In this document: positions 1-36,033 of the stretch, piece by piece
Numbering within the stretch: position 1 is the first letter of the stretch
Layout: every line of letters starts with the position of its first letter
NCBI GenBank assembly: GCA_017934525.1
Contig: JAGBJJ010000026.1
Span: forward strand, 1 to 36,033
Direction of reading: 5' to 3'
Source: Prevotella sp.
GTDB lineage: Bacteria > Bacteroidota > Bacteroidia > Bacteroidales > Bacteroidaceae
Length of the DNA stretch: 36,033 nucleotides
The notes under the pieces: model-generated
The model's database searches: none
What the model was told of the DNA's origin: nothing
Seen by the model: only the letters and a program-made list of their open reading frames with translations
Program-made: the position numbers and the translations under genes

Positions 1-441
1 GTACTCCTGTTCAAAGAGCACGCTCTTGTCAAGATCTGGATAGAAGTAGGGCTTCATTTTTGTGTCCGAGAGGTCGGCAGCCCAGCGCACAAAGTGGTCC
101 ACGCCCTTCTGCGGGCGGTAGGCATCGTATATCTTCAGGCGATACCCTTGCGACATCACGTCGTCGCTCACTTCCTTTAGGGCTGCTGCCGCCTGCTTCG
201 TCAGCAGAGCCGTCGGCTCCTCATAGCCGTCAATGCGGGCACCCACGAAGTTGTACGTGCCGTAGTAGCGTATCTCCAGAATGGCATCGGGCACGGCCTC
301 GCTGAGCGTTACAAACTGACTGCTGTCGTCGGTCGGACTGACAACGGGGTTGTCATCATCGCTGTTGCAACAGGTAATCACACATGCGCCGCAAATGATT
401 GCAAGGATGGCGGCGAGCATCCATAGTTTCTTCTGATTCAT
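1..441 (-). CDS. VanX-like D-Ala-D-Ala dipeptidase lipoprotein (3' end outside window)
   Basis: The frame is open from an ATG at 441 to the window edge (147 codons), so only the N-terminal part is seen. The first ~25 residues are a signal peptide (KLWMLAAILAI) ending in VITCCNSDDD, which suggests a lipoprotein. The mature part matches the M15D/VanX dipeptidase family: ILEIRYYGTYNFVG, then YDAYRPQKGV followed by FVRWAAD, the place of the conserved active-site arginine of VanX. The zinc ligands (SxHxxGxAxD and ExWH) would lie beyond base 1 and cannot be checked. Known role of the family: cleaving D-Ala-D-Ala, in resistance or in cell-wall dipeptide recycling. A lipoprotein outside the cytoplasm suggests recycling rather than resistance (inference). 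It has its own promoter box just upstream. The signal cassette is shared with three other genes in this window. Confidence 0.8.
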   Translation of the reverse strand, partial: MNQKKLWMLAAILAIICGACVITCCNSDDDNPVVSPTDDSSQFVTLSEAVPDAILEIRYYGTYNFVGARIDGYEEPTALLTKQAAAALKEVSDDVMSQGYRLKIYDAYRPQKGVDHFVRWAADLSDTKMKPYFYPDLDKSVLFEQEY

Positions 442-464
442 ATTAGCATTTTAATAATCGACTG

Positions 465-472
465 CAAAATTA
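465..472 (-). promoter_or_regulatory. Bacteroidetes -7 box for the VanX-like gene
   Basis: On the minus strand the sequence reads TAATTTTG followed by CAGTC, a full match to the Bacteroidetes TAnnTTTG box, 24 bases upstream of the ATG at 441. No convincing -33 TTTG lies at the usual 19-21 bp. The box directly follows the terminator of the upstream gene. Confidence 0.55.
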
Positions 473-474
473 CG

Positions 475-506
475 AAAAATCTCCCAAATACGGCGTATAT
501 GGGAGA
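475..506 (-). terminator. Rho-independent terminator of the DUF6261 gene
   Basis: On the minus strand TCTCCCA and TGGGAGA pair, with inner arms ATACG and CGTAT, and the hairpin is followed by TTTTT. It begins 25 bases after the stop codon of the gene ending at 531, and it separates that gene from the promoter of the next one. Confidence 0.75.
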
Positions 507-530
507 TAGTTTTACGGAATATTAAGCGGA

Positions 531-1478
531 TTATCCGAAGTTGTAGCCGCCATCGTTCGAGCCGCCAGAACTGGAACCGCTGTCGGAATCGCTGTCGCCG
601 CCCGTCGAGCCGCCGTTATCCGTCGAACCGCTGTTGTCAGAACCGCCGTCGGATGAACCACTGCCGCCGTCAGAAGACGAGCCGCCGCCGTTTTCGTTTT
701 CGTTTTGGTTTTCGTTATCGTCGGTCGTGCCGCCGCCGGTGGTGATGGTGCCTACTCCGCTGGACGACGAGCCGCCCTTCTTCGAGATAATCTGCTGGAT
801 GTAGCGATTGAGGGCGGTGTTCCAGCGGGTGATGAAGTCGTAGTACGGGGTGGCGTCGTCGGCCATGAGGGCTGCGGCCTCGATGATGTCGAGTACGGCG
901 TTGTAGGCGCGGTCGCAGTCCTTGCGGGTCTGGGCCAGGGCACCCTTCACGCGGCCGTTCTGCTCGTCGTCGCGCTGGCGGATGAGGGTCTTCATCTGCG
1001 TGTAGCACTCGCGTAGCACCTGCAGCGGCTGGGCGATGCCGAGGGTCTGGATGTGGGTCTGCAGTTCTGGCTTCTCGATGTCGGTCAGGAAGTTGCCCAC
1101 CAGTCCCCACTGCTCGTCGTACTGTGCCGAGGTGTTGATTTTGTAGAGCCGGAACAGGCGGTTCAGCACCTCGGCGGCCTCGGCCTGCGGCTGGAACTCG
1201 CGGCCCAGCCATGCCAGCACCACGGCGTGGGCGGTGCCGTAGGCCATGTCGCCGCGGTGGTCGGCGTTGTAGATTTCCTGGCTCAGGTACGAGCCTTGCT
1301 GTATCTTCAGGTACTTGTCGATGAGTGCCGTCTGCTCGGCCAGTGCCGTCTGGCGCGACTGTATAGCCGCTGCCGTGAAGCCTGCCGACGCGAGCTGCTC
1401 GCCGAAGGCCGTCATGAACGAGTAGTACTGCGCGTTGGTGAGCGCAGCCTTGTTGGGTCTCAGAAAGTTTGTATCCAT
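531..1478 (-). CDS. DUF6261-family protein with Gly/Ser-rich tail
   Basis: A 315-residue protein with no signal peptide. Residues 1-230 resemble the DUF6261 family of Bacteroidales (recognised from memory): NAQYYSFM near the N-terminus, YNADHRGDMAY near residue 90, then a mainly helical stretch with regularly spaced aromatic and leucine residues. The function of this family is unknown to me. From about residue 232 the protein becomes a ~85-residue tail almost entirely of Gly, Ser, Asp and Asn (blocks such as GGSGSSDGGSDNSGS), probably disordered. It ends in a clear terminator. The N-terminal motif NFLRPNK resembles the HFLKPKK peptide that the upstream 42-bp repeats would encode on this strand. 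No TAnnTTTG box was found directly upstream. Confidence 0.75.
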   Translation of the reverse strand: MDTNFLRPNKAALTNAQYYSFMTAFGEQLASAGFTAAAIQSRQTALAEQTALIDKYLKIQQGSYLSQEIYNADHRGDMAYGTAHAVVLAWLGREFQPQAEAAEVLNRLFRLYKINTSAQYDEQWGLVGNFLTDIEKPELQTHIQTLGIAQPLQVLRECYTQMKTLIRQRDDEQNGRVKGALAQTRKDCDRAYNAVLDIIEAAALMADDATPYYDFITRWNTALNRYIQQIISKKGGSSSSGVGTITTGGGTTDDNENQNENENGGGSSSDGGSGSSDGGSDNSGSTDNGGSTGGDSDSDSGSSSGGSNDGGYNFG

Positions 1479-1524
1479 AGTCTCTTCGTGTTTTGATTGT
1501 TATACATCTTTTTGTCTTGTCGCT

Positions 1525-1692
1525 CTTAAGGAAGTGTGCAGACACCCCCCGCCGCGTTTCCTTCGGCTTAAGGAAGCCTGCCGACACCCCTCATCTGGTT
1601 TCCTTCGGCTTAAGAAAGTGTGCCGACACCCCTCGCCTGGTTTTCTTAGGCTTAAGAAAGTGTGCCGACACCCCCAGCCGGGGTTCCTTAAT
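1525..1692. repeat. 42-bp tandem repeat, about four copies, hairpin at each junction
   Basis: CTTAAG recurs at 1525, 1567, 1609 and 1651, exactly 42 bp apart; a fifth degenerate junction is near 1687. Each unit reads roughly CTTAAGRAAGTGTGCCGACA, then CCCC, a variable part and TTTCCTTCGG. The junctions fold as short hairpins (TTCCTT/AAGGAA, TTTCTT/AAGAAA), with partly compensating changes between copies. The period is 14 codons, and on the minus strand the units read VSAHFLKPKKTRRG-like, but one unit has a TGA. This array fills most of the 293-base gap between the DUF6261 gene and the fimbrillin-like gene; I see no other gene there. Confidence 0.85.
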
Positions 1693-1771
1693 ACGCAGCA
1701 GGCGGAGGGCGCGAGTCTTTATGGTGAGACTTTGGATTCATATTCGCTAAGGTATTAAGTCAGCGGGAATG

Positions 1772-2737
1772 TCAGTTGGCGGTGCGGGTGACGTTGAGCA
1801 CCTTGGTCTTATAACTGCTGAGGTCTCTTGTGCCGATGGTGACGGTCTTCGTATCGCTGTTGTCGTTGATGTTCTCGAAGGTGAGGGTGTGGGAATAATT
1901 CTCTCCTTCTTGGTACATGCCGAAGAAAGCAAACGTGGCCGTGCCGTTCTCGTTGGCGGTCACCGTGGACGTGAGGGAATACGAGTCGACCTTCACCCCT
2001 GTTATACTGTTAGCATAAGTGTAGGTGACGTTGTATGTGGCGTTGTTTGTCAGGCCACTGATAGTGCAGTTGAGGATGGGTAATGTGGGACTAATACTCT
2101 CGTTGAATTTAAACGATTTGGAGTCGTATACCGTCGTAACGATTTCGAGGTTCTTGGTCATCAGTGTGTTCACGTCGCTGGCCAGTACATCGTACTTAAA
2201 GAGGATCCTCCAGTCTTCGTCATCATAATCGGTATCCTTGACTGCGTTTTTGTGAACCAGCGTGGCGTAGGTTACTTCGGCAGACAGCGGGTCGTCACCG
2301 ACTGAGACGGTGATGCTGGCGGCTTTCGTGTAGGTGTAATTACCTTCAGCGTCTTTATCACCTCTGTCCCATTGTTCGAGGTCGCCTGTGAAGGAGGCTC
2401 TCTTGCCGTCAGCCGAAGGCGAACCTACCATCGTGAGGTAGCCGCTCAGGACATGTTCATAACAGTCAGAATCATCATTTGCAGCAGTACCGTATGAAGC
2501 TCTTACGAACAGCTTGTCGCCAGTGGTGAACGTCAGTGTGCGCGACGTGCCTTCGGTGGTGATGGCACTGCGTGTGGCATTGTCGTCGGTGATGCCGGCC
2601 CCTACGGTGATGGTGATGCTCTTCGCGGGAGCGGCGGGGGTGTCGGGCGTGTCGTTGTCGTCGTTGGAGCAGGCGGCAAAGGTGGTGGTGAGGGCTGCGG
2701 CCACGACCAGCCAGCCCAGGGTCTTTATCTGTTTCAT
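1772..2737 (-). CDS. fimbrillin-like (FimA/Mfa-type) lipoprotein
   Basis: A 321-residue protein. The N-terminus MKQIKTLGWLVVAAALTTTF ends in AACSNDD, a lipobox, so it is probably an outer-membrane lipoprotein. The mature part starts with an Asp/Pro-rich linker and then SITITVGAGI, ATRSAITTEG and LTFTTGDKLFVRASYG, the pattern seen near the N-terminus of Bacteroidetes fimbrillin-family proteins, followed by beta-rich sequence to the end. I chose the ATG at 2737 rather than one five codons upstream because GGGAGG stands at good distance from it and because it overlaps the stop of the upstream 42-residue peptide as ATGA, a layout typical of translational coupling. Role as surface adhesin or fimbrial subunit is inferred from family resemblance only. 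Confidence 0.7.
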   Translation of the reverse strand: MKQIKTLGWLVVAAALTTTFAACSNDDNDTPDTPAAPAKSITITVGAGITDDNATRSAITTEGTSRTLTFTTGDKLFVRASYGTAANDDSDCYEHVLSGYLTMVGSPSADGKRASFTGDLEQWDRGDKDAEGNYTYTKAASITVSVGDDPLSAEVTYATLVHKNAVKDTDYDDEDWRILFKYDVLASDVNTLMTKNLEIVTTVYDSKSFKFNESISPTLPILNCTISGLTNNATYNVTYTYANSITGVKVDSYSLTSTVTANENGTATFAFFGMYQEGENYSHTLTFENINDNSDTKTVTIGTRDLSSYKTKVLNVTRTAN

Positions 2738-2862
2738 TCTTCTGCCTCCCATTCCTCTTCAGTGTATGTTACGTTTAATTGTGTACTTGTGTTGAGCAGC
2801 GTCGCCCGCTGCTGAAGCTCTACGACCTCCATCGTCGGCTTCTGATAGTCTTTACGTTTCAT
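2734..2862 (-). CDS. 42-residue peptide of a small Prevotella-type family
   Basis: An ATG at 2862 opens 42 codons ending in TGA at 2734-2736. The peptide begins MKRKDYQKPTMEVVELQQ, continues LLNTSTQLNVTY and ends in a Glu-rich stretch (TEEEWEAEE). It matches a pattern repeated in this window at 16822-16989: MK(K/R)xxYxKPxMxVVxxQxQxxLL. There is no signal peptide or membrane segment. It lies 31 bases after the stop of the upstream lipoprotein gene, and its stop overlaps the start of the fimbrillin-like gene by ATGA; the sequence GGAGG used by that gene lies within its last codons. I recall similar short open frames in other Prevotella genomes but know of no assigned function. It could act as a coupled leader or as a real peptide. 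Confidence 0.7.
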   Translation of the reverse strand: MKRKDYQKPTMEVVELQQRATLLNTSTQLNVTYTEEEWEAEE

Positions 2863-2893
2863 TGTTGTTTACATGAATTATTGTTTGCTGTTC

Positions 2894-3547
2894 TTATCTG
2901 CGGCGGGCCCGCGAGGGCTCGTCGGCAGGGTCATCGTTGACGTCGGAGAGGATGATGTTGCCGCCGTCGTCGTAGGCACTGACGATGCCCTCTTCCATCA
3001 GCATCTCGTAGCACTCATTGAGGCGGCTCATGGCCTCTTCATCGGGGCGGACGAAGGTGAGGCTGAGCGACTTTCCCTTGTAGTCTGCTGTAGCGGTGAT
3101 GACGTTCGCTGTGGCATCGTAGTGCATGTTGGTAATTTTGGGTGCGTCAGCCAAATGGCTCGACGGGGTGATGTAGCCGTCGGTAGTCATGGAGAACTGG
3201 AAGATGACGTCATCGCTGCTGAGCAGGCCGCCGTAGTTCACCATGTCGTTGTCCTGCAGGTAGATGTAGCCCCAGAAGCCGGTAGCGATGATGACGTCGT
3301 CGGTGTTGGCATCCAGGTAGATGAGAGCGTCTATCTTGTCGTAGGTGGTCACGTCGCCCTCCTCCTCGGTGCGCCAGTTGTCGGTCTCGCCGCTGATGGG
3401 TATCTCGGCATACCAGTGGCCGGTCACGGCCTCATACTGTGCCTTGGTGGCAGGGCCGGCAGGCTCGTTGTCTTTGTTGTCGGTGCAGCTGGTCATCGCC
3501 GTAAGGGCGATGATCAGCATTGCGAATATGCTTTTTGTTTTCATCAT
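2894..3547 (-). CDS. hypothetical lipoprotein
   Basis: A 217-residue protein. The N-terminus MMKTKSIFAMLIIALTAMTS is followed by a lipobox cysteine (SCTDNKDNE), predicting an exported lipoprotein. The mature part has a short linker and then a beta-rich domain with motifs VTGHWYAEIPI, IDALIYLDANTDD and GYIYLQDNDMVNYGG, and a helical region near residue 170 (MSRLNECYEMLMEEG). The C-terminus is basic (SRARRR). I do not recognise the family. The gene starts six bases after the stop of the giant LRR gene and ends 31 bases before the 42-residue peptide, so it is very probably co-transcribed with them as part of a surface-protein unit. A second ATG one codon later is an equally possible start. Confidence 0.75.
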   Translation of the reverse strand: MMKTKSIFAMLIIALTAMTSCTDNKDNEPAGPATKAQYEAVTGHWYAEIPISGETDNWRTEEEGDVTTYDKIDALIYLDANTDDVIIATGFWGYIYLQDNDMVNYGGLLSSDDVIFQFSMTTDGYITPSSHLADAPKITNMHYDATANVITATADYKGKSLSLTFVRPDEEAMSRLNECYEMLMEEGIVSAYDDGGNIILSDVNDDPADEPSRARRR

Positions 3548-3553
3548 GTCGTT

Positions 3554-6500
3554 TTATTTATTGACATACTTCTTACCATTATATATATACATACCCTTTG
3601 CAGGCTTGCCCGGCAGCTCCCGGCCATTCAGGTCGTAGTAGCGGCGGGTGCCGTCGGCGTCGACGGTCTCGATGGTGTCGATGCCGGTGGTGTCGTCCAC
3701 GAGGCTCATGCCGATGCTGCGGGCGGCGTTGCGGGCGCTGGGCAGCAGGTAGGCACGGAAGGGCAGGACGCTGGCGGCGGTGCCCGACGGTGACCCGTCG
3801 GGAGTGGTGGCTACTACGGGGTGCCAGTCGCCGTCGCTCTGCAGGATGTAGGCTCCCAACTCGGCGGCTTCGGCGTTGCTGATGGCCGAGAGCGTGCCGC
3901 GTAGCGAGTAGCCCAGCACGTCGACCTGCTGGCCGAAGGTGCTGCCGCCATTGGCGGGGATGGTCTGGGCGATGCTCGTGTTCAGCGTGGTCGACATCTT
4001 GCGCAGACGCTTGTTGCCCACCACCTTCACCAAATAGGGTGTCATGGCCTGGAGCTTAGTACCCTTGGCCACCTCAGTGAAGGTCAGCGTGCTTCCGTCG
4101 CGGTCCGTTAGCTCGTAGGCGCGGGCGTAGGCCGGCACGTCGAGTTCGTACGGCACGCAGACGGTGTAGGGCACGGCACTGGCGGGCAGCGAGCGCGAGT
4201 TCACCACGCTCTCGGCGGTGAAGGCGTAGGGCACGCAGTAGTCCTTGCCGTCCACAAGGCGGAAGGTCTTGGCGGCGAGGGTGGCGGTGCCCGACGGTGA
4301 CCCGCCGGGAGTGGTGGCGGAACTGCCGGGAGTGGTGGCTACTATGAGGTTGGTGCCGTCGTGGGTGCCGTAGGTGTGGGGCAGGTAGACGAGCGTCTGC
4401 AGGCTGTCGATGCCGATACGGCTGAAGCCGCGAGCCTTCACGTCGGCGATGACGTTGGTCGAGTCGCACATCAGCATGTCCACGTAGCGCAGGCCGGTGG
4501 CGTTCTTGAAGACATTATCTTCAAGCACGGTGAGCGTCACGGGCAGCGTCACCTTCTTGAGGCTGGTCAGCGGTGCGATGTCGGCTGTCTTCAGCGAGTC
4601 GATGAGGGTGTAGCCTAACGGCGTGAGGTCAGTGATGCCCGGGTGGCTCTGGAACCATCCTGTTACATCGGTCACGTTGGCCAGGTCGTCCTGGGTGGCG
4701 GCGCCGTGTGCGGCGAAGGCCAGGAACGACTCGTCCTCCTCGAACTCACCCTTCGAGATGAGGTTCGTGCGCTGCATGTTCTGCGTGTAGTTCTGGTCCT
4801 TCAGGTACTCCTGGTAGAGGCTGGGCCGCACGTAGAAGCCGTCGAAGGTCGGGTTGTAGTTGTTGGCGAACTCGCGGAGCACCCACGGCTGGTCGGTCAT
4901 CTGCGTCTTCTTCTCGGAGAGGATGTAGAGACGGGTCAGCATGGCGTCGTTGTCGAGGGCACTCCAGTTGAAGTCCTCCATCTTGTCGCCGATGACCAGC
5001 ACCTCCAGACCCTCGCACTCTAACAGGCCGTAGAGGTCCATCTTGGTACAGCTCTTCGGCAGGATGAGCGTCTTCAGGTTATAGGCCTGCAGCAGACCGT
5101 AGGTGGGGAAGGTGTTGTCCTCCGAGATATGCGCCATCTTGTACGAGCTGTACTTTGTGAACCACTTATAGTATGCATCGGTGGCCACGGTCCAGTCGCT
5201 CTTCACGAGGTTGGCGTCGTAGAGGTCGAGGTACTCCAGCTTGCCCATGTAGTTGCGCGTGTTGGTCCAGGGGCAGTAGCCGGCGAGGTAGCGCAGGATG
5301 CTGAGGTCTGCGCCTGAGATGGGACCAACCACCTTCAGCCGCTTGTACTGCGAGTAGTCGCCGCGTGCACTGCTGATGTACTGCTGTCCGTCGGCACGCT
5401 TGTCGGTGGTGATGGTCAGCCCCAGTGCCTGGGCCAACGTGTTCGCCTCCGTCACGGTGACGGTGATGATGTCGTCGTCGGTGTAGCGGCGGGTGTCCAC
5501 ATTGATATACTGTGCGTACTGCGGCCATGCCTCGCGGTAGCGCTTGCACAGGTCTTTCGGCACGTAGATGCGGAAGTCGTCGTCGCCGTAGGAGTTCTCC
5601 ACCTGGGTGTCGAAGGCGTTGGCATCGATTTCGGGCACGCTGTCGCACGAGATGTAGATGTTCTTCAGGTGGCGGCAGTTGCGGAACGCGTCATAGCCGA
5701 TATACTCGATGGAGTCGGGCAGCGAGATATTCGACAGGTTGGTGCAGCCGGTGAAGGTGGCATCGAGCCGCTTCACATTCTGGAAGTATTGGAACTCGTC
5801 GAAGGAGATGATCTCCTTGCTGTTCTCCTCGGTGAAGATGCCTTCCACGCTCTCCAGGTTGAGGTACTCCGATGGGAAGTAGTGTTCCCCTTCGGCCAGC
5901 ACCCACATCACCTGATCGTCCTCGAAGACGGTCGTCACGTTCTGCGTGCGGCGCGTCAGGGCCGGGTCGCTCATGTAGTCGGCCAGTTGCGACTGCCGCA
6001 CATAGACCACGTCGATGTCGGCCTCCCACGGGTCGCTGCTCTCTGACGAGGCGAACTGGTCGGTGAGGAAGACGAGCTCCTCGATGCCTTCGAGATCCTG
6101 CAGCAGGTCGCGGGTGTACTTCGTGGTGTTGCGGCCCACGCAGATGCGCTTCAGGGCGGTGGCCTCCTGGAAGGTGTTCTCGCCAATCTCCGTGACGGAG
6201 GCAGGCAGGATGAGGGTCTCTAAGGCGGTGCAGTTGTGGAACATGTACTCGCCCACCCAGTTGTCCTTCTCTAAGTATTCATCCACGCCGTAGCCGTTAT
6301 ACGAGTGCTCGGTGTCCTTGCAGAGGGTAGCGCCCCAGAGGTTGAGGTAGCGCAGGCGGCCGCCCGTGGGGTCGCTCTCCCAGGCGTTTGCTCCCATCAG
6401 GTGGCGCAGCACGGCCACGTCGTCGCCGTTCAGCGGTCCGCTGACGGTCAGCGAGTCGTACTTGGCATAGTCGCCCTGCAGGTAGCGTATCTTGCTGTTC

Positions 6501-9500
6501 TCCTTCACGGGCGTGAGGCCGAGCTTGTCGGCCACCTGGCCCACGGCGGTGGTGGTGATGTGCGTCACCTTCTTGTAGTCGGCATCGCTCACGATGTACT
6601 GGGCGTAGTCGCTCCATGCCGTCTTGTAGGCATCGATGCTGGCAGCCGGCACGTAGATGCGCAGTCCGTCGTGCTTGTCAAACTGGTTGCTGCCGCTCAG
6701 CGTGGCGGGTGTCTCGCCGCGCACGATGATGGTGTTCAGCGACGTGGAGCCGAGGAAGGCATCCTGCTCAATCTCTGTCACCGAGGCGGGAATCTCTATC
6801 TCGCGGAGGCCGGTGTTGGCCAGCGCGTCGTGTCCGATGCGCTTGATGGTGGAGGGCAGGCTGATGCTGCCGAGGTTACGGCAGCCGTTGAACCATCCGC
6901 CGCCCACATAGTCGAGGCCCACGCTCTCGAACTGCTTGAAGTCGGCGAAGGAGCGCACCCTGTCGTTGTTGGTGAAGCGGCCGTCGAGCCACGAGAAGCC
7001 CACGCCGGCGATGCGTGCCAGGTCGATGAAGTCGTCCCACAGGTCGTCGTCGGTGCCGGTGGCGGCGGGGTCATAGTAGCGCATGTCCTTCAGCCTGTTG
7101 TACACCTCTTCGTCGGTCTTGCGCATGATGCAGGGCATGAAGCGGTCGCGATAGACGTTCCATGTCGTGTCGGCCTCGAACCAGGCCACCTGCTCGGGCA
7201 GCATTTTTATCTTGGCGGTGGTGCCGTCGAGGATGCCCTTGCCGGCCTTCACCTGCTGCGGTGTCAGGGGCACGAGCTTGTTCGTACCGTCGGTTTTCAT
7301 ATAGACGAGGTCGATGTTCACGAGGTTCGGGCAGAAGGCGAAGCAGGAGTCTTGCAGCGTGATGTCGAGGCTGCTGTAGCTGTCGCCGATGCCGCCAGCC
7401 CCATAGAGGTCGGTGAACGACACGGTGCGCAGCATCGGGTTGCCGTAGAAGGCCTTGCGCTGCACGTAGTCCAGCTGGTAGTTGTTGTAGGTGCCGATGT
7501 CGTTGCACAGTTTCACGGCGCCTTGGTGCAGCTGTGCGAAGCCGTAGTAGTCCGTGGAGTCCATGCCGGTGACGATGGTGTGCTCAATCAAGTGGCCGCT
7601 CACCTTGTTCTCCTTCTTGATGGAGTTCTGCTCGTAGGCGTAGGCGTAGCTTGCGCCGTACTCGCGGTACTGCACCTCGGGCTTGGCGGTGCCGTACTTG
7701 AAGAAACGGGCCAGCGGTGCCCACGACTCGTTGTCGAGGAAGTCCTGCTTGCGGCTCTCGTCGATGAGGATGTGGAACCGCAGCGAGTCCAGACCTGCAA
7801 AGATGCTGTCGCCGGCGAGCACGAAGTTCTCGGGACCGAGGGCGCGGGTGCCCTTTTCGTTGTCCTTCAGCAGCAGGTTCAGTTCCGTCAGGTTGGTGCA
7901 GCCCACGAAGGCCGAGTCGGGGATGGTAATCATCATGGCCATCGAGGCGTTGCTGGTCTGTCCCTCGTTGGCGTGGAACGAGATAGTCCTGAGGTTCGTC
8001 TTGTTCTGGAAGGCCTTCGGGGCGAAGGTCATCGTGATGTTCGACGTGGTGCTGTTGCCGTCGTCGTCGAAGCCAGCGTAGATGACGGCGTTCTCTAAGT
8101 TGTCGTCCACGCTCTTAATATAATTATGGTATAGGAGGTTCTTCGACGGTGTGGTGATGACGTAGCCGCCGCCCACCAGTCCCACCTGGTGGATATTCGA
8201 CAGGATGTTCTCGCGCATACCCTTGTTCAGCGCATCGCCGTTGTACGAGCCGCTGCCGCCCCAGGCCTGTGAGGCAAGGTAGCTGCTGGTGGTGGTAGCA
8301 GCGGCTACGGCACTGGTGAGCAGGGGCTGCAGGATGGCTGCCCTTGCGGCCTTGGCGGCAGCCTGCTGGGCTGCCTTCTTTGCGGCGATAAGGGCGGTTT
8401 GGGCTCTGATGCCTGCTCTGAAGCCCTGCTCGAGGCCTTCTTTAACCATGTAATAGCTTACAGAGTTAAGATATTCAACAGCTACTATCTTTCCACCTTC
8501 ATCAACGGCTCCTTGGGCGATTATTGTTCCCAAAGAGTTTGGCTGGCATCCCAACTCGGTCAGCGTCTTGCCGGCATTTTCAGTCAACCATTGACATAAT
8601 AATTCGGAACCGTGTATATTTTGAAGCAGGGTCAGATTTTCCTCGGCTGTTTGCAACAACAACTGTGCGCCGGCAATCTCTTCGGTTGTTGCGCCACCGG
8701 CTGCTGCCGTGCCGCCGCCCGTCATGCCCCAGGTGGCCAGCGTGAGTGCCACCTCCAGAGCGATGCGCGGTGCCGTCCACCACGACACGTCCTGGCTCAC
8801 CACCTGCGAGGTCTGCAGGATGCCGCCGGGGTTGGTGATGTAGCCGTAGGTGAGGCCGTTGCGGGTGAAGTCGGTCTTGCTGCCGCCGGTGGGGTCGAAA
8901 TCGACCGGCTCGATATAGCCGATGTAGTTCACCCAGTTGGGGTCGTTGAGGAAGTCCTGGTAGCGGTTGGTGGAGACGAGAATCTTGAAGCCCTCGGGCA
9001 CGCGGGGAGCGCTCTCTATCTCCGCCTCGCTCATGGTCTCCAGTTCCTCCACCGTCGGCTCGCCGAAGATGTTGTCGCCCGGGATGACGTCCTTCGGGCC
9101 AAGGCTCTCCCAGTGGTCGGTGCCTTCCTCCACGTAGTAGAACAGGCGCAGCTCCTTCAGGTTCTTGCAGCCCTTGAGGGCACCGTTCTGTATGACCATC
9201 TTCAGGTCGCTGTACGAGTTGTCGCTGCGGCCCGCGCTCTGGTAGAACTCGATGGTCTTCACGTGCTCGTTGCCGGCGATGGCGTTGCGGCCTAAGGCCA
9301 GCGTCTTGTAGTTGTAGTAGGAGCCGGCGTCGTTGTAGATGCGCACCACGCCGTCGTAGCTGTCGATGGCGTCGTCATCGACGCCCACCACGTAGGTGTA
9401 GTAGACGGTGGCATCGTCCTTGGTGTCGAGCAGCTCGGCGGCGCTGAACTGCTGGTAGTCGGCGTTCCAGATGCGCAGGTGGTTGTCCATCATCTGCTCC

Positions 9501-11281
9501 TTATCGGCGTTGGTCAGCGCCTCGGTCTCGTCGGCGTTGCGGAACTTATGGTACTTCACGCCATGCTCGGTGAAGTCCTCCACAGTGGCGTCGTAGATGA
9601 TGACGCGCGAGCGGTAGGGCTTCCACGTCGTGCTGCTCAGGTACTGCTGATAGACGCTTCGGTGCGTGCTCACCTTGGCGTTGGGCGAGGCCAGGAAGAT
9701 GTTGTCGCCCAGCTTCGTCACCTGTGCGGGGGCGAGGCCCTCCCAGTGGTTGGTGCCCTCGGTGGTGTACTGCATCATCTTCACCTCCGTCAGGTTGGGA
9801 CAGTTGGCAAATGCCTCGTTGCCAATCTCGAAGTCGAAGGGCAGCAGGGCGTTGTAGTTGTTGGCGTCGGTGTCCTTGAAGTAGAGGGTCTTCAGCGCCG
9901 AGCTGTTGTTGAAGGCACGCGGCGCAATCATGGCCAGGTGGGTGTGGGCGCGCCAGTCGCCCACGAGGTCGTTGTGTATCTGCACGCCGTCGTCGTTGTA
10001 GTCGCTCTCCTTGTAGCCGGTGACGACGGTAATCTCCGAGGCATCGCCGTTGGCATCGTAGGCCAGCAGGTTGGCTTTCGGGTCGGTGTCGTTCTCGAAG
10101 TGCCAGCCCTTGGCGCCGACGGTCTCGTCGCTGAAGTAGTAGTGGTAGTCCTGGCGCGAGAGGTAGCGGTAGGTGACGCCCCAGAGGGTGCGCTCGGTCT
10201 CGGCGGCGGGGATGGCATTGGTCTCGATGACGAGACGCACGGGTTCCGTCACGTCCTGCAGCAGGTGCTTGCCAGAGGCCTTGAAGCAGTCGCCGACAAA
10301 CACGCCGGGATAGGTCAGCGTGCGCCAGTGGTCGAAGGGCGTACCCTCGGGCACGGTGATGTTCACCTCGGCACCTGTGGTCCAGTAGTCCTTGCCGCCA
10401 AACTTCACCGTGGGGTCGCTGGCGAAGGTGTAGGTGCAGCCGTCGGGCACGGTGATGCTGTTGAAGACGAAGGTGCCCTGCGCCACGGTGTAGCTCATGG
10501 TGCTGGTGTAGCAGCGGTCGAGGGTGATGGCGTGGTCGGCGCTATAGTCGCTCTCGGAGTAGGCGTAGTAGAGGGCCGTGCGGCGGAAGCCGTTGAACTG
10601 GCCGGCGTCCAGGCAGTTGGTGATGCTCTGGCGGTCGGCAGTGGTGTAGTGGCTCCAGCCGATGAAGGCGGCGGCGTAGCTGTCCTCGCTGCCCGTCGCC
10701 ACGTTGAGGGTGCCGTCGAAGAGGCAGCCCGTCAGCACGTTTTTCGCCTCGTAACCGTGACCGATGAAGCCGCCGGCGCGCAGCGTGCCGTCGCCCAGCT
10801 TCTCGGTGATGGTGGCTGAGACGCGGCAGTCGTCGATGGTGTTTGTTCCGACGGGGGAACCGTCGGACACACAGGCGCCCACCAGTCCTGCGGTGTGCAG
10901 GTTGCCGCTGACGCTGCCCGTGATGTGCAGGTGGCGGATGGTGGCGCCGCCGATGTAGCGGAAGGGCGCGGTGAAGGCATCATTGCTGTCGATGCTTACA
11001 CCGAGCGAGTGTCCGTCGCCGTCGTAGATGCCGGCGAAGGGCTTTTCGTTTGTTCCCACCATGGTGGTGACACCCGTGATGTCTGCCGTCTGGCGGAAAT
11101 ACTTGCCGCTGTAGGTGTCGCCCTGCGCCCCTGTGGCCAGTGCGTCCCAGTCAGCAGCCGTGGCGATGAGCCAGGGGTCGCTGCTCGTTCCCGAGCCGCC
11201 CCAGCCCCAAGCCTGGCCCCCCAGCCCCCAAAGGGGGAGCAGCATCAGGAGGGCAAGCATGCTAAGTAGTTTCTGTCTCAT
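3554..11281 (-). CDS. giant BspA-type leucine-rich-repeat surface protein with GLUG domain and T9SS-type C-terminus
   Basis: A 2,575-residue protein. Residues 1-27 are a signal peptide (LLSMLALLMLLPLWGL). Residues ~30-240 form a GLUG-type beta-helix region (AGLVGA, AGGFIGHG, AAFIGWS). Several blocks of BspA-type LRR_5 repeats follow, for example EIPASVTEIEQDAFLGSTSL. Between about residues 820 and 1025 an unusual Ala-rich helical stretch interrupts the LRRs (ALEVALTLATWG, then AAKKAAQQAAAKAARAA); its DNA near 8440-8680 is more AT-rich than the rest. The last ~30 residues (YDLNGRELPGKPAKGMYIYN, then GKKYV) look like a type-A T9SS sorting domain, so export to the cell surface is likely. BspA-type proteins are known adhesins. 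The frame holds three copies of a palindromic insert giving DGSPSGT or variants. A promoter with both boxes lies 40-70 bases upstream. Confidence 0.9.
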   Translation of the reverse strand: MRQKLLSMLALLMLLPLWGLGGQAWGWGGSGTSSDPWLIATAADWDALATGAQGDTYSGKYFRQTADITGVTTMVGTNEKPFAGIYDGDGHSLGVSIDSNDAFTAPFRYIGGATIRHLHITGSVSGNLHTAGLVGACVSDGSPVGTNTIDDCRVSATITEKLGDGTLRAGGFIGHGYEAKNVLTGCLFDGTLNVATGSEDSYAAAFIGWSHYTTADRQSITNCLDAGQFNGFRRTALYYAYSESDYSADHAITLDRCYTSTMSYTVAQGTFVFNSITVPDGCTYTFASDPTVKFGGKDYWTTGAEVNITVPEGTPFDHWRTLTYPGVFVGDCFKASGKHLLQDVTEPVRLVIETNAIPAAETERTLWGVTYRYLSRQDYHYYFSDETVGAKGWHFENDTDPKANLLAYDANGDASEITVVTGYKESDYNDDGVQIHNDLVGDWRAHTHLAMIAPRAFNNSSALKTLYFKDTDANNYNALLPFDFEIGNEAFANCPNLTEVKMMQYTTEGTNHWEGLAPAQVTKLGDNIFLASPNAKVSTHRSVYQQYLSSTTWKPYRSRVIIYDATVEDFTEHGVKYHKFRNADETEALTNADKEQMMDNHLRIWNADYQQFSAAELLDTKDDATVYYTYVVGVDDDAIDSYDGVVRIYNDAGSYYNYKTLALGRNAIAGNEHVKTIEFYQSAGRSDNSYSDLKMVIQNGALKGCKNLKELRLFYYVEEGTDHWESLGPKDVIPGDNIFGEPTVEELETMSEAEIESAPRVPEGFKILVSTNRYQDFLNDPNWVNYIGYIEPVDFDPTGGSKTDFTRNGLTYGYITNPGGILQTSQVVSQDVSWWTAPRIALEVALTLATWGMTGGGTAAAGGATTEEIAGAQLLLQTAEENLTLLQNIHGSELLCQWLTENAGKTLTELGCQPNSLGTIIAQGAVDEGGKIVAVEYLNSVSYYMVKEGLEQGFRAGIRAQTALIAAKKAAQQAAAKAARAAILQPLLTSAVAAATTTSSYLASQAWGGSGSYNGDALNKGMRENILSNIHQVGLVGGGYVITTPSKNLLYHNYIKSVDDNLENAVIYAGFDDDGNSTTSNITMTFAPKAFQNKTNLRTISFHANEGQTSNASMAMMITIPDSAFVGCTNLTELNLLLKDNEKGTRALGPENFVLAGDSIFAGLDSLRFHILIDESRKQDFLDNESWAPLARFFKYGTAKPEVQYREYGASYAYAYEQNSIKKENKVSGHLIEHTIVTGMDSTDYYGFAQLHQGAVKLCNDIGTYNNYQLDYVQRKAFYGNPMLRTVSFTDLYGAGGIGDSYSSLDITLQDSCFAFCPNLVNIDLVYMKTDGTNKLVPLTPQQVKAGKGILDGTTAKIKMLPEQVAWFEADTTWNVYRDRFMPCIMRKTDEEVYNRLKDMRYYDPAATGTDDDLWDDFIDLARIAGVGFSWLDGRFTNNDRVRSFADFKQFESVGLDYVGGGWFNGCRNLGSISLPSTIKRIGHDALANTGLREIEIPASVTEIEQDAFLGSTSLNTIIVRGETPATLSGSNQFDKHDGLRIYVPAASIDAYKTAWSDYAQYIVSDADYKKVTHITTTAVGQVADKLGLTPVKENSKIRYLQGDYAKYDSLTVSGPLNGDDVAVLRHLMGANAWESDPTGGRLRYLNLWGATLCKDTEHSYNGYGVDEYLEKDNWVGEYMFHNCTALETLILPASVTEIGENTFQEATALKRICVGRNTTKYTRDLLQDLEGIEELVFLTDQFASSESSDPWEADIDVVYVRQSQLADYMSDPALTRRTQNVTTVFEDDQVMWVLAEGEHYFPSEYLNLESVEGIFTEENSKEIISFDEFQYFQNVKRLDATFTGCTNLSNISLPDSIEYIGYDAFRNCRHLKNIYISCDSVPEIDANAFDTQVENSYGDDDFRIYVPKDLCKRYREAWPQYAQYINVDTRRYTDDDIITVTVTEANTLAQALGLTITTDKRADGQQYISSARGDYSQYKRLKVVGPISGADLSILRYLAGYCPWTNTRNYMGKLEYLDLYDANLVKSDWTVATDAYYKWFTKYSSYKMAHISEDNTFPTYGLLQAYNLKTLILPKSCTKMDLYGLLECEGLEVLVIGDKMEDFNWSALDNDAMLTRLYILSEKKTQMTDQPWVLREFANNYNPTFDGFYVRPSLYQEYLKDQNYTQNMQRTNLISKGEFEEDESFLAFAAHGAATQDDLANVTDVTGWFQSHPGITDLTPLGYTLIDSLKTADIAPLTSLKKVTLPVTLTVLEDNVFKNATGLRYVDMLMCDSTNVIADVKARGFSRIGIDSLQTLVYLPHTYGTHDGTNLIVATTPGSSATTPGGSPSGTATLAAKTFRLVDGKDYCVPYAFTAESVVNSRSLPASAVPYTVCVPYELDVPAYARAYELTDRDGSTLTFTEVAKGTKLQAMTPYLVKVVGNKRLRKMSTTLNTSIAQTIPANGGSTFGQQVDVLGYSLRGTLSAISNAEAAELGAYILQSDGDWHPVVATTPDGSPSGTAASVLPFRAYLLPSARNAARSIGMSLVDDTTGIDTIETVDADGTRRYYDLNGRELPGKPAKGMYIYNGKKYVNK
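3783..3802. repeat. in-frame palindromic element, copy A
   Basis: CCCGACGG and CCGTCGGG are perfect 8-bp arms around a 4-base loop. The flank GAGTGGTGGCTAC is shared with copy B. On the coding strand it gives ATTPDGSPSGTA, placed between WHPVV and ASVLPFRAYLL, which looks like an insertion in an otherwise continuous domain. Confidence 0.8.
4290..4309. repeat. in-frame palindromic element, copy B
   Basis: Same 20-bp palindrome as copy A with one changed base in the right arm (CCGCCGGG). It is followed by two copies of CGGGAGTGGTGGC, so the protein reads ATTPGSSATTPGGSPSGTA just before the conserved-looking TFRLVDGKDY. Confidence 0.75.
10847..10867. repeat. in-frame palindromic element, copy C
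   Basis: TCCGACGG and CCGTCGGA are perfect 8-bp arms around a 5-base loop, in the GLUG region of the giant gene. The encoded VSDGSPVGTN interrupts AGLVGAC...TIDDC. It is a diverged relative of copies A and B, 6.5-7 kb away in the same gene. Confidence 0.65.
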
Positions 11282-11321
11282 TGTTTTGTAAATAATACTT
11301 TATCAGATAGTAATTTTGCTG

Positions 11322-11352
11322 CAAAGGTACAGCATATCGCTCACACGCACAA
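11322..11352 (-). promoter_or_regulatory. promoter of the giant LRR gene
   Basis: On the minus strand TACCTTTG (a TAnnTTTG match) lies 41 bases before the ATG at 11281, and a TTG lies 20 bases further upstream, the normal Bacteroidetes -33/-7 spacing. The rest of the ~190-base gap to the next gene holds only that gene's terminator. Confidence 0.7.
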
Positions 11353-11418
11353 GTGCGCGGACGAATCCTAAATACTCTTAGGACAAATGATGAAGGGGAA
11401 AAGACAATTCCGAAAGAC

Positions 11419-11455
11419 AAAAAACGACAAAAGCAAAAGGCTTCTGTCGTTTTTC
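11419..11455 (-). terminator. terminator of the TPR/AraC regulator gene
   Basis: On the minus strand ACGACAGAAGC pairs with GCTTTTGTCGT around a short loop and is followed by TTTTTT. It starts 18 bases after the stop codon at 11473 and closes the unit that runs left from about 17,350. Confidence 0.8.
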
Positions 11456-11472
11456 GGCGTAGGAAAGCGTAC

Positions 11473-13077
11473 CTATTTGTTGGCCTCGCGGTAGGCGGTA
11501 GGCGTGATTAGATACTTATTCTTAAAGTCGGTGCTGAAGGTGCTGGCGTGGATGAAGCCGCTCTGCTGGGCCACCTCGCTGACGGTCATCTGGGGCTGGC
11601 TCAACAGCAGGTCGCAAGCATGGCGCAGACGGCAGTCGCGGATGAAGTCGGAGATGCTGCTGAAGTCGCCCGACTGCGCAAAGGCAGAGCCGACGCGCTC
11701 CTTCGAGATGTTGAACCGGCGGATGGCGGCCTGGCGGTCGAAGGCCGGGTCAAGGTACAGTTGCTCACGCAGGATGACGGACTGCATGTGGCGGAAGAGT
11801 GCTTCAGGAGTCCCATCCTCTGGAGCTACCGTCTCTTCTTCCGTTTCTGAGAGCGGTTGCTGCGCCTTCTGTAAGGCGGCTGTCTCGGCTATCTGGCTCA
11901 CCAATACCTGGTTCGTCCGGCGCAGAACGCTGCGCTGGCGGAGCAGCCAGGCGGCAAAGCCCGCCACCAACAATACCAGGAGGATGCAGAAACCGATGAT
12001 GATGCTCTTGCGGGCACTGGCATCCTGCTCGCGCTCTATCTGCATCTGCTGTTCGTAGGCACGGAAGCGTGCTTCGTCCAGGTCCTGGAAAATGGAGTCC
12101 ATCTTGGCGCCCTCGCCCAACAGGCACAGCGTCGGGGCGATGAAGTGACGCCCTGCCTGCGTCCGACCATAGCCGCTCTGCTCGTAGAGGGCGAGATAGT
12201 GTCTGGCACTGTCTGTGGCGGTAGCAAACTTTACACTTTCCACTCTACACTTTACACTATGCCTTGCATACGCTTCGGCCAGATAGCCGTATGCCCTGTT
12301 GCGATAGAAGTCGATATAGCCGGCGCGGTCTTCGTCGGCGGGTTCGCGGTAGGTGCCGTCACGATAGTCGTCGGGGTGCTGCTCATAGTCGGAAAGGCGG
12401 TTCAACATGCTTTGGGCAACGGGAATGATGTCGGCATAACGTCCGGCCTCATTCAACAACCCCACCTTGCGCTTGAGCGCTATCATGGAGGCATCCAGTT
12501 CATTGAATTTCCTCTTGGCGTCAAGCACGGCTATCACGCTGTCTGTCTTGGCAAGTCCTTCGTGCAGATGCCCCGTATGCACCAGTGCCACGCCCATCTC
12601 GGCCTCGCTCCTCAGGGCTTCCGTCTCGTCGCCGTTCTCATGGAACAGCGTCACCAGTTCGGCCGTCCATCTCAGTATCCGCGCGTCGTCGTTGTTCCGC
12701 CGGCAGGCATTCACGAGCGTCTCTAATACATCCTGACGGTACTCACGGTTCTCGCGGGCCACGTCAAGCAGCATCAGCCGCTCACAGATGGCGATGGCCG
12801 AGTCCAGCCGCGTGCTCTCCAACGACTGGCAATAAACCTTGGCGCGTAGCCAGTCGGTCTCGTAGGCCGCCATCCCCTCGGCGCGCAGCGAGTCAATCGT
12901 CTGCAGTGCCTGCTCAGGTCTGTCAGCCGCCAGTTTCATCACCCGTGCAGCCGCCTGCTTCACGTCGAGCACCGCCCCGCCGTGCTTCTGGCTGTCGTGC
13001 CTGTCGGCGCAGCCCGTCATCAGTGCGACCGTGCCGCTGACGATAAGGATGGCGGCGGACATCCATAGTTTCTTCAT
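11473..13077 (-). CDS. membrane-anchored TPR-type AraC-family transcriptional regulator
   Basis: A 534-residue protein from the ATG at 13077 (MKKLWMSAAIL); an ATG four codons upstream is less likely because related signal cassettes start here. Residues 1-25 are a signal peptide with a possible lipobox (ALMTGCADRH). Residues ~35-345 are helical and TPR-like. A single membrane segment follows near residues 352-373 (IIIGFCILLVLLVAGFAAWLL region). The last ~110 residues are an AraC-type DNA-binding domain: FNISKERVGSAFAQSGDFSS, then MTVSEVAQQSGFIHASTFST and FKNKYLITPTAYR. This points to a periplasmic sensor coupled to cytoplasmic DNA binding, a layout common in Bacteroidetes; ligand and targets are unknown. 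Codons at 12226-12259 come from a short-tandem-repeat patch. The gene is last in its unit and has a strong terminator. Confidence 0.88.
   Translation of the reverse strand: MKKLWMSAAILIVSGTVALMTGCADRHDSQKHGGAVLDVKQAAARVMKLAADRPEQALQTIDSLRAEGMAAYETDWLRAKVYCQSLESTRLDSAIAICERLMLLDVARENREYRQDVLETLVNACRRNNDDARILRWTAELVTLFHENGDETEALRSEAEMGVALVHTGHLHEGLAKTDSVIAVLDAKRKFNELDASMIALKRKVGLLNEAGRYADIIPVAQSMLNRLSDYEQHPDDYRDGTYREPADEDRAGYIDFYRNRAYGYLAEAYARHSVKCRVESVKFATATDSARHYLALYEQSGYGRTQAGRHFIAPTLCLLGEGAKMDSIFQDLDEARFRAYEQQMQIEREQDASARKSIIIGFCILLVLLVAGFAAWLLRQRSVLRRTNQVLVSQIAETAALQKAQQPLSETEEETVAPEDGTPEALFRHMQSVILREQLYLDPAFDRQAAIRRFNISKERVGSAFAQSGDFSSISDFIRDCRLRHACDLLLSQPQMTVSEVAQQSGFIHASTFSTDFKNKYLITPTAYREANK
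12226..12259. repeat. short tandem repeat patch inside the TPR/AraC regulator gene
   Basis: The patch is built from ACTTTACACT, TTCCACTCT and ACACTTTACACT. On the coding strand it reads as degenerate AGTGTAAAG/AGTGTAGAG/AGTGGAAAG units of 7-9 bases and adds HSVKCRVESVKF in frame between TPR-like helices. Confidence 0.7.
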
Positions 13078-13127
13078 TGAAATATTCATATTCTAATTCT
13101 CCTGTTTTCTGCGTTAATGGTCTGTTG

Positions 13128-14537
13128 TTACTTGGCGACAATCTTCTTCTGTCCCCCGATGATGTTCACGCCGCGCTGCAGGGTGTCAAGACGCTGGCCA
13201 TGCAGGTTGTAGATGGCGGCTGATAGAGAGGCGGGGTGGCTGACGGTGCGGACAGCGGTAGGCACGTCCTCGATGGCATCGTATTCGGCCATCGCCTCGG
13301 CAAAGCGGGCGTCAAGGTCGCTGAGACGGTAGAGGCCGTCGCTGTTGGCGGTAAGCCCCGTCACGGTGACGGGCAGCACCATCGGCGGCACGTCGAGCGA
13401 CAGCAGCGTGCGGCCCTGCAACTGACCGACGGCCTGATAGACCAGGTTGACGGCAACGTAGTCCTCCGTGCCGTCGTTCCACTTCTCGAAGACGAGCTTC
13501 GAGCCGATGGGCGTGTGCAGTTCCAAGGCGTTCTGCGTCTCGGGATAGTTGAAGCGCAGTGCAGCACCGATGCTGGCGAGGTTGCTGTCATGACCGCAGA
13601 GGAACATGAACTTGCGGTTGCTGTTGTTCAGTTCTTCGCGGATGCGGCTCACCAATGGGTAGGCGAGGTTGACGGCAGCAGTGTGTGGGGTGAAGAGCAG
13701 GCCGTCATAGACCTCCTTCACGGCGCAGATGTCGCGCCACTGCTCCATCGTCAGCGCATGGCCGAAGGGAGCCATCGATTCCGACTCATAGCACTGCAGC
13801 ACCAGCGCGTCGGCCACGCTGTTGGCCAGCGTATAGCCGCCCGTCATCTTCGGCTCGTCGCCCTTCTCAATCTTGAACTGCACATCGTCGTACCAGAAGT
13901 GCGTCGTGTCGTTCTTTGCGGCGGGCGAGTTGGCCATGTCGAGCACTTCCTCCATCAGTGTCAGCGTAGGCTGTTGGGCGGCCATCCATGCCTTGATACC
14001 GCCCTCGTGCATCGCCTGCATCTCGTCGATTACCTGCTGACGGTACGTATCGTTCATCTTCGTGAACTGCGGGGTAAATACCGGGTCCATCTTGTCCTCG
14101 TCGTACTTGTGTGTAATCTCTACGTTGGCGAAGGGCAGGAACCCGGCAGAGAAATACTTCGCCGTGGCGAACGTGCGCTGTCGTGAGTTGGCATAGAACA
14201 GCACCTCGTCGCCCTCGGGCCGGTAGTTGTCGGGCAGCAGCCCCTCGCTGACCACCCACTTGCGGAAGAACTGTCCCATCTCCGTCTCCAACACGCCGCC
14301 ACGCAGCGATAGCTGGCTGCCGGGCGACGACCACTGGAACCATGTGTGCGGTGTGACGCGCTGATAGGCAGCACCGCCCGACGACAGCGGCGAGCGGATG
14401 TTGTGGCGGCTCATCACCACCACCTCCTTCAGTTCATACCTTGCCCGGAAGTCGTCCGAGCGTTTCGTCTGGGCCTGCAGACCCGTGCCGCTGATGATGA
14501 GGATGGCGGCTGTCATCCATAGCGTTATCTTCTTCAT
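13128..14537 (-). CDS. histidine acid phosphatase-family protein (phytase/glucose-1-phosphatase type), secreted
   Basis: A 469-residue protein with a cleavable signal peptide ending in LQAQ (no lipobox cysteine). The active-site motif of branch-2 histidine phosphatases, RHGxRxP, appears as VVMSRHNIRSPL near residue 43; the Gly is Asn here, which I recall in Bacteroidetes members. The partner HD motif is present as FLCGHDSNLASIG near residue 345. Expected reaction: hydrolysis of phosphomonoesters outside the cytoplasm; the substrate (phytate, sugar phosphate or other) cannot be read from sequence. The last ~35 residues (IYNLHGQRLDTLQRGVNIIG, then a Lys-rich end) look like a T9SS-type C-terminal domain. 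The start is three bases after the stop of the M15 peptidase gene, so the two are co-transcribed. Confidence 0.87.
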   Translation of the reverse strand: MKKITLWMTAAILIISGTGLQAQTKRSDDFRARYELKEVVVMSRHNIRSPLSSGGAAYQRVTPHTWFQWSSPGSQLSLRGGVLETEMGQFFRKWVVSEGLLPDNYRPEGDEVLFYANSRQRTFATAKYFSAGFLPFANVEITHKYDEDKMDPVFTPQFTKMNDTYRQQVIDEMQAMHEGGIKAWMAAQQPTLTLMEEVLDMANSPAAKNDTTHFWYDDVQFKIEKGDEPKMTGGYTLANSVADALVLQCYESESMAPFGHALTMEQWRDICAVKEVYDGLLFTPHTAAVNLAYPLVSRIREELNNSNRKFMFLCGHDSNLASIGAALRFNYPETQNALELHTPIGSKLVFEKWNDGTEDYVAVNLVYQAVGQLQGRTLLSLDVPPMVLPVTVTGLTANSDGLYRLSDLDARFAEAMAEYDAIEDVPTAVRTVSHPASLSAAIYNLHGQRLDTLQRGVNIIGGQKKIVAK

Positions 14538-14540
14538 AGC

Positions 14541-15302
14541 CTATTCTTTTAACTCAAAATGCTGGAAGTCCTTGCACGATGTCCAGTCGCCGCCCCACTC
14601 GAAGCCGGCTTCGGTGAAGAGCTTGAAGCAGAGGTCGTCGTGGGTGATTTTGTAGGGGAAGTCCCACGTGCGGTCGCAGTAGTCGGCGGCCGTGGCGGGC
14701 TGGATGTAACGGGTACCGTCGGCACGGTCCTTGTAGTAGGGATTGTAGAGGGTGTTGATGTCGACGGCCAGGCCGCGGGCGTGCTTTGACAGGACGGTGG
14801 TTCCGGCGACAGCGCGATAGCAGAAGCACGACGAGTTGTTGTCGCGCATCTGGGTCTCGTCGTCGGCGTCGTAGACGTCGGGCAGGAGCATCCGCTGGAT
14901 GGGGTACTTAGCGTCGAAGAGCTGACGCAAGATGCTGACGACGCGGTCGGCAATCTGGGCGTTACAGACCATCTCGCCCACGTGCATCTGATTGTCGTAG
15001 TCCCAGTGCAGGGCGCGGATGTGGCGCAGGTCGTCGCGACCGATGTAGGGGTTCTCCTTGTAGGTCTTGCCCTGCATGCGTGCCCACACGCCGTCGGGGA
15101 TGGGCTCGGCGGCGAAGCATTTGTCTATGCCGCCGAAGGCATCGACATCCGCCTGGCTGACGGTGCGCCCGGCCTGCCACTCGGTGAGCACCATCGTGTC
15201 GGTCTGGCTTGGGTTATCACTATTGCTGCACGATGTCAGCACACTTGCGCCGCAGAATGTCAGGATGGCGGCCAGCATCCATAATTTCAATGTCTGTTTC
15301 AT
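14541..15302 (-). CDS. M15-family (VanY/M15C-like) peptidase lipoprotein
   Basis: A 253-residue protein. The signal peptide is followed by the lipobox SVLTSCSNSD. The zinc-peptidase signature SxHxxGxAxD is seen as SKHARGLAVDIN near residue 173, and the C-terminal HxE-like ligand motif as DFQHFEL near residue 250. The family cleaves D-Ala-D-Ala or L-Ala-D-Glu bonds in peptidoglycan; which bond is cut here cannot be told. Its start lies seven bases after the preA-like stop, and the phosphatase gene starts three bases after its own stop, so it sits inside one transcript. Together with the VanX-like gene at the left edge this gives two M15 enzymes carrying almost the same signal cassette in one neighbourhood. 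Confidence 0.87.
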   Translation of the reverse strand: MKQTLKLWMLAAILTFCGASVLTSCSNSDNPSQTDTMVLTEWQAGRTVSQADVDAFGGIDKCFAAEPIPDGVWARMQGKTYKENPYIGRDDLRHIRALHWDYDNQMHVGEMVCNAQIADRVVSILRQLFDAKYPIQRMLLPDVYDADDETQMRDNNSSCFCYRAVAGTTVLSKHARGLAVDINTLYNPYYKDRADGTRYIQPATAADYCDRTWDFPYKITHDDLCFKLFTEAGFEWGGDWTSCKDFQHFELKE

Positions 15303-15309
15303 ATATATC

Positions 15310-16794
15310 TTATTTCTTTTTGATTCGCTTGGTGGTGCCGATGGCTCCCGTCGGGCAGACCAGTCGGCAGAGGTGACAGCCTACGCACTTGGTACCGACG
15401 ATGCGGGGCTGACGGGTCGCGGTGTCGAAGGTGATGGCCTGATGGCCGCCGTCCATGCACGAGATGTAGCAGCGGCCGCAGCCGATGCACCACTCACGGT
15501 CTATCTTCGGGAAGACGATGGTCTCGCGGTTCAGGTGGTCGGGGTTCAGGAACTTCGGTAACTGCTCGCCCACCAACTGCTGCAACTCCGTGATGCTGCG
15601 CTTGCCCATGTAGCGCTGAAGTCCGAGCGTGAGGTCGTCGATGATGCGGTAGCCATACTGCATGACGGCAGTGCATACCTGCACGTTGCTGCAGCCCAGT
15701 TGGATGAACTCCAGTGCGTCGCGCCACGTCTCGATGCCGCCGATGCCGCTGAGTTCAAATTGAGAATTGATAATTGATAATTGACAATTGCTGCGCATCT
15801 GAGCCAGTTCCAAAACATGCCGAAGGGCAATAGGCCGCACGGCACGACCGGAATAGCCCGAGATGGTGCGCTGTCCGGCCACCTCGGCCTCGGCCATCAT
15901 CGTCACCGACTTGATGGTGTTGATGGCCGAGATAGCGTCGGCACCCGCCTCCACGCAGGCCGCGGCAGGCTCGGTGATATGCGTAATGTTGGGCGTCATC
16001 TTCGGGATGACGGGAATCTTCACCGCGCTCTTCACGCAGGCGGTATAGGTCTTCACCAGTTCCGGACTCTGGCCCACGTCGCTGCCCATGCCCTTATGCT
16101 TCATCTGCGGGCACGAGAAGTTCAGTTCCACGGCATCGCAGCCAGCCGCCTCGGCCATCTTCGCCAGATGGGCCCACTCCTCCTCGGTCTGTCCCATAAT
16201 GGAGGCGATGACTACCTTCGTGGGGTAGTCCTGCTTCAACCGCCGTAGGATGTCAAAGTCCATCTCCACGGGGTTCTCGCTCAACTGCTCCATGTTGCGG
16301 AAACCGTAGAAGTCGCCGTGGATGCCATTGTTGTGCATGGCATCGAAGCGGGGCGACACCTCACGGATTTCCTGCAGGCAGATGGTCTTGTAGAACACGC
16401 CCGCCCAGCCCGCATCGAAGGCGCGGGCCACCATCTCGTAGTTGGTGCACACCGCCGACGAGGCGAGGAAGAACGGGTTCTCGCACGGGATGCCGCAGAA
16501 GGTGATGGAAAGGTCTGGGTACGAATCGTCGGCAACGTCGTCGGGATGGATGCTGCGCACCAACTCCTCGATGTGGACGGGGCCGCCCGGATGGATGCAG
16601 GCCTGCTCCGCCCGCTCCAGGTCGGCATCGGTGCAGTCCTTCACCCAGCGCAGGGCGGGCTTGTGGTTGTCGAAACGGATGGCGCGGATGGCCCGTGCCG
16701 GGTCGCCCGTCGCGCAGGCCTTGGTGCAAGGGGCATCCTCGCACAACAGGCAGCGGCTGGCTTCTTCATAGATATTTAATTTCATAGACTTCAT
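15310..16794 (-). CDS. preA: PreA-type NAD-dependent dihydropyrimidine dehydrogenase subunit with extra N-terminal Fe-S domain
   Basis: A 494-residue protein. From about residue 93 it follows E. coli PreA closely: LSITFCGIPCENPFFLASS, then ELNFSCPQM, GSDVGQSPELVKTY, SGYSGRAVRPIALRHV and SGIGGIETW, and two [4Fe-4S] motifs at the end (CIGCGRCYISC and CVGCHLCRLVCP). PreA is the FMN/Fe-S subunit that reduces uracil and thymine with electrons supplied by PreT. Residues 1-90 are not part of normal PreA: EASRCLLCEDAPCTKAC resembles the Fe-S domain at the start of PreT, GltD and mammalian DPD. No PreT gene is in view. The loop before SGIGG is encoded by a short-tandem-repeat patch (15756-15790). The start at 16794 is not fixed by a clear ribosome-binding site; an ATG three codons later is possible. 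Confidence 0.88.
   Translation of the reverse strand: MKSMKLNIYEEASRCLLCEDAPCTKACATGDPARAIRAIRFDNHKPALRWVKDCTDADLERAEQACIHPGGPVHIEELVRSIHPDDVADDSYPDLSITFCGIPCENPFFLASSAVCTNYEMVARAFDAGWAGVFYKTICLQEIREVSPRFDAMHNNGIHGDFYGFRNMEQLSENPVEMDFDILRRLKQDYPTKVVIASIMGQTEEEWAHLAKMAEAAGCDAVELNFSCPQMKHKGMGSDVGQSPELVKTYTACVKSAVKIPVIPKMTPNITHITEPAAACVEAGADAISAINTIKSVTMMAEAEVAGQRTISGYSGRAVRPIALRHVLELAQMRSNCQLSIINSQFELSGIGGIETWRDALEFIQLGCSNVQVCTAVMQYGYRIIDDLTLGLQRYMGKRSITELQQLVGEQLPKFLNPDHLNRETIVFPKIDREWCIGCGRCYISCMDGGHQAITFDTATRQPRIVGTKCVGCHLCRLVCPTGAIGTTKRIKKK
15756..15790. repeat. heptamer-like tandem repeat patch inside preA
   Basis: Units AATTGAG, AATTGAT, AATTGAT and AATTGAC follow each other. On the coding strand the patch gives NCQLSIINSQFEL between QMRS and SGIGG. 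The same loop in E. coli PreA is about four residues shorter with unrelated sequence, so the patch seems to have replaced or extended a surface loop without breaking the frame. Confidence 0.75.
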
Positions 16795-16821
16795 GATTGA
16801 CGGTTTGTAGGGGTGAATGAC

Positions 16822-16989
16822 TTATCTTGCACCGGTGTTGCTGCCACCACCGAAGATGATTAATTCTGTTGTGGGATCTAACCCTGTGTTTTCTATCTCA
16901 GTCACTGTGATTTGTGAAGTGCACAGCATCTGCTGGTGCTGAATCTTCATCATCCGCATCGCGGGTTTCATGTATGCTTGTTTCTTCAT
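16822..16989 (-). CDS. 55-residue peptide of the same small family as 2734-2862
   Basis: An ATG at 16989 opens 55 codons ending in TAA. The peptide starts MKKQAYMKPAMRMMKIQHQQ and continues ITVTEIENTGLD, closing with a Gly-rich end (FGGGSNTGAR). The first 22 residues match the 42-residue peptide upstream of the fimbrillin-like gene: MK(K/R), then YxKPxM, hydrophobic pair, Q-rich, Leu. No signal peptide or membrane segment is seen. It starts six bases after the end of a decayed surface-protein gene and stops 27 bases before preA, so it would be read with that unit. The DNA around its stop (about 16801-16830) is ~24/28 identical to the signal-peptide junction of the remnant near 18100, so its C-terminus may be altered. 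Function unknown. Confidence 0.65.
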   Translation of the reverse strand: MKKQAYMKPAMRMMKIQHQQMLCTSQITVTEIENTGLDPTTELIIFGGGSNTGAR

Positions 16990-16995
16990 TGTGTA

Positions 16996-17286
16996 TTATT
17001 TAATTACGACCTTATGACGATTGTTCACGTAGATTCCCTTAGCGGTTGGCTTGCCACTCAGTTTGCGCCCGTCGAGGGTGTACCATCCGTCGGCAGTTCC
17101 CTGACTCCCTGACTCCTTAGAGATATCCATTCTTACCGCCCTTGCCGCCGTATGCTGTCACATCGTAAACGCCACCCTTGGAGTTGGCCCTTTTATCCTG
17201 CGCACCGCCGGCTCCGCCACCGCCGCCCCTGCCGCCGTCGCCGCCGTTGGCAGCAGCGCAATCATTAAGAAAAACTTTTTCTTCAT
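16996..17286 (-). pseudogene. remnant of a T9SS-type secreted protein (signal peptide + CTD only)
   Basis: An ATG at 17286 starts MKKKFFLMIALL, a signal peptide, but this frame ends in TGA after about 42 codons. A second frame carries a Gly-rich stretch (NGGDGGRGGGGGAGG). A third carries DISKESGSQG, then DGWYTLDGRKLSGKPTAKG and a Lys-ending tail with TAA at 16996. That last part is nearly the same as the C-terminus of the decayed gene at 18549-20775. The body of the protein is missing. The ~150 bases upstream, with promoter and repeat array, are about 90% like those before 20775, so both genes arose by duplication. Confidence 0.75.
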
Positions 17287-17344
17287 CTTTGTTTTTGTAT
17301 TTTTATTGTTTTAATTTTGTTTAGTCTTCGCATAATACTGCCTG

Positions 17345-17352
17345 CAAAGATA
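17345..17352 (-). promoter_or_regulatory. -7 box of array module 1
   Basis: The minus strand reads TATCTTTG then CAGGC, a TAnnTTTG match. It lies 59 bases before the ATG of the surface-protein remnant and 49 bases from the first TTTTG of array 1. Because the remnant, the 55-residue peptide and preA follow without a visible terminator, this promoter may now serve the preA unit. Confidence 0.55.
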
Positions 17353-17400
17353 AACAAAATCCCCCAAAACTGCCGCGCCCAAATGGCCTGCCACGAAAGA

Positions 17401-17493
17401 TTTTGCTGATTTTGAAACAATTTTTGTAAATTTTGAGAGTCACGCCTCGCTCTTTTGTAAATTTTAAGAGTCCAATTGCAGTTTTTGAAAGTC
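17401..17493. repeat. 21-bp phased TTTTGARAGTC array, copy 1
   Basis: TTTTG/TTTTA motifs start at 17401, 17410, 17431, 17462 and 17483; the steps 17410-17431 and 17462-17483 are 21 bp. Motifs are TTTTGAAACAA, TTTTGAGAGTC, TTTTAAGAGTC and TTTTGAAAGTC. It lies upstream of a leftward TAnnTTTG box. Confidence 0.8.
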
Positions 17494-17511
17494 ACCCTGT
17501 GTCTTTAATAC

Positions 17512-17548
17512 AAGAAACCGCCGAGCCCATCTTTCGATGCCTCGGCGG
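17512..17548 (-). terminator. terminator of the small membrane-protein pair
   Basis: On the minus strand CCGCCGAG pairs with CTCGGCGG, with inner arms CATC and GATG, followed by TTTCTT. It lies about 50 bases after the 36-residue gene. A related CCGCCGAG hairpin ends the remnant at 21000, also next to an array. Confidence 0.7.
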
Positions 17549-17595
17549 ATATAATCTTTCAGGTAGATTTTCGGGCAGTCGCCCGTTTCAACAAA

Positions 17596-17706
17596 TCAGA
17601 GCAACCCGTTCATTCTCATCCATTCCTTACCTTTCGGAGTATAGGTATAAATAAGAAATAATAGACAGGGAACTCCCAGAATTAATGCTCCTAAATAAAC
17701 TCCCAT
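17596..17706 (-). CDS. 36-residue single-pass membrane protein
   Basis: An ATG at 17706 opens 36 codons to TGA at 17596. The sequence MGVYLGALILGVPCLLFLIY is one hydrophobic membrane segment, followed by a short basic tail (TPKGKEWMRMNGLL). It starts one base after the stop of the two-segment membrane protein gene, so the two are almost surely translated from the same transcript, and a terminator hairpin follows. I recall such pairs (a ~90-residue two-segment protein and a ~36-residue one ending with a PxGKxWM-like tail) in other Bacteroidales, without assigned function. A partner-type role in the membrane is inference from adjacency only. Confidence 0.65.
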   Translation of the reverse strand: MGVYLGALILGVPCLLFLIYTYTPKGKEWMRMNGLL

Positions 17707-17707
17707 A

Positions 17708-17905
17708 TTACTTGTCCTTTCTTTTATTAGTTAATCTTAAACCTAATGCCAATGCTGAAACAACAATGAACATACCAGTTAGGTAGAGCATTGTCTTATC
17801 CGTAACATCATTGAAGAGCGACGTGATTATCATGCCAGTAAATACATATTTGGCCACATCAATCAGAAAGTCGGCAAACTTCTCTTGTCGCTGATTGACC
17901 ATCAC
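17708..17905 (-). CDS. small two-segment membrane protein, apparently frameshifted near its start
   Basis: The open frame gives 65 residues from a GTG at 17905: VNQRQEKFADFLIDVAKYVF, a first membrane segment (TGMIITSLF), then LYLTGMFIVVSALALGLRL and a basic tail. It may belong to the DUF6722-like small proteins, but that label is from memory and weak. GGAGG lies eight bases before the GTG. The frame also continues upstream without an ATG (KPQINKQLEAAQAEVPK), while the promoter at 18017 leads to an ATG at 17988 (MTTRREKSK) in another frame. The sequence between them holds CCGCAAAG-CCGCAAAT; removing one 8-base copy joins both frames into a 90-residue protein. So this is either a frameshifted gene, a phase-variable one, or a gene using the GTG start. 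Confidence 0.6.
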   Translation of the reverse strand: MMVNQRQEKFADFLIDVAKYVFTGMIITSLFNDVTDKTMLYLTGMFIVVSALALGLRLTNKRKDK

Positions 17906-17984
17906 CTTCGGTACCTCCGCCTGCGCAGCCTCTAACTGCTTGTTGATTTGCGGCTTTGCGGTTTAGACTTCTCGCGTCTCGTAG

Positions 17985-18191
17985 TCATGTCTTCTTACGT
18001 TTTGAGGTTGACGCTGCAAAGATAGTGCAAATCAAGTGAAAAACCAAATTAATTTGAGTTTTTCGCTTGATGCAGCCTATTTTCGGCGGCCTTCGGCGGC
18101 CTGTGGGTGTGAATGGCTTATCTTGCGCCCATGCCCCCTGCACCACAGCGCAGAGCAGGGCGAGGACGGTTAAAATCTTTTTGGTTCGCAT
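17985..18191 (-). pseudogene. signal-peptide remnant of a secreted protein
   Basis: The ATG at 18191 starts MRTKKILTVLALLCAVVQG, then AWAQDKPFTPTG, a clear signal peptide with cleavage site. The core ALLCAVVQGAWA is identical to the signal peptide of the decayed gene ending near 20775. After about 30 residues the sequence turns into a GC-rich direct repeat (CGGCGGCCTT CGGCGGCC) and then runs through the promoter of the next gene, so the body has been lost. What it once encoded cannot be told. Confidence 0.65.
18017..18048 (-). promoter_or_regulatory. promoter of the small membrane-protein pair
   Basis: On the minus strand TTTG and TATCTTTG are separated by exactly 20 bp, the ideal Bacteroidetes -33/-7 layout. 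The -7 box ends 29 bases before the ATG at 17988. Confidence 0.7.
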
Positions 18192-18245
18192 TGTTGTTGC
18201 TGTTGTTATGATTTGTTTTGTCGTTGAATTATTTTTTTCGGGAGT

Positions 18246-18470
18246 TATCGTCACTTACAACCTAACATTCTGTAAACCAGTTTGTTACGGCGTGACAATA
18301 AGCGTGACGAGTGACGATAAAGGTTTCTGGATGCATGCTGTCGTTATTCCCGATGGTGGGAAAAAACTCCCAAAGCGGGTGATTATTAACAGAAGCATCT
18401 TGGTGATAGAACCTTGTCTGTATCCCATCACACTTGTCGTCACTCGTCACATTTGTCGTCACTCGTAATA
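18246..18470. repeat. TCACTCG-type short repeats in inverted orientation, gene-free stretch
   Basis: The ~350 bases between 18192 and 18548 hold no gene I can support. TCGTCACTCGTCAC is tandemly repeated near 18433-18468, and its reverse complement (GTGACGAGTGACGATAA) lies near 18303-18320, with a single ATCGTCAC near 18248. Both ends of the stretch carry an ATTATTTTTTTTC-like run. The layout suggests a small repeat-bordered insertion. Confidence 0.6.
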
Positions 18471-18548
18471 CGTTGATATACATTGCGTTATATTGCCGTG
18501 TAGATAAACTGGTCATAAAATTATTTTTTTTCAAGCTCCGTGGTTCTC

Positions 18549-20775
18549 TCACTTCACCACTACCTTACGACCGTTTACGATGTACAGACCCTTCTTCGTA
18601 GACTTGCCACTCAGTTTGCGCCCGTTGAGGGTGTACCACCCGTCGTCGTCTCCCTGACTCCCTGACTCCTTAGAGATAGTGATGATTCCCGTTGTCTCGC
18701 TGTCGGCGAGGCTGTGCGTGTTCCTGGTCCAGTCGATGCCGATGGTGACGTCGGCGGCGGGCATGGTGAGCGTCGGGGTGCTGGTGGTGGCGTTGGCCAG
18801 GGTGCCGCCGGTGGCGGTGTACTGGCTGAAGGTGTAGCCCGTCTTGCTGCCGTGGCCCACGTTGAGGGTGACGGCCTCGCCGCTGCCGGCGTAGCAGGTG
18901 CCGTCGTACATGATACCCGTTGCCGTGCCGAGGCCGCTGAGGGTCACATCGTCACCGGCGGTGATGGTATAGGCCTGCTTGGCGCCGCTGACGGTGCAGG
19001 CGTTGTCGGGCGAACCAATCTGTGGTGTCACATAGTAGCAGTTAGTGATGGTGCCAGAGGCTCCCTGCAAACCTATGGGATGCATGGACGAGATGTTGTT
19101 GTAGGTTCCCACCTCTAAGCAGTTCTGAAGTGTGGGCGTAGCGCCGTTGCAGTAGCCCCAGATGCCACCGACGTTGGCACGTGGCTCGTACAGACCATTG
19201 ATGGTACCGGCGAAGATGCAGCCGCGGATGGTGGTGGTCGAGTTCTGACCATTGCCGACGATGCCGCCGGCATAGTCGCTGCTGGTGTTCAGCGTAGCGG
19301 TGACGATGCAGTTCTCAATGAGGTTTGTTCCTTCGGCAAAGCCCACGAGGCCTGCCGTATAGGAGAAATTTGAGGTAATGCTGCCCGCTACCCTGAGGTC
19401 CTTGATGGTGGCGTTCTTAATATAGTGGAACGGTGAAATGCCCTGCCAAGGTATGTCATCATGCTCTTTATAGAGGTCTACATTGTATGTCAGCGTGTGC
19501 CCGTCGCCAAGGAAAGTACCTTAACATTCTTCTTCGGCATGGTGAACGTATAGCCGTCAGTGGCATTACCACTTAGGCTGATATCGTTACCGACAGCGTC
19601 CCTCACGGTAATCTCGTCTAACTTGCCTGATGCCACGGTCAGACTGATTGTTTGCCCTGGACACCCTCTGGGTTCAATATCACGAAGTTCTCCAGGGCCA
19701 TATTTTTTGACGTTGATGGTGTAGGGGTACTTGATGGCCTGGGCATACAGGGTGTGGCCCGCGGCTATGGCATCGTCGTACTCGCTCTGCTGAAACGTGT
19801 CGTACATATCTGACACTGAGCCGGAATTCCCACAATATTTACTGGCCTGGTCGTGGTTGACGGTCACGGTGCCGTAGAAAGTGCAGTGGCTGACAGAGGG
19901 TCTGGTATTGTTGATACCTATAATTCCGCCGACGCCACTGTTGCCTCCGGTGTTGGTGACGTTGCCCGTCATGCAACAGTAGCTTACATTACAAGTATTA
20001 AAACCGCAAATGCCACCCAGACGGGCATGGGTGATGGCGTTATAATGCTCGGAACTGACATCGGCCTCCACCCAGCAGTTGTAGATTTCACCATTACCAC
20101 TGTAAGTATAATAGTTATAACCGCAGATACCGCCGATACATGATGCTGAGCCTTTGCCCTGTATCGTGCCCATCACATGGCAGCCTCTCACAATGGAACC
20201 ATCGGCATTATAGCCGCAGATACCACCCGTATAGTCACCGTCTTCATTGACGATGGTGGTCGTTACGGTGCAGTTCTCTATGAGGCCAAAGTTCGTACCG
20301 GCGATGCCACCCAAATAGTTCGCTACGCAGTTGATGGTGCAAACCACGTTGAGGTCATGCACCTCGCCTCCTTTATCAATACAGGAGAACAGGCCCAGAG
20401 TCTCTCCTTCGAGGTCCCATATCTTGTAGGTGATGGTGTGGCCGTTGCCGTAGAACGTGCCTTTGAGACCCTACTTATAGGCAGCGGTTTTGAAGTCTAT
20501 GGGCAGCCACGAGACCGACGTGCCCATGTCGATGTCGGCATCCAGGTAGTAGTTCAGTTCTTTCCATACCTTGTTGCCGTTTAAGCCGGACTCATCGTCG
20601 AAGTGCTCGTTGATGTAGGCCAGTTCGGCAGCCGACGTGATGACCACGACGTTGTGCTTGTCCTTGTACGTGCCGTAGAAATTCGGCTCCGACTTGTCAG
20701 GGTAGCCGTAGTCGTCGGCCCACGCCCCCTGCACAACCGCGCAGAGTAGGGCAATCAGTAAGAAAATCTTTTCAT
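18549..20775 (-). pseudogene. GLUG-repeat T9SS-type surface protein broken by several lesions
   Basis: Three open stretches together look like one protein: a signal peptide (LLIALLCAVVQGAWA), many GLUG-type beta-helix repeats (YLGGIAGTNFG, YTGGICGYNADG, GVGGIIGINN, AGGIVGNGQN) and a type-A T9SS C-terminus (DGWYTLNGRKLSG, then GLYIVNGRKV). Lesions seen: the only ATG (20775) is out of frame with the signal peptide, as if one A was lost from ATGAAAAA; an in-frame TAG at 20471-20473 splits TAAYK from GLKGTFYGNGHT; and near 19490-19502 the frame changes where a TMPKKNV segment runs into GTFLGDGHTL, probably an out-of-frame deletion between repeat units. The gene keeps an intact-looking promoter module with array 2. 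Intact relatives would be cell-surface proteins, probably adhesins. Confidence 0.8.
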
Positions 20776-20831
20776 TGTTGCTTTGTATTTTTATTGTTTT
20801 AATTTCGTTTAGTCTTTGCGTATACTGCCTG

Positions 20832-20839
20832 CAAAGATA
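20832..20839 (-). promoter_or_regulatory. -7 box of array module 2
   Basis: The minus strand reads TATCTTTG then CAGGC, 57 bases before the ATG at 20775 and 48 bases from the first TTTTG of array 2. The surrounding ~150 bases are a near copy of module 1. Confidence 0.55.
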
Positions 20840-20886
20840 AACAAAATCCCCAAAACTGTCGCGCCCAAATCGTCCGCCACGAAAGA

Positions 20887-20948
20887 TTTTGCTGATTTTG
20901 AAACATTTTTTGTAAATTTTGAAAGTCCAATTGCAGATTTTGAGAGTC
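20887..20948. repeat. 21-bp phased TTTTGARAGTC array, copy 2
   Basis: TTTTG motifs start at 20887, 20896, 20917 and 20938; the last two steps are each exactly 21 bp. Motifs are TTTTGAAACAT, TTTTGAAAGTC and TTTTGAGAGTC. Confidence 0.8.
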
Positions 20949-20993
20949 AAAAATTATCCGCCGAGGCTCTCTTGTCAGCAAGAATCTCGGCGG
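20949..20993 (-). terminator. terminator after the ATPase remnant
   Basis: On the minus strand CCGCCGAG pairs with CTCGGCGG, with inner arms TCTTG/CAAGA, followed by ATAATTTTT. It begins six bases after the TAG at 21000. Confidence 0.7.
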
Positions 20994-20999
20994 ATAAAT

Positions 21000-21182
21000 C
21001 TATTTCTGGAACAAATCTTCCATGGTGACTATCCTGTCGAAGCGGGAGGCGTATTCGTTTCTTTTCAGACCGTATGTGGTTACCAGTACTGACATGACGG
21101 TTTTCTTATTCCCGACTATCTCCTGTACGCGCTCCGCTCGTCTAAGGAGGGTCTTGTTTCCCTTGTTGTTTATTTTCAGCCA
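21000..21182 (-). pseudogene. C-terminal remnant of a Bacteroidales AAA-type ATPase
   Basis: About 55 codons remain: NKTLLRRAERVQEIVGNKKT, then VMSVLVTTYGLKRNEY and RFDRIVTMEDLF before the stop. This resembles the C-terminal end of the DUF4143-type or related AAA ATPases that are numerous in Bacteroidales (recognition from memory: the TTYG motif and the final T(L/M)xDLF). No Walker motifs and no ATG at a sensible place remain. A good promoter (21183-21214) stands directly before it and a terminator after it, so the promoter and the 3' end of the original gene survive while the body is deleted. Confidence 0.6.
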
Positions 21183-21214
21183 CAAAGATAATAAAAGCCA
21201 TTCGTTTGGCCAAA
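21183..21214 (-). promoter_or_regulatory. promoter in front of the ATPase remnant
   Basis: Minus strand TTTG, then exactly 20 bp, then TATCTTTG: a full -33/-7 match. It now drives only the ~55-codon remnant. An 18-bp hairpin lies ten bases upstream of the -33. Confidence 0.65.
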
Positions 21215-21223
21215 TATTATGCG

Positions 21224-21271
21224 AATAATCAGCCAAGACAATATAAAATTTACTTGTTTTGGCTGATTATT
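21224..21271. repeat. 18-bp inverted repeat with 12-base AT loop
   Basis: AATAATCAGCCAAGACAA (21224-21241) pairs with TTGTTTTGGCTGATTATT (21254-21271) with one G-T wobble; the loop is TATAAAATTTAC. There is no T-run after it on either strand, so it does not look like a terminator. Confidence 0.85.
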
Positions 21272-21353
21272 CCAAATCGTTTGATTGCATATCCTCCATT
21301 GTTTTGGCAAACCTGCGCGAGCACGTCCATCGTGTCGGGAAACGACTGGGTGT

Positions 21354-21500
21354 TTACTTGACGTATTTCTTCGTGTTTTGGATATACACTCCAGTATGCG
21401 GCTCGTCATTTAGTTGCTCGCCGGCCAGATTGTAGATGGCGGCAGACCGGGTAGGCATAGCGGCCTTGGGAGATCCTACGTTTTTTGTTTCATCATTTCT
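21354..21500 (-). pseudogene. isolated T9SS-type C-terminal domain remnant
   Basis: In one minus frame the sequence reads SAAIYNLAGEQLNDEPHTGV, then YIQNTKKYVK and TAA at 21354. This has the shape of the C-terminal sorting domain seen on the giant LRR protein and the phosphatase. A TAG at 21501-21503 stands upstream in frame and no signal peptide or body is present, so it is the 3' stump of a deleted secreted protein gene. Confidence 0.6.
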
Positions 21501-21519
21501 CTACCGAACGGATGTTACG
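21497..21519. repeat. 23-bp segment identical to part of the TolC-like gene
   Basis: The 23 bases starting TTCTCTACCGAACGG are repeated exactly, in the same orientation, at 24172-24194. There they encode RNIRSVE, a motif conserved in NodT/TolC outer membrane factors. The copy here lies beside the CTD remnant and in a frame that soon stops. Confidence 0.85.
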
Positions 21520-21570
21520 ACACCAGCCGTAATCATCAAAACATATAAATCCTGTACCATTCGCTTTTTG

Positions 21571-23448
21571 TTAGAGATTCACCAAGAACGAGAGACCCAG
21601 CGTCCAGTAGTTCATGTGCTTGCGGGACTTGTACTCACGGGCATCCAGTCCGATACCGTCGGCATACTCGCCAGTAGAGGTCATGAGGGCGGCATCCGTC
21701 AGGAAGGCGGCGCCGCTGGTCATACCCTTCTGCATAAAGTGGTAGGGGTCATAGGTGGCGGTGAAATCCTTGCGGGTGTAGTCGTAGTCGCAGAAGATGC
21801 GCCACGAGAAGTTGGACTTATAGCGATAGGTGAGCGAAATGCCCGTGCCAAACGACGTGGACGACTTGGCGGAAATGGTGAGGTATTCCCAGTCGTCGGT
21901 CCATTTCTCACCTGTGTTGGTGGGATACTGCAAGTTGTCGAGCAGGATAGAAGGGTCGCCGGAAACGTCCTTGTGGCCGGGACGGTTGTCGAGCGTCAGG
22001 GTGTAGGGGATGTCTTTTACGTTGCCCTCGGCGTGACCGTCAATGTCCAGTTCCTGTGTGATGGAACGGCCGATGAGTGCCTTGGTACCCAAAGAGAAGC
22101 GAGAGCTGAGAGGCAGATTGAAGTAGACACCGACACTGCCCGTGAACTCAGTGATGTGGTCGCTCTTCACGATGCCGTAGCTGTCGGTGACGGGAGCGTT
22201 CTCACGCCATGCACTCTCGGAGTCGAGCCGGTAGCCCAGCTTGTTGAAGTAGGCCTGCTCGTTCTGTTCCGGCGTGCCGGTGTAGTCGCCAGGGAAGGCA
22301 CTCTGATAGTAGGGCTGCAGACCCTGCCAGGCATACAGGTTCTCGACGGCCACCGTGTTGGCAAAGTCGCCGAAGTCCTTGACCGACTGGGCGCGGACGC
22401 GCAAACGACCGCCCACGCCGACGTACTTATTAAAGAAGTAGGCACCCTCGGCATCTACCACCGTGGCGGCACGGAACTTGAGGCCCACCTTCTCGCCCAT
22501 GCTCTCGAACTCGAGGTTCTTGTTGCCCAGACCCACACCCATGGAGATGCTGAAGAACGAGGGCTTCTCGCCGTTCACCTCAAGGTCGTTGCGGAGCAGG
22601 CCCTTCCCCTTGAACAGCAGGTCGCAGAGGGCATAGCCCAACTCGGTGGACATGATACCGATGCCGGCACCCGACATCACATCGCTAATCCAGTGGCGGT
22701 TATTAAGCACGCGCATCACACCCGTAGCCGTAGCCACACCGTAGCCGGCCACCGACCACCAGGGCGAGCGCGTCAGTCCGTACTCCTTGTGGAGTAGCGA
22801 GGCACCGACGAAAGCGGTGGCAGTGTGCCCCGAGGGCCATGAGTTGGCGGTGCTTCCGTCAGGACGCATTTCCTTGGCGGTGTACTTGATGCCATTGACG
22901 AAGGCTGCCATGATGGCATACGACATGCCGGCACTGGCCAGCAGACGAGGCCAGTCGCTGCGGCCCTCGTAGCCGCCCAGCTTCAGTCCGACCACCATGG
23001 CGGGGCCGAAGAACTGGGTGTAGTCGTCGATGCCAGTCTTGAAGTCTGTCAGGAGCTGCGTGTTCTTCTTGCCGCCTTGCTCGGCCTTGGCATTGACGCG
23101 GAACATGGCCTTGTCGCCCTTGATAGCCCAGCCTGCCACGAACAGGGGGATGCCGACGAAGGTCAGGTCGTCCATGAATTTGTAGGGCTTGACACCAGGA
23201 TTGGTCTTCGACTTGAGGAAGTCGAAGTCGGGCTTCCACTGGTTGGCAGCTGTCGTAAGATTCATCGTGGAACTGGTTGACGGGTCTGTCATGTCAAGGA
23301 GAATGGAACTTGTCTCGGACATGTCTGTCAGCTCGGCCTTCATTTCGGGCACTTCCAGCGTGAGCGGCTTCATATCCAGATAATTGTCTGCATTGGCCTG
23401 AACCGTCAGGACAACGGCGAGTGTGGTTAAATAATGTCTGATATTCAT
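21571..23448 (-). CDS. PAP2-family phosphatase fused to a C-terminal outer-membrane-type beta domain
   Basis: A 625-residue protein from the ATG at 23448 (MNIRHYLTTLAVVLTVQANA, a signal peptide); eleven codons further upstream are open but lie in a repeat. The PAP2 active site is complete: KYTAKEMRPDG, then SWPSGHTATAF near residue 210 and RVLNNRHWISDVMSG near residue 255. From about residue 300 to the end the sequence alternates as in beta-barrels (FFSISMGVGLGNKN, VGVYFNLPLSSRFSLGTKAL, FGTGISLTYRYKSN) and closes with LSFLVNL, typical of outer membrane proteins. Expected chemistry: dephosphorylation of a lipid or phosphate ester. The fusion would place it at the outer membrane; lipid A is a possible but unproven substrate. 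It is last in the RND efflux unit, 60 bases after the TolC-like gene. Confidence 0.82.
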   Translation of the reverse strand: MNIRHYLTTLAVVLTVQANADNYLDMKPLTLEVPEMKAELTDMSETSSILLDMTDPSTSSTMNLTTAANQWKPDFDFLKSKTNPGVKPYKFMDDLTFVGIPLFVAGWAIKGDKAMFRVNAKAEQGGKKNTQLLTDFKTGIDDYTQFFGPAMVVGLKLGGYEGRSDWPRLLASAGMSYAIMAAFVNGIKYTAKEMRPDGSTANSWPSGHTATAFVGASLLHKEYGLTRSPWWSVAGYGVATATGVMRVLNNRHWISDVMSGAGIGIMSTELGYALCDLLFKGKGLLRNDLEVNGEKPSFFSISMGVGLGNKNLEFESMGEKVGLKFRAATVVDAEGAYFFNKYVGVGGRLRVRAQSVKDFGDFANTVAVENLYAWQGLQPYYQSAFPGDYTGTPEQNEQAYFNKLGYRLDSESAWRENAPVTDSYGIVKSDHITEFTGSVGVYFNLPLSSRFSLGTKALIGRSITQELDIDGHAEGNVKDIPYTLTLDNRPGHKDVSGDPSILLDNLQYPTNTGEKWTDDWEYLTISAKSSTSFGTGISLTYRYKSNFSWRIFCDYDYTRKDFTATYDPYHFMQKGMTSGAAFLTDAALMTSTGEYADGIGLDAREYKSRKHMNYWTLGLSFLVNL

Positions 23449-23465
23449 TGTGCTATATTTTTTAA

Positions 23466-23507
23466 TTAATTCATAACTCATAATTCATAACTCATAACTC
23501 ATAACTC
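23466..23507. repeat. CATAACT-type tandem repeat between TolC-like and PAP2 genes
   Basis: ATTCATAACTC, ATAATTC, ATAACTC, ATAACTC and ATAACTC follow in units of about 7-8 bases, filling most of the 59-base gap and touching the stop codon of the TolC-like gene. Confidence 0.75.
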
Positions 23508-24893
23508 TTAATTCATACCACCGCCGAGTGCGATGTAGAGGGCAATGACGGCCTCGGATGCTTTGTACATGTTCATGGCCTGGCTGAGCTGTGCGTTGAG
23601 CAGCGACTCCTGGGCCGTGAGCACCTCGATGTAGCTGGCCTTGCCATTATCCATCAGTTCGTGGGTACCTGTGTATGCCTCACGGAGCACTTGAACCTGA
23701 CGTTGGTAGTAGCTGTTTTTCTCACGGGCTGTCATGCAGTCGGCAATGGCCTCGTTCACCTCGTTACCGGCGTTGATGACCGTCTGGACGTACTTCTTCT
23801 GCATGTCCTCTTCGGTGAGTTTGGCTATCTTCTTGTTGGCAATCAGCTTGCCGCGGGCGAAGATGGGCTGCGTGAGCTGTGCTACGGCATTGAGCAGCAG
23901 CTTGCCCGGGTTGACGATGGCGATGCCTGCATCGTTGGTCCATCCGGCGGTACCGCTGAGCGTAATGCTGGGATAAAAGGCCGAACGGGCTGCCTGAGTA
24001 TTGTAGAAAGCCTCTTCCATGGCGTGGTTGGCCATGCGGATGTCGGGGCGGTTCTCCAGCATACGGGCTGGCACGCCGATTTGCAGAGCCTCACCCTTTG
24101 CAGAGAGGTTGGGGGTGAGTCTGCTGCGCTCTATGTGCTGTGGACTGACTGCCAGCAACTTGCAGATGGCATTCTCTACCGAACGGATGTTACGGCGTGT
24201 GTCGGCAATCTGTGTCTTCACGCTCAGGTAGGATGCCTCCATCTGGTTGACGGCGGTGCTGTATGCCTTGCCGTTCTCCCAAAGAGCCTGCTCGGTCTCA
24301 AGCGACTTGTTCCACAGACTGTCGGTCTGGTTGAGGATGTCCAGCTGGAGGTCAAGCACTTGCAGCATCAGGTACTGCTGGGCCGTAGTGGCAATGAGGT
24401 TGGAGCGTATGGCCTGCTGCTGCATCTGCGCCTGCATGACCACGGCCTTCGCCGCACGTTTCTGGTTGGTGATGGAGCCGAACACGTCGAGGTCTACCGA
24501 CAGTTGTAGCGGCAGGTTGTAGGTCTTTGAGGCTGGGCTCTTGTCGAAACTGGAGAGCGCGCCCTGAGAAGCGAAGAAGAGTGACGGCAAGTAGGCCATC
24601 TTGGCTGCCTTCAGCGATGCCTCGCTCTTCTCCACGGCGATGCGTGCGGAGTTGAGGTCGGTGTTGCTGGCCAGCACCTGCTCAATGAGCTGCTGTAGCA
24701 GCGGGTCGGTGAAAAACTCGCGCCAGGTCATCTGGGCCATTGACGTTTCACCAATGGCTGCCTTGACATCTTCGTTGGAGCCGAAGGCATCGGCGGGTGT
24801 CGGTGTCTCTTGCGCGTACTTATTATATATACCGCAGCCCGTGAGCATCAAAGTCACGGCTGCCAGTGTGATGATATTGCTTAGTCTTTTCAT
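23508..24893 (-). CDS. TolC/NodT-type outer membrane efflux lipoprotein
   Basis: A 461-residue protein. The signal peptide ends in a lipobox (VTLMLTGCGIYNKY). The body is two matching halves of long helices broken by short beta segments, as in outer membrane factors: TDLNSARIAVEKSEASLKAA, RNIRSVENAICKLL, NRPDIRMANHAMEEAFYNTQ, AARSAFYPSITLSG, and near the end KASYIEVLTAQESLLNAQLS. Such proteins form the trimeric outer-membrane channel of tripartite pumps. It starts 10 bases after the RND pump stop, so they are co-transcribed. 23 bases of the gene (24172-24194) are repeated exactly at 21497-21519. Confidence 0.92.
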   Translation of the reverse strand: MKRLSNIITLAAVTLMLTGCGIYNKYAQETPTPADAFGSNEDVKAAIGETSMAQMTWREFFTDPLLQQLIEQVLASNTDLNSARIAVEKSEASLKAAKMAYLPSLFFASQGALSSFDKSPASKTYNLPLQLSVDLDVFGSITNQKRAAKAVVMQAQMQQQAIRSNLIATTAQQYLMLQVLDLQLDILNQTDSLWNKSLETEQALWENGKAYSTAVNQMEASYLSVKTQIADTRRNIRSVENAICKLLAVSPQHIERSRLTPNLSAKGEALQIGVPARMLENRPDIRMANHAMEEAFYNTQAARSAFYPSITLSGTAGWTNDAGIAIVNPGKLLLNAVAQLTQPIFARGKLIANKKIAKLTEEDMQKKYVQTVINAGNEVNEAIADCMTAREKNSYYQRQVQVLREAYTGTHELMDNGKASYIEVLTAQESLLNAQLSQAMNMYKASEAVIALYIALGGGMN

Positions 24894-24903
24894 GCTGTTT
24901 TCG

Positions 24904-27900
24904 TTATTTCGTTACACCGTTATCCGTTATCTCGGCATTGGAGTTTTCTACTTTCATCTTCGGAGCCCCTTGGAAACGCTCATGCAGCTTCTGGAACACG
25001 ATGAAGAAGGCGGGAACGACGAAGAGCAGGGCCACGGTGCCGATGCTCATACCGCCGATAACGCCAAGGGCGAGGGCTCGGTTACCGTTGGCACCGGCTC
25101 CACCCTCGATGACGAGCGGTATCATACCGATAATCATCGTGGCTACCGTCATCAGGATAGGGCGCAGACGCTCCTTGCAAGCCTCGAAGGCTGCTTCCGT
25201 AATACTCAGGCCCTGGGCACGGCGCTCTGTGGCGAACTCGGTAATCAGAATGGCCGTCTTTGCCAACAGACCTATTAGCATGATGACACCCGTCTGCAGG
25301 TAGATGTTGTTGTCCATGCCAGGCAGTCCCTGCGTATAACCAAGGTAAGCAAAGACAAAGGCTCCCATCAGTCCGAACGGTACGCTGAAGAGCACGGCCC
25401 ACGGAGTGAACCATGAGTTGTACAGCGAGGCCAGGATGAGGTAAATCAGGATGGCACAGATGACGTAGATGAAGGCGGTGGCATTGGAACCGGCAGCCTC
25501 TTCAAGTTCGCGCGACATACCACTATACTCGTAGGCGGCGGTAGCTGGCATCTCCTCTTTGAACACCTCGGCGATGGCCTTGTGGGCATCACCCTCTGTG
25601 TAGCCGCTACCGGTTTGGATGTAGCAGGAGATACTCTGGAACAGGTTGAAGTGCTCAATGTTCGACGGACCGACAATCTCTTTCAGCGTGACGAATTCGG
25701 CAATAGGTGCCATTTTGCCGTTACCCACCTGCACGAAGATATTCTGCAGCGATGTCGGGTCGAGGCGATACTCGGGCGAGGCAGCAGCCATGATGCGATA
25801 GACCTTACCAAACTGATTGAAGTTGCCGATATACGCACCGCCGCAGAACGTACCGAGCGTATTGAGCACGTCGGCAGGCGACACACCGGCACGGTCGCAC
25901 TGGGCAGCATCGACATCGACCTGATATTTCGGGAAGCGCTCTGAGTAGGTCGACATAGCGGAGGCTATCTCCGGACGCTCAGACAGCTTAGCCAGGAAGT
26001 GTTCGGTTTGCTTGGCAAACTCCGACAGATTACCGTCGGTAGGATCCTCGACAACCAGAGAGACACTGTTGCTGTTACCATAGCCGGGAATCTGCGGCAT
26101 CTCAAAGGGAGACACCGTCACATTCTTGATGTCCTGACAGTCGAAGTAGAACCGGTACATGACGAGGGTCAGCAGGTGGTTCATGCCCGGGCGCTCCTCC
26201 CAGTTCTTCAGACGGACAACCAGTGTAGCGAAGTTGGAACCGGCACCAGAGAGCATACCGTAGCCACAGCATAGGGCGTAACTCTCCATCTCGGGAATCT
26301 TCTTCACCTTATCCTCCACCTGTTTCATAATCTCACGGGTCTGCTGTAGCGTGGTTCCTTCCGGTGCACTGAGGTCAACGAGGAACACGCCCTGGTCCTC
26401 CTGCGGTACCAGACCCGACGGCAGACTCTTCATGAAGAACACCAACAGCACGGCAGAAAGAGCCAGGAAGCTCCATGCCATGACAGGGCGCTTGATGAAT
26501 TTCTGGACGCTCTTGCTATACTTATTATAGATAGCATTATAGCTGACGGTGTAGGCTTTCTTTGTGTAGTAGGTAATACCCTTGCCCTCCTTCTTGCCTT
26601 CTGTCACTCGCATCATGATGGCGCAGAGCGCAGGGCACAGCGTCAGGGCGGAGACACACGACAGACCAACTGACGAGGCAATGGTCACACCGAACTGGGT
26701 GAAGAAGGTACCTGAAGTACCCGGCATGAAGGTCACGGGGATGAACACGGCCATGAATACCAAGGTACACGAGACTACGGCTACCGACACCTCGTTCATG
26801 GCCTGACGGGTGGCTTCGCGGGCATCGCTGATGCCACCCTCCATCTTGGCCATGACGGCCTCGACCACCACGATGGCGTCGTCGACTACCGTACCGATGG
26901 CCAGCACGAGGGCAAAGAGCGTCAGGATGTTGAGCGAGAAGCCTGCCAGCGAAACGATGGCAAAGGTGCCCAGCAGTGACACGATGATCGATATCGACGG
27001 GATGATGGTGGCCTTGAAGTTCTGCAGGAAAAAGAACACCACGAGCACCACGAGGATGATGGCGATGACCAGCGTCTCGACCACGTTGTGGATGGCAGCG
27101 AACAGGAAATCGTCGCTGGTCATCAGGGTGACGAACTCCAGTCCGGCAGGCATCGTTGCCTTCACTTCCTCAAACGTCTTGTTGATACGGGCATTCACCT
27201 CGGTAGCATTGGCACCCGGTGCTTGATATACCATGAACATGGCACCCGGCTTGTCCTGAATGTTTGAGGTGAAATTGTAGCTCATGGCACCAATCTTCAC
27301 TTCTGCCACGTCGCTCAAGTGCAGCATGCCGCCGCCACTGGTGCGTAGCACGATGTCGTTGAACTCCTCGACGGTCTTCAGTGTACCCTTGTACTGCATG
27401 GAGTACTGATAGGAGTTGCCCGACTGCTCGCCAAGAGAACCCACTGCCGACACGAAACTCTGTCCGCCGATGGCTGCAAAGATATCGTTAGGAGTCAGAC
27501 CGTACTGTGCCATCACGTCGGGCTTCAGCCAGAGGCGCAGGGCGTATGTGTTACCAAGGCTCTGCACGTTACCCACACCACTGATACGCATCAGACGTGG
27601 CTTGATATTGATGTCGACGTAGTTTGAGACGAAGTCCTCGTCATACTTGCCATCGACACTGCGCACAGCGAAAATCTGCAGAATGTTATTCTGGCGTTTC
27701 TCCACGGTTACGCCAATCTTGTTCACGTCGGCAGGCAGCAGGGCCTGTGCACGGGTCACACGGTTCTGCACGTTGACCGCCGCCATGTCGGGATCGACAC
27801 CTTGTTTGAAATACACACTGATTTCCACATCACCGTTCGATGAGGCTTTGGAGGTCATGTAGGCCATGTCCGTCACACCGTTGATGGCCTCTTCGAGCGG

Positions 27901-28092
27901 CTGGATGACTGACTTCATCACCGTGTTCTCGTCAGCACCGCTGTAGCTGGTGGTGACCATCACCGTGGGCGGTGCAATGTCGGGATACTGCTCCACTGGC
28001 AGCGTAGTCATCGAGATGTAGCCCACCAGTGCTATCACAATTGAGATGGCACACGCCATCACGTATTTATTGATAAAGATATTATTCTTCAT
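24904..28092 (-). CDS. RND-family (HAE1/AcrB-like) efflux pump, inner membrane subunit
   Basis: A 1,062-residue protein of normal AcrB length. The first helix follows the usual pattern (NNIFINKYVMACAISIVIAL) with LPVEQYPDIAPPTVMV after it. The proton-relay aspartates are present (AIGTVVDDAIVVVEAVM), as is the matching lysine (LIGLLAKTAILITEF). The porter domain motifs GVGNVQSLGNTYALRLWL and FVSAVGSLGEQSG are also seen. It exports toxic compounds using the proton gradient; the substrate cannot be predicted. Neighbours are the adaptor gene upstream and the TolC-like gene downstream. The 115-base gap to the adaptor gene holds a long inverted repeat, the only sizeable gap inside this pump unit. 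Confidence 0.95.
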   Translation of the reverse strand: MKNNIFINKYVMACAISIVIALVGYISMTTLPVEQYPDIAPPTVMVTTSYSGADENTVMKSVIQPLEEAINGVTDMAYMTSKASSNGDVEISVYFKQGVDPDMAAVNVQNRVTRAQALLPADVNKIGVTVEKRQNNILQIFAVRSVDGKYDEDFVSNYVDINIKPRLMRISGVGNVQSLGNTYALRLWLKPDVMAQYGLTPNDIFAAIGGQSFVSAVGSLGEQSGNSYQYSMQYKGTLKTVEEFNDIVLRTSGGGMLHLSDVAEVKIGAMSYNFTSNIQDKPGAMFMVYQAPGANATEVNARINKTFEEVKATMPAGLEFVTLMTSDDFLFAAIHNVVETLVIAIILVVLVVFFFLQNFKATIIPSISIIVSLLGTFAIVSLAGFSLNILTLFALVLAIGTVVDDAIVVVEAVMAKMEGGISDAREATRQAMNEVSVAVVSCTLVFMAVFIPVTFMPGTSGTFFTQFGVTIASSVGLSCVSALTLCPALCAIMMRVTEGKKEGKGITYYTKKAYTVSYNAIYNKYSKSVQKFIKRPVMAWSFLALSAVLLVFFMKSLPSGLVPQEDQGVFLVDLSAPEGTTLQQTREIMKQVEDKVKKIPEMESYALCCGYGMLSGAGSNFATLVVRLKNWEERPGMNHLLTLVMYRFYFDCQDIKNVTVSPFEMPQIPGYGNSNSVSLVVEDPTDGNLSEFAKQTEHFLAKLSERPEIASAMSTYSERFPKYQVDVDAAQCDRAGVSPADVLNTLGTFCGGAYIGNFNQFGKVYRIMAAASPEYRLDPTSLQNIFVQVGNGKMAPIAEFVTLKEIVGPSNIEHFNLFQSISCYIQTGSGYTEGDAHKAIAEVFKEEMPATAAYEYSGMSRELEEAAGSNATAFIYVICAILIYLILASLYNSWFTPWAVLFSVPFGLMGAFVFAYLGYTQGLPGMDNNIYLQTGVIMLIGLLAKTAILITEFATERRAQGLSITEAAFEACKERLRPILMTVATMIIGMIPLVIEGGAGANGNRALALGVIGGMSIGTVALLFVVPAFFIVFQKLHERFQGAPKMKVENSNAEITDNGVTK

Positions 28093-28100
28093 ATTAATTC

Positions 28101-28213
28101 AAATTAGTAATTAGTAATGAGTAATTAGTAATTATGATTTGACCTGCTACGGTTTGTCATCTGCGAAGAGCATTGCAAGGTAATCATAATTACTCATTAC
28201 TAATTACTCATTT
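28101..28213. repeat. long inverted repeat made of TAATTACTCATTAC units, between MFP and RND genes
   Basis: The left arm (28101-28139) and the right arm (28182-28213) are each built of AATTAGT/AATGAGT-type heptamers. They are reverse complements over about 32 bp with three mismatches, around a 42-base unique loop. The right arm overlaps the last codons of the adaptor gene. Confidence 0.8.
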
Positions 28214-29320
28214 CTCATTAAACAAAACCTTCTGTCCCTCGGTCACATTATTTGCACCGGTGGTCACAATCTTGTCGCCAACGCTCAGGCCACTGGTGAC
28301 GATGAAGTCCTTACCGTTACCGGTATCTTCCGTTGTCACGTCGACGGCGGTAGCCGTGCTGTCGGCTTTCACCTTATACACAAGAGACTTGTCCTGCAGG
28401 CGCACGACGGCGTTCTGTGGGATGACGATCAAGTCTTTCTCGGCAAACGACATGACGACCGAACCCTGTATGCCGGAGTGCAGAACGCCTTCTGGATTGG
28501 GGAACGACACCTTGGCGGTCAACGAGCCTGTTGCCGCATTGACAACACCCGTCAGGCTGACAACATGTCCCTTGTGAGGATACTCTGTACCATTCTTCAT
28601 CACAAACGTGGCTTCGGGCAGGGTGGCAATAAACTTCTCTTTATCGGTAGCATTCACACCTTCCTTTACCATGGCCTCGACGATGGCCTCCGTTACTGAG
28701 AACTCGGCATACATCGTCGTATTGCCGCTGAGCATGGTGAGCTGCATGCCGGGCGATACCTGGTCACCGGTATGCACGGAAATCTCGCCGATGACGCCTG
28801 ATACGGTAGCTGTGATCGTACAGAATCCTAAGTTCACCTTCGCGCTGTTCACCGACGCACGGGCCTGGGCTACTGCAGCCTGGGCCTGCTTGTAGGCGTT
28901 TTCCGAGTTGCTGAGCATGTAACTGCTCACAATCTTCTTCTCAAACAGGTTCTTGTTCGACTCATACTCCAGTTTGGCTGAGTTCTCCTGTGCCAGGGCA
29001 GCCTGCAGGTTGGCCTGTGCAGCCTCCAGTTCCAGTTGGGCGTTGCGGGAGTCGATGATGAAGAGCGTCTGCCCCTTCTTCACTTGCTGACCTTCTGCCA
29101 CGCAAATCTTCATCAGCTGACCGCTGACCTGCGGTGTAACGGTCACGTCGTTCTGACCTTTCATTCTGGCACTGAACCTGTAAGGCAGTTCAATGTCTGA
29201 CTTCTTTACTGTCATGGTTTCAAACGACGACTGCGTCTCTTTGGGCATGTCAATGTTACACGCCACCAGCCCGACCATCATGCCGAGCATCAAAGCACAT
29301 TTTGTTGATTTCATCTTCAT
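28208..29320 (-). CDS. periplasmic adaptor (membrane fusion protein) of the RND pump
   Basis: A 370-residue lipoprotein (signal peptide ending GLVACNIDMPK). The order is that of AcrA-type adaptors: a barrel strand region (VTPQVSGQLMKICV), lipoyl motif (EGQQVKKGQTLFIID), a long coiled hairpin (residues ~90-170, QANLQAALAQENSAKLEYES), the second lipoyl half (ATVSGVIGEISVHTGDQVSP) and beta domains ending GDKIVTTGANNVTEGQKVLF. It links pump and outer membrane channel. It starts 33 bases after the membrane protein gene at 29354 and precedes the RND gene. Its last codons lie in the right arm of the inverted repeat. Confidence 0.92.
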   Translation of the reverse strand: MKMKSTKCALMLGMMVGLVACNIDMPKETQSSFETMTVKKSDIELPYRFSARMKGQNDVTVTPQVSGQLMKICVAEGQQVKKGQTLFIIDSRNAQLELEAAQANLQAALAQENSAKLEYESNKNLFEKKIVSSYMLSNSENAYKQAQAAVAQARASVNSAKVNLGFCTITATVSGVIGEISVHTGDQVSPGMQLTMLSGNTTMYAEFSVTEAIVEAMVKEGVNATDKEKFIATLPEATFVMKNGTEYPHKGHVVSLTGVVNAATGSLTAKVSFPNPEGVLHSGIQGSVVMSFAEKDLIVIPQNAVVRLQDKSLVYKVKADSTATAVDVTTEDTGNGKDFIVTSGLSVGDKIVTTGANNVTEGQKVLFNEK

Positions 29321-29353
29321 TGTTTTAGCTTTATTTATTTTAATCTTTAATGT

Positions 29354-29980
29354 TCAATCTTCCGTTTCCGTCACGAAACAGGCCACGAGACCGTAGGTAA
29401 TGGCGGGGCGAATCCAGATTTCGGTGAGCAAATAATTAGTGTATTCGTCGATAGCCTCAAAATACATAATGTCCAATTGATAGAGCGTAGCTATGAGCGC
29501 ATCAATGGCAAAGATAAGCCACAGGTTACGTTTGCTATAGCTTTTCCATTCCCTGCGGGCATAGAAGTATGTCAGCGTACAGAGGAACAGCACTGACAGC
29601 GTGAAACAGACTGAGCGCAGGACGAGGTTGGCCATGGGCGGGGAGAAGAGGATGTCGCGCAGCAGTACCGTCATACCCAGCGAGATGGAACACCAGTAGT
29701 TGAACTGCTGAGTGTTAATGAGCGGTGAATTGAAAAAGTACATCCAAATCATCACCAAGCAGGCGATGTAGAACAAATTGAGCACAAGCTCGGGCCAGGC
29801 GTTGGCCAGTCCGAAATGATATACGCCGTAAAGCATTACGCCGATGGACAGTGTGCCGCTGACGGCAGTAATCAAGATGTCGGCAACTTTGGCATTTTTC
29901 TTAAATCTAGTCTTCATATTATTATTGCACTTGGAATTCCTATAAACCTTTAGTGTTCGTCTACTTTGCTTATTTTTCAT
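29354..29980 (-). CDS. multi-pass membrane protein of unknown function
   Basis: A protein of 208 residues if it starts at the ATG at 29980, which overlaps the upstream stop as ATGA and follows AAGGAAGA; an internal ATG at 29917 would give 187 residues (MKTRFKKNAKVADIL). Five or six membrane segments are visible, for example ADILITAVSGTLSIGVMLYG, LVLNLFYIACLVMIWMYFF, LRSVCFTLSVLFLCTLTYFY and LWLIFAIDALIATLY. I do not recognise a family. It sits between the sensor-only protein and the adaptor gene, in the same direction and with short spacing, so it is probably the second gene of the efflux unit; a sensing or signalling role with its neighbour is inference. Confidence 0.7.
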   Translation of the reverse strand: MKNKQSRRTLKVYRNSKCNNNMKTRFKKNAKVADILITAVSGTLSIGVMLYGVYHFGLANAWPELVLNLFYIACLVMIWMYFFNSPLINTQQFNYWCSISLGMTVLLRDILFSPPMANLVLRSVCFTLSVLFLCTLTYFYARREWKSYSKRNLWLIFAIDALIATLYQLDIMYFEAIDEYTNYLLTEIWIRPAITYGLVACFVTETED

Positions 29981-30681
29981 TCTTCCTTCAGCTCCTGCAA
30001 CGTGTCTACGCGCCAGACGAGGAAGGCGATGATGACGAATGTGTTCACCTGCGACAGATACTCCGTCACGAGCGCACCACCATTGGTGGAGTAGGCCACG
30101 TGGACGAACAGGATGAAGGCCAGTAGCAACAGACTCTGCCACACCTCCTTGCGCTCCAGGTCGGCGTAGTTGTCGAGCAGCCAGCGTCCGTACTGCCGCA
30201 CGGCCCGAACGTAGTACACGAGGAAAACCACGCCCATCACGGCCATGTACAACTCCACAGCGAGTTCGAACACGTCGCTGCGCAGGACGATACAAATCAA
30301 GGCCAGCACGCCTACTGGTGCTACTGCCGCCCACACGGGCCAGAGCGGTCGCCGCCGGTCCTGCAGCATCCGCAGCAGTACGCACATCATCAGCGGCACG
30401 AACGTCAGACGGTCGAGCGTGATGGCCACGATGTTGCGCACCAGCCGATCGTCGGTCAGGAACTGCTGACCCAGCACAACCCACCACACGTGACTCATGA
30501 ACACAGCCACCATGAACGCCGCCGTCCATTCCCGTAGCAACGTGCTCGGCACCACTTCGTCACCCGCCACGACGTTGCCTCGCCCGAAAAGCAGGTATGC
30601 TGCTGCCAACAGCGCAAACCATGCCGCTGCGCCATATAGCATCAGGAAAAATGCATCACTCAATCCTTGGTATTCGTACAT
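29977..30681 (-). CDS. membrane sensor-like protein: paralogue of the adjacent AraC-type regulator without its DNA-binding domain
   Basis: A 234-residue protein from the ATG at 30681 (MYEYQGLSDAFFLMLYGAAA). A longer frame exists but would cross the promoter, so it is rejected. Six or seven membrane segments fill the protein. It matches residues ~1-240 of the divergent regulator at 30923: MLQDRRRPLWP, RQYGRWLLDNYADLERKEVW and LVWRVDTLQEL have close counterparts at the same places. It then stops (LKEE), lacking the ~150-residue linker and helix-turn-helix part. A box TAACTTTG lies 30 bases before its ATG, and it is the first gene of the efflux unit. A modulating or partner role toward the full-length regulator is inference. 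Confidence 0.8.
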   Translation of the reverse strand: MYEYQGLSDAFFLMLYGAAAWFALLAAAYLLFGRGNVVAGDEVVPSTLLREWTAAFMVAVFMSHVWWVVLGQQFLTDDRLVRNIVAITLDRLTFVPLMMCVLLRMLQDRRRPLWPVWAAVAPVGVLALICIVLRSDVFELAVELYMAVMGVVFLVYYVRAVRQYGRWLLDNYADLERKEVWQSLLLLAFILFVHVAYSTNGGALVTEYLSQVNTFVIIAFLVWRVDTLQELKEE

Positions 30682-30710
30682 AATTAGTCTTTTTAGCCAA
30701 AAATTTGCCC

Positions 30711-30718
30711 CAAAGTTA
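30711..30718 (-). promoter_or_regulatory. -7 box of array module 3 (efflux unit promoter)
   Basis: Minus strand TAACTTTG followed by GGGGC, 30 bases before the ATG at 30681 and 48 bases from the first TTTTG of array 3. The -33 region is not obvious. Confidence 0.6.
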
Positions 30719-30765
30719 CGAAAAAAACTTTGAACCACCACATCCAAATCGGTCACCATGAAAGA

Positions 30766-30898
30766 TTTTGTAGATTTTGAGACTATTTTTGTAAATTTTG
30801 AGAGTCAGCCCCGATTTTTGCAGATTTTGAGAGTCGTTTTGCAGATTTTGAGAGTCGTTTTGCAGATTTTGAGAGTCGTTTTGCAATTTTTGAAAATT
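30766..30898. repeat. 21-bp phased TTTTGAGAGTC array, copy 3, between divergent promoters
   Basis: TTTTG motifs start at 30766, 30775, 30796, 30825, 30846, 30867 and 30888. All steps from 30775 on are exactly 21 bp except one of 29. The central unit GCAGATTTTGAGAGTCGTT (plus TT) is repeated nearly perfectly three times. T-runs recur about every 9 and 12 bp alternately, near the helical repeat, so the DNA may also be curved. The array fills the gap between the sensor gene and the AraC-type regulator gene. Confidence 0.88.
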
Positions 30899-30913
30899 AA
30901 AATTGTAACTTTG
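30880..30913 (+). promoter_or_regulatory. promoter of the AraC-type membrane regulator
   Basis: TAACTTTG at 30906-30913 is a full TAnnTTTG match; a TTTG lies 22 bp upstream inside the array. The ATG follows only nine bases after the box, so the transcript would have almost no leader. Confidence 0.6.
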
Positions 30914-30922
30914 CATGCTGAA

Positions 30923-32083
30923 ATGGATACGCTCGGATATACATCACCACAGTTTACGCTGTTCTTGTTACTCTACGGCGGAGCAGCAGTGGTGTCAGTC
31001 GTTCTGTGTCTCTACCTGCTGCTGAGCAAGGGCAACGCCATCGCGCCCGCCATCACGCCGCCAGTGAGACTGCGCCGGTGGGCTGCCGCAATCTTCGGCA
31101 TGTCTGCCTTGGGCCATCTGTGGTGGTACTGTTTATACATACTTTCCTATGACATCAATTCCTGGGCGTACGTGGTGTGCGTGGTACTTGACTGCGTCTT
31201 GACGCTGACCACCGTCTTCGGCACGATGCTTTCCATGCTTCAGGACCGCCGCCGACCGCTGTGGCCCTTTATTGTGGCCATGATACCCGTCGTAATTCTT
31301 GGAGGGCTACAGATAGTGAGGCCCAGCACCGACTTCCTAAGCCCCGCCCTCGTCTATACGCTGGCCATCTACGTGTTCTTTTCTATATATATGGCAGTGG
31401 CTATCAGACAATACGGGCGGTGGCTGCGCGACAACTACGCCGACCTGGAGCACAAGGAGGTATGGCTGAGCCATACACTGCTCATCCTCTTCCTGCTGAT
31501 GCTGGCCATCTATGGGTTCACTTCCGACGGCCCGTCGCTCTTCCTGCTCCGTATCGCCGACTTCGTAATGTTCGGCCTGCTGCTGTGGCGCGTGGAGACA
31601 TTGCCACAGTTGGACGCGTCGGACACATCGGACGCTTTGGATGCATCGGACGCATTGCAAGAGATAGACTCCCCGGAGCAAGAGCCGCAGGTCGTTGCTT
31701 CTCCCCCCAGCCAGCAACCCATGGTTCCGTCCAATATCGGTCAACTGCTGGAAGAGAACTGCGAGAAGACAGGGCTTTACCTGCTGAACGACCTGACTTT
31801 GGTCCAACTCTCAGCTGCCATCGGTGTCAACCGCACGTATCTCAGCCAATATTTCTCCAGTCTGGGCATGAACTACAATGCCTACATCAACGACCTCCGC
31901 GTCAACCACTTCATCCGTCTCTACGAGGGGGCCATCGCTGCCAAGCAGCCCGTCACCGCCCAGCAGCTGGCGCAGGAATGCGGCTACCGCAGTTACAGCA
32001 CCTTCAGCCTCGCTTTCAAACAGCGTATGGACCTGAGTGTTACAGTCTGGATGCACGACGTGGCCCAGGACATGGCTGAGTAA
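30923..32083 (+). CDS. AraC-family transcriptional regulator with N-terminal multi-pass membrane sensor
   Basis: A 386-residue protein from the ATG at 30923 (MDTLGYTSPQFTLFLLLYGG); the open frame upstream consists of the 21-bp repeats and is not taken as coding. Residues 1-235 hold six or seven membrane segments. Residues ~236-280 are a low-complexity acidic linker made by 9-base repeats (LDASDTSDALDASDAL). The last ~110 residues are an AraC-type domain: LTLVQLSAAIGVNRTYLSQY, then YNAYINDLRVNHFI and LAQECGYRSYSTFSLAF. It is transcribed away from the sensor-only paralogue and the RND efflux unit, and the phased repeats lie between the two promoters. Control of that unit and of itself is therefore likely but unproven. 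A strong terminator follows. Confidence 0.88.
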   Translation: MDTLGYTSPQFTLFLLLYGGAAVVSVVLCLYLLLSKGNAIAPAITPPVRLRRWAAAIFGMSALGHLWWYCLYILSYDINSWAYVVCVVLDCVLTLTTVFGTMLSMLQDRRRPLWPFIVAMIPVVILGGLQIVRPSTDFLSPALVYTLAIYVFFSIYMAVAIRQYGRWLRDNYADLEHKEVWLSHTLLILFLLMLAIYGFTSDGPSLFLLRIADFVMFGLLLWRVETLPQLDASDTSDALDASDALQEIDSPEQEPQVVASPPSQQPMVPSNIGQLLEENCEKTGLYLLNDLTLVQLSAAIGVNRTYLSQYFSSLGMNYNAYINDLRVNHFIRLYEGAIAAKQPVTAQQLAQECGYRSYSTFSLAFKQRMDLSVTVWMHDVAQDMAE

Positions 32084-32100
32084 GTTTGCCAACAAAAAAT

Positions 32101-32137
32101 CAGGGAGTTGCGAACTATCCGTAACTCCCTGGTTTTT
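32101..32137 (+). terminator. terminator of the AraC-type regulator gene
   Basis: CAGGGAGTT pairs with AACTCCCTG around a 13-base loop and is followed by GTTTTT. It starts 18 bases after the stop codon. Confidence 0.85.
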
Positions 32138-32141
32138 AATG

Positions 32142-32185
32142 TGGACCAGCCAGGGCTTGAACCTGGGACCTCCAGATTATGAGTC
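32142..32185 (-). other. attachment site: 3' half of a tRNA gene with CAT anticodon
   Basis: On the minus strand the sequence runs from the anticodon loop (CTCATAATCTGG) through the variable region and a perfect T-arm (CCAGG TTCAAGC CCTGG) to the acceptor strand CTGGTCC plus A. The 5' half is missing: the bases to the right do not pair with the anticodon stem. This is the pattern left when an element integrates into a tRNA 3' end; the complete tRNA should be rebuilt at the far right end of the element, outside the window. CAT fits elongator Met or Ile2. CCA is not encoded. Confidence 0.8.
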
Positions 32186-32251
32186 GTTTCTTGACCTATT
32201 TCATGAAATTACAAATAATGTTAAAGCGCTGAAAATAAATGCTTTAACGTA

Positions 32252-32282
32252 TTTGACTATTTCCAAGAATTTCGTAAATTTG
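32252..32282 (+). promoter_or_regulatory. promoter of the integrase gene
   Basis: TTTG, 19 bp, then TAAATTTG: a full Bacteroidetes promoter. It lies about 100 bases before the integrase ATG, leaving a leader that contains the GGTCACC repeats. Confidence 0.65.
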
Positions 32283-32300
32283 CAGCAGTTTTCAGTCGAA

Positions 32301-32320
32301 AAGGTCACCTGAAGGTCACC
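32301..32320. repeat. AAGGTCACC direct repeat, 11 bp apart
   Basis: AAGGTCACC occurs at 32301-32309 and, as AAGGTCACC again, at 32312-32320. The spacing is about one helical turn, between promoter and integrase start, so it could be an operator or an integrase arm site. Confidence 0.55.
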
Positions 32321-32383
32321 CCAAATGGCAACCGACTATAGTCTGTAAGCCCGATAAAATAAGGATTTTTAAAGGAATACATT

Positions 32384-33877
32384 ATGGAATTGGAGAAAAA
32401 TAAGGCCGTAAAAGGGCAAAATTTGGCTTCTAACCCCACGCCGAAAGGCAGTCGAGGTGAGAAATGTTTGGCAAAATTCACATCTTCCAACGGGAGTGTT
32501 TTCGGTTCATTGATTCTTGACATACGCAAGGCTGGCGATTATAGCCAGCCCTTACCTGTCGCAGTCAGGATTGCCCATGAGGGTAAGAAGGCTTTTCTCA
32601 GACTTGGCGAGAAATACACAATGGATGAGTGGATTCAACTCTGCGATTATGAAAAGACAGGGCGAAGAATCCAACTGACAGAACGAAATGAACTGAAATC
32701 GTTGATGGATAAGATCAAAGACTTGACCAATCAACTTATCAGCGAAGGTACTTTCTCTATCAAGCGGCTTCAGGACCGTTATCAAGGAAAGAAGGATGAC
32801 ACGACGAGCATTTACCAGATCTGGGATGAATACCTTCAGGAGAAAATTGATAGTGGCAAGGCTGGTACTGCAAGAGTAGGCAAAGATGTCAAGAACAGGT
32901 TTGTCAAAGACAATGGTGAGCACGTGGAATTTAGCGACATCGTCAGTTCGTTCATACAGAATTGGACAGCAGCGATGAAGAAAGACGAACTGAGTGTGAC
33001 CTATATTGGCATCGTATTGCGCACATTCCGTACTATTGTCAATATCGCTATCAATCGGAATTTGATAAACGGCAACACCAAGGACATGTTTAAGGATTCT
33101 GGCTACAACAAGAAGGCAAGCCGCAAACACGAATTCCTTGATGTGGCAACCATGAAACAACTGTATGACTTCTGGGAGAAGGACGAGGCAAAGGATGAGC
33201 ACGGCAAAGAGTTGCTTCCACCAAAGGCGAAATATGCTCTATTTCGAGATCTTGGGCTGTTTCTCTTTATGTATCTCGGTGACGGTCAGAATCTGGCAGA
33301 CACGTTGCGTTTGGAATATGACGGCTGGTACTTTGCTACTCACGGTAAGCAACTACGATTTCTCCGTCATAAGACGAGAGAGCGTAATGAGGATGCCAGC
33401 GAGGTCATCTTTCCCATTACGCCTGAAATCAAGAAGATACTCGATAAATATGCCAACGAACCCAAACAAGGACAACGTGTTTTTCCCATCATGAGCAAGG
33501 AGATTACTCCCGATAAAGAGATTTGGATCATTCAGCGTTACAACAAATATATCCGCAAGCACATGGAGATAGTCTCAAAGTTGCTGGGATTGGAACAAGT
33601 GCCTACCCCAACATGGGCACGACATAGCTTTGCAACGAATCTGAACAATTCTGGTCGCGTACCTTATAAATATATAAGTGACAGCATGGGACATAGCAGC
33701 AGTGGGGACATCACGTCAAACTATATAGGAACATACCCATTGGAGAAGATGCTGGAATACAATGCCTATCTTCTCAAAGAGAGTAAGCCTGCTAATAAAA
33801 AGGCAGAACTCCTCGAATTATTAAGAAGCATGAGTGCAAAGGAACGTAAGGCACTCATGAAGGAAGCAGAAAAGTAA
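32384..33877 (+). CDS. tyrosine-type site-specific recombinase (integrase)
   Basis: A 497-residue protein. It has an N-terminal arm-type region, a SAM-like core-binding domain (residues ~140-240, YQIWDEYLQEKIDSGKAGTA) and a catalytic domain. Visible catalytic elements are the beta-hairpin lysine (FLRHKTRERN), the second arginine (TWARHSFATNL), the histidine (SMGHSSSGD) and the tyrosine (TSNYIGTY). The usual box-I arginine is not at its normal place (YLGDGQNLADTLRLEYDG), and the HxxR histidine is a Thr; such variants are found in Bacteroidetes integrases, so I do not call it inactive. It stands about 200 bases from the tRNA attachment site, as expected for the enzyme that inserts and removes the element. 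Base composition is clearly more AT-rich than to the left. Confidence 0.92.
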   Translation: MELEKNKAVKGQNLASNPTPKGSRGEKCLAKFTSSNGSVFGSLILDIRKAGDYSQPLPVAVRIAHEGKKAFLRLGEKYTMDEWIQLCDYEKTGRRIQLTERNELKSLMDKIKDLTNQLISEGTFSIKRLQDRYQGKKDDTTSIYQIWDEYLQEKIDSGKAGTARVGKDVKNRFVKDNGEHVEFSDIVSSFIQNWTAAMKKDELSVTYIGIVLRTFRTIVNIAINRNLINGNTKDMFKDSGYNKKASRKHEFLDVATMKQLYDFWEKDEAKDEHGKELLPPKAKYALFRDLGLFLFMYLGDGQNLADTLRLEYDGWYFATHGKQLRFLRHKTRERNEDASEVIFPITPEIKKILDKYANEPKQGQRVFPIMSKEITPDKEIWIIQRYNKYIRKHMEIVSKLLGLEQVPTPTWARHSFATNLNNSGRVPYKYISDSMGHSSSGDITSNYIGTYPLEKMLEYNAYLLKESKPANKKAELLELLRSMSAKERKALMKEAEK

Positions 33878-33932
33878 GTGTTAATTTCGGCTATTTTTTG
33901 AGTGTAGCGAGCATAATACGACAATAATTGTG

Positions 33933-33940
33933 TAATTTTG
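33933..33940 (+). promoter_or_regulatory. -7 box upstream of the AlbA_2/ATPase gene
   Basis: TAATTTTG followed by CAGCAG, 31 bases before the ATG at 33972. The sequence around it resembles the integrase promoter (TTTGCAGCAG). No good -33 is seen. Confidence 0.5.
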
Positions 33941-33971
33941 CAGCAGAAAAGGCAACGTAATATAATAAGGT

Positions 33972-35396
33972 ATGAAGAAAGATGAGCTAAAGAACAAGAT
34001 ACGCTGTGGCGAGACGAGCCGAGTGCAGTTTAAGCAACAGTTCACCACACAGAAGGAGATTGCTGCCGAAATGGTGGCCTTTGCCAACTGTGAAGGTGGA
34101 GAATTGTTGTTTGGAGTGAAAGACAAGACTGGCGAGATTCTTGGTCTTGACTACGATTCCATTCAGCAGACAAGTCGCGAACTGGGCAACACTGCCAACG
34201 AACAGGTACGCCCAACCATCTACATCCAGACAGACGTTGTGGACTTAGATGGAAAAATGATTCTGGTGGCTACCGTGCAAAGAGGGCGTAATAAACCCTA
34301 CAAAGACTTGGCTGGTCACATCTGGGTGAAGCAAGGTGCTGACAAACGTCGGGTGACAGAGAACAGCGAACTGTTAAGCCTCTTTCAAGACTCAGGAGAA
34401 TACCACGCTGACGAAGCCAGTGTGATAGATACGTCAGTGAGAGACATTGACACGTTGGCACTTGACCGTTTTTTCCAGAATGTCTACGGAAAACCTATGA
34501 CAGAGTTTGATGTGCCGCAAGAACAGTTGTTGCACAACCTGCATATTACGGACTCGGAAGGGAGACTGACTACGGCAGGTCTGTTGTTCTTTGGTCAGCG
34601 TCCACAACAGTTCAAACCCATGTTCGTTATCAAGGCCGTCTGGTTCTATGGGAATAGCATCGCAGGAACAGAATATCGTGACAGCCGTGATATTGAAGGC
34701 ACCGTGCCGGAAATGTTCGAGCAGGCCATGATGTGGCTGAAGTCGTGCCTTCGCCGAACACAGAACGGGCAGTCGTTTAACTCTATCGGACAGTTGGAGA
34801 TTCCTGAAACCGTGTTGGAAGAGCTGCTTCAGAACGCTCTGGTACATATTGACCTGCTGAAAACGGCTGCTATCCGCTTGATGGTGTTCGATGACAGAGT
34901 GGAGATAGTGAACCCTGGTTGCGTAATGGGCGGTCATACGATAGACGAGGTGAAACTGGGCAATTCGTTTGCCCGTAACCCATTGATGGCTAACTTCTGT
35001 GCCAAGACCATGCCTTACCGTGGTTTAGGTTCAGGCATCCCACGTGTATTGGCTGAAGACAGCCGCGTGGAATTTATAGACAGCAAGGAGGGGAACCAGT
35101 TTACAGTGCGTATAAGCCGTCCACTTACTGCCACAGAAGCAGGGAGTAATATCGATTCGGCAGTAAGTAATGACGAAAAGGCAGTAAGTAAGCAGGGAGT
35201 AGCAGTAAGTAAAGAACAGATGCTTCTTGCCTTCTGTGTAGAACCAAAGTCGCTGTCTGAAATCTGCAAGCATCTGGGACTGAAGGACAGGTATAAAGTT
35301 AAGAAAAGGTATATTGACCCACTTCTAAACAAGTCACTTCGCATGACAGAACCAGAATCGCCCAACAGTCCCACTCAGAAGTATGTAACCATATAA
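33972..35396 (+). CDS. Schlafen AlbA_2-domain protein with HATPase-type domain and winged-helix end
   Basis: A 474-residue protein. Residues ~1-125 are an AlbA_2 domain (TSRVQFKQQF, MVAFANCEGGELLFGVKD). Residues ~255-390 form a GHKL/HATPase_c_4-like domain (VLEELLQNALVHIDLLKTAA, FDDRVEIVNPGC, YRGLGSGIPRVL). The last ~65 residues look like a winged helix (MLLAFCVEPKSLSEICKHLG). A linker in between is built of three 21-base repeats of GCAGTAAGTAA giving AVSNDEK-AVSKQGV-AVSKEQM. Proteins of this kind, often called RecG-like or putative transcriptional regulators, are common on mobile elements; a regulatory or defence-type role is inference. It follows the integrase by ~95 bases with its own possible promoter. 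Confidence 0.85.
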   Translation: MKKDELKNKIRCGETSRVQFKQQFTTQKEIAAEMVAFANCEGGELLFGVKDKTGEILGLDYDSIQQTSRELGNTANEQVRPTIYIQTDVVDLDGKMILVATVQRGRNKPYKDLAGHIWVKQGADKRRVTENSELLSLFQDSGEYHADEASVIDTSVRDIDTLALDRFFQNVYGKPMTEFDVPQEQLLHNLHITDSEGRLTTAGLLFFGQRPQQFKPMFVIKAVWFYGNSIAGTEYRDSRDIEGTVPEMFEQAMMWLKSCLRRTQNGQSFNSIGQLEIPETVLEELLQNALVHIDLLKTAAIRLMVFDDRVEIVNPGCVMGGHTIDEVKLGNSFARNPLMANFCAKTMPYRGLGSGIPRVLAEDSRVEFIDSKEGNQFTVRISRPLTATEAGSNIDSAVSNDEKAVSKQGVAVSKEQMLLAFCVEPKSLSEICKHLGLKDRYKVKKRYIDPLLNKSLRMTEPESPNSPTQKYVTI

Positions 35397-35416
35397 CAGA
35401 AGAGGATATAAGTGTT

Positions 35417-35688
35417 ATGGAAGTATATGATTTTCTTAATGAGAGGCTAAAACCTATCATCAAGGGCGACTATCAGGACTTCAGTTCAAAGAAAGTCGAG
35501 GGTTATTCTCTCTTTGTCTCTGAGTATAAAAAGCCGTATGTACAAGCGCTCAGCTAAAGGTTTTTTATGATAATGGGTGGTTGAAAGCTGTATGTGAGAA
35601 CATCAATGTTACTGAGAAATATATAACTCAGCGACCGCCAAGTGAAGATTTCAGGAAGAATTTCCCTTCACTTATTATCAAAAAGTAA
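35417..35688 (+). pseudogene. frameshifted small gene of unknown function
   Basis: An ATG at 35417 gives 46 residues (MEVYDFLNERLKPIIKGDYQ, then SLFVSEYKKPYVQALS) and stops at 35557. A second frame continues at once with QLKVFYDNGWLKAVCENINV and TEKYITQRPPSEDF to TAA at 35688. Both halves look like real protein. If the sequence CAAGCGCTCAG lacked two bases (CAAGCTCAG) the frames would join into a protein of about 90 residues. It lies 20 bases after the AlbA_2 gene and ends shortly before a terminator, so it was probably the second gene of that transcript. I do not recognise the family. A sequencing error is possible. Confidence 0.6.
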
Positions 35689-35713
35689 AAATCCACACTC
35701 CACCCCCACACTT

Positions 35714-35743
35714 TTCCACACCTCAAAAGGGTGTGGAATTTTT
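35714..35743 (+). terminator. terminator after the AlbA_2 gene pair
   Basis: TTCCACACC and GGTGTGGAA pair perfectly around TCAAAAG and are followed by TTTTT. Confidence 0.85.
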
Positions 35744-35790
35744 GTATTGTGCTGATATTTAGCGCATTTTGCCCTAATCTAAAATCCACA

Positions 35791-35875
35791 TTCTCCATAA
35801 TCCCAATATCAAGAAAAACACCGAAATTTGCAAAAAATTTCAAGAAATAAATAAAAATAATTGGATTATGGAGAA
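35791..35875. repeat. 13-bp inverted repeat upstream of the last gene
   Basis: TTCTCCATAATCC (35791-35803) and GGATTATGGAGAA (35863-35875) are exact reverse complements, 59 bases apart, in a very AT-rich stretch. It stands 40 bases before the start of the gene at 35916. An operator pair or a replication-related site is possible. Confidence 0.75.
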
Positions 35876-35915
35876 CATCGTTGTATTAAACAGCAGAATA
35901 TAAACCGAGTAAGAA

Positions 35916-36033
35916 ATGACATACATTGGATATCTAAATCGGTTTTGGAGTGCTCATGAGGAATACATGTTCCCCACAACTACTATAGCACTCTATGCTT
36001 ACCTGCTCAATGAGTGTAACAGGCGGAACTGGA
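35916..36033 (+). CDS. possible replication-type/helix-turn-helix protein, N-terminal part (cut by window end)
   Basis: The frame is open from the ATG at 35916 to the end of the window, 39 codons. The peptide MTYIGYLNRFWSAHEEYMFP, then TTTIALYAYLLNECNRRNW, resembles the N-terminal helical region of DnaD-like or phage-replisome-organiser-like proteins found on Bacteroidetes mobile elements (short ALYxYLL segment after an FW motif). The similarity is judged from memory on a short piece, so the product is uncertain. It follows an AT-rich region with an inverted repeat, which fits a regulated replication or transfer gene. No clear ribosome-binding site was seen. Confidence 0.5.
   Translation, partial: MTYIGYLNRFWSAHEEYMFPTTTIALYAYLLNECNRRNW

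Follow-up and report, generated by a model that had tools for sequence, protein, structure and literature searches.

What reads the phased repeat that separates the gene of a membrane AraC-type protein from a leftward set of efflux genes in this Prevotella genome? The original prediction, that the repeat is an operator field on one face of the DNA read by the adjacent regulator, was followed up in the window, by which we mean the whole analyzed stretch of 36,033 nucleotides (the 36 kb contig C87 of a 2.6 Mb genome that is 76.5% complete), and in related genomes. Four results favor it: repeat and regulator are linked, units follow one another at 21 bp, promoters lie at a constant distance, and the repeat co-varies with the second HTH (HTH2) of the regulator. 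We consider it highly likely that the array is a multi-half-site operator of the adjacent membrane AraC regulator, which would activate the leftward operon and probably control its own promoter as well. The repeated DNA is, in other words, very probably a row of predicted landing sites for the neighboring protein, and the same predicted arrangement, with sites and protein changing in step, recurs in rumen Prevotella and relatives.

Six units of the type TTTTG-NNN-ATTTTGARAGTC occupy positions 30766-30898 in successive steps of 21, 29, 21, 21, and 21 bp (Table 1). The motif starts reported beforehand (30775, 30796, 30825, 30846, 30867, and 30888) and the steps between them are all as written, the complete unit (TTTTGCAGATTTTGAGAGTC, 20 bases) beginning nine bases ahead of each such start. 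The pattern stands well above chance: with at most two mismatches ATTTTGAGAGTC has 11 matches in the window against 2.3 expected, the longer unit pattern has 11 against 0.64 expected, none of 100 shuffles reaches 11 in either case, and TRF scores the array at 143 with a period of 21. The T-runs, described earlier as averaging 10.5 bp, number two per 21-bp unit and have this mean by arithmetic, their actual spacing alternating between 9 and 12. The TAACTTTG boxes noticed alongside do bracket the array and point outwards (30711-30718 on the minus strand and 30906-30913 on the plus strand), but they are Bacteroidetes promoter boxes, known as -7 boxes, and not parts of the array, which is placed upstream of both. 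TAnnTTTG is given as the Bacteroidetes promoter consensus in PMC6414381.

Table 1. Coordinates of the operator units, promoter boxes, and genes discussed in the text
Feature	Position	Strand	Remark
-7 promoter box (TAACTTTG), leftward operon	30711..30718	-	47 bp gap to first unit
Canonical operator pair, units 30766-30785 and 30787-30806	30766..30806	+	21-bp step
Three identical extra units, 30816-30835, 30837-30856, and 30858-30877	30816..30877	+	21-bp steps; 29 bp after second unit of the pair
Sixth unit, degenerate	30879..30898	+	
-7 promoter box (TAACTTTG) of regulator	30906..30913	+	28 bp past last perfect unit; also 28 in L156
Membrane AraC regulator, 386 aa	30923..32083	+	Hydrophobic N-terminal region ~1-235, AraC HTH 296-376 (Pfam, hydropathy)
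HTH-less paralogue of the regulator's membrane domain, operon gene 1	29977..30681	-	E 2.4e-40 to regulator
187-aa membrane protein, operon gene 2	29354..29917	-	Four hydrophobic segments; recurs in L156, L157, and L199
RND membrane-fusion protein (HlyD_D23)	28208..29320	-	Pfam
RND transporter (ACR_tran)	24904..28092	-	Pfam
Outer-membrane efflux protein (OEP)	23508..24893	-	Pfam
PAP2 phosphatase-like protein	21571..23481	-	Pfam
-7 box, second putative target	17345..17352	-	48 bp gap
Second cluster, pair 17401-17441, then units at 17453 and 17474	17401..17493	+	31-bp step, then 21
-7 box, third putative target	20832..20839	-	47 bp gap
Third cluster, pair 20887-20927 and unit 20929-20948	20887..20948	+	All steps 21 bp

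The regulator ends in an AraC-type HTH (HTH_18, 43.2 bits with a cut-off of 33.6; HTH_AraC, 31.8 with a cut-off of 26.6), and its start codon at 30923 agrees with loci L155 and L156. A Pfam scan of the protein up to E 1 returned DNA-binding families (HTH, MarR) alone, the membrane domain matching no family. Counted by hydropathy only, six hydrophobic segments exceed the cut-off in the regulator and seven in its HTH-less paralogue, the family average being about seven. By this measure the protein is a putative membrane one-component regulator in which the DNA-binding domain is fused to predicted transmembrane segments. Homologues with a best E of 1e-39 or below (counted from the table of hits) are present in 45 of 150 congeners, often several per genome; a looser E of 0.001 raises this to 115 of 150, many of the added proteins being other members of the AraC group. 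A wider family sample contains a homologue at E 1e-40 in 19 of 201 genomes and 7 of 30 genera. The best 80 of 551 confirmed relatives come from Prevotella and other Bacteroidales, many of them titled as ruminant stomach samples, and include the isolate Prevotella ruminicola KHT3 (L199).

Arrays next to homologues of the regulator were sought in related genomes, as the original prediction had proposed, and repeat and regulator proved to be linked family-wide. With one mismatch allowed, the unit gave 33 matches in 16 of 150 congeneric genomes (seven of these matches being to the window's own genome) and the reversed pattern none; a two-unit pattern with a 20-bp step, which misses the window's own pair, was found in 9 of the 150 genomes, again with no match in the reversed control. 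All 16 motif genomes fall among the 45 that have a close regulator homologue (hypergeometric P 5e-10). A motif-blind test (direct-repeat score 14) pointed the same way, 21 bp being the best direct-repeat step within 170 bp downstream of 26 of 79 full-length regulators. This step came out best at 2 of 69 control places lying 600 bp beyond, and in 1 of 395 dinucleotide shuffles. On the upstream side of the regulators, the 21-bp signal was weak (4 of 79 vs. 2 of 74 control places).

A unit-based set was then assembled from 78 of these regulators, 82 from named genomes and the window's own, making 161, or 139 after those at least 90% identical were dropped; pairs were scored by the conserved core plus agreement between units, with no hand selection. 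L103, a 752-aa frame, is included in the motif-blind test and the first co-variation run and excluded from the 139-regulator analysis onwards. A two-unit direct repeat lies beside 79 of the 139 non-redundant regulators (71 downstream, 7 upstream, and 1 upstream inverted), and 60 have no pair at the threshold used. The step is 21 bp in 56 of the 79 pairs, 20 bp in 15 and 22 bp in 8, a peak across the family where half-sites had been predicted to lie about 21 bp apart. Downstream pairs in motif orientation accompany 71 of 138 regulators; in the opposite orientation the figure is 9 of 138, and control places yield 3 in 379 and shuffles 1 in 690. Among 15 other AraC relatives from the same genus, none has a pair downstream in motif orientation, and 3 of 60 combinations of region and orientation contain one.

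The usual layout, seen in 71 of the 79 with a pair, is regulator, operator, promoter, and target in a single direction; the window, L156, L160, L180, and L199 are among the loci with the operator upstream of the regulator. A variant unit containing TTGCATTAGCTGA or a close form, in steps of 20-22 bp or similar, also stands upstream of the regulator at L077, L083, L153, L160, and L225 and is perhaps another specificity class; L077 and L153 carry TTTTGCATTAGCTGA or a unit near it.

A second spacing emerged from a scan of steps over 138 regions, with counts of 12, 56, and 9 at 20, 21, and 22 bp, of 2, 7, and 4 at 29, 30, and 31 bp, and of 5, 0, and 5 at 40, 41, and 42 bp, the corresponding sums in 254 control regions being 2, 0, and 2. 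A looser unit count, which had no control alongside, gave steps of 30 bp 21 times and of 29 bp 7 times. This lower family peak at 29-31 bp accommodates the 29-bp step of the window and the 31-bp step of its 17-kb cluster as instances of a second spacing, which exceeds the first by about one helical turn. The steps had been reported as 21 bp but for one of 29; the values are correct, but the 29 is no mere exception and belongs to this recurrent spacing.

Aligned matches from congeners mostly comprise two units in a row with a CAAAGNTA-like box to their left, that is, a -7 box reading away from the array. Assuming a 21-bp step, the distance from first unit to box is 45-48 bp at 21 of 25 sites outside the window's own genome, the exceptions being L011 (no box), L015 (78 bp, a third unit having been picked), L024 (71 bp), and L027 (68 bp). 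These 25 were taken from 26 such sites, L031 being left out for an array identical to that of L015. The regulator gene is within the stretch at 10 of the 25, and 13 of the other 15 show the 45-48 bp gap. In the unit-based set a strict -7 box occurs within 110 bp of 41 of the 71 downstream pairs and is missing from 30, whereas 10 of 509 control stretches of 110 bp contain one. The gap from pair to box is 46 bp in 2 cases, 47 bp in 21 and 48 bp in 15, so that 38 of 41 lie at 46-48 bp, with three further away; arrays in related genomes are in this respect non-random relative to promoters, as an operator role had been expected to entail. In the window, gaps to leftward -7 boxes are 47 bp for the main array, 48 bp at 17 kb, and 47 bp at 21 kb, and the leftward gap is 47 or 48 bp at all five divergent loci (the window, L156, L160, L180, which has two boxes, and L199).

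A place upstream of the -33 region is typical of class I activators. The fixed upstream distance puts the pair in the position of a class I activator site, activation itself being predicted. Towards the regulator the geometry varies: its own -7 box is 28 bp from the last matched unit both in the window and in L156, but 50, 50, and 71 bp away in L160, L180, and L199, and a fixed site at this promoter is therefore not general. Control of the regulator's own promoter, the other half of what had been proposed, is plausible from geometry only: the gap shared with L156 favors it, but the three longer gaps do not.

The first half of the unit is nearly constant and the second half differs between loci while being mostly alike within a locus (variants include TGAAAC/TGAGAG, CGTGAC, TGCCAC, GTCCAG, GGTAAC, and others). 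A first run used 40 partly hand-selected pairs and ranked 298 protein columns according to their mutual information with operator positions 11-16, the five highest all lying in HTH2; L151, L118, L127, L077, L082, L130, and L153 had been removed by hand for register or simple repeats, and upstream matches in reading orientation were retained for L138 and L150 alone. An automatic run on the 79 pairs ranked columns 355, 363, and 359 (window numbering) highest of 294 variable columns, all in HTH2 and four residues apart, with columns 281 and 37, outside HTH2, in fourth and fifth place.

The variable half follows HTH2 beyond overall relatedness. In a partial Mantel test with the membrane domain and the rest of the C-terminus held constant, r was 0.669 (p 0.001, 999 permutations), compared with -0.056 (p 0.69) for HTH1 and 0.023 (p 0.33) for the membrane domain given HTH2. 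Taken separately, the two data sets gave 0.505 and 0.724, a split that offers only a partial safeguard, since the results of that first run had guided the choice of HTH2 columns; a test restricted to regulators with S at 359 gave 0.533. The 5' half of the unit is weakly related to HTH2 (0.217, p 0.001) and has no significant relation to HTH1 (0.099, p 0.083); a strict assignment of one HTH to one half therefore does not follow.

We propose one DNA-binding domain per 20-bp unit. The nearly constant first HTH would read the conserved TTTTGC...ATT half and the second HTH the variable TGARAG half, the latter assignment being backed by the co-variation, and the 21-bp steps would align the proteins on one DNA face. 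From the family's canonical place upstream of the -33 region, the pair at 30766-30806 would activate an operon comprising the HTH-less paralogue, the 187-aa membrane protein, and probably the RND efflux genes. The extra units reach up to the regulator's own promoter and would probably set the regulator level, through activation or feedback, and the promoters at 17345 and 20832 are probably driven by the same regulator. It is conceivable, if rather doubtful, that the regulator reads its operator while in the membrane, with phased half-sites drawing the promoter to a patch of regulators, the operon's own HTH-less 7TM product joining in as a partner that does not bind and can be tuned, and the count of extra units, which slippage could alter, setting the feedback gain. 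Were this so, the system would offer a readable protein-DNA code, HTH2 residues 355, 359, and 363 against about six operator bases, in dozens of parallel pairs.

An unlikely variant of the proposal is that the adjacent regulator binds as a repressor, the occupied array between two promoters shutting both. The last perfect unit is near enough to the regulator's -7 box, at 28 bp, for a bound protein to cover the -33 region; against this, 46-48 bp separate the conserved pair from the -7 box, a place upstream of the -33 region, and regulators of the family show a weak 21-bp signal on their upstream side. Still less probable is reading by another AraC-type protein, for example an HTCS, to which the neighboring regulator would be incidental. 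The regulator is present in all 16 motif genomes and its HTH2 is tracked by the variable half beyond relatedness, although motifs deduced for HTCS in Bacteroides also include direct repeats with 20-21 bp steps, according to PMC3878776.

Two further readings were rejected. The array could be a functionless tandem repeat or a MITE-like mobile repeat that came to lie between promoters by chance, for its three identical copies look like the product of recent slippage and the copies at 17.4 and 20.9 kb are in similar, probably duplicated, surroundings. Repeat sequences differ by locus, yet step and promoter distance are constant, and the reversed pattern finds nothing in 150 genomes, so that we give this very little credence. 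A coding function deserves the least of all: 21 bp is seven codons, and a frame open from 30758 to 32083 runs through the array (as LQILRVV repeats) into the regulator, but a -7 box intervenes between array and start codon, the M at 30923 is also where L155 and L156 start, the frame through the array region of L199 stops before the regulator, and the repeat is downstream of the regulator in 71 of the 79 relatives with a pair.

Under the preferred reading, an operator of the adjacent regulator, the predicted control of the efflux genes is likely, going by gene order. The operon at L156 starts as in the window (HTH-less paralogue, 187-aa-type protein, membrane-fusion protein, and RND, where the stretch ends), L157 has the same order up to the membrane-fusion protein, where the contig ends, and L199 has the first two operon genes in common with the window. 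The regulator at L156 is ~70% identical to the window's, and its array is likewise divergent, as is that of L199. The gaps between the leftward genes of the window contain no strict minus-strand -7 box, which fits a single operon without proving it; a near-match, GCAAGGTA, is present near 28175, between the membrane-fusion and RND genes.

For 55 of the 71 targets the gene that follows the downstream operator was scanned, the other 16 having no first gene inside the stretch, and at Pfam E 1e-5 these first genes include amidohydrolases (9), HlyD-type membrane-fusion proteins of the RND type (5), alpha/beta hydrolases (5), Na/H exchangers (4), PAP2 proteins (3), and kinase-type ATPases (3). Judged by N-termini, the HTH-less paralogue comes first in 8 of the 55, and L155, L156, L157, and L199 are among the loci with it; its start resembles that of MYEHQGL-type full-length regulators. 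The 187-aa protein has a weak Pfam match to the SID-1 RNA channel (E 0.0012, below cut-off), which may be a sign of a CREST-like membrane fold. Seven-base tandem arrays occur in the efflux gene gaps and elsewhere (28102-28134, 28189-28220, 23467-23517, 29339-29361, and 15758-15790), and two of them, at 28102 and 28189, seem to be mutually inverted copies from which a long hairpin could arise in the gap separating the membrane-fusion gene from the RND gene.

AraC binds direct half-sites 21 bp apart at araI1-araI2 and tolerates an extra helical turn; the half-site spacing is the same here, and the tolerance resembles the 29-31 bp steps. AraC is soluble and has an arabinose-binding domain, in place of which a membrane domain stands here, and our pair is further upstream and, unlike that at ara, oppositely oriented to the target promoter. 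ToxR and CadC are membrane-integrated one-component regulators with one TM helix and a winged HTH; they too join membrane segment(s) and a DNA-binding domain in one polypeptide, whereas the present family has six to seven hydrophobic segments and an AraC HTH. Comparative genomics of Bacteroides HTCS yielded direct repeats of 16+5, 12+9, or 14+6 bp, according to Ravcheev et al. (2013; PMC3878776), so that on this source the architecture of the array, an AraC-type HTH with direct repeats several of which have 20-21 bp steps, is of a known kind, deduced in both cases by comparative genomics. HTCS differ in having a periplasmic sensor, kinase, and receiver, none of which Pfam detects up to E 1 in the 386-aa regulator; the present arrays, moreover, comprise as many as six units, have a further step of 29-31 bp, and accompany different target genes. 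A search of open-licence PMC papers with a few terms returned no paper on this regulator family or array. For a large membrane AraC family of Prevotella and its relatives among the Bacteroidales, the present analysis puts forward a candidate operator, the geometry of its promoters, and candidate residues for specificity. Sequence allows the regulators of this family to be matched with their DNA sites and targets (efflux pumps, antiporters, amidohydrolases, and hydrolases), and it becomes testable how an integral membrane protein reaches its promoter.

Two more clusters in the window, at 17401-17493 and 20887-20948, had escaped notice. Allowing up to three mismatches, the genome contains nine matches to the 20-base unit, all on the plus strand and within the window (17422-17472, 20908-20948, and the main array), and none to its reversed control. 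Each of the added clusters precedes leftward frames, with GLUG and InlB-type repeats, that seem disrupted further along. The short core GATTTTGARAGTC, with one mismatch, has 13 genome matches and its reversed control 1; five of the 13 are on other contigs (C30:7842, C33:25039, C34:63, C38:41462, and C99:12662), and that at C34:63, being at a contig end, may represent a truncated operator. Downstream of the 21-kb cluster, over 18549-20950, are surface-protein genes that have GLUG and InlB-type repeats and apparently broken frames, and a 42-bp tandem repeat of 3.9 copies occupies 1525-1689. To the right of the regulator, 32384-35396 encodes an AlbA_2/Fic-like-C protein and an integrase of phage type; a mobile element may have its border here.
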